Source: Trametes villosa (taxonomy: Eukaryota; Basidiomycota; Agaricomycetes; Polyporales; Polyporaceae). Taken from it: a DNA stretch of 64,000 bases. A model generated the notes under the pieces. The model did no database searches. It saw only the letters and a list, made by a program, of their open reading frames with translations, and had not been told where the DNA came from. The position numbers were made by a program, and so were the translations under genes. Each line of letters starts with the position of its first letter. The first letter of the stretch is position 1. This document shows, piece by piece, positions 1 through 64,000 of this stretch. The DNA lies in contig PUDQ02000003.1 of the NCBI GenBank assembly GCA_002964805.2, forward strand, positions 1,178,001 through 1,242,000, given 5' to 3'.

Positions 1-476
1 TATCTCCGAAGAACGATTAACGACCGGAACGATTATCTGGGCAATGGAATGATATACTCACACGAAGTGGGGGGATCGCCGATGAGGACCTACGCTAAGA
101 TGAGATTCTGACCGGCGTATTCTTAGGGCTCACTCACCTCAGTGACATAGCTGACGGCTTGAGATGTAGCGACGACATCGAAGGCCTGCCCGGTAGCGAA
201 GTTGCCCGCCATCGGGCTGACCGAGTCGCCCGACTGAGAGCGCAGCCGGGTCGCCTTCGCGCGCGCCTGGTCGAACTTGACCACATTCGCGGACCCTGTG
301 CTGTTGAACCGCTTGGCGAGCGGCAGGGCGAGCCGCGAGGTCGGGCTGAGGCGATTCGGCGAGATCCCTGCATCCGAGAGTGACTGGAGTGGCGAGGAGG
401 AGAGAGGAGGGAGGGGGGAGGATGTAGCTGAAAGAGTGAGTGTGAGTAAAAGAGTGACTAGGCTGTGTGTGAACAT
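1..476 (-). CDS. Secreted aspartic protease (polyporopepsin-like, family A1), 5' end only
   Basis: The first exon (476 down to about 137) encodes a signal peptide with a leucine-rich core, a prosequence and a segment matching the start of mature basidiomycete polyporopepsins (VATSQAVSYVTE). A GTGAGT donor follows, and exon 2 (about 89 to 62) reads VLIGDPPTS, the conserved strand just before the first catalytic DTGS motif. A second donor lies at 61-56. The catalytic Asp residues and the rest of the enzyme lie beyond the left edge, so activity cannot be judged. The family consists of extracellular pepsin-like endopeptidases made as zymogens and active at acid pH. Start ATG 476 is chosen because the signal peptide begins there. 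Identification rests on propeptide and N-terminal similarity only. Confidence 0.75.
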
Positions 477-1384
477 CGTGGCCGAGGCGGGGTAGGGGGA
501 TAGAGGGAGAAGGGAGGGGAAGGGGCCGAGTGCAACTCGTCAATGTCAACGAACTTATATACCCTGTCGGTGATTGTGACGGATTTTCTTCTTCGGATCG
601 ACATGAGTTGAGGCTTTCACTGCCTGACATGTAGGCCTACGCCTGCGCAACGCCATCCTGTCCGCTGGCAGTGCACCACGCGATTACATCCGCTCTAGGA
701 ATCACCGAACATGAGTTTGGAGAATCGAGTATACATGGCGGGCACGCGAGAAGAGATATGACTGAACGACTCCAAGTTCACATGCGCCTACCAGATGTGG
801 CGACCTCGGACAATGCCGAGCAAGTCTCCAACCAATGAGCAAGACGTACTGTACGATCGAACAACACAACGCCACAATGCCACCCGGAGCCGCTGACGCG
901 CTCCCGACGACCAAAGCAGTTGAGTTCACACTAAAATATTGGTGGTAGTGCGTTACTCGCGACGGGTACTGGGAAGTGTCTCGAGCGGGACGTGCGATGC
1001 ATTTTAGATATACTAACTACGGAGACTACAATGCAAGTAACATCAAAGCGTTCATCATCATCTCAGAGGTGCATGTCATGGGGCCAGGGCGAAACGAGAC
1101 ACAAAAACGGGGAGAGAGCTAGCTCGGGAAGTTCGGGTGGTACGTGAAACAGGTGGGATTACGCCAAGCGGCGGCGAGACAGGCTGCAGAGTAGTACGCA
1201 CGCGGGCGGGGGAATAAACGGTGCGCTAGTGATCATGAATTGTCCATCTCGGGCGAGAAAGGCTATGTAGAGTCCGGCTAGTACAGAACGCACACATGGG
1301 AAGGGGGATGGGAATGGGACGGCGAGAGCATACAGTGCAGCCTGTCTATGATATGCTGTGGGGGTGGGGCGTGACGATAGTCCA
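477..1384. other. Intergenic region, no gene seen
   Basis: About 0.9 kb between the protease start and the glucan synthase stop. It holds the protease promoter and the glucan synthase 3' flank. Short open frames here show no family resemblance, and no RNA gene or repeat is evident. Confidence 0.6.
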
Positions 1385-4300
1385 TCAGATACTCTGACAT
1401 ATGCTGCAGTTGATGTGCAGCGATTGGCGGAAGATTAGGGCTGCAGGGCGCGAGGTCAGTGCATGTCAGGTAGGGCGGGAGGGGGGGAGACATACGGATG
1501 ATGAGCAGCGCTGCGAAGACGCCGAGCGACAGGATGAAGACGATGCCATACTTGATGACGATCCACCTGCGCTGCCGCTTCTGCTTGATAGAGTACAGCG
1601 GCGCGCGGATCTGTTTCGACGGGCGCAGCCAGACTGCCCACCAACGCCCGTCAGTACTAGTGTGCGAGATATCATCGATAAAGTCACTTACACAGCATCA
1701 TCGAGTGGAAGCGGTCGATGTAGGGTATCAGGATCGGCGGGGTGAGGATGAAGAGCAGGATGTGGCCGATGAGGAAGTCGGAGCTCCAGAGCGAGAGCTC
1801 GATGATCTTCACGATGAACTCGCGCGCCGGCTGCGACATCGCCGACGACCCGAGCCCGCGCCCGTACCACTTCCCCGTCCACCACGCCCGGTTCGTCTCG
1901 TCGTGCTTGAACTCGCGCGAGAGGAAGACGGAGATGAGGACCTTGTGGATCGCGCGCTGGATGAAGATGATCGCGATCAGCCCGAGCACCGCGTGCGCGA
2001 CGTTCCACAGCTCGAGGAACCACTGCAAGCGACGTTAGTGGGGAACAACTCGACATACTGGTGGTACTTACGAAGAACTCGAAGAACGCGATCATACCGA
2101 CGACGCCGAGGGTGTGGCCCAGGAACGCCATGACCGAGCCGAACTTCGGGAAAGGAGTGTCGAGCATCGGGCCCAGGAACAGCGAGAACATGAACAGCAC
2201 GAGCAGGATCGCCGCGTTCCACACGATGGGGCCGATCGCCACGACGGCGATACGGATGAGCGGCGCCGCGGGCTGCTTGCCGTCCTTGTCGGGGAACGAC
2301 TTGACGAACATGTACGCGATGGTGAAGAGCGTCGCCATGATGAGCGGGAAGATGACCTCGGAGAAGATGACCGCCCGCCACTTCGCGCGGGGGACGTCGC
2401 CAGAGAGCCGCTCGGAGGGGTGGCCGAGACGCTTCTTCTTGTAACCAGTAATCATCGTGCGGGAAAGACGGCAGTACCCAATCCACGAGTTGGCGTGTGC
2501 GCGCGAGTTGCCACGGTTCATCCAGCGCAAGAACTCACTGCAAAGAATGTCAGAAAAAGCGCCACTTACAACCATGCAAACACTTACCGGTAGTCGATGA
2601 CGAAGTCCGCAGCGGAGAACTGATGCGGGTTGAACAGGAACGGCGAGACGCACAGCGCCAGGATGGAGACCCAGAAGTACGTGATCCAGCCAGTCCAGAT
2701 CGTGAGCGTCACGTAGAGCAGCATGACGAGCGTACGCATGCCGAGGTAGATGCTCGGCCCTGCGAACCGCGAGTAGAGGATCGCGAACGAGATCCTTGTC
2801 GTCGCGAAGCCACGTCCGGTCGCGATGTACCGTGCACCACCGAACGTCAAGTTCGTGATGATCGAGTGCGACGAGATCTGGGTGGAGAACACCTCGAATG
2901 CGGGCGAGAGCGACCCGAAGTGCTTGGCGAGACGGATGACGGCCTTGACAGTTCCACGTTCGACCAGCTCTGTAACTTGGTGAGTACGATACAAGCATAC
3001 GAACACCTTCGGAGCTCACCTTGCAGGAACAGCGGCAGGTAAGCAATCATGAACACGAGGAAAATACTGATGATGCAGTGGTCGATCCATTGGAACGCGG
3101 GCGTGAGGTTGTAGCAACCCGTCGTGCCAATGAACTGGCCGGACGACGAATATTTGCAAATCGTGAGCTGCCCGTTCAGCGTGCCCAGGAACACCACTGC
3201 GAAGCGTTGTCAGCAGTGAATAGTATGCAGACGCACGAAGAACTCACTGGTCATGACGAAGATCTGCACCGACAGGATGACGAGCATGTTGTTGATGTGG
3301 AAGCCAGGGTGGCCGTAGTAGAACGTGAGGAAGCGGTCGATCGGGAGCTGCGTGCCGAGGTAGTAGTACTCGCGACTGAGCATCTGCTCGCCCATGCCCG
3401 TGCCAATCTTCGTCTGGAAGTTCAAGATCGTGCCAAAGCCGAGGTCACGGCCCTTCCCGCACTGGTAGTACTCCGTGTGCTTGATGCGCCCGCCGCGCCC
3501 GAACGCGTTCATGCCCGCGTAGATGTCCTCGTTCAGGTGCAGGCCCTTCTGCGCCTTCGACACGCCCCCGCGCGTCGTCATGTACAGCGCGTTCAAAAAG
3601 TCCGGGTGGCCGTAGTGCAGCTTCCCGCCGATCCACGCGAGCGAGCGCGCGGCGAGCGTCCCGAACGTCTGCTCCTTGCCCGCCGCGAGGTCGCCGAGGA
3701 TGCCGATGTTCTCCGAGAAGATGTATTCGCGCGCGCCGACGATCGCGATCGGCGACTTCTTGAAGTCCTTGTGGCCCCACTGCGCGTACGGGCTCTGGCT
3801 CGACACGTTGTACTCCTCGAACTCCGCGAGCACGTTCCGGATCTTCAGGCACTCCTCCAGGTAGTTGTCCTGGTTCGCGTCGATCAGCTGCAGGTACTCG
3901 CCCCGGTAGAAGATGATCGCGTGGTTCTGGTTGTCCGACTTGCCGTCGCCGAGGATGGGGTTCCCCGGCAGCTCGATGCGGAACTTGGGCTTGCGCCGCC
4001 CGGTGTCCGCGATGAACTCGGAGTGGCCGTCGATGAGTGCCGAGAAGATGCGCGAGTCGCCGCCCTCCTTGCGCGGGGGCTCCTCCTCGAGGTACGCGAT
4101 CTGCAGGTCCGGGTACGCGCGCAGCAGGAACTCCGCGTTCTCCTGCTCCTCGCGGTTGAACTTCGAGTAGCGCTGCATCGAGACGACGAACTTGAACTTG
4201 CGGCGCGCCATGCGCTCGAGCTCGCGCTCGAGCTTGTCCGTGTTCCCGCCGAAGAGCTGCACGACCTCGGGGTTCTCCACGCGGTAGAGCAGCTTGATCG

Positions 4301-7300
4301 CCTTCGCGTAGTTCATCATGCCGGAGACCGTGCGGTAGAGCGTCTGCGCCCGCAGCGACGCCCAGATACGCGTGCGCAGCGTGAACTCGGGCGCCGCGGA
4401 CTTGAAGCCGATGCAGTAGAACGGCAGGTCATCCGCCTTGGACTGGCCCTTCTCGTCCATGCCGCCGAAGGGGCTCGAGCCGTTGTACATCTGGGACTCC
4501 TCCGCGAGGATCTTGGTGTCCTTGACGAAGTTGTCCCACTCGACAGGATGAAGCTGCTTCAGGTACTCGAGGAGCGTGACACGGGTGTTCTGGTCCTCCT
4601 CGCGGATGATCTCACGGAGGGAGAGCAGGATCTACGAATAAAGTTAGTAACATGCCGTACAGATCTCCGAACTTGCGCACCTTCTCGCTGTAGTGAGGGG
4701 TCAAAATAGTGAACGTGGGCATTGCGTCGACAGGGAGAGGCTCCGGAACGGCCGTAGTGAGCGACTGCGCAAAGAACGAGATGCGACGCTCGGCCTCGCT
4801 GCCGGGGGTGAAGAACTCCCCGCGGAAGCTCTTGTCGCCCTGCGAGATGAAGAACGCGGGGGCGCGCAGGCTGCGGCGTCCGTCCTGACCAACGTCGACC
4901 TGGTGGTACAGCAGCTTCTGGACGTGCTCGATCGAGAGCAGGTGCTCGCGGTACATCGAGATGATGATCGCGTTCCAGATTTGCGAGACGAGGACCTACG
5001 ACTTTCGTATCAGTACGCAGCTCGCATGCTACGGAGGAGACGCTTACCTTGGGCTTGTACTTGGTCTCCATGTCAGCAGTGGCGAGGATCTTCGAGTAGA
5101 TCCGCTTGGGCAAGCGAGTGTAGATGTCCTTCCACGGCGTCCAGATCGACAGTCCCAGCGCAAACGAGCGACCAATGCTGAATACCGTGTTCCAGATGAT
5201 CCACCACAAGAACGTGTCGAGGAAGAAGAGCACGAGGTCCATGAGGTACATGATCGTGAGCGTGAACGCGGCCTGGTTGCGGCACAGCGCGTTTCCGAAG
5301 TACTTGTCGTTGCAGCCCTGGATCTGCATCCCGACCATGACCCGGATCGGGTTCTTGAACGAGAGCGTGAGGAAGAAGTACGACTCCGTGAACTTGCAGC
5401 CGAAGACGAGGATCCAGAGGCCGACGGAAGCCAAGCGGGCGGACGACTTGAGCGACGGGTAGCTCGCGGTGAACGTCTGGCTCGCGAGGTACTTGCGCGA
5501 CTTGCCCGCGACGCGGTCGCCGAACATGCGGCCCGAGGGCAGAATGGCGAACAGGAGCGTGGCGACGACGGCGATGAAGAACTGGACGATACCGAGGATA
5601 AGAGCCAGTGAGCCACCAGGTGAGTTGCTCTCGGCGATCGCGATATAGAACGTTGGACCAGCAGTAAGAGCAAGCGTGACGCAGAGGAAGAGTAGTCGCC
5701 GAGTGAGGTGGGAGGTGTTGTTCCAGGTGGTAGGGATGTACGAAAACTCAGCCAAGGTAGCACAGATCATGATGATACTCGCGACCGCGCCACCCAGTGC
5801 CGTCGCCGACCAACGCATTGCCGCGTGCTTCTCGCCGTTGTAGATCGTCGGTGAGTTGTACGCCGTGTAGAACCAGTACATTGAGATGTGGATGACCCAG
5901 ATACGGTTGAAGTTGACGAGCAAATGGCCGAAGGAACGCTTCTCGTAGTACGTCTTGAAGAAGACGCGGTTCCAGTCGACACGGTCGAACTTCATGAAAC
6001 GCTGTGCTGGGGCAAGGTCTACCAAGCGCGTCTGCAGGATTGTCAGTATGACGAGTTTCGTCGAAGGCGCCACTGTATATGTACCTTGTCCGTGAGGACG
6101 ATACGAGCAATGCCCTCTGGGTACCAGAAGAGCTGGTTAACATCGTCGTAGCCAATGATCTGGTCGTGATCCCGCTCCTTCCGCACGAACTTGCCATCCA
6201 CGACCTCGTAGCCCTGGTCTCGGATGAAGCGGTACAGCGGCTTGACCACCGCGTGCAGGTAGAGACCTTCGGGGACAGCGTCGACCCGGCTTTGACACTC
6301 GGGTGACCGGTAGTAGTCGTCCGCGCACTTGAAGATGAAGCACAGGCACTCCGGTACGAAGCGGACTTGCGCAGCCTCTCCCCAGAGCAGCAACCAGAGC
6401 GCGATCTGACGCATGCGGTCGTACTGGCTCATGTTGTTCATCGCCTGTCTCCATCGGTCCAACGCGCTGTGCAGCTGATGTTCCGCCGCCTTGTGTCCCT
6501 TCGCCTTCCGCTTCTGGGACCGCAGCCGCGAGAGACCAGGGTTCTGCGTCTGGCCGATCGCGTCGTCAAGGTCAAGCTGCGCCGCGAAGTACCACTTGCG
6601 ATAGTTCGCATGTTGGCCACCGATATAGTCCGCGTGCAGGGTCAGCAGGGCCTGGTTGGGCGACATCCGCGATGCGCGGCTGTCCAGGAGCTGCATCACG
6701 AAGTCGAACTGCAGAAGGGGCGGTCAGCGCTGATTACAAACGCGCTCGGCGGTTGTGCACGTCTCGACCCAAGGCCAGATCAAACAAGCCATAGGGCGGC
6801 ACTCGGGGTCTGAGGCCAGGCATAGCCGCCGTGTGAATTGGACGTACCATGTTGCGCATGGAGTCGCGCTGGAAGCCAAACTTCTGCGTGAGGTCGAGGA
6901 AGATGTCCTCAATCTCCTCCTTGGACAGAGGGATCTGGCGTTCAGAACTCCATGCAGGGTAGGGTTCTCGGCCGGAGACGCCATTATGGTCGATGAACGT
7001 CGGGGTTGAGGACTCGGAGATGCCCATGCGCGGCGGGCCGAGTGACTCTGTCGAAGGCTGGTAGGTCTTACCGTACACATCGACGTCCGAGTCGGTGTCC
7101 GGTTGGCCTGGGATGGGTCAGCGGGTGCCAAGAGGGGCAGAGAATGAACGGCCAAGGCTGACCGTAATCATAGGCGCCGCCCTGCTCGTAGTACCGGTCG
7201 TCGTCGGCGGCGCTCCCCTCGGAGCCGTACGTGTCGCGGCGGCCGTACTGGTCTATGTGGTCGTCTTCGTGGTCGTAGTAGCGATGGGGCTCGGGCATCT

Positions 7301-7547
7301 GGACGTTGCTGAAGGGATCGTGGGGGTCGGAGGACGGCGGGGAAGGAGAGATGTACATGCCGTCCTGGCTGCGGGGGCCACGGGCGGCCATGGTGTCGTC
7401 GGATTCCCGCGTGTGCTCGCCGGAGGGGGGAGAGGGCGTCGAGGAGGTCGAGGACGACGCCGAGGAGGAGGGGGACGTGGAGGACGTGGAAGACGGTGAG
7501 GAGCGAACCGCTGCGGGCGGCGAAGGAGTGTGAGAGGCTGAGCGCAT
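1385..7547 (-). CDS. FKS1: 1,3-beta-glucan synthase catalytic subunit (GT48)
   Basis: Integral plasma-membrane enzyme that polymerises UDP-glucose into 1,3-beta-glucan, the main wall polymer. Twelve exons keep phase throughout: 7547-7163, 7107-6848, 6708-6085, 6031-5048, 4995-4681, 4631-3249 (donor resolves to base 3248), 3196-3020, 2969-2588, 2537-2072, 2022-1692, 1633-1496, 1440-1385. The product is 1833 aa, normal for basidiomycete FKS. A Ser/Pro-rich acidic N-terminus leads into the conserved FKS1 domain ([12 protein letters not shown]), a first TM cluster, the large cytosolic catalytic region ([50 protein letters not shown]) and a second TM cluster. The C-terminus ends [10 protein letters not shown]. 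All conserved blocks checked are intact. It is usually single copy in basidiomycetes and the target of echinocandins. Confidence 0.97.
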
Positions 7548-9733
7548 GGTCTCGGTGCGTCACGCCGCCAGGCTCCGCGCCAGCCTTTATTACCAATTTT
7601 GGGCGTTCTTGTGGAGCTTCCCAGCCGTCTGCGTGCCTCGATCGGGCAATGTTGTCATCCACGTTACGCCGGCTCTGCGACCTTGGCGTCCAAGTTTTCA
7701 CTTTGCTCTTGCTCGTGTGCACAGTGCCGCCTCAGTAACTCAGCTCGACGCAGTCTCTACGCTGGCCATCTCGGACACTCTGTATTCTCGATGTTCTCAA
7801 AGGCAGATACGCGGCAATGCTAGCGACACGCACAGGCTGGTGTGCGTGCCGATACGGAGGGGCTCTCAGGCTTTTCGGCCTACGCGATACAGCACGAGCT
7901 TGAGCATATTGCATGGCGGCGCGCAGGCGAGTGCGGTGAGATAAGGGCGGGGCAACGTCGCGGCTGCCGCTCTCTTGCCGGCGAAGAACGAGGTACAGCG
8001 TGCATCCATGCAACCTCGCAACGACTTCCCACCATACATCCTCCGAGCGAGCCTCCCCAAGTATCTTCTCCAAAAGTTCGAGCACCGACCCCGGTCACCA
8101 GTTGGACATTACTACATGTAAGATAGTGGCGGCCTACTGCAGCTTCGATGGAGGCTTGTCCTCTTCTAGCTGGTCAGAAGTCAATAAGCTACACCTCAGG
8201 AGCAAACGCTGCAAAGGTCATCCGCTAATCAGTAGTTGGTCGTCATTTCACTGACTTGGCCGGATCAGTTGTACGACTCAGGGGATCCGTGTTCGACCGA
8301 GAAGCTCTCTCAGCTCGCAGGAGACGGTGCTATGAGCGAGGTACAGCCACTAACCCATGTAACAGACACATCTATTGCAACAGGTACATAGTCCGGCGTG
8401 ATGTCCCAGCTCTGCTAGGTAATAGGACGAAGGAAGCGAGACCCTCAGAGCCCAGGTGTACCGAGTGTAGGCGACTATCTAAGTTGGATTCGCGATCCGT
8501 TAGTATTACATAAGTAGCTGGCTAGGGGTCCGTCGTAACTACTGTAGCACTGCGTAATGGATCAAAACCCTACTCTCTCTCTCTGCAAAGCACTCGCGCA
8601 CCTAGTAGGATAGCCCGGCTTCGGGGCATTCGTTACTGTCTGACGCCTAACCCGCGGATGCCCCGCGCGCGCACCTGCATTCGCGATGCTCTTGTCCCAA
8701 CACCGCGGCAGGGACCGGGTACTTAGCTACTACGGTTCACCGCTGCTCGCGCGCGGGTTCGCTGAGGGTACCTAGCAGCGAGGAGACTCCGACCTTGAGC
8801 GTAGTATCGAGCGCGCCGATTTGGCTTGCGCATCAGGACGTCGCTGCGCGCTCGTCGACCACACCCTTCTCGCGCGCAACTGCCGTCGCGCGGCCACGGC
8901 GTGCACTGAAGGTGGCATCGGGCAGCTTCTACTAGTATGTTGAATCGCTGGAGCACGCTCAATCACTGGACCAGCCGCGCAGGCAAGAACATTTTATCTT
9001 TCTCCCCGCGGTGCAGGCAGCGCATAAAACGCGAGCATGCCCCTGGCATGCCCCCTCCCGATGTCCACTCGCTAGTGTGGCGCAAATTTAATGTTCTTGC
9101 GCTGCATAAGGTTGCCGGTGTAGCCAAGTAATCCTCTTGATTTTTGCTCTAGTAGTGGAGGCATAATACCAGCACGCCCTGTAAGACCACGGAGTGCAAC
9201 TTGAACGGATGGCGAGTGCGGCGGGGAGACTGAAAGAGTTATTTAGGATCATACCCCCGGACACCGTTTGACTACTACCCCAAGGGGGTTGAACTTGGAG
9301 TCACCGGAAGCTCGCCTGGTTCCCCCTTGCTTCAGCCTGAGTTCGCCCGCAACAAGCAAGCGCAGGGGAAGCGGTGGAATCTCCAACTCAGACACCCGAA
9401 AACAACGTCTGTGAGAGGCCTAGCGAGCGAGACGCGCCTCGAGCCTCGGCTTGCCCTCTGCCACGACCTCCTTCACATACACAGTCTTCGCGTAGTCGTC
9501 GGTGCCCTCCAAAGCCGCTGACTACAGCGCACTCGGAACCCTCAGTTTGCCTGCTACGTCTGAGGAAGAGGTCAGCGGCGCCGCCAGGGTGCCACTGTCG
9601 CCGCTACACAAACGGGAAAGGTAGTTGTTGTGCTTGCAATTTGGGTTCCCAGCGTGTACCCGCATACTTAAGCCCTTCTTTCGCCACCACGCAGCTTATC
9701 CCCGTACAGCATAGTGGCACCCGAAGTATCTCG
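7548..9733. other. Long intergenic region, promoters only
   Basis: About 2.2 kb between the divergent FKS1 and BTB genes. Open frames are short and lack codon or family signals. A CT-rich microsatellite lies near 8573-8585. No tRNA or mobile-element coding is visible. The length fits a large regulatory region for FKS1. Confidence 0.5.
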
Positions 9734-10826
9734 ATGGCACACGATGAGTCGTCACAGCGAGAGCGGAAACGCCCCCGCCTCTCCCCCGAGGAGGACGAGA
9801 AGCCGTTCTGCAATCATCCGACCCTCTATTTTGACGATGGGAACGTTATCCTCGGCGCCGGGAGAACGCTCTTCTGCGTGCATAGATCGCTCGTATCCAA
9901 GCACTCGACCGTGTTCCGCGACCTCTTCGAGCGGTCGCACGGACGGTTCCGCGGGCTCCTGCACGTTGAGATGGAAGAGACCCCGGAGGAAGTAGAGGCC
10001 TTGATAAACGTCGTTTACGACGGACTGTGAGTGCATACTTCCTAGAGAGTTTATGTCATGCGGTGCAGCTCTGACAGTCCCATCGCGTAGCCGAGTGGAG
10101 ATCCACGAACTCACCGTGGAGACCTTCCCTTCTCTCGCCAACATCCTGCGCATGGCGACCAAGTACAAACTCGAGCGCCCGTGCGCAGACATCGTCGCAC
10201 GTATCCGCACCGAGTGGCCCGCCACCCTCGCCCAGCACGACACAAAGGCGAGCGAGGCCCGTGCCCGCCGAAATCGCGTCTACGGCGCCCACGCCGCAGG
10301 TCACGGTCCCGGCCCAGAAGAAGAGGACGCGATCGTGCACCCCGCGAGCGTGATCGCGCTCCTGCGCGAGTGCGGCTACACCGATGCCGCTCTTCTCTTC
10401 CCCCTCTTCTACGCGCTCAGCTGCACGACGTGGCAGTTCGGTGGTCCGTTGCTGGGCCACAACCTCGCCGCGTTCGCGCCCGCGGACGTCGAGCGGCTCG
10501 TCGTTGGCCTCGAGCGCCTGCGCGCGGCACACTTCGCGTTTGCCGCCACCGTGCCGCAGTTCCCCCTGCAGGCGACGCAGCCGCCGCACTTCTGCAACAT
10601 GGGCGCGACGTACCTGTGGGCGGCCGTGTTGCAGCTGCTGGTGTCGAGCGCGCAGCGGGGCCCGCGTCGGCCGCTGGAGGACTGGCGGGATGTGATCGCG
10701 GTCGTGCCGACGCGGGGGGCGGAGAATGGCGTATGCGGCTTGTGCGTGCAGGCGATCGTGGCGAGGATTGGGGCGATCAGGCAGGGATTGTGGGCGGCGC
10801 TGCCGGAGTATTTCGAGTTGGCGTGA
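9734..10826 (+). CDS. BTB/POZ domain protein
   Basis: Two exons, 9734-10026 and 10091-10826, give 342 aa. After a charged N-terminus (RKRPRLSPEEDE) comes a BTB fold: strand YFDDGNVILGAG, then TLFCVHRSLVSKHSTVFRDL, the usual helix where the exposed fragment 'vH+.lL...S.vF..l' sits, and LINVVYDGL before the intron. The second exon continues with FPSLANILRMATKYKLERPC, typical of the back of the domain. Fungal BTB proteins of this kind have many paralogues in Agaricomycetes, and most have no known partner. BTB domains generally dimerise or recruit Cullin-3, but nothing here shows which. The C-terminal 200 residues hold no motif I recognise. ATG 9734 is chosen because the protein becomes charged and in frame there. 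Confidence 0.85.
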
Positions 10827-11193
10827 TGCGTTGTTTCTGCTGTATCTTAGGTTCTGCTAATGCTCTCTTTACCCGCACAGCACCCTTTAATATCAATGAT
10901 GAGTCTGGTTTGCGCTTTTCTAGTGGGCAGGCGATGTTCTTGCCGACACCAGAGCGTGCCGGCGCCTCCCCAAGATGTCAGAGCAGATCTCACTTTCCAG
11001 GACGTATTCCCGCACACCTACAAGTCCACCGCCATCTAGGCCTCGTGCGTGTACGTCAATATCAAACAATCGCTATCTGCGTACTAACACAGCGGCCAGG
11101 TCGGTTATGGTTTGCCAACTCCGCTGTTCCGCACACCACTCGCGTTCTTGAGCCCTCTTTAGCGCCAGCAGCCCTCTCATCCGGTCCACACCA
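10827..11193. other. Short intergenic region
   Basis: About 0.37 kb between the BTB stop and the first AAA paralogue. It probably holds the BTB 3' UTR and the AAA promoter. No canonical TATA box is evident near the AAA start, unlike paralogues B, C and D. Confidence 0.5.
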
Positions 11194-13696
11194 ATGGCGT
11201 TCCTCCTGTACCCCGATAATGTCTCAATCACCGAAAACATCACTGAATATGCCGAAGATACATCCATAGCTCCCGCGGAAAGCACAGAGAATGATGATCC
11301 CGAGCAACAAGAGGAAACCGCGCGCTCCCCGACACCCGCCACACCCGGCCCCCCACCGGCGATTGAGTACCTCGACCGCCTCCTTAACGCCGACACGCAG
11401 GTCTGGCAATACTGGACTTCTCGCCAGTATCCGCCTGCGGAGCTGTACGATCCATCTGTCCCAGTGCAGAGGAACGCGGACGATGGGGATTTCGGCCCAT
11501 ACTTCTCCGTCGTGCGCCGGTTCCCCGACCCCAGGCGCGATCCGGGAGGCCAGATCACGTTCACCATTACCCTCGTCAGCTCAGCTCTTCGGGAGGTGTG
11601 CAAGGATGTCATGGGCTCGCTTTCCGGGGTTTCTTGGGAGGATCGCGTGGAGGTAAGTGGTGGCGCTGCTTCCTTCATTGAGTCGATGCTCACGAAATAC
11701 AACACCCCCAGCTCGACCCGAAGATGGTGATCACCTTCTTCCCCCGCCTCGAGGAACGCGTGAATATGCTGGCCACTGCAGAGACAGAGCCAGAGCGCCG
11801 CGCCCATGCAGCTCTCTCCTACCTCGTGTGGTACATCCGCCACGACTACGGCTCGACGCTCGCCCGGATCGCCACCCTAAAAGAGCGCGACGAGATTACC
11901 TTCGATCTCGCGTACGCAATCCTCGTGCCCGGGTGCATCGTTCTCGGTCGCTGTCCGCGCACTGGGGAGTGGCGTACGCTCCGGCTGACGTCGCGTCGGA
12001 GGAAGACATCCCCGTATGATGGTACTGAGTACTACGAGATCATCGGTGTGGGCCTAGAGGCCGCCAATCTCCCGGAGGATTCTAGTACGAGCCATCAAGA
12101 CGAGGACCAAGGCTCCTCCGAGTCATGCTCAGAATCAGGATCATCGACGCCACCGCTCCCGCAATCGCAGGCTGCTGCCTTTGGGTTGCGAACCGTCAGC
12201 TACAGGATAGCGGAATTCAAGGGGGTGCAGAAGATCTGCGCGTTGGAGGCTTACCCGCTGGACTACCATCCAGACACCGCCAGCTTGAGGGCGTCGTTGA
12301 TTGCGCGGGGCCGGAAGTGGGCGTCGTACTATGGCATGCACCACGTTCAGTACGAGGGCCTTGCCATTCATATGGATACGGAACAAGGATCATACAATGC
12401 TCAACCGGTGAAGTACAACGTAAGCAGGGTTCCTATTCCTCGTCGATGCGTGAGTCTGACCGCCACCGCTACTACTAGGTGACGTCCCGTATCGTCATCG
12501 ACCGCAGTAAGTCCAAGTCTCCTACGACTATGGGCGTATTTGAAACTCACATAAAGCCGCCTCCGCACTGCAGAGACTATGTTGCGTGTCGGGGATGACG
12601 CCGACTCGATCCCAGAACCACAGGCACTCCCGGACCGTCCGAATGCCGCGTCCTTGACGGACGACGACGTGCTTCTGGCCTCCCCAATCTTATACGGCTT
12701 CAGCTTATCCGACAAGCTATGGAGTATGCTCCGACACGCTCCTGCCACGCACTCTCCCTTGCTGACATACCACTCCAGTGTTATTCAACGTGCGGAAGGT
12801 CAAGCCAATCGTTTGGAGCGACGAGGTCTTCGAGAAGCTCGCTCTACCTGCCGGCCGCAAGGAGCTCTTGGAGGGCCTCGTCAAGGCGCATGCCATCAGC
12901 CCCGCTGTCAAGTTCGACGACATCATGCGCGGCAAGGGTCAAGGTCTGGTCATCAACCTGTTCGGGCCTCCGGGGGTCGGCAAGACGCTGTCTGCCGAAG
13001 CCACCAGCGAGTATCTCCGGCGGCCGCTGTACGTTGTGAGCAGCGGGGACCTCGGCACGAACCCTGCTGCACTGGAAGAGAACCTTCGGATGGCGTTCGA
13101 GCTGGCGACAGAGTGGAATGCTATCCTGCTCATTGATGAGGTACGCCGCGCGGTATCTCCTTATGTGCTCACAACGATCCTACCGCTGACGGTATTCCTA
13201 TCAGGCCGACGTGTTCCTCGAACAACGCTCTCTGCATGACATGAACCGCAACGCGATGGTGGCAGTATTGTAAGCCTCGTCGAGTCTCTTTGACACCATT
13301 CTCCCCTCTGATAATCTCCCTAGCTTGCGACACATGGAGTACTACCGCGGCATCCTCTTCCTCACCACGAACCGCATTACCACCTTCGACGAGGCCTTCC
13401 TCTCCCGCATCCACGTCGCGCTCCACTTCGGCGAGCTCTCCGTAGACGCCAAGTTCCTCATCTGGCGCACATTCCTGCAGAAGGCCGGCGTCGAAGTGGG
13501 CGAGGGCGAGTTCACCAACGAGGCAGTTCGGGAATTGGCAGCCCGCGAGACGAACGGCCGGCAGATCAAGAATGTGTGTGCCACTGCGGCGGCGATGGCG
13601 CGCGGCCGCAGTGAGCAGTTCACGTATGCGCATGTGGTCACCGCGCTGGATGCAATGGAGGAATTCCTTGCCCAGTTTGCTGCCATGCGCGCATGA
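11194..13696 (+). CDS. AAA+ ATPase with DUF7025-like N-terminal region, paralogue A
   Basis: Exons 11194-11652, 11712-12419, 12479-12506, 12574-12723, 12779-13140, 13205-13269 and 13324-13696 join in phase to 714 aa. The N-terminal half (about residues 60-410) is the DUF7025-type region: FSVVRRFP, the block after the first intron (GSTLARIATLKERDEITFDL), EFKGVQKICALEAYPLDYHP and YGMHHVQYEG. The linker ends SPILYGFSLSDKLW. The AAA core has Walker A GPPGVGKT, Walker B ILLIDEADVF (split by an intron after DE in A, B and D), sensor FLTTNRITTFDEAFLSRIH and a C-terminal lid. Family members are widespread in fungi and mostly uncharacterised; ATP-driven protein remodelling is inferred from the fold. 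It is the first of four paralogues in 20 kb. Confidence 0.92.
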
Positions 13697-14609
13697 TGTC
13701 ATCCCTGGTATACCGCCAGCGATAGCGCAGGGCCTGGGATGGTAGGCTTGCTGCCGAGGCGGCACTGGTTAGGCGTCCAGTCTGCGAGTATACCTAGTTT
13801 CTATTTGTACGCCTCCGCCATTGCCATGTCTCATATCGAGTTTTAGCTGCTACGCCTGATCAAACCGAGTCATTGGAACCAAGTAGAGGGTACGACCACT
13901 CCAATACACGCATTGCAATTTATTATCACTACAAGGTGGCGGTGCAGCGCGAGCGTAGTGACGGCCGTCGTGCTCCCAGGACGGCTTGTCTTCTCCCTCC
14001 ATGTCCGCTGCTGAATTCGACTTGGTGCGATGACGGTGCGTCCGAACTTTGTGTGCATACAGTAAACGTCAGTAGCTGGACGCGCAGCTGCAGCTGACTC
14101 GTCTGCGCGAGCTTCGACGACGCATATACCCACTCCGAGTCGGGTCGTGCGGAACGGCGTATCGGAACACCTAACTGCTTCCGTGGAAGAAGTCGTGTCG
14201 TGTAAGGGGCCAGACCCCCGACCCCTCATCGCTTTTCCTTCTGGGATATGCAATTATCTTCATAGACGACCTGCTCGGAATAGCGAGTCTCGGAAAAGGA
14301 GATGTTGCACCAGGAGGTCCGGACAGCCTAAGTATTCATGATCGTGTGGGGTTACAAGCATCTCTCAAATTCTCTGTCAATGTGAGTGTTTCTCGCACGT
14401 ATACCATCTATCGAACCTTATGCCGTCTCGAGCGTCCTAGGCAACACCGCAGCCGTCATGTCATACTAATGCCGACCGCGGTCGGGGAAGCGACGTGCTT
14501 CTCAACCACCACGCCTCGGCTCGGATGGTCAGGTTCCTGAAGGTGCCCTCACATATAACACACGCCAACCCGATAGCAACACCGGCACGATCCTCTAGCC
14601 TCTCCCGTC
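13697..14609. other. Intergenic region between AAA paralogues A and B
   Basis: About 0.9 kb with no gene-like frame. The last 60 bases carry a TATA-like element listed separately. No repeat that would explain the duplication was noticed. Confidence 0.5.
14553..14559 (+). promoter_or_regulatory. TATA-like box of AAA paralogue B
   Basis: ATATAAC 57 bases upstream of the ATG at 14610. Similar boxes lie 60-75 bases before paralogues C and D and the 31.4 kb gene, which supports a real core promoter element. Confidence 0.5.
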
Positions 14610-17069
14610 ATGTCGAAACTCGCGGGATACCTTCACCATCTCTTCAGATCATCTCGCCTTCGACCCTATGAGAAGTCAGAAAATACTGTCGGCAAGGGAT
14701 CGCAGTCCACCAACGACACTACGTCCGCCTCTTCGCCCTCTGTGCCTACCGACCAGCTCACCGGCGTCAAGTATGTCGACCACGTCTACAACGTGGCGTC
14801 CAATACCTGGGAGTACGTGGACACGACCTCGGAACTGATTGCAGAGGCCGCCACACCGTTTGGAGCAGCGGGTGGGTCGGGAGACTGGAGTGACTACTGC
14901 TTTGTCGTCCTACGAAAATTCCCCGCGCTCCAAACCCCCGGGAGTGGCGTAGTGTTTAGGATTGTGATCCAGAGCGCACACCTCTTGCAGGCCTGCAAAG
15001 ACGTTATGGGGGAGGTCTCTGGCATCTCTTGGACGGCTGATCCGCTTGAGGTACCTACACGATCTCCCTCGAGCTGATGGTCGCTTTGACTCATACAACG
15101 TTTATAGCTGAACCCCGAGCTGCTGCTAACGTTTCTACCCCAACTCGTGGAGCACGAAGCGAAGTTGCGCGCGGGCCCTGCTACGCAGGAGAGCTCGAGC
15201 ACCATTTCCGCTCTTGGCACGCTCCTAGCTTATCTGCGCAAGAATTACCCGAGTACCATCGCCCAAATCAACAACCTCACCGCCCACGGAGAGATCACCT
15301 TCGCCCTGCTGTACGCCATCCTCATTCCGCGAACCGTTCTGATCACAGGCTGTGCGAAGACCGGGGAACCGCGGGCCTTTAAGCTCCTGAGCGCGGTGAA
15401 GGAGCCCTCGCATGATCACCGTGGCGAACACTATGCTATATGCTGCCAAAGTCTCGAAAGCGCGTCGGCGGAGGAAGACGGCGCGGATAATGACCGCGAT
15501 GCTGCGGGCTTCGGGTTGGATCAATCCTGGCTCGAAATACAGGAGTTCAAGGGCACAAGGAAGATCAGTTCTCTCTCAGCATTTCCCCTTCAATACCACC
15601 CAGACGCAGAGAACATAAAGAAAAAGTTGATCCAACGCGGACGCAAATGGGCTGTACTCAACGGGATACATCACGTCTCTTACAAGGGGCTGGGGACGGA
15701 TGACATGGACAACAAATACAGCGTGAGCCGTCCCCTTACAGTACGATTCTCAGTGATCCTATTTTTTCACGGCAGGTAAACGCACGCATCATGATCGACC
15801 GAGGTGAGGACAGTACTCACCTTATGTCGCCTGCCTATGTCCATGACGCGCGGCGTGACAGACAACTTCATGAGAATCAACCCCAACGTCGGAGTACCCA
15901 GGCCAGCTCCAGATGTGCGATGTGTGCAGTTCGCGCTCGACGGTACGTGTGTCTCGGTGTCCGAGCGTACGCCCTCTCGTCTGACAGCCAGCACGTAGAA
16001 TATAGGAACGCGGAAGAAGGGGCGCACAAGTCGCGCCTCATTCCGAGCGACGAGATGCTCCTCTTAGCCTCGCCCATCCTCTACGGCTTCAGTCTGTCGG
16101 ACAAAATTTGGCGTGCGTGCCGCTCCCTCATTGTCTCGTGTGCCGCCTCTGACGTTACGTTCTCGCGTTAGTGCGGTTCAACGTGGAGAAGGTCACGTCC
16201 ATCGAGTGGAACAAGGGGACGTTCGAAGGACTCGTTCTTCCAGCGGATCGTAAGACGCTCCTCCGCTCGCTCGTCGAGGCGCACGACGCCGACTCCAGCT
16301 TCGACGACTTTGTGCGCGGCAAGGGCCAAGGGCTCGTCATCAACCTTTTCGGCCCGCCCGGCGTGGGCAAGACGCTCTCCGCAGAGGCGACGAGCGAGCA
16401 CATCCGGCGCCCACTGTATGTCGTTGGGAGTGGTGATCTTGGGACGAGCCCCTCCGAGCTGGACAAGACACTCGGAGAGGTGTTTGATGTCGCGGCGTGC
16501 TGGAACGCGATCGTACTCATTGACGAGGTGAATTGCACAAAACCATTCACCGAGCGCCGATGCTGACAGAGTCCGACAGGCGGATGTGTTTCTGGAGCAG
16601 CGATCAGTACAGGATCTGCACCGCAACGCCATGGTCGCTGTCTTGTATGTCTCCCCGTCCCAACCTTCCGTCCAGAGTTGCCGATACTGAGCCTTCCTAC
16701 AGCCTGCGCCACATCGAGTACTACCGCGGGATCCTCTTCCTGACAACGAACCGCATCACGACCTTCGACGAGGCCTTCCTTTCGCGCATCCACGTCGCGC
16801 TGCACTACACCGAGCTCAGCACCGCGACCAAGGTCCAGATCTGGCGCGCGTTCCTCAAGAAGGCCGGCGCGGCGCAAGGGGGGTTCTCGGACGAGCTCGT
16901 GCTGAAGCTCGCCGAGCGCGACGTGAACGGGCGCCAGATCAAGAACGCGTGCCGGACGGCGACGTCGCTGGCAAGGAGCCGGGGCGTGGAGATGCAGTAT
17001 GGGCACCTGGTCGAGGCGTTGGACGCGATGCAGGAGTTCGTGGCGCAGTTCGCGGCTATGCGTGGGTGA
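14610..17069 (+). CDS. AAA+ ATPase with DUF7025-like N-terminal region, paralogue B
   Basis: Exons 14610-15050, 15108-15722, 15776-15803, 15862-15942, 15999-16112, 16172-16527, 16580-16644 and 16703-17069 join in phase to 688 aa. The layout matches A: DYCFVVLRKFP, then YPSTIAQINNLTAHGEITFA, EFKGTRKISSLSAFPLQYHP, SPILYGFSLSDKIW, Walker A GPPGVGKT, Walker B IVLIDEADVF, LTTNRITTFDEAFLSRIH and a lid ending VAQFAAMRG. The exons of 28, 356 and 65 bases have exactly the same lengths in paralogue D, and the 28- and 65-base exons also match A. All catalytic motifs are intact, so it should be an active ATPase. Its 3' end converges with GWT1, with only about 90 bases between the stop codons. Confidence 0.92.
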
Positions 17070-17158
17070 ATGGTCGTTGTATGCGCAGGATGTACGATGA
17101 GAGGTGGATGAAGTTGACTATATGCGGGGATGTGTACAATGTATATCCAAGCAGAGCT

Positions 17159-19122
17159 TCAGAAACGCCAGAGTCGCCTGTGTCTGCATGACCAAGCGAT
17201 TGCGGAGAGGCCAAAGCCGTAGAGGGAGAGGACGAGCATCGCCGACCAGTCCGACATGTACATCGTCGGCATCGACAGATTGATGAGACCCGTCGTGACA
17301 TTTGCCTGTGTATATGCGGTCAGCAATCATCTCGCGTGGGTCAGACACTGAACGCACTAGCAGGAACAGGACGAGCCCGTTCTTGTTCACAGCTTCCAGA
17401 AGTGCGGGCGCGCTGCCGCCGCTCACGTCGCGAGACCGCAAGTGGCGCGTTGCCTTCAGCGTGTCCGGATCGGGATGGACCTTTAGCTTCGACGTCGGCG
17501 AGTAGACCGACTTCGAGAGGGGCGACGGGAAGAAGAACAGGTCGAGCACCAGGTAACCTAGGAGGAACGTGGTGTTGTATGCGGCGACCCAGATGATGTA
17601 CTGCAGGTTCACGAGGCGGCGCGAGACGCCTCCGCCAACTCCGAAGAGCTTCAGAAGCCCTAGAGTAACCCACCATAAAACGGCGTATCCGCAAAGCTCC
17701 GTCGCGGTCTTGTCGTTCTCGCGCCTCTGTTCATGCTCGTGCGTGTACGTGCGAGGAGAGGAGGCGCCAGACGTGTCGTCGTCTGAGTCGGAATCACTGC
17801 TTGGGGTACGCGGTCGTCTTGGCGCTGTATCGGGACGTGCAAGCTGCTGCTGGCGACGTCGGAAGTAGGAAGGAGTAGGTGCAAGCACCAGCGTGCCTGT
17901 GGAAACGCCCAGGAGATGAACGGCCAGGTAGCCTAAAATGCGCGGTTAGAAGGATACAACTCGGAGTCTTCGCAGTAGTACCTACCCGTCAGCGAGATGA
18001 TACCTTCCTTGTTGGCAGAGATGACGCCAACGCGAGGTGCATTAAGAACAAAATCTTGCATGCCGCCTAGGGAGAGGGCGAGCTGGTGGGCTACGATCTA
18101 TTAGCGAGGCAAGCGTAGCTAGCTCAAGATGGCGCTTACATATAGCTATCACCACGCTGAGAAATGAGATGGGCACATGCACCATCACCGGGTGGAGCAG
18201 GACTTGCAGTACCGGGATAAACGCAAGTGTTATGAAGAAATTCCAATGTACGCCGTATTCTGTGACGTGTTCCTGAGCCATATTGATGACGTACCCCAAA
18301 GATCTCAGGACGGACTACTCACTGGATATTCTGTGCCTTTCACTGAAATGGTCCGTAGCAGGCCCAACAACAGAACCGGCGAGCACTTCCGGATGACGGT
18401 AGACAGTTTTGGCAAAAGGGGTTGGGTGAGGTACTCAGGGTTCTTCACCAGGGGTATGGCCGAAACAACTCCTTGGGAAAACACGAAAGAACCAACACCT
18501 AGGTCCATCTACCGTCTCTTAGAGTATGTGCGGAAAAGAAAAAAACCGCACTTACCATAGATACTCCAAACGTCTCACACTTCGCCAGGAATCGTGGAAA
18601 CACGGGGAAGTCGACTGCAAGAATGCAGATGAAGGTCAAGAGCAACATATGAGAGCGGTAGGTCGTCAAAGCGGGGAGCGGAGGGATTGATAGACTGCCG
18701 TTTGAATGGCCGTCTCTTGACACATTCGAGTCGCGCGAAGATGCTCTGCTATGCGTCAGGGTTGAAGGAAGGTATGTCCCAGATTCTCGCCTCGGGAGGA
18801 GCAGCAGGAGCACGGTTGGAACCAGCAAGGCTAGACACAGAATCCCAGGGGAGTTTGCAGATACAGTGACTGACGCGATGAGGGGCATAACAAGAAACAC
18901 GACCTCCCCGACGAACTGGAGAGGTCGGTTAGGCGGAAGTCGCGTCCTCAACGCCGAGTGCAGCGCAATGGATATCTGACCGCCGTAAGTCATAGCCAAC
19001 GAGGCGTGTAACAGAGAGCTACTCACCAACGACGCCAGCGAGACCATGTTAATATGACCAATCGTCGATCCCGTCATCCCCGACACGAATGCCTCCTTCG
19101 AGGCCTTGTAGTCATCGTTCAT
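17159..19122 (-). CDS. GWT1: GPI-anchored wall transfer protein, inositol acyltransferase (PIG-W family)
   Basis: Multi-pass ER enzyme that acylates the inositol of GlcN-PI, an early step of GPI-anchor synthesis. The N-terminus ([20 protein letters not shown]) matches the family start. Later blocks are [30 protein letters not shown] split over an intron, [57 protein letters not shown] and a C-terminal segment ending RRLWRF. Several TM helices are evident. At least five introns of about 50 bases are present; the one near 19026-18976 can also be read through, and I favour splicing. A Ser/Asp-rich insert (about 17750-17850) follows a loop, as is common in fungal members. The gene lies on the opposite strand inside the AAA cluster and makes the anchors needed by proteins such as the thaumatin-like protein at 25.4 kb. 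Confidence 0.93.
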
Positions 19123-19709
19123 CTCGACTTGCGGGTACGCCTGGCCAAGCTGTTACACAGTCTCTACGTCGAGATCGACGTCCAGGTGAAGCCCACAGAG
19201 GTAGAGAAGACGATTCGATCAAATAGCTCGGGCTTGCTGAGTTGGGGAGACTCGGGAGAGCACTGGGAGAGCGCAAGACGCGGTTGCGGACAAGATGTGG
19301 TTGTCGACAACGCGAGCCGCGGCGAGCTCGATCCGACGCATGGGCGATCCTCGTTTGCCCACGAACCACCGCCTGAAACTCACTCGCTCGCTCCTCTCAT
19401 TCAACGCTCATCCATCTACCACTGTCTTGGTCTACGAGCTCTGTCTTTTGAACTCCCTTGCGTGTTTTTGTGGCTTATCCGACATTTGCTGCTATCACCA
19501 TGGACAAGCTATGGACGCATTTCCTCTGATGGCACCGTCAAGCGAGAGTGGGAGTCTGATATCCCATAACGCACCGATAGCCTCTTCAATCATGCCCTGC
19601 CTATCATGTGCCCTGCTGCTGCGAGATATCTGGGGGCACGAGACGATAAATACTCGTGAGCTGTATCGTTGGGACTGGTCGCCCTCCCTTGACCCTCTGT
19701 CATCCTGCC
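19123..19709. promoter_or_regulatory. Divergent promoter region, GWT1 and APC permease
   Basis: About 0.59 kb between two head-to-head starts, so it must contain both promoters. Open frames here are short and unconvincing. No individual element can be named with confidence. Confidence 0.55.
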
Positions 19710-21880
19710 ATGAAGAGCCCGGTCGCAACAGACGTCGAAAGCGTTGCTAGAGACTCCCATCTTTCTCCGGAGGTCCAAGATGCTGCTGCTTCAAACTCTG
19801 ACCAACGGCTGCGGGAGCTGGGCTACAAGAGCGAGTTTCGACGGGACATGTCTCTCTTTGGCGTACTTGGAATCTCGTTCTGCGCCATTGGTATCCTCAC
19901 GGGCATGAGTAGTGCCTTCCAGACTGGACTGTTTTCGGGAGGACCTCTGGGGCTGTTCTGGGGTTGGAATGTACGTCTATACAGAATCGGTTTACGGGGG
20001 TAACACATCTGAATGAACTTGCCGAAGATATGCAGCTTTTTCATGCTGCTGATCGCTCTGTCTCTCGCGGAAATCTGTAGTGCCTAGTGAGTTCATTTCC
20101 TGTGGCAGAGCTCTCCTTTGCCAACCTATGCCAGTCCTACCATGGGCGGTTTGTATTTCTGGGTCTGCAAGATGAAACCCGAGGTGCCGATGCTTGGCTG
20201 TGAGTACCGTCGAGACCCACCGTCCTGAAGCCACGCGCTGAGCGAACCACAGTTTGTGTAGGTGAACTGCCGAGCGTGGCGTTTCACGTATCTTAACGCT
20301 ACTTCCAGACGGGTTGGATCTACAGCATCGCCATGACGTTCACTGGCACGTCGGGAAACCTGAGGTATGTTCACGAGCATTGCAGGAACCCCTTTTCTTA
20401 ACCTCGTCGCGTTCTGGCAGTGTTGCGCTATACCTAGCGTCCTTAGCAGAGGTTGGCCAAGGCCGGACGCTCACCAGGGTTGAGGTGACCGCTATCGCCT
20501 GGGGCGTCAACATTGCGTCGGGTATCATCAACACCATCGGTACGAAGGCCATAGGTGGTATGAGCACTTTCAACCTCTGGTGGACACTCGGCGGAACGTT
20601 GGTGCTAGTTATTACATTGCTTGTGAAGGCACCTGTCAAGGTAGGCTGCACGGTGTTACACAATATTCCCCTTTGTCGCCGATGCGGAACTCACGGGCGA
20701 ACATCTACAGAACAGCGCAGCGTTTGTGTTCACGGACTACGAGGAGTGAGTATAAGTCGGCAAGTCATATTTCGCTTACTTACCGGTATTCAGCTTTACA
20801 GGCTGGCAGAGTCGCGGCTTTGTGGTGCTTCTTGGGTTCCTCCAGGTATGGTAGTTCTCCCGTTGTCTCATGTGGCTGACTGAACCTGCCTCAGGCCGTG
20901 TACACACTCGAAGGTTGCGAAACCGCCGCGCAAGTGGCCGAGGAAGCCAAACGAGCGGAGATCCTGGCCCCTCTCGCAGTGGTCGGGAGCATCGTCGGCT
21001 CCTGGTTCATCGGTCTCGCGTACATGCTCGCCCTTCTCTTCTCCGTGCAGAGCATCGCAAGCGTGCAGGCAACGTCCTTCGCCATCCCCATCGCGCAGCT
21101 GTACTACGACGCCGTCGGTCAGCGACTCACGCTGATGTGTCTAACGGTGGTTGCCCTCGCGCAGTTTATGGCGGCCGTGACAGCGTTCACAGCGAGCTCG
21201 CGGCTGTTCTACGCGCTCGCGAGGGATAACGCGTTCCCGATGAAGGGGCGATATATGGCGCTCAACCGATACCAAGCGCCGTATTGGGGTGTATGGACGT
21301 CGGCACTCGTCGGGTGTATTATCTCGTGCGCATACATCGGCTCTGCGGTGGCGGTACGTGCTTCTAGGGCCCTTCACTCCCCCGACGCAATCACTAAACG
21401 CGTCTGTGCAGTTCAATGCGATCTTGTCCTCTGCTGCGATCGCGGTAATGCTGAGCTACCTTCAGCCAATTATCATTCGTGTGTTCTGGCCGAGTACTTC
21501 GTCCGTGATCACCTCCGATAATGCTGCCGTCGTCTATCTGACCTGCCGATTCTCAGCTTGCCAGATCGTGGTCCGTTCTCCCTCGGACGTTGGTCCTGGG
21601 TTGTGAACTTCGCGAGCTTCCTGGTCCGTACCGCTCGCCTTCTCCCGTGGTCTCAGCTCACCCGATGTTCCGCCAGTTCACCGTATTCATCTGCGTTCTT
21701 TTCATCCTGCCTACCGCCCACCCTACAGATGCGCTGAACATGAACTACGCCATCGTCGCCATCGGCACCGTCATGCTCCTCGTCGCGGCCTGCTGGGCGT
21801 TCTGGGGTCGTTTCCACTTCGAAGGGCCGGTCCAAACCGCGGCGGAGGAGGCTGTGGAAGATGAGAAGGTCGGATTGTAA
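19710..21880 (+). CDS. APC-superfamily amino acid/choline permease (GABA/choline type)
   Basis: Plasma-membrane transporter of the yeast UGA4/HNM1 type (TC 2.A.3.4). After a cytosolic tail comes LGYKSEFRRDMSLFGVLG, the hallmark entry to TM1, then GMSSAFQTGLFSGGPLGLFW. Later exons carry SLAEICSAYPTMGGLYFW, FVTGWIYSIAMTFTGTSGN, the FLQAVYTLEGCETAAQVAEE loop and ALARDNAFPMKG. The final exon holds the last TM pair and an acidic tail ending EDEKVGL. About ten short introns are read, for example after 19970 and around 21510-21576 (phase 2). About twelve TM segments are expected and most can be seen. Substrate cannot be decided from sequence; choline, GABA and basic amino acids are all known in the family. 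No break was found. Confidence 0.88.
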
Positions 21881-22628
21881 GTGCCACTCGGGCCCCGCGA
21901 CTCAATGCAAGCTGGTATCCGTGTCTCGTAAACGAGCCCGCGCGGCCGCAAGAACTGGCCTTCATTTCCGGTCGTGTCGTGGTTCATGCGAAGAGCTGCT
22001 CCTCCCAATGGGGCATTTACGTGTCGGTGGCGCACCAGGTATACCTGCTGATGGTCTCTCCGCTGGCGCATCGGAGGGCTGTGGTAGGCCGCGACTTCGA
22101 CGCAACTTCTTTGTGGGTCCAAGCGCCCAGATACTCGTTCGCAGAAGCTCAAGCTATGCATCTTATCGCCTGATCCCGGTCTTCGTGAGGTCGGCTCCTC
22201 TGCTCTTTCATCGATCATAGCTAACTTTGGTTTTTTGTAGCGCCGTGTCTCACGGGAAGTATACAGAACTCGCAGATTTTGCCGCTTTCGTGTGCGACAG
22301 TCCTCGGTTTTCGAAGCGCAGCCCTGGATGTCTGCACCACGATGCATTGCTCAAATCCGTCCGGCCGGAGGAGTACGTTCCATCAAACTCCTTTGCATTC
22401 GAGGTGCGAGCATAAGGCTCGCTGCACGCCCTGATCATCCTTGATATCTGCGGTCTACGTTCCCGTCGGCTCACACTTGACAGATATACCCATAGGTTGA
22501 CTCCAGCAAACAGGATCTGCTTTCGCGGGCGCGTCACGAGGTAGGCGCGATCTGGGAGGCATATAACTCACCGATCCCTCTCGTGTTCTCCATCGGACCC
22601 TCCCCTGAGATCAGCTCGAATCCCCACA
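21881..22628. other. Intergenic region, promoter of paralogue C
   Basis: About 0.75 kb, mostly 3' flank of the permease and 5' flank of paralogue C. A TATA-like CATATAAC lies at 22560-22567, about 62 bases before the ATG. No other gene seen. Confidence 0.5.
22560..22567 (+). promoter_or_regulatory. TATA-like box of paralogue C
   Basis: CATATAAC about 62 bases before ATG 22629, the same placement as in paralogues B and D. It suggests the chimeric gene kept the promoter of its AAA ancestor. Confidence 0.45.
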
Positions 22629-25009
22629 ATGCGTCGCTTCCTTTCGCGCTCCCGCTCTGCACCCCTTCCTTCCAACTGGGAGACCCCGACCCCTACCTGT
22701 CCTGCAGATGTCCCTCCTCGATACAGCGGCCATGCTCAGCCCATCGCTGCCGAGTGCACGATGGACAGAAAGCGCGCCGCGTCGAAGTACATGCGTAACC
22801 CTCCGATCTCGCGATCTCGTTCGGAATGCACGCACGCCGATGGCTTGCACTCTCTGTCCTCGCGCGGCTGGGAACACGCCGATCACGACCCCAAGGTTAG
22901 TCGTTGCGTGTCGCCGATCGACGAGGAGCGTCCCTATCAGCGGGCCGGTTCGCGTCCGCTCCCCTACTTCTCTGTCGTCGACGATATGTCGAGCGAGTCG
23001 CCCGAGCGATGCGACTCTGCAACTCGCATCGTCATTCACGACCCTGCGCTTTTGACCGTCTGCGGCGAGTTTCTCCGGCTACCTGCGCAACCGTCTGACC
23101 CCATGGAGCCGCTGGAGGTAAGTTTATCTGCCTTTCATGTCGCTGCCGTATCTCATGCTTGCTCGCAGTTGGAAGTCGGCCTCCTGCTGGCGTCCCTCCC
23201 CCGCCTCCAGCAGCACCTCGACACACTAAAGACAACCACCACATACCCCGAGCACAACCCCACCTTCAAAGCCGTACAGGCTCTCACCAGCTACCTCCGC
23301 CGCGAGCACGCCGCCACCCTCTCCAAAATCGCCGACCTCACCGCAAGAGGCGAGATCACCTTCGACACGCTCTTCTTTCTCTTCGCTCCAGGGACCGTCG
23401 TAATCGCGAAGTGCGCAGACACGGGCGCATGGCGCGCGTACGGGTTGCGATCCGCGACGAAGATCCGCCAGCCGTGGAGGAGCGTGTACGACCTCGTCTG
23501 CGAGAGCGTGGACGTGGCAGACGAGGGCGCACACTGCGTGTGCTGCAGCGTGCGGCGCTCCGCCAGCCCCACCTCTGGCTGCTCCTCACGCGCGCGCACT
23601 GCACCTGAGAGAGTGCCATCCCACTCAACCAGGTTGCGGCGCGTGCAGACCCAGTTGCTCGTTCCTTCCTTCAAGGGTGTGGTGAAGATCTGCTCGCTGG
23701 ACGTGTACCCGCTCACGTACCACCCCGACGCTACGGGGTTGGAGGCGTCGCTCGTCGACCGCGGCAAACGGTGGCTTGCGTTGCAGGGCATCCACCATGT
23801 CTGGTACGAGGGCCCTGCGACGTGTAAACTCACCTTCGGGGGTACCTCGACGACGTTGACATACGATGTGAGTTGTTGGTTCTTCGTTCGAAGTGCGCGG
23901 GCTGACCGGGGGTGAAGGTCGAGTCCTTCATTCTGCTCGATCGAGGTGGGCTTTACCGCATCATCACCAGCTTTCGAGAACGCTGACTCGCAAATCAGGG
24001 AGCTTCATACGGCTCAGTCCCCCTTCAGAAACGTCGGACAGCGACGTAAGCGGTGCAGAGACTGTGCAAGCAACGACGACGAGCAGTAGCGCAGAGAACC
24101 TGCTGCTCGCACCCCCAATCCTGTACGGGTTCAGCGTGCTGGACCAGGAATGGCGTGCGTCCCTCGACTTCCGCCCACCCGATCTCGCTGCTAACACGTG
24201 TTACATAGTGATGTTCAACGTTGAACACGTTCAGGAAATCCACGAGCTCGGCGCCATACCACCTCTGGCGGGTGATGTCTCCCATGGGAGTGCCAAGACC
24301 GGGCACGAGACAAGTCCCTCGAAGAGTGTGGCGATTGAGGGTGCGAGTGCACCCGCGGGGCCACCACCGCTGGCCGCGGACGCTGCTTCAACTGCCCACT
24401 GCGTGGATGTATCCGCGGTCACCACCGAAACAGATGCGGTTGCGGTCGTGCAGCGCATCTGCAAAGATGAAGTCTCTGCATTTGCGGCAGGCTTCGAAGA
24501 ACGAGTAATGGTACGTGTTCCATCGCCGGACGCTGCGCCGTAGTTTGCGTACTTAGCATGCGCCCCGTAGCATGTATTGGCTGAACTACACACCAGGTAC
24601 TCGGCGGAGAGCGCGATGCAGAAACAGACGATGGTGCGCCAAACGTCCTCCGAATCTCTCTGCGCTTTCGGAGGTATCTAACGCGCGCTTCAGCGTTGGT
24701 TGGTTATCGCCACTAGCGTCCTGGTTTTCCCCACATTGGTGTTTCTCCTGTATCGACTCCTGACTCCCCCAGCGCGTACGTCGCGCTGGTCTGGCCCTAT
24801 GCACTTTACTATCCCAATCCTGTCACCATTCTCCTCCGTGGTACGTACACCTCATCTACGATCAGTGCCCTCAATCCCTGAACTTACCCAACACCTTGCA
24901 GGTCGAACACGAGAGCTCGTCGTTCGGCTTCCGTCAGGTAGCAGCATTCCTCACCTCCGCCGCTTTCTTTTTCTTGTTCTGGATACGATTCTGTGTACGG
25001 CGAAAATGA
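22629..25009 (+). CDS. Paralogue C: DUF7025-like half fused to a two-TM tail, AAA core absent
   Basis: Exons 22629-23117, 23169-23867, 23918-23945, 23999-24154, 24209-24510, 24571-24633, 24694-24840 and 24902-25009 join in phase to an uninterrupted 663 aa product. It starts MRRFLSRSRS, identical to paralogue D. It keeps the N-terminal region (AATLSKIADLTARGEITFDT, FKGVVKICSLDVYPLTYHP), the 28-base exon and PPILYGFSVLDQEW. The next exon opens MFNVEHVQEI as in its relatives, then diverges within ten residues into an Ala/Ser-rich stretch. No Walker A, Walker B, sensor or lid follows. Instead come a short coiled segment (LAELHTRYSAESAMQKQ), a TM helix, SRWSGPMHFTIPILSPFSSV, VEHESS, a second TM helix and a basic end RRK. 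This tail matches protein E. It is probably a membrane-anchored, ATPase-less derivative rather than a pseudogene, because every junction is in frame. Confidence 0.85.
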
Positions 25010-25374
25010 AGCAACCTCCCCTTTCCTCTCGCACCACATGTCTTCATCCAGCTCGGCGTATGTATGATTTCCGCCCCACACGTGGCTTGGACGCCGAGGA
25101 CGAGCGAGCCTCGAGGCTGTGCCGCCTCGAGGCGTGCCAAATTTGGGCGGCCACTCCAAGAAAGGCTCCAAGAAAGGCGTGGCTTCGTGGCGCCCAGCCG
25201 GCTGCGCACGACGCAGAGGGTCTGAACTCTCCAGTCGGAGCCCAACGTGCACCGACCTCCTTTGTCAGAGGCGTACATATGAATCCTCCTCGTGAATCGC
25301 TTCCCTGCTGACTTGACCTCGAGCCATCACGACCTCCCGCGATCTGTAGCTACACCGCGTACGCCTCGAGCTCC
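25010..25374. other. Intergenic region before the thaumatin-like gene
   Basis: About 0.37 kb. It contains a short near-duplicated stretch (tandem CCAAGAAAGGC around 25155-25175) and no convincing coding frame. Confidence 0.4.
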
Positions 25375-27011
25375 ATGATGACGATGACGACACTGCGCCT
25401 TGTATCGGTGGTATTCGAAGTGTGGATGCTTGCGCGTATGCCTGCGCTCGCGCATGCACGTACGTTCACTGTAACGAATCAATGCCCCTTCACGATATGG
25501 TACGTCCGCTCCTTTCAACGTATACGACCTCACTTATCGAGATGCTCCACAGGCCTGCTGTACGTTGTGGCACCAACACGGTGTTCCTAGTGCCATTCAC
25601 ATGTCTTTATAGATGTTCACCGACCTCAGCGCCGGTACTGCCGTGCCCAGCTTCCCGACAGGGTACGTCGACTACTCTGGATTGCTAGAATTGAGCGCTG
25701 AATGTGCTGCTAGATGGGAAGCCCCACCGTCGAACTCGGTGACGTTCGCGGTGCCCGACAACTGGAAAGCTGGCAGGATATGGGTAAGCCCTGTCAGCGA
25801 AGCGCGTGGTTCATAGAGTAGCTGCTGATCTCTCGACAGGGAAGGAGAGACTGCGACTTCACGATCACGACCGGACCTACGTGTCTCGATGGCTGGTGTA
25901 ACGGCGGGTTGCTTTGTGATCCTGCGACAGGCACGGTATGCGCTGAATGCCGTCTGAGTACACGAAACTTTGTGCATTCTGACATATAATTCAACAGGGT
26001 GTCCCTCCCGCGAGTGTTGCAGAGTGGACGCTCCAAGGCGACGGAAACCGCGACTTCTATGACGGTATGGACGTGGTGTCTGTTTACTACCTTCAAGCAC
26101 GCTGACATCGTGTGCTAGTATCACTAGTCGATGGATACAACCTCCCTATGGCGATTACGAACTCAGCGAACTGCCCGATCGCCGACTGTCCTGTCGACCT
26201 TGGGCCAAACTGTAAGTAGTCTTCGCGTCACTCTGTCGAACATAGCTGACATCACATACGCACATGTAGGTCCCGCTCCCATTCAGGGTCCCTTTGACTC
26301 TACCGGTTTCCCTGTAGGTTGCAAGAGCGCTTGTGCTGCGAATCTGGACGGAAACCCAAGTGCGTCCTCCTCCACCATTCTTCTTCGTACGAATGAACTG
26401 ATCTTGCCTGCGAACAGTCGACTCCGCCAACTGCTGCTCCGGCAGTCATAGCACCGCCGCAACCTGCCCTTCCTCAGGAGTGCAATACTACGACTACTTT
26501 AGTATGTCCCACCCGTTCCTGGTGCGACGTACGCACTTTGCTGAGGTCCTTCGCAGAGGGAAACTGCCCGAACGCGTATGCCTACGCGTACGACGAGTCG
26601 AGCAACACTGCACTCTGGACTTGCGACTCTGGGCTGAACGCAGACTACACCCTGACATTCTGCCCGTACGTCTGGTAGACATCTCGTTTGGTATCCGAGC
26701 ATATGTGGCTGAAAATCTTCCTCAGAACCGTCAACTCTGCAAACACGGTCTCGGGCGCCACGTCGGGATCAGTTGCCAGTTCCCCGGCGTCGACAGACGC
26801 ACCGCCTGTATCCCAGCCTCTTTCGAGTCTGTCGTCCTCAGTTACAGCGCCAGGGTCATCCGGGGCAGCACCTTCCCAGGCTACAGGGCTATCTGGCAGC
26901 ACCGCAAATATCACTGGGGCGGCTCGCCCTAGTAGCAGCGCGCCGAGAGCTGTCCCTTGCGCTTTTTGGCTGCTGTCGATCGCGATTGCTCTCTGTGTAT
27001 CAGTAGCCTAG
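25375..27011 (+). CDS. Thaumatin-like protein, secreted and probably GPI-anchored
   Basis: Signal peptide ends ALAHA, then RTFTVTNQCPFTIW, the classic thaumatin start. Exons read: 25375-25499, a 7-base exon 25553-25559, 25613-25662, 25714-25783, 25840-25935, 25998-26064, 26119-26211 and further ones to the stop. They give WPAMFTDLSAG, the CDFTITTGPTCLDGWCNGGL block, VSLVDGYNLPMAITNS, CPAPIQGPFDSTGFPVGCKS and FKGNCPNAYAYAYDESSNTA, with many paired cysteines. The C-terminal third is Ser/Thr/Pro-rich and ends in a hydrophobic segment (FWLLSIAIALCVSVA), as in GPI-anchored wall proteins. Basidiomycete homologues act on or bind wall beta-glucans (GH152-like). Later exon borders near 26460-26690 are less certain than the early ones. 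Confidence 0.88.
25553..25559 (+). other. Seven-base microexon of the thaumatin-like gene
   Basis: GCCTGCT, flanked by CAG upstream and GTACGT downstream. Only its inclusion joins TG (end of exon 1) to ATGTTC (exon 3) in frame and restores the family sequence TIWPAMFTDL. Skipping it creates an immediate TGA. Confidence 0.75.
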
Positions 27012-27926
27012 CGCCGCGCAACTCTACATGCCATCATTGCGGACTCATACGAGTACCAGCTATACCCAGGTCTGCCTGCCAGTACTTCTACTCGTCTATA
27101 TGATCACAACTCACTCGCTCACGCACTCACTCCAGGACATGGGCGCCTAGGCGCTTGTACAATTGTACCTCCACAGATACATTCCCACGATAGGCTTGTC
27201 CTCTACCACCACCTTGTACCTAGTGCCCATCTGCTACCCTGTGGTCTACGTAAATTCAGAGTCGCTGAACTGCAGCTATCATACTATTTGCGCCGCCAAA
27301 ACATGCCATGACAGGAAGGAGGGGAGACTTGGCAATGTCCACGGGTACCCAGGCTACCACAAGCGCTCCGTTGTGGTCACGGAACTGGGCGCAGTCCGGC
27401 CCTGGGGTGGACCCGCGTTCATCTTCAAAGCTTCAAGCCCCACTGTCTGAGATGTGAGTGATATTGCCCCGGAGTCAGCTCCCGCAGGCATCTCCATATA
27501 GCCTGAGCTTGTCCGTACAGGAGGTGTCTGTGCAAATCCTTGGCACGGGCATGTATGAGCGATATCTAACCGCCCGCAGAGATGAGCGTCCCAGGAAATC
27601 GAAGCACAGGCCTGGCCACTGGCGGAGTTATTCCTGCACGGCTCTGGCCTCATGTACCTCCACGCGACCCCATGACGGTACTGTACCGCCTCGCGACGAC
27701 AGGACAACGTTGCGTGGGCGGGGTTCACCGCCTCCCGATCATGTCGGGACCGGTGCTCGGAGGCGCCGGGAGCGACACGTCCTGACTGCAGAGCCTCCAC
27801 TTTAACTGCACCTGGAGTCACAACCCGGAAGCGCATCCTCACGACGAGGCCGGGAAGATATAAGTATCTCCTGGGAGCTTGTTTGAAGATCACTCGAACA
27901 CCCGCCCTCTCGTCGATCGCCCCATC
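27012..27926. other. Intergenic region, promoter of paralogue D
   Basis: About 0.9 kb with no gene-like frame; overlapping short frames on both strands lack family signals. A TATA-like GATATAAG lies at 27857-27864. Confidence 0.5.
27857..27864 (+). promoter_or_regulatory. TATA-like box of paralogue D
   Basis: GATATAAG about 63-70 bases before ATG 27927, matching the placement in paralogues B and C. Confidence 0.45.
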
Positions 27927-30633
27927 ATGCGCCGCTTTCTCTCTCGCTCGCGTTCCACCTCAGGCTCCCATGCAGCCGATGGCGACTCAGAGAAGTGGCC
28001 ACACGCGTCGTCGTCCAGCACGCACTCCACGATCCACGCGCGCGGCGAGCGCGTAATTCACGAAGAGGTCGAGGACGACGAGCAGTCCACCGCGGCGCTC
28101 ATGTCGCCCATCGCGGACGGGCCGCCCGCGCCCGCGAACTTCAAGGTCAAGCGCGTGGACAACTACTGGAGCAACTGGTCGAAGGCGTGGAAGTACCGCA
28201 ACACCGGCTCGAACTTCAACCCCGAGGCGCTGCTCACGGTGGGCAACGGCTCGCGCGACGGCAACGACCCGTGGCAAAACTACTGCTTCGTCGTCGTGCG
28301 GAAGCTGCCGAAGCCGACTGACGATGGGAACGCCGAGCCGGTGTACCAGGTCGTGGTGAAGAGCCCTTACCTGCTAAAGGCGTGCAAGGACGTCATCAAA
28401 AAGGTTCAAGGAATCTCTTGGACAGCTGAGCCGTTGGAGGTACGGTCGTCTTTCTCACAATACGCGCTCGTGACGCTAACCAGAAGTGTCGCAGCTGGAT
28501 CCGCACTTGCTCCTCGCCTTCCTCCCCCAGTTCGAGCAATACCGCGATGGTCTCCGCACCAAGAGCCAGCGCACCACAGAGGAGAGCACCGTGCTCAAGA
28601 CCGTCGAGGTGCTCATCACCTACCTGCGCACCGACTACAAGGGCACGATCGCAAAGGTCGCCAACCTCACTGCGCACGGCGAGATCACCTTCGACACGCT
28701 CTTCGCCATCTTCGTCCCGCGCACCATCGTCGTCACCGAGTGCCCCACCACCGGCGAGCCGCGCGCCTTCAACATCGTCTCCGCCACGAAGGTGAAGACC
28801 ATGACTACGGAAGTGTACGACCTCATCTGCGAGAGCGTCGACGCGTTCGAGGAGGCGAGCGAGGGCGGCGCGTACGGCGCGGCGAGCTTCAACCCGACCG
28901 CCTCGCCGAACGGGTATTATCAGGACTACGTCGCGCCGCCGCCGGGGATGACGCAGGAGGAGGTGGACATGCAGAAGGCGTCCGGGGCTGCGTTCGGGCG
29001 CGTGCAGAGCCGCATCTTCGTGCCGCACTTCAAGGGCACGGTCAAGATCAGCTCGCTCGACGTGTACCCGCTCAACTACCACCCCGACGCGGGCCGGCTC
29101 GAGATGTCGCTCGTCGCGCGGGGGAAGAAGTGGCTCGAGCTCAGGGGCGTCCACCATATGCAGTATGACGGGCCGGCGGGGTACACGCTTTCGAATGGTT
29201 CGGCGAAGACGACCATCAAGTACAGAGTAAGTCTTCCGGACGGCGAGGCTCCGGATGCCCACTGACGCGCATGTGTTGCAGGTGAAGTCCCGGATTATGG
29301 TCGACAGAGGTGTGTCTCGAGCCTACTCGCAGTGACCACTGCTAAAACGTTGTCTAGGCAACTTCCGTCGTCTCAACCCCAACTATGAGATGCCGGTGGT
29401 CAAGGCGGACAACTCGCCGCCACCCACCGGTCCCGACCAGAACGGGAACTACCCTCCGACGCCGCCACCGCAGCCCTACAACCCGAGTAAGTCACTCCCA
29501 CTAGCAGCGGCTGAACACTCAGCTTACAGCCGCCCGATGCATAGACAGCAACGTCCCAATGTTCCAGGTCCGCGCCCGCGCGACGCGTGACGTCGTCGAG
29601 CTCACCGAGGACGAGCTCATGCTCACACCGCCGGTAGTGTACGGCTTCAGCCTGACCGACAAAACATGGCGTACGTCCCACTTCCCGCTGCCTCGTCACC
29701 CCTCTTCTAACCCACCTGCGCCCGCAGTCGAGTTCAACATCCAGCACGTGCAGCCGATCGTGTGGAACGAAGAGGCGTTCGCGAACCTCGTGCTGCCCGC
29801 GGACCGCAAGATCCTGCTGCAGTCGCTCGTCGAGGCGCACAACGGCGACGTCAGCTTCGACGACTTTGTGCACAACAAGGGCCGTGGGCTCGTCATCAAC
29901 CTCTTCGGCCCGCCTGGCGTGGGGAAGACGCTCTCCGCGGAGGCGACGAGCGAGCACGTGCGGCAGCCGCTGTACGTCGTCGGCGCGGGCGACCTGGGGA
30001 CGAGCGCGAGCGACCTGGACCAGGCGCTGAACCGGGTGTTTGATATCGCGACGAGCTGGAAGGCGATCGTGCTCATTGACGAGGTTTGTGTCATCTCGGT
30101 GGGTGCTTGGTGCAGGTATTGACGTTCCCATCCAGGCGGACGTGTTCCTCGAACAGAGGTCGTTGCACGACATGGAACGAAACGCTATGGTCGCAGTCTT
30201 GTAAGTCTTCCCGCCCGATCCCTGTCTAAGTCGCGCGCTCACGGCGCTCGACAGCCTGCGTCACGTCGAGTACTACCACGGCATCCTCTTCCTAACAACA
30301 AACCGCGTGAAAGCCTTCGACGACGCCTTCCTCTCGCGCATCCACGTCGGCCTGCACTTCCACGACCTCACGCGCGACGCGCGCCGGCAGGTGTGGGCGG
30401 CATTCCTCTCGCGCGTCGGCGTGTCTCCCGCGGAGTTCGGCGAGGAGAACCTGGACCGGCTTGCGGCGCGCGACGTGAACGGGCGGCAGATCAAGAACAC
30501 GGTGCGCACGGCGAGCTCGCTCGCGGCGAAGAAGGGCGTGCGGGTGTGCTACAAGGACCTGCTGGAGACCCTGGATGCCGTCGATGAGTTTACGGCGGAG
30601 TTCAAGGCGGTTAGGCGGGGACTTGATATGTAG
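27927..30633 (+). CDS. AAA+ ATPase with DUF7025-like N-terminal region, paralogue D
   Basis: Exons 27927-28439, 28495-29226, 29282-29309, 29358-29486, 29545-29670, 29728-30083, 30136-30200 and 30255-30633 join in phase to 775 aa, the longest copy. The N-terminus MRRFLSRSRS is shared with C. The N-terminal region carries NYWSNWSKAWKYRN, NYCFVVVRKLPKP, TIAKVANLTAHGEITFDTLF, a Gly/Tyr-rich insert, FKGTVKISSLDVYPLNYHP and HHMQYDG. A Pro-rich linker (PPTGPDQNGNYPPTPPPQP) precedes VVYGFSLTDKTW. The AAA core is complete: GPPGVGKT, IVLIDEADVF, FLTTNRVKAFDDAFLSRIH and RDVNGRQIKNT in the lid. It should be an active ATPase. Its first exon is the closest local relative of the chimeric gene C, so C probably arose from a D-like copy. 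Confidence 0.93.
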
Positions 30634-31423
30634 ATATGTAGCACTATTGGCAAATAGTACTTACGGCTCACTGGTTGTATATCACGGTGGTTATTGGACA
30701 AAATTAATTTCAACACTCCTACTAAGTACCCGCCGTTCCTCTTGACCACCAACATGGCCGCGTTGACATGACCCTCCAGCATTTGCACGCCGGATCCAGG
30801 CCTCGTACTTGGATGGGCTGCCGTGATTCTCCTGCCGAGACCTGTCTGAGGCCTACGTGTCACTCACATTGTCCGCCACTGTCACTAGATTCCGTTGCAC
30901 TGGACAGGCACATAGACGGCGGACCACGGTGGCACCGGGCCTCGGCCTAACCTACGATTTACGAGGGAGGCTCTCACCACAGCCACTACCCCTGTCAGTA
31001 CTTTTCCCAATGATATCCGTCGGAGAACTCCTGCTTGACGAGAAAGCCTCGATTCTCTCTTTCTCATCTAGCGACTCTAATTTACGACACAGTTCCGACA
31101 GGCGCGAGCTTGACGGACTCGGAGTCGTGGCTGTACCGTCTCTCGCTCCCTCTTCGGTCCAAACAACTCTGCTGCCCGGTACGTGTACCTACCGACGGTC
31201 ATGATCAATGTCTGAAGTCAGGCTAGCCCAGAAGGTGGCGCGCCGCTCAGTAACAGTCCGGAGCGTCGGTCTGCCACTCATGGCAGATGGTGGCTCTTGC
31301 AACACGACATCACCGAGGCAAGTACGACGATGCATCGCCCCTGGTGGAGTATATAACCTGGCGAACAGTTGAGGTACTCGACCAACAACCCGGCCTTAAC
31401 ATTTCCCTCGCAAACTCTTCACA
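30634..31423. other. Intergenic region upstream of the large unknown gene
   Basis: About 0.8 kb. It contains a TATA-like GTATATAAC at 31349-31357, about 67 bases before the next ATG. No other gene or repeat seen. Confidence 0.5.
31349..31357 (+). promoter_or_regulatory. TATA-like box of the 31.4 kb gene
   Basis: GTATATAAC with the same distance to the ATG as in AAA paralogues B, C and D. Confidence 0.45.
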
Positions 31424-34400
31424 ATGTCTCGCGGCAGGCCCTTGAAGCCCAGCGAGCCACCCCTGCATAGACCGCCCGTTAGCGGAGCACATGGTACGTA
31501 GAGACGACCTTGGTCAAGCTCGCTCCATATTAACCCCGTAGATTGTAGAGGCCGGCTCGGCCTTTCGCAGGGCTGGTTCCAATATTGTAGGCGGAGGCTA
31601 CCGTGGACCAGCCGGCGGTCTCGGTATTGGCCCTACCGGCGCGGCTGAGATGCTGAAGGGTGAAATCCCAGGCAATCTCTATGGACTCGAAAATCGCCCG
31701 TTGGTTGACCGCATCAAGGACAAACTCGGGCAAGGGAAACTCCAGTCGTGGCGCAAGGGTCTGGATAAACCGCAAAGTGACAAGAACTACTCCAGATGGA
31801 AGAAGATATTGCCGCTCGGTGAGCATCACATCTCCTATCTCGTTACCTTCCTATTTTGTACGCTGAGCGTCGCCCTGTTCTTTCTGCTCGCCACCCATAG
31901 GCCCCAAGGCGCCTGAGAAAGGTGCTGCAGAAGAGCAGCTTCGTCAGCTACCGAAACTTGACAAAGTCACGTCCAAACAGCTTCACAGTAATGCGCGCGT
32001 TTTTCGGATTGTTAAAGGCGCCCAGCAGCGCTTCAACAACGGTCGCATTGCCAGCGAGATCCGCAGAGGTACGACTGGATCATCAACGGCAGTGATTACT
32101 GTGCGCTGACTTTCCTTGAGACTACGACAGCGTGAAGCCGGACGTCGGGCAATATCTCGAAGACCATCGCCTCAAGTCTGTAAAAGTACAGACGAGCCAG
32201 CTTGGGGCAAAGCTCCAGAAGCATGGAACGACTGTTGGTGCGGCCATTAACAAGTCGCTCTCCGACCTCTTCCTCTCCGGCCGCGCGATCAACCCGCACA
32301 TGAAGCTCGCTGTCCTCGGTCCCGCCCCGGTTTCGCAAAGTTCGGAGGATGTCTACGAGCTGGTTCTCGCGACCTGCGCCGAGGACGGCATCGACGTAAC
32401 TGCTGAGGACTTGGCCAAATCTCGTCCCTACCTCGACGTCATCGTTCAGGGCGCCGCAGCATGGTGCATGGCAACTGAGGAGGCGTTCTGGATCAAGTGA
32501 GTACTCCCCTCCCTTTGCGTGATTGCTGTTCACAGACGTCCGCAGCTACCAGCCCCAGGTGGTCACACAGGGCCCAGACTTAGACGGGGAGGGCGACGGA
32601 GATCTGACGAGGAAAGCTCTCGCATTTCAGATTTCCGTCATCGACGAGTACCAGCGTATGGCAGCGCCCGTGCAGTACTTGAACCCAACCGATCCGCCCT
32701 GGATCTGGCAGCTACCTGGCGAGAAGGAAGAGCTCATAAGGCAGATAGCCGAGACTTACGTCGAAAAAGTGCGTCCAGTGAATCGTGGGGCCAGTCGCGT
32801 GTTTGTAGCTGCCGCTCACGCATTGGCCGTTCCAGGGACATGCGGCTGTCTACGACTTCATGGCAACGTACCGCTATCGCGGAGAACACGTCTTACCGCG
32901 CTTCGTCGCCTGCGACGTCCTCATCGACGCCCTGACGCTCATCTGGGAGTCCCTCATCTCCCAAGATATTGCGACGGGCACTGCTTCCAGCCTTTCCTTG
33001 GTCGTTAGCCCTCCCGAAAACATCTTCCCCACGCTCGATGCGCAGCCAACCGTCGCGGCCACGGCGATCGCGATCGAAACTTTGACAGCAACCTCCGACA
33101 ACAAAGTGAGTGACTTGACACACCGGCTGAAACATGCAGATGCGTCTGCGCCTACTCGACGCTAACGGGGAAACTATTAGGACGCCAAGTTTCTCAAAGC
33201 AGGCGCATCGACATCCGACTCCGAGGGCGAGATGCTCGTCATACTCAACGCCGCTATGTCTGCTGTCGCTGTCTTGGCGTTCCTTGGGGGTCCTCCTGGC
33301 ATCGTGGTCGCCTCGGGGATCATCCTCATTCAGGGTCTACTGCCGCTAGGGGCTGGGCAGAAGGACACTCTACAGACGCTGCTCGACGGAATTGAACACG
33401 TCCGGGTGGAGAATGCGATCGACGTGCAACTCAACAAGGTCAGGTCGTTCGCCGACTGGGTCCTCGACCAGAAGGACATCCTGGAGGGTGCCAGCGTTGA
33501 TCTAGAGGCGTTCAAGAGTGTGAGCATGCCTATCCTGCACAGCACGATTAGTAGCGAATGACTGAAGGATCGTCTTCCTAGCGCGCTCTCGACAATCTGT
33601 CGGACGAGACTGGCACGCACAGTGATACGCTGTACAACACCGTGGAGAACATCGAGGAGAACATCGCGTGGGACATGCCCAAGGCCCGCGTCGCCGTCCT
33701 GCTCTCTCTTACGCACCTCTTCGTCGCCTACAGCCTCAAGTGCCGCACCTACGCCTCGATGGCGGTCGCCGCGAAGGACGCAGGGGACCGCAAGGCGTTC
33801 CACAGCTACGCCGCGTCGTTCCGCGCGGAGCTCAAGGTCATGCAGCGCCAGCTCGAGCGCCGATCTGCGCGCGTGAAAGAGGTCATCGAGGAGCTGAAGA
33901 AATGGCGTCGCGAAAGAGTGCGCTGGATAGGTGCCCAGATGAAGCCGTTTCCCACGACGTATGATTTGATTGTGCCAGGGCCGGGCTCCAGTTAGTATTT
34001 CGTTCTTGCGAGCCGTGGTGTTCGCAGGTGCTCATCCTCAAATTGTTTAGTCTCTTGGATCGACGAGTACACGAACGTTCGCCGTTCAGTTGACTACCAC
34101 CCAGGCGGCAACCTGTGGTATGTGGCAACCCGCTTCAAATGGTCCAACGAGGAAGATATCGCCAAGCAACAACGAGAGGCGTTCAATACCTACAAGGCAG
34201 AGCTCGAAGAACACATCGAGAGGACCTTCCGGAACGACCTGAAGATCGTCGAGAAGTGGGCCGAAATCAGCAAGGACGTGACGCGCCTGTTGACCCCCGG
34301 GACGCCCATCTTCGCCCCCTCCGTAGCGGTGCGTGTGGAGATTTGTTGCCATAAACTTGTGCTGACTAGTAGTCAATGTAGCGCTACGACCCCCTTCCTT

Positions 34401-34723
34401 CCCCTCACCCGCTGCTCACCGGAGCGAATTCCGTCGCCTACTCCTACACTATCGGGACGGATGAAGCCGGCGTATCCAAACCCAGTCCTTGGACGGAGTG
34501 GCTGCCTCTCCAGACGGTCGCCGGAGTCCTGCAGGCTCCCGTACTGACCATCCGGGATAGCAACTACTCCTCGGAGACCATACGTACCGTCTACCACAGA
34601 ATCATGAAAGAAGGGCAGACTGCCGAAGAGGCGGAGGGGAGCACGTCGATTGCGGAGGTGTTCAGGGCGATCGGGGCGGTGGCATGGGTTGATTCGCAGC
34701 CGCAAATGCCCGCGGTTCGCTGA
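31424..34723 (+). CDS. Large unrecognised helical protein with one hydrophobic hairpin-like segment
   Basis: Start CACAATGTCT at 31424; first exons 31424-31493 and 31549-31818, then about seven more to TGA 34721-34723, giving an estimated 900-950 aa. I do not recognise a family with confidence. The N-terminus is basic and Gly-rich without a signal peptide. The middle holds charged helices and one long apolar stretch (SAVAVLAFLGGPPGIVVASG, near 33255-33320). Amphipathic, heptad-like helices follow (LQTLLDGIEHVRVENAIDVQ, ALDNLSDETGT, KVMQRQLERRSARVKEVIEE). A helical bundle around a hydrophobic hairpin is reminiscent of alpha-helical pore-forming folds such as the delta-endotoxin N-terminal domain, but that is only a shape analogy with no diagnostic motif seen. 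Some acceptor sites, for example CTTGAG near 32123, are inferred from phase. Confidence 0.6.
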
Positions 34724-35240
34724 AATCATGTACTGAGTATGGCAGTGTCAGCGTGATGGAATTTTTCTCACAGATGCGGCTAATATAAGTGTTGGAGCTA
34801 TAGCGCATGACTATAGAAGAGTGGCTCGTACTTCGACGTGGGATGGGAGGAACAAAGGAGCGAAGCGCCTTTGTACGCCAGGACATGGCGCAGTGGGCGC
34901 CAATGCAACTCTGTTCCATACCACCACTAGGGTCGTAGTCTGAGGATCTAGTATGTCGCCAACACCTGAGAGCATCACATCATAACTAATTTGTACCACT
35001 GCAAGAAACGGTGCATCGGTAGGTGCTGGTTCCTCAGAGAAGGGCATCCTCACGTTGGTGTAGTGCATCACAAAGTCCGACGTTGAAACGTTGACACGCA
35101 GTCGCCGTTCCGCCTGGATGTGTGCCCATATCCAGCCAAACAAGCTGAGGAAGAACCCGCCGTCAACCTCCGGCATTGGATTCTCGACCTCCCGAGGCTC
35201 GCCAAACCCTTCTCGGCAGCGGGGGTCTGAAAGCAGAACA
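34724..35240. other. Intergenic region before gene E
   Basis: About 0.5 kb. Open frames on the minus strand here are antisense shadows of gene E or lack support. Nothing else seen. Confidence 0.45.
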
Positions 35241-36131
35241 ATGGCGCTAGCCCGACGCATGTCCGAGAATGACCTCGCCCCCGAGCCCGTAGGTCGTGCC
35301 AGTGTCGAAAGAACTCCTCCGCGAACACCTGGGGCAACCTCCAACTCAGACCGACGCGTTGTCGCCTGGGGAGCCATAGTGGAAGAAGATGCCTCTGCGT
35401 CCGGATCCTCCGCAAGGAGCCTCGTGTCATACCGAAGCGATGAACATGCTGTGGCACGGCCGCGGTCTCCTTCAGGCCAATCCACGTCGTTCTTTCAGCA
35501 ATACATTGGCCACTCGGCCTGGGTGGTCACACACCCCGTGTCTGCGATGGAGCACTACTGGGCTATGCGCGCGACGCGTGCCGAGGCCCTGCTCGAAGCG
35601 CACACCTCTTTCCGACGGGAGGTCAGGACGCTCGAGGAAAGACGAGCTGTGCGCCTTTCACTCACTCGGCGTTCACGCTGACGCTGACAATCTATCAACA
35701 GAGAGACCTCGCGGACCTCAACGCGAGGCACTCACGAGAGTATGGACGGCAGCAGCGTATGGTGGTACGTCGACTCAAACCCCTCTTCACCTACAACTCT
35801 GACGCTACTTTGCACTAGTGGGTCTTGCTGGGGACCGTGCTCGCCGCGCTCTCGGGGATGCTCTACTTCGTCTACAGCCATTCTCCTCCGGCCGCCGCCT
35901 CACGCTGGCTCGGGCCACTGCACTTCACCATTCCGATACTGTCACCGTTTGCCTCAGTGGTGAGTGGAACTTGTGCTCTGTCGTGGCGGTTAAGATTCTG
36001 ACGCTGTACGCGTCGATGTGCAGATCGAGCACGAGACCTCGGTTGTCAACGTGCAACTCGTCGCGATACTTCTACTGGCCGCAGCTAGCTTCGCGTTCCT
36101 ATGGTTCCGCTGCGGCGCGCGCCGAACATGA
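35241..36131 (+). CDS. Protein E: small coiled-coil protein with two C-terminal TM helices
   Basis: Exons 35241-35648, 35702-35764, 35819-35959 and 36024-36131 (408, 63, 141 and 108 bases) join in phase to 239 aa. The N-terminal 100 residues are polar and Ser/Arg-rich, then HYWAMRATRAEALLEAHTSF and a charged coiled segment (LEERRARDLADLNARHSREY). A TM helix (WVLLGTVLAALSGMLYFVY), the conserved loop SRWLGPLHFTIPILSPFASV with IEHETS, a second TM helix (QLVAILLLAAASFAFLWF) and a basic end RRT follow. Both TM helices and the loop match the tail of paralogue C, with equal exon lengths (63 and 108) and the same intron phases. A hairpin with both ends cytosolic is likely. I know no named family. Confidence 0.8.
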
Positions 36132-36592
36132 CCATCTACCTCGCAAGGTCGCGGAACCCTTGAATTATGCCTAACGAGACGATGTACGGAATTCCAGGAC
36201 TTGCTGCATCTATGTTTATGCATCTCTATACGCTATATACCATCCCGCAACGTTTCACTGGACTCCCAGAGGTCAGACACCACGGCGACGTTGAGATAAT
36301 CCTTCTATAATTTCGAACGTCCGGGGTATGTACATGGTTTACATGACAAGCATACATTTCGAGATCCGGGGAGAGAAACGGCGATACAGACAGTCAGAAG
36401 CTGGTCAACGAGGTGGAGTACATATGAGGGTCAGAGGCCGATAGCGAAAGCAAGAGAACAACTGGAACAACACGGGTTTCGGCTCGGATACAAGTACAGC
36501 GCAGTCGGCCGGGTGATCCAACACCAGGCGCAACAGCGACGATCCCGATCCGCCCCCTCACCTACACACGTGTACACACGGGAGCGCGCCGC
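36132..36592. other. Short intergenic region between converging genes
   Basis: About 0.46 kb between the stops of E (+) and the Zn2Cys6 gene (-), so it holds two 3' ends. No gene seen. Confidence 0.5.
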
Positions 36593-39500
36593 TCACTTCG
36601 CGGACATGCTCTGGGGCGGGACGCCGCCGTGCGGGGGTGCGGGGAGCTCCTGCTGGATGAACGACGTCCACGTCTCCTGCAGGCTGTACCCGCCCGTGTG
36701 CACGTTGATGAGCGGCGGCGGGGGCGGCGGCACCATCTGCTGCACCTGCGTGTACGCGTACTGCTGTCCCTGCGCGTACTGGTCTCGGTTCTGTGCTGGG
36801 TGGATGTGTGCGTGCGGGTGGGCGTGCGCTTGCGCTTGAGTTTGCGTATGGTGGTGGGGATGCTGCGGCTGAGCCTGGGGGTGGGGGTGGTGTTGTGGGG
36901 GCGCGTGTTGGGGAGGCGCGTGTTGGGGAGGCGCGTGTTGCGGGGGCGTGTGTTGGCCGTAGTGGGTGTGCGCAGGGACGCGGTCGTCGAGCTGCGTGTG
37001 GTACATGTGCGGTTGAGCGTACTGAGTTTGCTGCTGCTGTTGCTGCTGTTGATGCAGGTGAGGTTCTGGGGAGGGCTCGTTCGGGGGCGGGGCGTTGACG
37101 CTCCAGAGCTCGGAGCGTTGCACGGGCACGGACTGCGCGGGATGGGAAGAGTAGGCGGAAGGCTCGTGCTGGTGTGACGAGGACGACAACGGCCGCCCGT
37201 AGGCGTCGTATTGATGTTGATGCTGGGAGGGCGTCCTAGAGAACCCGCCGAACAGCGGCAGGTTGTTCGGGTCGCTGGTATGCGCCGCCGATTGCTGCTG
37301 GACATGCGGGTACGACATGGACTCCTGAGGGACCGCTGAGGCGTGATAAGACGCCCGCCTCGACAGTGGCTCGGCGTGGTGGACTGGGTACTGCTGAGGT
37401 TGTTGCGGCTGGGTGTGGCCGTACTGGGTGGGATACTCGTGCAGGAGGTGTGCTGATGTGGGGGAGACGCTTGCATGTTGAGGCGGAGCCTGGTAGTGCT
37501 GAGCGTACTGCTGCTGGACCGGCTGCTGAACCGGCTGCGACTGCTGCTGGTGCTGCTGTTGGGCGTACTGGTCGTGCTCCACATACCCCTGCACGCTCTG
37601 CACCGGATGCACGCCCTGCATCTCCTGCGCGCCCGACGCCTGGGCATAGTACGCGTTCCCCTGGTTGATCTGCGCCTCCAGCTGCCCCTCAAACGTCCGC
37701 AGCTCATCCACAAGGCCCGGGTGGATCACCGCGCGGTACGACGACTCGAGCGCAGGGAACGCGTCTGCGGCGGGCGACTGCGAGCTCCGCGCGTCCGAGC
37801 CCGCCTGCGAGCCCTGCGCGGACACCTCCGACGGCGTCCCCGACGCGGACACGCTCGGAGAGATGCGCTGCGGGCGGTTCGACTTCGTCGCGACCGTGCG
37901 CGCGGTGCGCCCGCTGAAGATCGAGAGCTCGTCGACGTGGTCGGCCTCGTCTGCGCGCGGGGTGAATATGTCGCGCCGGAGCGGCTGGAAGCCGTTGAAG
38001 TACGCCGCCTGCGCCTTCTCGTGCAGCTTGCGCACCACGGGCTGTATTATCGAGGAGGTAATCAGTAAGGATAACCTAGCACACGGACGGCGACGACGTA
38101 CCAGGAACTTGCGCGCGCGACCACCGTGCGCAGCCGCACGTTCGAAGAGGTCGCACGCGATGCGGAGCTCGCTGAGCGCCGCTTGCGCGGTCTTAGACGT
38201 CCCGCCACGGGTGACGACAGACCCCAACATAACCTGCAAATCCATCACTATCAGCACAGCGATAGACGCGGGGCGGGCGAGGCGCGCGGGGACATACACA
38301 AGCGGAGAACGCGTGAGTCCACAGCACCCAGAAGCGCGCGATCTGCACGGGGAAGAGCGCGAACTGGTCGCGGATGGAGCCGAGGAGCGCGCACGCGCTG
38401 CGGTACCCTGCGAGGAATGACGGCGCGTATTGGCTGCGCATCGGGTCTGTCGGGTTGTCGAGGATCGCTTGCGCGAAGAAGCAGCGGTGCACGTAGAGCA
38501 GGGCTGAAAGCGAGTAAGTAACAATATTCGGTACTTGAAAGGTGGAGACGCTTACTCAAGTGGAGGTAATTCGTCGGCATGAAGTGGGACATTGTCCGCG
38601 CGAGCCCGGCGTTCGTTGGTGGTGAGCCTGACGCGTACGTTGGGAGCGCCATGTCGCGGATGCGACGATCCAGGTCGAGGATGATCGAGTATTTAGGCGC
38701 TTGTGCGGTCAGCGTGCCCATCACAACGCTGGAGACGCACTCCTTCCCCCAACGCGCCTTCCATGCAGGGACTAACCGGTTCCGTGTCAGCGAATACGAG
38801 ATGAAATGTGCCAAACGCAAGTCTCTTACAGCTTGGTTGAGGCGTCCCATCATCGGACATGGTTTGATCAGGGTCGGCGGGGAGTTCGGTGTCTACGAAT
38901 TGAGGGGCGAAGGTGGGGAGACGACCGGTAGCCAAAGCCTGCCGTATGGCGTGAAACGGTATTCGTACCGATGCGGGGAACGTTCCTCACCTGCCAAGAG
39001 TCTGTGATGAATAGCTCCCAGAAGAGCGAGCGACGCTTTTGCACTTCGGAAGCGGAGAGCTTCCACCGCGCGCTGTCGCGATCTGTACATATGGTTAGAG
39101 AATACATGACAATGAGCACAACGAGTACACGCACGCAGTCCGATCTAAGTGTGCAAATCATTAGCATATACCCAACTTGCGACACTGCAGCACTTACACT
39201 TTGGGCTAGCTTCGAGCTCAGGCCCATCAGCGCCCATGTCGTCTCAATACTGTGCTCGTCGGCCACCATACCCTGGAATTCTGGCCTCAGCGTCTATAAA
39301 CCAATGTGAAGCCCAACCGACATACCTGATATATGCCCATGAGACTGAGTACCTGCACCGTAGTGACGCTCGGTGGCCTGTCGAGCACCGGCTCGAGACT
39401 GAGCGCCGCCCGAGTCAACTGATAATACCTCGCCGCCTCCTCATTATTTGGCGCCGGCGGCAGACTCGAATCCGTCAGCGCCCCAAAGCAGAACACGACG

Positions 39501-40653
39501 AGCATCAGCGCCATATCATGCGACGACGGCTGCGCGCCCGACGTGCCGGGCAAATTGAACGCCTCGGCCGAGCTCCCGAGGGCGCCCTTCCCGGTGCTGC
39601 TGCCCATGTGGATCCGCGCACGCAGCTCCTCGGCCGCCTCGTCGTAGAAGAGCGGGAAGACCTCCTCGTCGAGCTGCCGCTGCGTGACTGCGCCGAAGAA
39701 CCACGGCGCCTGCTCGAGGTAGAGGTCCCGCAGCTCCGCGGCACGCTGCCAGGGCGGGAGGTAGCCCTGCATGAGGTCTTGGAGGTCGTAGACGGGGAGG
39801 TTGGAAGGCCCGGAGGGGAATGTCGCCGCTAGACGGTTCAGTTCTGGGGAGAGGTCGGGGTGGGCGCTGGACGCGTGGGTAAGCGTCGTTAGTGAGAGTT
39901 GCGGTTTCTCGTCCTGGGCGCATATATCGTGAATATCAGGCCCATCGTAGCGCGCTACGGACTTACCAGCAAGAGGCTCTGCAAGATGACCAGACGCTCA
40001 GGAACATGCTCGAATTGTATATGTCAAAACGCACCTCAGAGCCCGCCGAACGCCCGTAAAACGTCGCCGCGCCATCATCGCGCACGGCCAGCGTCCCGAA
40101 CGCGTCAATATACTCGACTTCTTCCTCCTCCTCTTCGTCGCCCTCGGGCGTTTCAATACTGCCGCCGCCTCCACTCCCGCCCGCGAAACGCGTGGCGGAG
40201 TGCAGCTCGAGCCCGGACTTAATCCCGAGCAGGTCCTGGGTCAAGAGCGGGTGCGGGTCGCGCGTGACGCTCGACTGCAGGATCGCGAGCCCGTCCTCGA
40301 GCTGGCGGATCCGGTCGCTCATCTCCGCGATCTTGCGATGCAGGCGGTCCGTGTCCGCGAGGATGAACCTGCCCACCCTCGTCAGCCGGGTGTATGCTGT
40401 GCTATGGTGAGAGCGCGGCGACGCACCTCGTGCCCTGGCCGGTGGTGAGGCTGCCGTTCGGGCAGATGGACGCGCACCCCCTGCGCTTGCAGGACGAGCA
40501 CGGGACCGTCTTGTCGCACTTGAGCTTGAGGCGGCGGCATTCTGCGCAAGATATCGCACCCCGTGCGCGCTTGAGCTCCTGCTCCTGGGCCTTCGCGGAC
40601 CGCTCCTTCGTGGTGTCGCCCTCAGCGGGGCGCGGTCGGCCGGAGAGCGGCAT
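36593..40653 (-). CDS. Zn2Cys6 transcription factor with fungal-specific regulatory domain
   Basis: The ATG at 40653 opens a basic N-terminus, then the zinc cluster CAECRRLKLKCDKTVPCSSC followed by KRRGCASIC, in a spacing typical of basidiomycetes. The second exon carries a leucine-repeat coiled coil (RKIAEMSDRIRQLEDGLAIL) that usually dimerises the protein. A middle homology region follows (QGYLPPWQRAAELRDLYLEQ, RRSLFWELFITDSWQ, LATGRLPTFAPQFVDTELP), the Fungal_trans signature, spread over about ten exons. The C-terminal third, all in the last exon, is low complexity: Gln runs, a His/Pro/Gln stretch with three PPQHA units, and an end LPAPPHGGVPPQSMSAK. It is nuclear by family; targets unknown. 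The exact introns between 38040 and 39400 were placed by similarity rather than one by one. Confidence 0.88.
36890..36960 (-). repeat. In-frame 15-base tandem repeat coding PPQHA
   Basis: On the plus strand GTGTTGGGGAGGCGC recurs three times around 36906-36950, coding the PPQHA repeats of the Zn2Cys6 protein tail. The surrounding CAG/CAC-rich DNA is also likely to vary in length. Confidence 0.7.
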
Positions 40654-41090
40654 CGTCGCTGTCGTCGTCTTCGTCGCCGCAGTCGTGGGAGGGGGCGCGT
40701 CGGCGTGGGGGGAGGGGAGGGACAGGGGTAGGGGGAGAGAGGGGGCAGGCTATGGTGCTCGGCGTCGTGGGGAGCGGTGAGGACGGGCTGGGGCAGCAGG
40801 CCGGAGCATGGCCGTTGGGTAAGAAAGTGCTCTTCCTCATTGAACGCACATCAAAAGCCGGCTCTGATACGTGAATCCCCGCCACCCTATTGCCCCTCTG
40901 GGACGGCGCCTGCCCATATCCGGCCTCCCGCAACTGCACCCGCGCTCCCACGTCACAGCCACACCGCCCGACCCCGCTCGCTACTCGGACCCGCGGTGGC
41001 AGTCCGGCCTGCAATTTCCGCCAAAACAAATTCCTTGCAGCACGACGCCACGACGGTGCACGATTCTGTGGGTCCAAGCGGCAAAAAGCA
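40654..41090. other. Promoter region of the Zn2Cys6 gene
   Basis: About 0.44 kb between the Zn2Cys6 start and the tRNA cluster. It is G-rich near the start codon. No gene seen. Confidence 0.5.
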
Positions 41091-41167
41091 GGCGCTACCA
41101 GGGATCGAACCTGGGTCTTGGGAACGCTCTTCAGAATCCCAAGTGATAACCACTACACTATAGCGCC
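41091..41167 (-). tRNA. tRNA-Gln (CUG) with a short intron
   Basis: Acceptor stem GGCGCTA/TAGCGCC, D-arm GTGTAGTGGTTATCAC, T-arm CAGGTTCGATCCCTGG. Anticodon stem TGGGA/TCCCA encloses TTCTGA plus extra bases, so the anticodon is CTG with about 6 bases inserted after position 37. No CCA is encoded, as expected for a nuclear gene. The anticodon call depends on the canonical intron position. Confidence 0.8.
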
Positions 41168-41174
41168 GAAACGT

Positions 41175-41252
41175 GCCCACTACCCGGTTTGAACGAGTGA
41201 CCTCACCATTGCATGATACAAGTGGCGCGCTCTACCACTGAGCTAAGCGGGC
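41175..41252 (-). tRNA. tRNA-Thr (UGU) with a short intron
   Basis: Acceptor stem GCCCGCT/AGTGGGC, D-arm AGCTCAGTGGTAGAGC, T-loop GTTCAAA. Anticodon stem CGCCA/TGGTG encloses CTTGTA then TCATGCA then A, giving TGT with a 7-base intron after position 37. Placing the intron elsewhere could suggest TGC, but that would be non-canonical. Confidence 0.8.
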
Positions 41253-41260
41253 AGGTGGAC

Positions 41261-41344
41261 GACCAACCTGGGAGTCGAACCCAGAATCTTCAGCTGATTC
41301 CGGAGAACCGGAAACTGACGCCTTAACCATTAGGCCAGCCGGCC
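41261..41344 (-). tRNA. tRNA-Arg (CCG) with a 12-base intron
   Basis: Acceptor stem GGCCGGC/GTTGGTC with G-U pairs, D-arm GGCCTAATGGTTAAGGC, T-arm CTGGGTTCGACTCCCAG. Anticodon stem TCAGT/GCTGA encloses TTCCGG, an intron of about 12 bases (TTCTCCGGAATC) and A. The body closely follows other fungal tRNA-Arg sequences. Confidence 0.85.
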
Positions 41345-41547
41345 GTTATGCAGGGCCAATGTAGCGGTAATACAACCTCGTTGCCATATCGACAAGGTGG
41401 GAGGGGGGAGAACACAGCGGGGATGCAAGGACACAAAAACAGCGCAGGTGAAGCAAGCGGACGCGTACACTGAACCATACAACTACAGAGCATGAGCTGA
41501 TAATCAAGACCACCGACTATGACAATCCGGTTACGAACGCCGGATCA

Positions 41548-43447
41548 TTACGCCTTGCTAGCGGCGAGCTTCTGCTTCAGCTTGTCCTGCAGCCAAATGC
41601 AAGTTAGCGAGGCTTCCTCAGGGGGATTCGAGGACACCACTTACGTTGACCTTGTCCATGTAGACGTCAGTCACGACCCAGTGCTCGCGCTTCATGCCCT
41701 TCCCATGGATCGCAAGCGCGAGGTCCTTCGTCATCACTCCGTCCTTGTCGATCACCTCCACGCACGCGGCCTCGAGCTGCTCGCAGAACGTGCGCAGCGC
41801 GTCGTTGCCGTCGAGCTTCGCGCGGTGCAGCAGCCCGCGCGTCCACGCGAAGATCGACGCGACCGGGTTCGTCGACGTCTCGTTCCCCTTCTGCCACTCG
41901 CGGTAGTGGCGCGTCACCGTCCCGTGCGCGGCCTCGCTCTCGATCACGTCCCCGGCGGGCGTGATCAGCTCGCTCGTCATCATGCCCAGCGAGCCGAAGC
42001 CCTGCGCGAGGATGTCCGACTGCACGTCGCCGTCGTAGTTCTTGCATGCCCAGACGAAGCCGCCCGAGGACTTGATGGCTTGCGCGACCATGTCGTCGAT
42101 CAGCCGGTGCTCGTAGTAGATGCCCGCGGCGTCGAAGGCGGACTTGTACTCGCTTCGCGGAGTCAGAATGCTGCTTTGAGTGGAGAGCGAGATAGACGAC
42201 AAACCTCTCGTAGATCTCCTGGAAGATGTCCTTGAAGCGACCATCGTACTTCTTCAAGATGGTGTTCTTGGTCGACATGAACTGCGGCAAACCGGGTCAG
42301 CATCCTGATACCGCTCAAACATGTCTTCACTTACCAGAGGCAGCTTCTTCGCAAGCGCCATCTTGAACGAAGAGTGGGCGAAGCCACGGATGGACTAAAA
42401 TTGACCGTAAGTACAAGATGGAGGCGAGACGGCGGGCGAGCTTACCTCGTCAGTGTTGTACATGGCAAGGGCTACACCTGCGCCTTTGAAGTCGTACACG
42501 TCGATTTTCGTGGGTGCGCCGCCATCGGCGGGGCTGTAGACAAGCTGGAGCTTGCCGGGTCCTGGCGCAAGGAAGTCCTGCGCGCGGTACTACTCTCTCA
42601 AAGTCAGACGTTGCCCGCTACCCACGCAAACCAAGGTCACACACCTGGTCACCGAATGCATGACGGCCAATGACAATCGGGTTCTTCCAGCCCGGCACGG
42701 GCTTGGGGATGCGGTCGAGGACGATGGGCTCGCGGAAGACGGTGCCGCCGAGGATGTTACGGATGGTCCCGTTCGGACTCCGCCACATCTGCTTGAGCTT
42801 GAACTCCTTCACGCGCGCCTCGTCGGGCGTGATCGTCGCGCACTTGATGCCGACCTTGTGCTTCAGGATGGCTTCTGCCGCATCAACCGTGACCTTGTCG
42901 TCGGTCTGCACATGGTCATATCGTCAGCTTCGTTACGCGTGCCAGGGGGTACGCCCGGCTAGGGTGGGTGGTGGGACTGGATTTTCGAAGGGGAGTTGAA
43001 CTCACAGCATCACGGTGCTCGAGACCCAGGTCGTAGTACTTGATGTCAAGGTTCAGGTAGGGGAGAATCAACTGCACGAGCAAAGGTGAGCGCTGCAGCA
43101 CGTAAAGCGATCGGGTAGCGAGCGTACCTCCTCGCGGATCTTCTTCCAGATGATCCTCGTCATCTCGTCTCCATCAAGCTCGACTACGGGGTTCTGGACA
43201 GTAATCTTGTTCTCTGCGCACGTCCATCATTTCCCCGCACATGCCCACGCATCCCCGCATACGCCATACCACGCAACGCAGCGCGACGCACACCCACAAG
43301 TACCAAACGCGACGGTCAGCTACAGCGTGTGGGGACCTAGAACTGTCTGTACTCACGCAACCTGATAGAGCTGCTCGCGAAACCGCGCTGGGCGGCGGCG
43401 GCAGCGTACCGGCCGGAGAGGGAGCGCGAGACGTAGCGCGACAGCAT
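41548..43447 (-). CDS. IDP1: NADP-dependent isocitrate dehydrogenase, mitochondrial
   Basis: Converts isocitrate and NADP+ to 2-oxoglutarate, CO2 and NADPH. The first exon (from ATG 43447) is a basic, Ser/Ala-rich mitochondrial presequence ([20 protein letters not shown]). Later exons give [34 protein letters not shown], the [19 protein letters not shown] substrate loop, [14 protein letters not shown], the [16 protein letters not shown] loop, [20 protein letters not shown] and the metal-binding [20 protein letters not shown]. The NADP-binding [16 protein letters not shown] follows, and the end is [11 protein letters not shown] with stop 41548-41550. About nine short introns. All catalytic blocks are intact. 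An upstream TATATAA (about 43499-43506, minus strand) is a plausible TATA box. It shares a 0.3 kb divergent promoter with the mitoribosomal gene. Confidence 0.96.
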
Positions 43448-43771
43448 GGTGGGCAGAGCGAGGGGGCGTTAGGGGACACGCCGCGCGGGTGCTGGCAGTT
43501 TATATAGCGCGAGCCGGGAGAAAATGGGTGGCGACGAGCAGGCTGGCTGGCGGTGGGATAATAGATACCTGCGAGAACCTCGGCCGAATCAACGTCTGCC
43601 AGGCAAGCGCAAGCGGGGGCAGTCATCTGCCTCTGCCATGGGATGAGTCATCTTATCTTATCAGATAGCCCGCTGTGTATTTCCCGGCGGTAAGCTGCTT
43701 GGCGCCCAAATTGCTGCGAGCGCTCGGCGGACAACTCACCGCGCGCGCCGTCCTCCTCGTCCTCGCCCGCC
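43448..43771. promoter_or_regulatory. Divergent promoter, IDP1 and bL28m
   Basis: Only 324 bases separate two opposed start codons, both of nuclear genes for mitochondrial proteins. A TATATAA-type box about 52-60 bases upstream of IDP1 is visible. A shared respiratory-type control is possible but not shown. Confidence 0.6.
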
Positions 43772-44185
43772 ATGTTCCCCTCAATACCGCTCTTCGCGGT
43801 CGTCAGCGCGCCGTTCAAGCGCTCCCAGCTCGGTCTCTTCCAGGGGAAGATGAAGCAGTACGGCAACAGCGTCCCGAACTCGAAGCACAAGACGCGCCGG
43901 ACATGGCTCCCGAACGTCCATAACCAACGCCTCTTCTCTGACACCCTGCAGCAGTACATCCGGCTGAAGGTCTCTGCACGGGCATTGAAGACGATTAAGA
44001 AGGTGCGTCGCGTCTTTGGACAGGGTAGTGAGCCAACCTCTTAACCCGGGATATAGCACGGTAACATCGACAAGTACCTGCTGAACATGAAGCCGGACAT
44101 CCTTGGATGGGAGGGCATGCGGTTGCGGGTGTTGATCAGGGAGAGGCAAGCAGCAGCAGCGGAGGTGGCAACTCCTGCAGCATGA
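43772..44185 (+). CDS. Mitochondrial large-subunit ribosomal protein bL28m
   Basis: Two exons, 43772-44002 and 44057-44185, give 119 aa. The sequence GLFQGKMKQYGNSVPNSKHK then TRRTWLPNVHNQRLFSD is the L28 signature of bacteria and mitochondria, followed by RLKVSARALKTIKKHGNIDK and YLLNMKPDIL. It binds 23S-like rRNA in the mitochondrial large subunit. The short N-terminus is apolar and can serve for import. It corresponds to yeast MRPL24. The stop lies only about 20 bases before the first unit of the tandem duplication. Confidence 0.92.
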
Positions 44186-45046
44186 TATATGGCGTATAAC
44201 CGTCAGGTGCGCACCATTCCTCGTACGACTGAATTGTACGGTCGCTGTAAGCTCATCGCTTACGCGCATGACCCAGGTTATATCACACCTTGCTGGGCCG
44301 TAGCGCTAGCTCCCATCCCTACATCGCGCGCACATCTAGTACTCTGTATACTACGCTCGCTGGCCGTCAAGGTCAGAGCACCGGCCATAATACGCAACAC
44401 CATACCACCACCTCCGTTCAGCTACATCACTTCAAAAAGAGGGACCCCCGGAGTTCTTCTGTTCTAGGCCTCCCAGTCGTACCGCGGAACACCTCAGGCC
44501 TTCGTCGGTAGGCGTTTTGCGCACTAACGTTAGACATATGTCGCGCCGGAGATCCCAGGAAGTCCCCAAAACACGACAAATCACCGGTTATGGATACAGC
44601 GGTGAACAGACGACCTTTCTTCTCAGCTTACGATCACACGTCTATAGGACCTCCCTCTGTAGGCTATGCATTCTCTAAGCGAATGACAGGCGGATGCAAT
44701 AGGTTGTAGAAACCGCAGTGGGAAGGTGATACCGTTGTGACATTGTAGTCGCCCGCCTTATACCGGGGTCACTGGGGCTACTGCAGTCGTTCGCTCTTTC
44801 TCTGTCGCCCCTCCTGGCTGAGCTTTTGTCTTTAAGTCGCGCTGGCGCTTTACCTCTAGTGCGCCGCTCTGGTGAGTGCAGCCTATATGATACTCCACCC
44901 GCCTCGTATGTATTGCTCATGGTTCTGAAGGGGCGTACGTTTATCTTCCAGCGATTCAAGCCCGCGTCGATTCTACTAGAGGCCGTTTTCGTCTCTGTCA
45001 ACGACAACCTTGCCCAGACTGACTACCTCCTCACCTTATCGACAAC
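44186..45046. repeat. Duplicated 5' flank, copy 1
   Basis: About 0.85 kb upstream of the first TM-protein gene. Large parts match 46077-46780 in the same order: CGTACGACTGAATTGTACGG versus CGCACGACTAAATTGTACTG, TTTTGCGCACTAACG versus TTTTGCGCACTGCCG, and a shared 'TTTCTCTGTAGGCT' region. So the duplication covers promoter plus gene. Confidence 0.75.
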
Positions 45047-45960
45047 ATGTCTGCCGCCTCAACACCATTCCATATCGACACGCCTTTGCTCCCCGCTGAA
45101 TGCTCGCCCGTCCAACTCAGCTGGGAAGGCGGGACGCCGCCCTACCACATCACCGTCGGCACCTACTACCAAAAAATCCTCGCAGAATACCCGTCCCTCA
45201 CCAACACCTCCGTCACCTGGGTTGCGAACGTCAGCGCAGGATCCCCGGTAGCCGTGTTCGGGACAGACACCGCCGGCGCCCAGGCGAACTCGGACATCTT
45301 CATCATGGGACCGGGGAGCGACAGCTGTTTGCAAGACGCGGCCGCGCATGGCAACCAGGCGTTGATCCCAGGAGCTATCGCGGGGATCGCTGTCGCGGGG
45401 GCGGTCGTGCTCGTTGTCGTTTTTGTCCTGGTTCTGTGTCTGCGAAGACGGAGGCGTCGCGGAGACTGGCGCAGGCGGGCGATGGGTACGTCGCGCGGCC
45501 CTCTACCCTTGGACGTTTCTGCATGCACGCTGACCTGACGCCTGGGTTTTCAGTCGACCTGAACGCGTCTACCCTCGCGCCCGCGCAGCCGCCACTCTCC
45601 ACGAAAGCCCTAATGAGTCAACCTGAGCTTCCTTCGATGGACACTGAGGCTCCGTTCGCCGGCTCGTCGAGTTCAAGCCCCGCAGGAGAGTCAGTGTCTG
45701 GGCAAGTTGGGGAATACACTCCTCGCCCCGCTCCTCAGGCCGAGCTCAGAGCGCCACCCAACAAGCAGAGCGCTGGGTCGCCCGCGGGAGGGCCAGGTGT
45801 CCAGGCTGCACGCAGGGAAAGTGGTTCTGGTGGTCGAAGGGCCGAGCGGCGCGTTCCGGCGCATGCTCTCGATGGCGGTGTTCGTCTCGCGGGCGGGCCT
45901 TTGGATGTACCTGACGACGGCTCGGAGACTACGCTTCCCCCGCCATATAGGGTTTATTGA
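45047..45960 (+). CDS. Single-TM surface protein, tandem copy 1
   Basis: Exons 45047-45485 and 45554-45960 give 281 aa. No classical signal peptide. The extracellular half opens LLPAECSPVQLSWEGGTPPY and continues TSVTWVANVSAGSPVAVFGT, a beta-rich Ig-like module common in uncharacterised Agaricomycete proteins. One TM helix follows (GAIAGIAVAGAVVLVVVFVL) with a basic stop RRRRRR. The cytosolic tail is Ser/Pro-rich and ends in ETTLPPPYRVY. The N-terminus is therefore predicted outside and the tail inside. Function unknown; the layout suggests a wall or surface sensor, which is inference only. Copy 2 lies 0.8 kb downstream in the same orientation. Confidence 0.8.
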
Positions 45961-46076
45961 CGATGCGACATCTTATTCTCACCGTGCAAGCGGAACTAAG
46001 CACGTCCATTGGTACCAATGTGTATCTGAAGTTGGAACAGCGACGCCTGCGACCTGATGTAGAATGTGTGGCCCGA

Positions 46077-46780
46077 CAGGTACGCACTATATTCCTCGCA
46101 CGACTAAATTGTACTGTCGCTGTAAGTCCATCACTCACATGCAAAACCCAGGTTATGTCACGCCGGACTGGGCCGTGGGACCAGCTCCCCTTCTTTAGGT
46201 TCTTTTGCGCACTGCCGCTAAGTTAGATATCGCGCCGAAGACCCAGAAAGTTTGCGAAACATAACAAGACATCGGACATCGGTGAAGCTGCGGTCTTTGC
46301 TACTGGCCGCGGCATACGATCCCATCCACAGAACCTTTCTCTGTAGGCTGTCCATCCTCTAAGTGAGTGACAGTTAGATGCAATAAGTTCAGAAACCGCA
46401 GGAGGAAGGTGATTTTGTGATATCTCATAGATGACCGTCTACTATATACCAGGTTCTCTGAAACCATCGCGGGTGCCCGACCTTTCCTCAACTCCCCTCC
46501 TGGCTGAGAGTTTGCCTTTCAGGTCGCGCTGGCGCCCCGCCTTTGTTGTTCTCCCAGTAATCCCCGTGAGTTTATCTGTCTCTGCTCTGTAACATGGATT
46601 CACAGTGGGTTATAATCCAGGAACGTGGATCTGCCCACTCCTTTGCATCGAGTCCCGCCACCCGCTCAAATCCCGCCCCTGAGCACAGATTCTAGTGCGC
46701 GCCCCCTCAGTTGCAGGCGACGAATTGCCCAACGTGCTTGCTGGATCAAGTCGTGTACGCATCCCCGAAATTTGGACGCC
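46077..46780. repeat. Duplicated 5' flank, copy 2
   Basis: Matches 44205-44960 in order with many substitutions and short gaps, for example GCAATAAGTTCAGAAACCGCAG versus the corresponding stretch near 44695. It contains no convincing gene. Confidence 0.75.
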
Positions 46781-47734
46781 ATGGCGACAGACTTCGACAT
46801 CGACACCATTCTGCTCCCCGCCGAATGCTCGCCCACTCAAATCAGCTGGGAGGGCGGAACGCCGCCCTACAACATCACCGTCCGCACCTTGTTGGGCCAG
46901 CGAGTCCTGGCACAGTTCACCTTGCTCCCCGACACCTCCGTTACGTGGGTCGCAAACGCCAGCGTGGGGGCCACGCTGGAAGTGGTCGGGAAGGATGCCG
47001 CTGGGGCGGACGCATCCTCGAACGCCTTCATCGTGGGACCGGGGACCGACAGCTGTTTGCTCAACGCTACGACCCCTGGCAAGCCAGACCCAGCGACCCA
47101 TGACAAGCCAGCGCTAAGCACGGGGGCTCTTGCGGGAATCGCTGTCGCGGCGGCCGTCGTGTCCGTTGCCGTGCTCGCCCTGGTGCTATGGACCCGAAGT
47201 CGGAAAAGCCATGAAGAGGGGAGTAGGAAAGCAACGGGTAAGGGTGTCGCTTCTACAGCGAGATCTCTCTGGAATCTGGATGCACGTTGGCTAACCCAAC
47301 TTCGGCTTCCAGACAACCCGAGTGCATTCACGCTCGCGCCCGCCGCGCAACGGCCGCTCTCCACAAAAGCCCTAATGAGCCAGCGCGAGCTCTCTTCGAT
47401 GGACGCGGAGACTTCGTCTGCTACCGGTGGCTCGTCGGGTTCCAGCTTTGCAGGAGCGTCGGTATCTGTGCAAGTTGGGGAACGCGCCCCCAGCCTCGCC
47501 CCTCTGACGGCGCTCGGAACACCACCTGCTGGCAAGAAACAGGGTGCCGCGTTGCCAGTGAGCGCACCGGGCATGCAAGCTGCACGCGGTGAAGGGGGGT
47601 CTCATGATCGGAGGTTGGAGGAGCGCTTTGCGGCGCACGCGCTCGACGGGGGTGTTCGTCTCGCGGGTGGGCCTATGGACGGACCTCACGAAAGCTCAGT
47701 AGCTACGCTTCCCCCACGATACAGGGTGTACTGA
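46781..47734 (+). CDS. Single-TM surface protein, tandem copy 2
   Basis: Exons 46781-47237 and 47313-47734 give 292 aa. Same plan as copy 1: LLPAECSPTQISWEGGTPPY, DTSVTWVANASVGATLEVVG, a TM helix (GALAGIAVAAAVVSVAVLAL), a basic stop, a Ser-rich tail with PLSTKALMSQRELSSMD, HALDGGVRLAGGP and a final PPRYRVY. The intron interrupts the same site in the same phase in both copies, just inside the membrane. The most conserved parts are the ectodomain start, the STKALMSQ block and the C-terminus, so both ends of the protein probably have partners. Divergence of the middle suggests an old duplication with both copies kept. Confidence 0.8.
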   Translation: MATDFDIDTILLPAECSPTQISWEGGTPPYNITVRTLLGQRVLAQFTLLPDTSVTWVANASVGATLEVVGKDAAGADASSNAFIVGPGTDSCLLNATTPGKPDPATHDKPALSTGALAGIAVAAAVVSVAVLALVLWTRSRKSHEEGSRKATGKGVASTARSLWNLDARWLTQLRLPDNPSAFTLAPAAQRPLSTKALMSQRELSSMDAETSSATGGSSGSSFAGASVSVQVGERAPSLAPLTALGTPPAGKKQGAALPVSAPGMQAARGEGGSHDRRLEERFAAHALDGGVRLAGGPMDGPHESSVATLPPRYRVY

Positions 47735-47834
47735 GCGTCCGCTGATTCAAGGAGACACGTCGTGCAGCACACCGTGCCACAGACCTAATGCTGACCGGGA
47801 CCACGAGCTAATCGAATTGTTGGTGCGCAGCGCT

Positions 47835-50347
47835 TCACAACGTGTATCTGAAGTCAGGCGCTTGGTTCCCCATCTTCCGTAGCTCCTCTGTCGTATATTC
47901 GATCTTCTCGCCACGCTCCTCCATCTCGCGCTGCCGCGCGTCCCGCCGTGCGTTCGCGCGCGTGTACGTGAGCACCATGATGGGCAGCAGTGTCATGCCC
48001 ATGCACACGAAGCCAAGCTCGACCGCGTCTGTAGCATCGTCAGCTTCATTCGTACCACGTCGTGCGGGGGAAGAAGGGCACGTACGCCCGAGGAGGTAGC
48101 GCGGCGCATCCTCGACGCGGTAGATGTTGCACGCGATCGCACCGCCGGCGTTCGCAAACATGACTTGCATCCCAATGGCGATCGCGCGGCGGTAGTGTCC
48201 GACGGTGTTGTTTCCCATCCTACCACACACAGCATCCCTCGTCAGACGAAGATGTTCGGCGTGGGATTTTGGCGGTCGTGCTTACCACGAGACGTTCCCG
48301 GGGAACCCGGCATAGCTTCCCGCGACGACGAGGAACGTGCCAAAGTACCGCACCCCGGCGGGGACGTTGGAGGCGTTGATGGCAAAGCCGACGAGGCAGA
48401 AGACGAGGCCTGCGAAGATCGAGGGCGAGCGTTTCTGGTGGATGTCGGACCATTTCGACCATGCTACTACGGTTGCAGCTATGCGATGGTAAAGGGGAGT
48501 CAGCGATCTCTGGTGAGGATGCAAGAGGGGGAGAAAATGGACTGACTTGCGACGACGTATGGGGGAACAGAAAGGAGTTGAGAGATGACGGTGTTGAATC
48601 CGAACCTTGCTGCTGGTCAGTGAGGGCGCGCGGGCAGTACAATGTTACACTAATTACCCGTTTATGATGGACCTGTGCGTAGTGTAATCAGCAGGGGACA
48701 ATTTCGATGACAAATTCCTGCTCACGGTAGGAAGAGGGTGATCCCGTACACTGAACAGAGCGCTAGTGGTCAGCAACCAACGACGTTCAAAGGGCGATAC
48801 GTACCAGGGGTGATGACAGAAGCGTTGATCAGGCAGCACAGTATGACCTTCCAGTTGAACAGCGTCTCCCACAGCTGTCGTATCTCGAAGTGCTCCTCCT
48901 CGCCCACCGAGGAGTTGTCGTACTCTATGAGCCCGTTCGCGTGAGCGGACAGGGACAGTTAGTCGGACGGCTAAACACTGACTTTTCCGGTGGACTACAT
49001 AGGCACGCTCTTCCGGAGTAAGGAACGGCGCGGTGTCCGGGAAGTCCACAAGAACTATGCGCAAAGTTAGCAAGCCCATATCTCCCACAGGTGACATACA
49101 TACTGAAGAAGGCCGCGATGGCGACTACGATAGTGATGAGTCCCTCGATGATCTATCGTACCCCGCGCGCAGATGGCCGTCATTGGATGTTAGAGCTTTT
49201 ATGGAAGGCGGTGCTCACGAAGATCCATGACCAGCCGAGCAACCCAGCCGTTCCTGACATGAATGAGATCGCGAACGCCAGGAGACCGGAGAAGGCACCC
49301 GCGAAAGTTGCCCCACCCCAGAAGAGGCCGACGCGGAACTGCACCATATGACGAGGGTACCACATTGTGATACTGGCGGGATAGTGAGAGAAGCCCCGCA
49401 CCGCGTTGTCAATTGAGGTAGAAAGGGGTAGACGTACTAGTAGAAGACACCAGGCGGCAAGCCCGCCTCTGCGATGCCCAGGCAGACACGTACGCCGACG
49501 AGTTGAGGGAATCTAACAAGTTTTTGCGTGTGTTAGGCGGCATCGTAGAGGAAATATAGTACCACGAACGTCTTGACGAGACCCATGAGCGTCCTGTGAG
49601 GCAACGATTGTCAATTGCGGAATCCTCTCGTAGAGTAGACGCGACGTACGCAATGATTCCCCACGCGAGCTGAATATATTTCAGTCAACTTCCGATACAA
49701 GCGTGGTACGGTGGAGAACTGACGGCGATTCCGGGTAGCCATCTCGACGGACGGAGTTTCTTGAGTAGCATGCTACCGGAGAGGCCGAGTTGAGCAAAGA
49801 TCCCTTGACCGCCATTAGAGGGAAGACGTACTTTGATGGCACAGTGCAGAGCGTGTAAGACTATCGACAAAGCACACAGTTCGAGAGGTACTGCAGCTCT
49901 TCCGGGGCGGAGAAACATACGTACGACGAAGTACATGGTCTGCAATGACGGTTGAGTTGAAGTTCCGCGGGAAGAGTAGACAGCTCACCAAAGCCACATT
50001 ATACTGGTTTCCGGTAAGATTGAGCTCGGTAAGCAACCCTTGGAGCTTCGCATTGCCTTGACGCGTAGGTCAGCGCATACATTCGCAGAACGTCTGCAAG
50101 AACGCTCACCTATATTGCTCCTGTCGATAGAGGCCACCAGATACATGATTATCAAAATTGGTAGAAGACGTAGGTCGATCTTCCGCCATAACCGCCTCTC
50201 CTCTTCCGGCGTGAGGACTGGTGGGGAGTTCTGGCCGTCTGCGTCGTATTGGCCGGTCCCCTTCTCTGAAGGAGCAGCTTCTTCGATGATTTCGACCACA
50301 TCCTTGGTGATGCTACCCGATCGGGACACTTTGGCTGTTTGAGACAT
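47835..50347 (-). CDS. MFS permease, Dal5/allantoate-type (anion:cation symporter family), copy 1
   Basis: ATG 50347 (MSQTAKVSRSG); stop 47835-47837. Many short exons. Conserved blocks in order: EEERRLWRKIDLRLLPILII (entry to TM1), then SIDRSNIGNAKLQGLLTELN, LLKKLRPSRWLPGIA, GLPPGVFYY, LSMWYPRHMVQFRVGLFWGG, the long middle loop with TPEERAYV, YLNWKV-like TM7 entry, FVGLVFCLVGFAINAS, NTVGHYRRAIAIGMQVMFAN, and the C-terminal EELRKMGNQAPDFRYTL. The family imports small carboxylate-like solutes such as allantoate, nicotinate or pantothenate; the substrate cannot be told. Splice sites were seen for most junctions, but several short exons between 49400 and 49980 were not resolved one by one. The window has two related genes. 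Confidence 0.85.
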
Positions 50348-51227
50348 ACTCAAAGCTTAGGCGGTTTCGCTGAGGCTCCAACAGACGGGATGAGGGGCGC
50401 TGGTGTGAGCGAGGTCGCCCGGGAGGTCCTCACACTCTCGCGGCCGTCATATGGAACCCCTGCTTCAATGGCCTCTCGCGAACACATGACCACCGGCAGG
50501 TAGCATCGTATAGGAGCGAGAGCGGAGTCGGTTCAAGGACCGGAGTGCACAGGGATTCTGAGCACTTCTCACCCCTCTTGAAGACGCCTGATTCGTGTGG
50601 GAGCCTCCCAAAATACATTCTGACGGTGTGAGAGCGCCAGTGCTGCATAATCAGCGCCAGGTGCAGCTATAGGAAAACGGTGTCAGGTAAGGAACCGCAG
50701 GGCGACGTCGTGGCATACCACTACGGCCCATCTGACCTGGAAATTTGACGGACAGAGCGGGCCTGACTGCGACCAAATTCAGCCCCAGCGCGACTGCTGT
50801 TTGAGTGCTTCAGAGGACAAGCGGAGGTCGGGAGGCCGCTGCTGTCAAAGATAGTTGGTGGGTGCAGTAAACCGTCTCGTCACAAGATCAATCTTGCGGT
50901 ACTTTTACTCTTCATGCTTCGGGGAAGGCGACCGCAACACCGGGGCGGTGTGATGGGTTCTCATAAAAGCGCGTCCTGCACATTGAGAGCGAGAAAATGA
51001 GCGGCGCCGCTATGAGATGGTTTTAGTTGTAGTGTGAGAGTGAGTAGTTGAGGCTCCCCTCGCGCCCAGTCGCGCCCGTCCTGGTTTCGGTGGCGCGTTT
51101 ATTTGTTGTTCTTTGTATTAGACGACGAAAATGGTAGCGCCCCCCTTGGGGTGCTACAGATCGCCCGTGATGGGTGTTGAACGTAGTAGACGTGCGTCGA
51201 TTCCTGCCTGCCGCAGATGTAATGTAC

Positions 51228-51322
51228 CTCGCGCTTAGGTTCGGAGCAAGCCCTTGCTCCGGCGCTTGCGCACCTTCGCAGAAGGGGCTTGCTTCAAGGT
51301 CCGATATACGGACGGGTTCTTG
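51228..51322 (+). repeat. Hairpin element, copy 1
   Basis: Left arm AGGTTCGGAGCAAGCCC, right arm AGAAGGGGCTTGCTTC, separated by about 25 bases; the arms are imperfect inverted repeats. The same order, reverse-complemented, occurs at 52060-52170. Confidence 0.6.
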
Positions 51323-52059
51323 TCCGGTTTGCCATTTCCCCACTTCGCCCTTTCATCTCCTGAAATTTACGTAGTGCAATATATGTATGTGTCTCCACAC
51401 GACTTCCATTTTTTCTAATTTCTATATGACATGTCCTTCTTTCCCCGCCCGCTATAGTGTCGATCACGGTCTGGGCGGGTACATTGCCTGTATTATGTGT
51501 TCTACTACGTTGTATGCTCTCAAAATATTGTCATAGCCAGGAGACATAGTTCAAAACTACTTAACATATCTTTCAGGTCGCGCATCTCGTCGATGCGTAC
51601 ATAGCAAACGATCGCAGCGTGCGGAATCCACCTGTTTCCCATTAGCGCCCATCGGACCGGCAGCACAGCGCAAGCACAGCGCGAGTACTGGCGAGCGCTT
51701 ATCATCATTCTGGCGGTGGCTGAGGCGAATACCGTACCTTCTAGGAGTGCTTGCGGAGATGTTGGACACTTCCACAACACATCCTTGACCTCAAAATTTA
51801 TAGAGAGTATGCATGGACCATGTTTTCACAACCTACAACTATTTGTGGGCCGGAGCAACCCCAATGGAATATTCATTCCCATTGATGATCACTTCGCGCG
51901 CGGAGGCCAACTTGGCGCGACTTCTGACGTTGCGGTTTCCCTCACCGATGCACGTAGTAACAAAAAAAACTTGATATATCGTATTTCGCACATACCATGT
52001 GTACACATGCGCAATTCTGTGGAGAGCATTGTGGTAGGGAGGGAGGTACGAAGAGCACA

Positions 52060-52170
52060 AGATCCTACCCGATTCTTGGATCTTGGAGCAAGCCCCTTCT
52101 CCGAAGGCTCGTGCGGAGCACGAAAATTCCGTCGGAGAAGGCGGCTTGTTCCGAACCTACCTCGCGCTAT
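52060..52170 (-). repeat. Hairpin element, copy 2, opposite orientation
   Basis: GGAGCAAGCCCCTTCTCCGA near 52085 pairs with TCGGAGAAGGCGGCTTGTTC near 52132. Read on the minus strand it aligns with copy 1 including the flanking GCGCGAGGTAGGTTCGGA. Confidence 0.6.
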
Positions 52171-52677
52171 GGGACAGAAAATGCCTTTCATTCGGAGCTG
52201 TGTGAGTCATGAGGGCTTGCTGGGATACGGCAAGTCTTCTCCTTACAGGTTTTTTTACGAAATTTTCCTGGGGTTTTAGCCCAGCTCCTGCACCTCGAGT
52301 GCCGGGATGAAAGGTCTCTGGAACCAGAACGAGAGATATATTATACGTGCGGTGTACGGGCCGGGCGAGTGGAAGTGGGATCCCTGCATCTAAGCGTTTG
52401 CTCGTGGTTTAGTAGCTGTACCTAGTGCCTGATCACGTAACTGTAGATTAGTACTCGTATGGCTCGTGGAAATAAACCGAACCGCATCCCCCCCCCTAAA
52501 CGACGACCATGATCTAGCCAATGCCGACGATCTCATGACTAGTATTCCGCATGGTGCACCTTACTACTCACAGAATTATCTACAGGTTGACCGGAGAACG
52601 CACAGTAATTTCCCTATCTGTATCCCATTCCCTGGCCGGATCGCAGTACTGACAGAGGTTGCCAGATTGCTCGACAT

Positions 52678-54310
52678 TCAGTTATAGTGCTTCACGACGA
52701 CGCCGTGTATAACCTCCACCTCCGTCCCGTCCTCCTTACTCTCCAGCTTCGAAACCCCGTACGCACTCGTCAGCCCCGTCCTGTACTGCCGCATCGTCGG
52801 TGCATGCGCGTCCGCGAACCGACGTTTCACACCCAGCTTCTGCAGGACGGGGCTCTCGAGGCGCGGCCGCAGCTGCACATCATCGTCGGCCATGCAAAAG
52901 TAGAACACGCCGAGGCGTGCACAGTTGGCCTGGTCTGCGGGCGGCTGGCGCACGCGGTGGATGGTCGCCTTGTAGAAGCCGCCGGAGAGGAACTCCATGC
53001 CGTCGCCGATGTTGACGACCTGCGCATGGCATGCGTTAGCGGGTCGCGTGCATAGATTGGTGCTGAGACGTACCAGTGCGTTCTCGATGTGGCGAACCCA
53101 GCGCCACTGGCCATCGGGGCACAGTATTTGTAGACCTGACACCGGCTGGCTCCAAAAGCACGGTGATTGTGCCGATGTCTATCGCCGCCCGGTCAGTTGC
53201 GAACGCTTCATACATATATGACCCGTGTCTGCACGCACCCGTATGTCCCTTGATCCAGACGTTCTTTGTCTTGGCCTCTTCTTCCGGGGAGCGCGGATAG
53301 CTAGAGGAGTTCGCGCACGACGCTACATCAAGAACGGTGCCCGTACGTGCGTCGTAGAGATTCGCCGCGACTTACTACTTCATCGCGCGTGCTACTCATT
53401 CACGAGATGAGTGAGCGACGGGTACATCATTCGCCATATCTGACGTACCTGAAGTGTCCGCCGGGCTGTCGAAGTTGTGTAGGTCCACGAACGTCTCGTC
53501 TGGCAGCTCCATGCCCTGAGCGAGCATCCTGTGAAGATTCGTCTTCGGTCTGTGTCCAGATACGAGCGCGCGGGAACACGTACCTCAACAGCGGATGCAC
53601 TATGTTGAAGTGGTTGTGCTCCGTAAAGTCGCGCAGCTCCGAGAGGAACGGTTCGATCGCGCGGGGGTGTTGCTGCAGCTCCGGATCTGCAACTGCTCGG
53701 TGGACTGTCGAATTGCGGTGAGTAGACCCCAACCTTTCAGTACGGGTACACGCACAGTTGTATTGCTCGATTTGGTCCCGCACTCCGTTGCTGATATCCT
53801 AGCGCGGCACGTCAGCTGCGGCACCGACTGAGGAAAGAGCTGTCGCTTACCCAGGTCTGGCGCGGCTTATAGCCTCTGTAAGAGCCGGTCTTCTGGAAGT
53901 CCGCGGCGAGGCGCTTCTTTTCGTCTTCGGGCACCTGAGTGAACATCGCGTCTGCGATATCAAAGACACGAGCGTTCTAAGGCGGAACGATACTCAGCAC
54001 AGAGAACAGTGGGGTGAGCGAGGCAAAGGTGCGGCTTACCTGCGCTTGGGTATATCCGTGGTTCACGATGTACAAAAACCCGTACGTGCGCATGGCGTCG
54101 CGGACCTGGGCCGAGAGGGCAGAGCGCCCCTCGGGCGTGCTGGCCTCAGAGAAGTCGATGATGGGAAGGGGTGCCCATTCCACTACGCACGAGCGCAGTC
54201 TATGAGCACTTGCAACAGCGTAGTAATAAATGACGATGACACTCACGATTTTCCTGTGTGGGTGGCGCAGGTGTGTAGTGAGGAAGCGAAGGCAGTACCG
54301 GAGCAGGCAT
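52678..54310 (-). pseudogene. 2OG-Fe(II) dioxygenase (isopenicillin-N-synthase-like) with apparent frameshift
   Basis: ATG 54310 opens MPAPVLPSLPHYTPAPPTQE. Exons then give APLPIIDFSEASTPEGRSAL, MRTYGFLYIVNHGYTQAQ, DFQKTGSYRGYKPRQTW, EHNHFNIVHPLLR, LAQGMELPDETFVDLHNFD, VWIKGHT joined to DIGTITVL (the HxD iron ligands), SGLQILCPDGQWRWVRHIEN, VNIGDGMEFLSGGFYKATIH (distal His) and RVRQPP. Family enzymes hydroxylate or cyclise small metabolites using Fe(II) and 2-oxoglutarate. Between TVL and WSQPVSGLQ the frame shifts: a run of four A (53154-53157, plus strand) has one base too many. No plausible intron repairs it. Either this is a recent pseudogene or a sequencing error in a homopolymer; the rest looks functional. 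Confidence 0.7.
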
Positions 54311-54828
54311 CGTTGCGAGCTAGGAGAGAACGGCCGAACGAAGTACTAGAGAGCAGGATCGGGGGCGTCATACTTGTAGGCAGGGGTGCAGGCGCTATCT
54401 GGGACGGGAAGCGGTCGTGAGAGCGCTGCTAGATTGTACTGCCTTCCGCGCACTAGTAGAGAGGTCGGCTGGTCTGAGCGTGAGCTTCCTTGCATGCGGG
54501 AAGCCATGCAATAGCTGTCAAGGGTGAAGCCGGCGGACATCAGCTGGTGCGATTCTGATAAGCGCGAGGGCGGAGTGCAGGAGAAAGAGGGAGTCGACCA
54601 AGCTCCTGCGAAGAAGAGATAGAGTGGTGGACCACTGGGGGGAGTAAGAAGTTCGGCGCGATAAGATAGACCAGGTGAGTCGTCGGGAGCAAAGGCATCG
54701 TCTTCTTGGCCAATCTTCGTGTCGGAATCCGTTGGGAATGAAGGAGATGGTAGAGGGTCAATTCTGCGATACTGTACAAAGAGGCTCACATCACCCAGGT
54801 TATTGAAGCAAACGTGCAGCGTGCAAAA
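54311..54828. other. Intergenic region, oxygenase promoter
   Basis: About 0.5 kb between the oxygenase start and the MFS copy 2 stop. Nothing else seen. Confidence 0.5.
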
Positions 54829-57339
54829 TCACAGAGTGTATCGGAAAGAGGGTGCTCGCTCACCCATCATCTTCAGCTCTTCTGCCGAGTACTGCACCTT
54901 CTCCCCAGCTTCCTCTACCCGGCACTGTTTGGTGTCGCGCTGCTTATTCCCCCACCAATACGCCAGTGCGGTAAGCGGAACGAAGACGAGGCCCATTGCG
55001 ATTATACCCAGCTCCGTCGCGTCTAAACGGGGCATATCGGTTTAGTCCTCTGGCATAGTAAGCGTGTGGTAAAGCAGGTTAAACGTACGGCCTGGGAGGT
55101 AACGAGGCGCGTCCCGGACACGGTAAGCGTTGCTGGCGATGATCCCGCCAATGTTGCCGAACATGACCTGCATGGCGATGCCTATACCGCGCTTGTAGTG
55201 GCCGACAGTGTTGTTGCCGAGCCTGAAGAGGCTGAATGAGTGCTCAGACGGGCTTTGTGGCGGTAGTCGGGCGTACCAGGTGATAATCATGGGAGCGCTC
55301 TGATAAGCTCCGATGACGATGAAGTACGTTCCGAAGTACTTCACACCGACGCTTGCGCCGGAGGCGTTAACCGCGAATCCAATGAAAGTGAGTACGAGTC
55401 CTGCGAATACGAATGGCGAGCGGGTCTTGGTACGATCGGAGAGCGCCGAGCATATCACAACGAGAACAGCTACTAATAATGTGAGCGTATGCGACGATAG
55501 GAGTAGGGGAACGGCTCACTCGCTATCATGTAGGCGGGAACGGTGAGCAGCTGCGAGATAGCGGGATTGAAGCCAAAGCTTCGAGAAGCGAAGGTCAGTA
55601 CGCGAGTCATGGGACAAGCACACACGCGCACCCATTGATGATTGAGCTGGGAAGAGTTACGTTAACCTCGTAGCGCGAGCAAAAGACATGCATTACTCAC
55701 GGGAGGAACAGGGAGGTTCCATAGACTAGAAAGCGCGTCAAGAGTATTGTATCAAATATCACGAGGCTACGAACGTACTCGGGGAGGTGATAGCCAAGTT
55801 GCTGACGCTCCCGATCACGATCTTCCAGTCGAAGATAGCGTCGGTTATGTGCCGGAGCTGGAAGTCTTCCTCTTCACCAACGGACCCGTTGTCTTCTCCT
55901 GAACGCAAGGGCGAAGGGAATGCGAGTTTGAATACCACACGGCGGCTTCGAGCGACAGATGGTGCTTACTGAGGCGGTTGATGACGAAAGACCGTTCTTC
56001 CGGCGTGAGGAACGTGGCGGTATCTGGCAAGTCGACAAACACTGGCAGGCGTAACTATCGTCAAGCACCAGCCAGGCCGCATGGGGAACATACCGGCAAA
56101 CGCAATGAGCGCAGCTACTACGGTTACTAATCCCTCTACGATCTACGAGGTGGACGTCAGGGTCTATCACGCCTGTTGATGCCCGCAACTCACAAAGATC
56201 CACGACCACCCGAGCAGCCCTCCTGCGCCGGACATGAAGGAGATGCCGTAAGCCACCAACCCGGAGAATGCGCCAGAGAATGTCGCGCCACCCCAGAATA
56301 GGCCGAAGCGCCACTGAAGCATATGGCGCGGGTACCACATCGACAACCTGTCGGGCGACGTTAGTAGTAGTATACTTAACGCAGCCCAAACGGCGGTTGT
56401 AACTGCGTTAGAACGTACAAGTAATAGATTCCAGGCGACATCCCGGATTCGGCGATGCCTAGGCAAACCCGTACAACTACAAGTTGAGGGTAGCTGGGGA
56501 GATATGTGGCGTTAGACAGTGTTCTGTGCTCGAATACAGAGAAAAGAGAAAACCCTTACTTCTTCACTAGACCCATCAGCGTACTGCAGGTGAAGAAACG
56601 GCCCGTCAGGACGAGATAATATGGTCAAGACAGAAACGCCGCACGCGACAATTCCCCAGGCGAGCTGACACGGCTTCAATTAGCATGCTTCTCATATCAC
56701 GCTCGGGCTGCGACTTACCGTAAGACCGGGAAGCCAACGCGACGGTCGGAACTTCTTGAGCACCAAACTTAGCCAGCCGGTCAGTGGGACTCCAATGTTT
56801 GCCATACGTCAGCTCGCCGCTCACTTTGCTGGAATATTGAAGACGCAGTATGACTTGGCCTGTCGTGAACATGCGAATGGAAGTGGTGCTGAAGTGCGGG
56901 CGTACCAGATAGTACATCGTCTGCCGGAGTTGTCAGCGGGGGGCGGCGCATGGGCGGATAGAAGGAAATTGACGCACCAGAGCGATGTTATACCGTTCGC
57001 CACTGAGGTCCAGTTGGGTCAACAGCCCCTGCAGCTTCGCGTTTCCTGCGAGATCGGTTAAGGCCATTTCGTTCTACAAAGACGCACATATCAAAAGTGC
57101 TTACCGATATTGCCTCTGTCGAGGTATGAACAAAGGTACAGTAACGTAGCAATCGGCAGGAGGCGCATATCGATCTTGCGCCAGAGGCGTCGCTCCTCTT
57201 TCGCGGAGAGGACGGGAGGAGCAGGGAGTCCACTATCGCTCGAGGTCTGACGGAAGACCTCAACCATGGCATCCGCATCGACACTTGCTTTCTCTTCCAC
57301 CGGGCTCGGGGGTGTTCGGCCTCCGTTAGACGTCCTCAT
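54829..57339 (-). CDS. MFS permease, Dal5-type, copy 2
   Basis: ATG 57339 (MRTSNGGRTPPSP) is preferred; the frame stays open upstream only with a non-ATG codon. Stop 54829-54831. Blocks: KEERRLWRKIDMRLLPIATL, SYLDRGNIGNAKLQGLLTQL, VLKKFRPSRWLPGL, CLGIAESGMSPGIYYL, LSMWYPRHMLQWRFGLFWGG, VFVDLPDTATFLTPEERSFV, SVGEEEDFQLRHI, VLTFIGFAVNASGASVGVKY, NTVGHYKRGIGIAMQVMFGN and EELKMMGERAPSFRYTL. Twelve TM segments are expected. It is closer to copy 3 in its N-terminal exons (LLTQLDL, GERYNIAL) than to copy 1. Substrate unknown. It lies beside the oxygenase; joint use of one nutrient or metabolite is possible but unproven. Not every small intron was resolved. Confidence 0.85.
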
Positions 57340-59069
57340 CGTGTACACAGGCAGGCGACAACTTGAGGCAGGTCGGTTTGTGGGGGACGTTCGCGGGGTG
57401 CTGGCGTCATATAGGCCCTCACCTTCGAGAGAACGGTTAAAGTTGTGCTCCACTTGGCCGGAAGTCTATCAAATAGCCGCTAGGTTTGGAGCAGCCGAAG
57501 AGTAGGCGAGGCGTGTCCACGAGGAGCTTCGCACGGCGCTCCGTGAAAGCCTCCTGAGGCGTGAAGAATGCGCTGGTGGTCTGCTGCCTAGCATGAAAGC
57601 CGGGGTTAGCGATATAGATACCGAGTCTAAGAGGACCGCATAACCGAGGGCCTACGGAAAGGATATAGATTGGGTCAGCTACCGAATAGACTTCGAAGAA
57701 TCGCTCACTGTTACGAGACGGAGGCTGATGGAACCCAGCAGGGAATTTGCGGAGCCCGTCACCTTCGCCCTATGAGAGCATAAGAGACGCGATGGTCTTG
57801 AAACGGTGCCCGAATTCAATGCCCCCGCTGCGTGCTATTGGTGCACTTTGTCCATAGAGGGATTCGAACGTCAGATTACGCGAAGTCGTCAGTAAGAGGG
57901 TGCAGGCTCACCTGTAGTTGCAACTCGACGTACCAGGCTCTCACGGTCCGTACAGGGGTCCTCTTTCGCCTACTGGACACACAACACGTACATAGGTGTA
58001 GACGGCGGAGAGAATACCCAAGCTAGTAGGGCCTGCGACCATGCATTGATGCAAGCGAACCGCGGGGTGGCATATGACTTCCCGTGAGATGGCGCGGGGC
58101 GTAAGAAGTCAGCGTCGTGCTAGGTTCTGTCGAGTGTAGTGGTGCAACTTACCGGTACGTCTTCTCGTCTCTCACACCCTTTCCACCTCGACCACAGCCG
58201 GGGAGTCGGACACCCCCTTTATTACGTCTCACCCTAGGGAGGATATCCCAATGTGTGAGCCCCGCGTGTGGCCACTCACACACGCATGACACATACAGCC
58301 TCTATGCCCTACCCTGACTGGTGCAGTTAGAGTAGAATCTATGTCGTGTCTCAAATTCGTCAGTACTGGCGGATACTAAGACGGCGCGTATCCGTGTACA
58401 TGCGCCACCACGTTCAAGATAGCTAGGAGGGAGTCAATCATAGGATCGCTGGCGGAACTTCCTAGGTTATGGTGGGCACGAAAGCGGGGGTTCAGAGCTG
58501 CGAAAGTGACTTTCGACGCGCAGCTGTTTTCACCGAGAATGCCGATATCACTTAGGAGAAGATGCCCACGCAGTGCACCATACATAGTTGCAGAGTCTTG
58601 TAGGTCAAGTCGTGCCTTTGGCATATCGCGCTTAACCTCACGGTGAGCCTCGGTATATTATAATATGGTGAGGAAGGGTCGAGGAAGTGCACATACCAAA
58701 GGTTATTTACCCGACTGCGCGCCATAAACGCACACCCGAATAGTTATGCCCCAGCAGTACGAGTACGTAGCTAGTACGCAGAGTGGTCCTGACATAAAGA
58801 GAGGCAGGAGAGGCTCAAACGATGCTGAGTCGGAGAAACTCCGAGAGAGTACTTGTCGCCGAGGTTTAAGCTCAAATTCAGGCCGAGGGGAGGGTACTGA
58901 ACGTCTCGGCAAAGACCGGTTCTCTCGCGTGCTTGCCACGTGGAAGCTTAGATAGGCTCACCCCCTTGCACGTGATCGTCACGACAGTGGCTGCACGCGC
59001 GATGGCGCGCGCGGGCGCGCGTATCGTCCTTGCCTCCTCCCCCCATCTTCGGTTTGCCAGGGATGGTAG
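57340..59069. other. Gene-poor region
   Basis: About 1.7 kb between divergent genes. Short frames lack family signals. It contains the MFS copy 2 promoter, and the unresolved 5' end of the next gene may lie in its last 100 bases. Confidence 0.45.
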
Positions 59070-62000
59070 ACTCCTCGCAGCTGCGAATATCCTGCAGAAT
59101 GGGTAAGCATGACGGAATATTCTCCCTCGCATATCATTACAGCTCCAGTCAGTCTGCACAGACCAGTGGCTTGTCACCCACGTCGATCCCGCATGGCCGG
59201 TCTCGCAACTCAAGCAAGTTCTCGCTCAGAAGTTCTCCAAACAGCGCGTTGGGATTGAGAAGAACCAACGATCTATACCCGTATCTCCTCACAAGACCCG
59301 TCGTCGCTCTCTTTCACCCATCACCTTCGCTGCACCACGCAAGCCGCGGCCAGTACCAACAGAGAAGGCCCCTTCTGTCACCAGTACGGAGGGCCAAGAT
59401 GCAGTCAGAGACGCTCCAGAGACGGACAGTGACGACGAAGACGATGACGAGGTCGTGGACGTCAACAAAGCCCTCTCGGAGGCGCATCGCTACAAGTATA
59501 ACACCCGGCCATCGACCTCCACTATATCAGACACGCTCTCGCGGCATCATACCGCTGACACCTCCGCGGCAGCTCAGGAAGCAGAGCAGTATGTTCTCAT
59601 CACCTTCTCTACCACCCAGATTCTAGAGGACCGCTTCTCGCTCGAGTGGTATGGCATTCATCCCGGTGAGCTGCTCGAGCTACACCCACTCGCTCTTTCC
59701 CTCGTCTCCCTCCCTCGTTTCTCCCTCGATGCATACATCTCCCCCTACTTTGCGGCAAGAGTGTGGGCGCTCCGGGTGGTTGGACACGCACTGGATTCCA
59801 CTCTCAGGGACATTGGCGTCCCACGCGATCATCAAACAGACGACGAGATCCCAGATTCTACCCCGAGATCGCCATTGCTGCGCGACAAGAGCAAGAAGAA
59901 GATCACCCTGGAATGGAAAGAAAGGTGGGCGGTCATTCATCAGGGTATCTTCTCACTATGCAAGGAGCGCCATGTGAGTACCATTCATTACCCGTTAGTC
60001 GTCTTTGGTGACTATATGCGCCTCAGGCACTGGCCTTTTTGCTGGATTCTGTCCTCGCATCGTACGCCTCGAAGATAATATGCGAATGCTAAATGTATTG
60101 CCTATAGGACACCCATGCCGCGTTCTCCGCACCTCTATCGTCCATGCTCGCCATACGAGATAGCACGCATTTCGATCTACCCCTTCGTTCCTCAAGGCGG
60201 ACACGTTCATTGCCGACTCAGAACATGTCTTCGTCTGGTCCCGATATCGTTTGCGTCAAGTTCTCGGACGTTCCTCCCCCACGCCATCGAACCATGAGCC
60301 ACGACTCTTTGGCCGTACCGTTCGAGCGACATTCGTCCGAGGCATCCTCTCCACCATCACAGAGCGCATGGTGGCGGCGCGGGTCACGCGACGCCTCTAC
60401 GACGTTGAGTAGCAGTCTCGCGTCCAGTGCGAGTGCATTGATGGGGAGCCCTAGCGGTTCGGGTCTGGCGGAGATGTGGGACGCACTCGCTCGGCGAGGT
60501 AGCCGTACGGGGTTGGATGATTCCGAGTGCGAAGGAGAGGACGCGGTATGGATTGTCCTCGACATGCTCACCGGTGCCGGTATGTCCTTCTGATCGAATG
60601 CTGTTGATGTGTCCGTGGAATTGACTATATGCGCGCATACAAGCATGCTCCCATATTCTACGTGTGCTACACAGACACGCGCCGCCAACATGCGACTCCT
60701 CTTTTCTACCCGACCGCCCTCCTTCACGATCCGTGCCGTCGCCAATCGTCTTCAACACGCGTACCTCGTCGCCTTTTTCTCCCTCCGATCTCCCCACACC
60801 TGGACCATCGTCTGCGTATACCTTTCCTCCTCCCACGTCCCCACTACTCTCGTCCTCCCCGACCACGGACTCATATCCCTTGTCACCACCCCCAAATCAG
60901 TCGGACTCCGCATACCCTTTCCCAAACCCATCATTAGCCTCCGCACCTCCTACACGACCTGTCACGCCCGCGCGTCCACCACCACTACGTATCGATACCA
61001 CAGCAACAGAGCACAGTGTTCCCTACCCCGACTGGCGCCTCGCGCTCACGCGTAAAGCGCGGCGCGCGGGACTGGGCGCGGTCGGGCGTGCTATGGAGCT
61101 CGTCATGTTCGGCGACGAAGAGTGCGAGGACGATGAGGACGATGAAGAGGACGAGCTCGCGATCGAGTGGGCGCGCCGCCTAAGTGCTTTGGAGGCCTCC
61201 CCGCTTGAATACCCTCCCCGATCGCGCTCTCGTCCGCGCCCAGGGCGGCACGTAAGTGACCCAGCCGTACCATTCGGCGTGGAGCCTCGGGCAACCGCGA
61301 CAGGCGAATTCGACGCGCCCGTGCCTATTCCTCTCGCTGCCGAAGATTCAGACGAAAGCGAGGCGGAATGGGAAGGATGGCTAGACGCAGCGATCGCTCA
61401 GCGCCGGCGGGAGCGACCCGCGTCGCGTAGGATCCACCGCACGGACACTCTCGAGACCGCGGTACCGGGCGACCTATACTGGGGGACGGGCGGGGAGTGG
61501 GACACGGGCCGAGGCAGCCGCACTGGCTCCCCGTCCCCGGCTTACACGACGCCCGAAAACGAATGCGCGGATCCTTGGGCGGGCGGCCGGTCGCGCGAGC
61601 CGAGCGGGAGCGACGCGGAGGCGGACACAGGGACGGAGGGGGACGGCTCCTCGGCCCATAGCATCGAACCCAGCGGCGCGCGCCCGAGCTCGTACTACGG
61701 CTACTTCCACTGGCAGCCTGTGCCCAGCTCGCGCGGTCGGCGCGTGAAGCGCGGGATGGCGGCGATGGACCACGGCGGGCGGACACTGTCGAGCTACTCT
61801 TCGGCGGACTCGCTGCTAAAGCGCACGATGCGGACCGCGATCGGGGGGTCCGGGAAGACGCAGGTGAAGCGCGCGTCTGTGTCTAGTGCGGAGCTGCATC
61901 TACAGCTCGGTAACGCCGCCGCCGAAGCACCTCCCCCGCGCTCCGCCTCTGCTTCGCCGCCGCTCTCGCGCCCCTCGCTGGCGAGCATGCGTAGCGTCGG

Positions 62001-62379
62001 AAGCGCGCGATCACATCCCCTCTCGCCTCTCTGCGGGCAGATGCAGGACTCGCAGTCTGCGCCCGGGCACTACGAGGAGACGCGCCAACCCCGGCATCCA
62101 ATCCCCCTACCAGGCATGCCGATGGTCCCGAGTGGCTACACTACGTTCCGTCATTCTGCTTTGTATGGCCGCCGCGCGGCGGCACGCGGTTCATCTCCTA
62201 TGACCGCGACTGCTGGGGCCGGCACAGCGGCCGATAGCGAAAGCGAGGAGCCGCCACACGCAGGGCTAGTGCACGGGCAGTCCATGCAGCGCATACCAGT
62301 CCCGATGTCGATGATGATGACCACCGTGAGCAGCACAGTGAGCGTGGGGCCGGGGAAGGCTGGCGGGGCGACGCGGTAG
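59070..62379 (+). CDS. Large low-complexity protein with a PH-like segment (5' end unresolved)
   Basis: In-phase exons 59070-59102, 59143-59973 and 60108 onward, then a long exon to the stop at 62379. The N-terminal part reads QWLVTHVDPAWPVSQLKQVL, then acidic DSDDEDDDE. A segment resembling the last strands and helix of a PH domain follows (ITLEWKERWAVIHQGIFSLC). The rest is Ser/Pro-rich and acidic (CEDDEDDEEDELAIEWARRL) with a conserved-looking ARRAGLGAVGRAMELVMFG. The C-terminus is disordered. Related hypothetical proteins occur across Agaricomycetes; a signalling or polarity adaptor is a guess. The first ATG and the junction near 60590-60680 could not be fixed: no donor/acceptor pair gave a matching phase there. 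Confidence 0.6.
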
Positions 62380-63254
62380 GAGAGTGACCTAGGCGAGCGA
62401 GCACGAGGGCGAAGGGGCAGGAGGGGCAGAAGGAAGAGAAGTTTAGAAGACGTGTACTTGTGAGTTATCCTACTGTATCCGACGGAACCTAATGTCGCGG
62501 CGCGGCGTGCCCTGTGTAATTTTATGTGTACTTCGTATGGCTCGCGTTGGCGGGGTGCCCTGCACGTTCGTGGTCGCTCGATCGCTATACGCTCGCCCGA
62601 CCTCGGAGGTGACTGGTTTTGTCGAGGCGTGTGAGACCGCTGGGGCGTTCCCTACTTTAGGTGAGTCTTCGTACTTCTGCTGGATGCCTGTACTGACGAC
62701 TTTCGTTTCCTTTGCCTTGTATAGTGATCGCCCTCGATGTACATGGACCCAACTAACTCGGTCTGGGGCCTGCACGATGCGCTAGCAAGTTACATCTCCG
62801 AGGGTTCAGGATATACTGACGACGTAAAGCAGTTGAGGGCGCTGAACAGTGCTTGGCGCCACTTTGCTGGGCGAGTAGTTGTATCGTTGCTGATGTACGA
62901 ACTCTTCCCCCCTTGCTAAGTTTCATTATCTCATTATCAGCTCCGTGAATTAGCTACGTTGTGCTCGGACAGCATGAGCACTACTCTGGATGGACGCCGC
63001 GGAAATGAGCTGCGACCTGCAAGCGTACCTGGGACGCCATAGAGGCTCTCGCGAAGCACCGCCAGAACCTCGTCACGAACGAGCGTCGCCTACTCTTCGG
63101 CTGCCCCGCTGAACTCAACGTCCACGATGCGACTTCGCGGCCCGGCGTGCTGTCAACGCTATATCTGAATACGTGCGGATGGGGCATAAAGGACGTCAGT
63201 CATACGCCACCTGCAGGCTCTTTGGCTCGGCCTCCGCGTACCACTGCACTCGAC
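62380..63254. other. Intergenic region before the third MFS gene
   Basis: About 0.9 kb. The last 250 bases stay open in the frame of the MFS gene (WDAIEALAKHRQNLVTNERR), which could be chance or a 5' extension; the ATG at 63255 is the conventional start. Confidence 0.4.
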
Positions 63255-64000
63255 ATGCCCGACCTCGAGAAACCACCAGCGACCCCGATAGACGTGAAGA
63301 CGGCGGAGGCGGAGGCGGAGGCGACGTACTCGGGAACCCTCCCCTTTGCCTACGACGACGACGGTGTACCCACTTGCTCCGCTCTCGATGCCGAAGAGGA
63401 GAGGCGTATCTGGCGTAAGGTCGATAGGCGTATTATTCCCATTGCCACAGCGATGTATCTCGTCTCGTACCTCGACAGAGGTAACATCGGTGCGTCTATC
63501 AATCCGTGATTGCGCCCTCAGCGTGAACTGACCTTGCTGTACGTCCCAGGCAACGCGAAGCTCCAAGGGTTGCTCACTCAGCTCGATCTCGACGGAGAGA
63601 GGTACAACATTGCCTTGGTAAGCTTCATGACCATGTACGATGCTCGTCGCGCTTACCTCTTGCAGACAATGTTCTATCTAGTAGGTACCAGTTGCGCGTG
63701 GTCTCCGATATCGTTCTCACAAAGTGTCAAGTTCTATCTACTCTTCACTATCCCATCGAAGTGAGCATTATGTTGTGGATCGTATGTCGCCGATGACTGC
63801 TGACCCCCTCGCGTACAGCTTGGTGCTCAAGAAATTCCGACCTTCGCGCTGGCTCCCCGGCCTCACAGTGCGTCTTCCGTCTGAAATCTTTACGTGAGAT
63901 TAGTTCCTGAGACCTCTGTAGCTTGTTTGGGGAATCGCAGCGTAAGACGACGTCGAGATTCACCATAGCGAATGTCTAATGCTGGCGACGGGTGGCACAT
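63255..64000 (+). CDS. MFS permease, Dal5-type, copy 3 (3' truncated by window)
   Basis: Starts MPDLEKPPATPIDVK, then the usual EEERRIWRKVDRRIIPIATA, SYLDRGNIG, an intron, NAKLQGLLTQLDLDGERYNI, TMFYL and LVLKKFRPSRWLPGL, ending in the third TM helix at the right edge. The exon pattern matches copies 1 and 2 on the opposite strand: introns after RGNIG, after the YNIAL block and after the TMFYL block. The rest of the permease lies outside. Its opposite orientation, 6 kb from copy 2, argues for an inverted duplication or independent gain rather than a simple tandem. Confidence 0.85.

Follow-up and report, generated by a model that had tools for sequence, protein, structure and literature searches.

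A Trametes villosa gene that probably fuses a motor-free DUF7025 region to a predicted two-helix membrane tail

Introduction

The N-terminal parts of VCP-like ATPases and of Msp1 place these enzymes at their clients or at membranes, and in AAA rings it is generally the AAA core that mediates assembly. Msp1 itself is described as a membrane-anchored motor (PMC12793716). The gene that we describe here, gene C of the basidiomycete Trametes villosa, differs from Msp1/ATAD1 in that Msp1 is anchored together with its motor, whereas the product of C is predicted to be anchored without one. A second parallel comes from the trypanosomatid deoxyhypusine synthase, for which a catalytically dead paralogue is reported to act as a partner (PMC3663545). 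As in such dead-paralogue partners, C is an inactive paralogue kept beside active ones; unlike them, it has another sequence in place of an absent catalytic domain.

The described proteins closest to C are those that combine DUF7025 with an AAA domain (PF22942 plus PF00004). C has the DUF7025 region, a 28-nt exon and the pre-AAA linker in common with them, but it lacks the AAA core, the Walker motifs and an AAA_lid_13 match, and carries a different linker and two hydrophobic segments instead. The term DUF7025 was absent from the open-access literature that we searched, and the listings and abstract openings covered by our search held nothing on this architecture. When D, an intact DUF7025-AAA neighbor of C, was compared by sequence with the PDB, the nearest entry was a VCP-like ATPase (2.2e-10), and Msp1 scored 2.5e-8; both matched via the AAA part and were among the best 60 of 172 matches; for C, no solved chain gave a significant match (best E 0.96).

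Results

Gene C has eight exons and an open frame

We analyzed a window of 64,000 nucleotides, positions 1,178,001 to 1,242,000 of contig PUDQ02000003.1 (C3 herein), in which four genes with a DUF7025 region, A to D, lie on the forward strand, followed by a smaller gene, E (Table 1). The eight exons of C add up to 1992 nt, or 663 codons plus a stop, with GT-AG borders at seven of seven introns and no inner stop in the spliced frame. This is the same exon model that had been drawn up in the original prediction from the letters of the DNA and a list of its open reading frames. That prediction also held that C shares its start, MRRFLSRSRS, the DUF7025-like region, the 28-nt exon and the pre-AAA linker with its neighbors. 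The last three parts are indeed held in common. The start is shared with D, whose first 10 residues match those of C, and is absent from A and B; further into exon 1, residues ∼112 to 163 of C align with A, B and D. The match of C to the DUF7025 profile (PF22942) reached 64.8 bits against a curated cut-off of 27. AlphaFold2 modeling of the DUF7025 exon 2, done with the four window sequences, returned a pLDDT of 52.5, which is too poor for use.

Table 1. Positions of gene C, its exons and the related genes within the window
Feature	Position	Strand	Content
Gene A	11194..13696	+	DUF7025 + AAA, 714 aa
Gene B	14610..17069	+	DUF7025 + AAA, 688 aa; exon 4 ends at 15942
Gene C	22629..25009	+	
Gene C exon 1	22629..23117	+	residues 1-163
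Gene C exon 2	23169..23867	+	residues 164-396; DUF7025 domain at residues 217-349, E 9.1e-18
Gene C exon 3	23918..23945	+	28-nt exon, common to A, B and D
Gene C exon 4	23999..24154	+	pre-AAA linker, last residues PPILYGFSVLDQEW
Gene C exon 5	24209..24510	+	LMFNVEHVQ, then 92-residue linker
Gene C exon 6	24571..24633	+	63 nt; corresponds by homology to exon 2 of gene E and encodes a charged juxtamembrane segment
Gene C exon 7	24694..24840	+	first hydrophobic segment; conserved loop RWSGPMHFTIPILSPFSSVV
Gene C exon 8	24902..25009	+	end of the loop, second hydrophobic segment, basic C-terminus (VRRK), stop
Gene D	27927..30633	+	DUF7025 + AAA, 775 aa; exon 2 from 28495
Gene E	35241..36131	+	239-aa standalone protein with two hydrophobic segments; relative of the C tail
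Gene E exons	35241-35648, 35702-35764, 35819-35959, 36024-36131	+	

Homology to the ATPases stops inside exon 5

Residues 1 to 466 of C are homologous to its AAA paralogue D, with the break after HVQ at about nucleotide 24234, where the AAA-gene motif LMFNVEHVQ that opens exon 5 ends. The N-terminal half of C scored 263 bits against D (35% identity over 531 aligned columns), 166 bits against B and 159 bits against A, which makes D the nearest of the three, at identities to the paralogues that are low throughout (31-35%). The stretch directly ahead of the break aligned between C and D with a score of 106, compared with a maximum of 45 among shuffled sequences (none of 500 shuffles scored as high). 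Past the break, the following 92 residues, tested as pieces of 66 and 26, aligned to the AAA core of A, B and D at chance level.

The motor is missing from C by each of the searches used. Pfam gave DUF7025 as the sole match, with neither AAA nor the lid found up to E 0.1, and C contains no Walker A or Walker B motif, both of which are present in A, B and D. Among these paralogues, A and D match DUF7025 and AAA (PF00004) in Pfam, with AAA_lid_13 matched only below its cut-off, and exon 6 of B matches AAA (PF00004). A switch of sequence near 24240, within what should be the first AAA exon, and the absence of the Walker motifs and lid had both been proposed in the original prediction, and both are borne out here. 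We considered that C might be an annotation error with an AAA core left nearby. This was rejected, since tblastn of the AAA parts of A, B and D against 24000-27900 gave a best E of 0.19; across 17070-22600, the best E for an AAA core was 0.033, and both matches are weak.

The tail of C is related to the neighboring gene E

Two hydrophobic stretches of transmembrane length are found in C, at residues 578-606 and 636-661 (Kyte-Doolittle maxima 2.19 and 1.89), which agrees with the two membrane helices first proposed for the tail and predicts membrane insertion. A third stretch, at 225-246, is just over the hydropathy cut (1.52) and lies inside the DUF7025 region. Neither the C tail nor E has a Pfam match up to E 10. 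The tail is 45% identical to E over 110 amino acids (80 bits; 0 of 500 shuffles reached this score), the two hydrophobic segments are kept in E, and the loop between them, RWxGPxHFTIPILSPFxSVxEHE, is nearly identical in the two proteins. The gene structures correspond as well: the terminal three exons are all phase 0 and measure 63/141/108 nt in E and 63/147/108 nt in C. Upstream of these, E carries a 136-residue first exon of its own, and it lacks DUF7025.

When residues 461-663 of C were searched against the full genome (46.7 Mb), 10 pieces matched, all at E 1.2e-4 or better, and these fall in four places: C, E (at ∼35.8 kb in the window) and a second copy of each, described below. With gene E as the query, no further relative was found below E 0.5 (13 of 13 candidates scored).

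The 92-residue linker of exon 5 aligned beyond chance with neither the D-like nor the E-like part. Two candidate sources for it were rejected on chance-level alignments, namely residual AAA sequence, compared with A, B and D, and exon 1 of gene E. Self-comparison of 19000-41000 returned solely the exon 2 matches between C and D and a 62-bp match between the tails of C and E, and so did not support the idea that the flanks of C and E derive from a single duplicated block.

A second, inverted copy of the cluster keeps gene C intact

The cluster is repeated in inverted orientation on the same contig, with C3:1178001-1218002 (window 1-40002) corresponding to C3:1957002-1996726. Where compared, the copies are 87-95% identical in DNA sequence, with small unmatched gaps. 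Pieces taken from 1300 and 1400 kb did not match those compared from 1870 and 1772 kb. The 10 kb around the midpoint of the copies lacked TTAGGG runs and long palindromes and contained only one 192-bp inverted pair (78%). Three RPB2-type genes occur once each in the assembly, hence the assembly seems not to be doubled throughout. The second cluster copy may represent the other haplotype, and hence an allele, or a segmental duplication in inverted orientation.

In the second copy of C (C3:1972160-1974531, minus strand), each of the seven introns retains its GT and AG, the frame has no inner stop, and both hydrophobic segments are kept. This copy differs from C by 206 exon mismatches, and the sole indel between the exons is a 6-nt in-frame deletion in the second copy. 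Exons are 83-97% identical; introns are 77.6% identical overall, with introns 1, 4 and 5 at 90-92%. Divergence within the gene is uneven: intron 7 (24841-24901) is only 51.8% identical between the copies, and the upstream flank is 92.5% identical.

These two copies bear on whether C could be two genes, a truncated DUF7025 gene and a separate E-like gene with two membrane segments that starts within or after exon 5. Such a split would have a precedent in E, which exists as a standalone gene. If intron 5 is retained, each copy runs into a stop shortly past exon 5, at positions that differ between the copies, so that a separate soluble product could result. However, the frame stays open from exon 4 through intron 4 into exon 5, and intron 4 of the second copy likewise contains no stop, so that the DUF7025 part and the linker remain in one frame even when intron 4 is left unspliced. 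Exon 5 itself opens with the motif of the AAA genes, and ahead of hydrophobic segment 1 in-frame ATGs occur only within LMFNVEHV, at the very end of exon 5 and, twice, in exon 6. With every splice site kept in both copies as well, we regard two genes as a very improbable reading, and one fused gene as the preferred one.

Both halves of gene C appear to be constrained

We estimated dN/dS between the two copies by the Nei-Gojobori method and applied Fisher tests to rounded counts. The ratio was 0.21 for exons 2-4 (p 5e-12), 0.15 for exons 6-8, which encode the putative coil and membrane segments (p 4e-9), and 0.39 for exon 1 (p 0.001). For exon 5, the linker, taken alone it was 0.50 (p 0.13), and constraint was not demonstrable. 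Third-position changes across exons 1 to 8 came to 24/54, 46/71, 2/2, 6/12, 11/23, 1/2, 19/24 and 11/18. Because dN/dS is clearly below 1 in both functional halves, the DUF7025 half and the tail are, as judged from this comparison, both under purifying selection.

Over the whole gene, dN/dS was 0.26 for C, compared with 0.18 for A, 0.06 for B and 0.05 for D. C also had the highest dN of the four (0.069, against 0.022, 0.013 and 0.008 for A, B and D). This faster evolution would fit relaxed constraint too, and counts against a vital role for C. It could likewise be read, along with the unclear constraint on exon 5, as a mark of a decaying pseudogene, a by-product of deletion that is still open by chance. 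Against this stand the 206 exon mismatches that brought no frame break or stop, the single indel of 6 nt that stays in frame, and dN/dS values far below 1 in both halves. We consider decay very improbable. Taken together, the exon anatomy, the intact second copy with both halves under apparent purifying selection and the homology of the tail to E uphold the view of C as an intact chimeric gene, put forward in the original prediction; C is most likely one fused gene.

All other DUF7025 loci found retain the motor

A DUF7025 profile search of the genome returned 13 matching pieces that represent six distinct loci (11 of 11 candidates scored). All of those found sit on contig C3, at 1189-1208 kb, 1254 kb and 2137 kb and at their mirrored positions, with a mirrored second copy present for five of the six; for instance, the locus at C3:1254288 pairs with C3:1919691. 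The two loci beyond A to D, at C3:1254 kb and C3:2137 kb, both run into an AAA domain with Walker A. The AAA domain and Walker A are thus kept in five of six distinct loci, and C is the sole motorless one found.

Within this genome, that distribution favors the AAA-bearing form as ancestral and C as the gene that lost its ATPase. The reverse order would make E the derived gene, split from a C-like gene whose architecture is older than the present AAA paralogues. E does sit in the same cluster as C, and the comparison is confined to this one genome, both of which leave room for such an order. The AAA domain in five of six loci speaks against it, as do the N-terminal 10 residues that C has in common with D and the best score, which is also with D. 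We rate this reverse origin as improbable, and derivation of C from D-like and E-like genes as quite probable.

Other genes of the window

Between C and D, at 25312-27010, lies an exon that reads ARTFTVTNQCPFTIWY; taken alone it has no Pfam match up to E 0.1, but its motif looks like that of a thaumatin-like protein. Between D and E, at 33181-34720, there are four apparent exons of a gene with two weak Pfam matches below cut-off. Further on, two adjoining ORFs at 45023-47734 have similar starts (PFHIDTPLLPAECSPVQLSWEGGTPPY and DFDIDTILLPAECSPTQISWEGGTPPY) and no Pfam match above cut-off; they are apparently tandem paralogues.

Discussion

Our analysis describes C as a gene in which a DUF7025 half like that of D continues, through a 92-residue linker, into a tail like that of E. 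We hold this fusion anatomy with high confidence. For its origin, we propose that a D-like DUF7025-AAA gene was duplicated in tandem and that the duplicate lost its AAA core and lid, presumably by deletion. An E-like gene for a membrane hairpin would then have supplied its 3′ end, joined in frame within the former first AAA exon of the duplicate.

The product of C would consist of a soluble, cytosolic DUF7025 domain followed by the linker and then by a hairpin of two helices. Hydropathy and the basic C-terminus suggest that both ends of the hairpin are cytosolic and that the conserved loop lies on the far side of the membrane. Since the hairpin ends are expected to be cytosolic, the DUF7025 domain of C is expected to face the cytosol. 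In the AAA enzymes A, B and D, DUF7025 may serve as the domain that binds clients or partners. C could then display this domain on the membrane where E would reside as well and gather clients or ATPase partners there without ATP hydrolysis. By analogy with the N-terminal parts of known AAA enzymes, we tentatively suggest, as the likeliest of the roles considered, that C is a membrane-anchored DUF7025 adaptor without a motor, a role that we still place somewhat short of probable. The explanation as a whole, a fusion gene of D-like and E-like origin together with a role as membrane adaptor, is the best that we can offer, and we judge it evenly poised between right and wrong.

The original prediction named membrane receptor, tether and dominant-negative partner of A, B and D as roles that C could have through its N-terminal half. 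In this vein, C would co-assemble with A, B or D through that half and block or tether the ring, as a dominant-negative or regulatory subunit. The N-terminal half that C has in common with D (35% over 531 aligned columns) would allow for this. Its identity to the paralogues is nevertheless low (31-35%), and since C is missing the AAA core, by which rings are generally put together, such a role is less likely than that of an adaptor; we consider it unlikely.

If C does act as an anchored adaptor, the cluster might encode a two-part system, with A, B and D as soluble motors and C as a motor-free, anchored DUF7025 receptor. C and E, which have the hairpin and conserved loop in common, may make up a single membrane site for motors or clients, and retention of intron 5 could switch C from a membrane form to a soluble one. 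We regard this extension as doubtful.

Gene fusion by local rearrangement is already known as a kind of event, and C would be a clear case of fusion from two kinds of gene within one local cluster. For the DUF7025 family, a protein that is anchored and has no motor would provide a handle on what the domain binds, apart from ATPase activity, and on where in the cell it does so.
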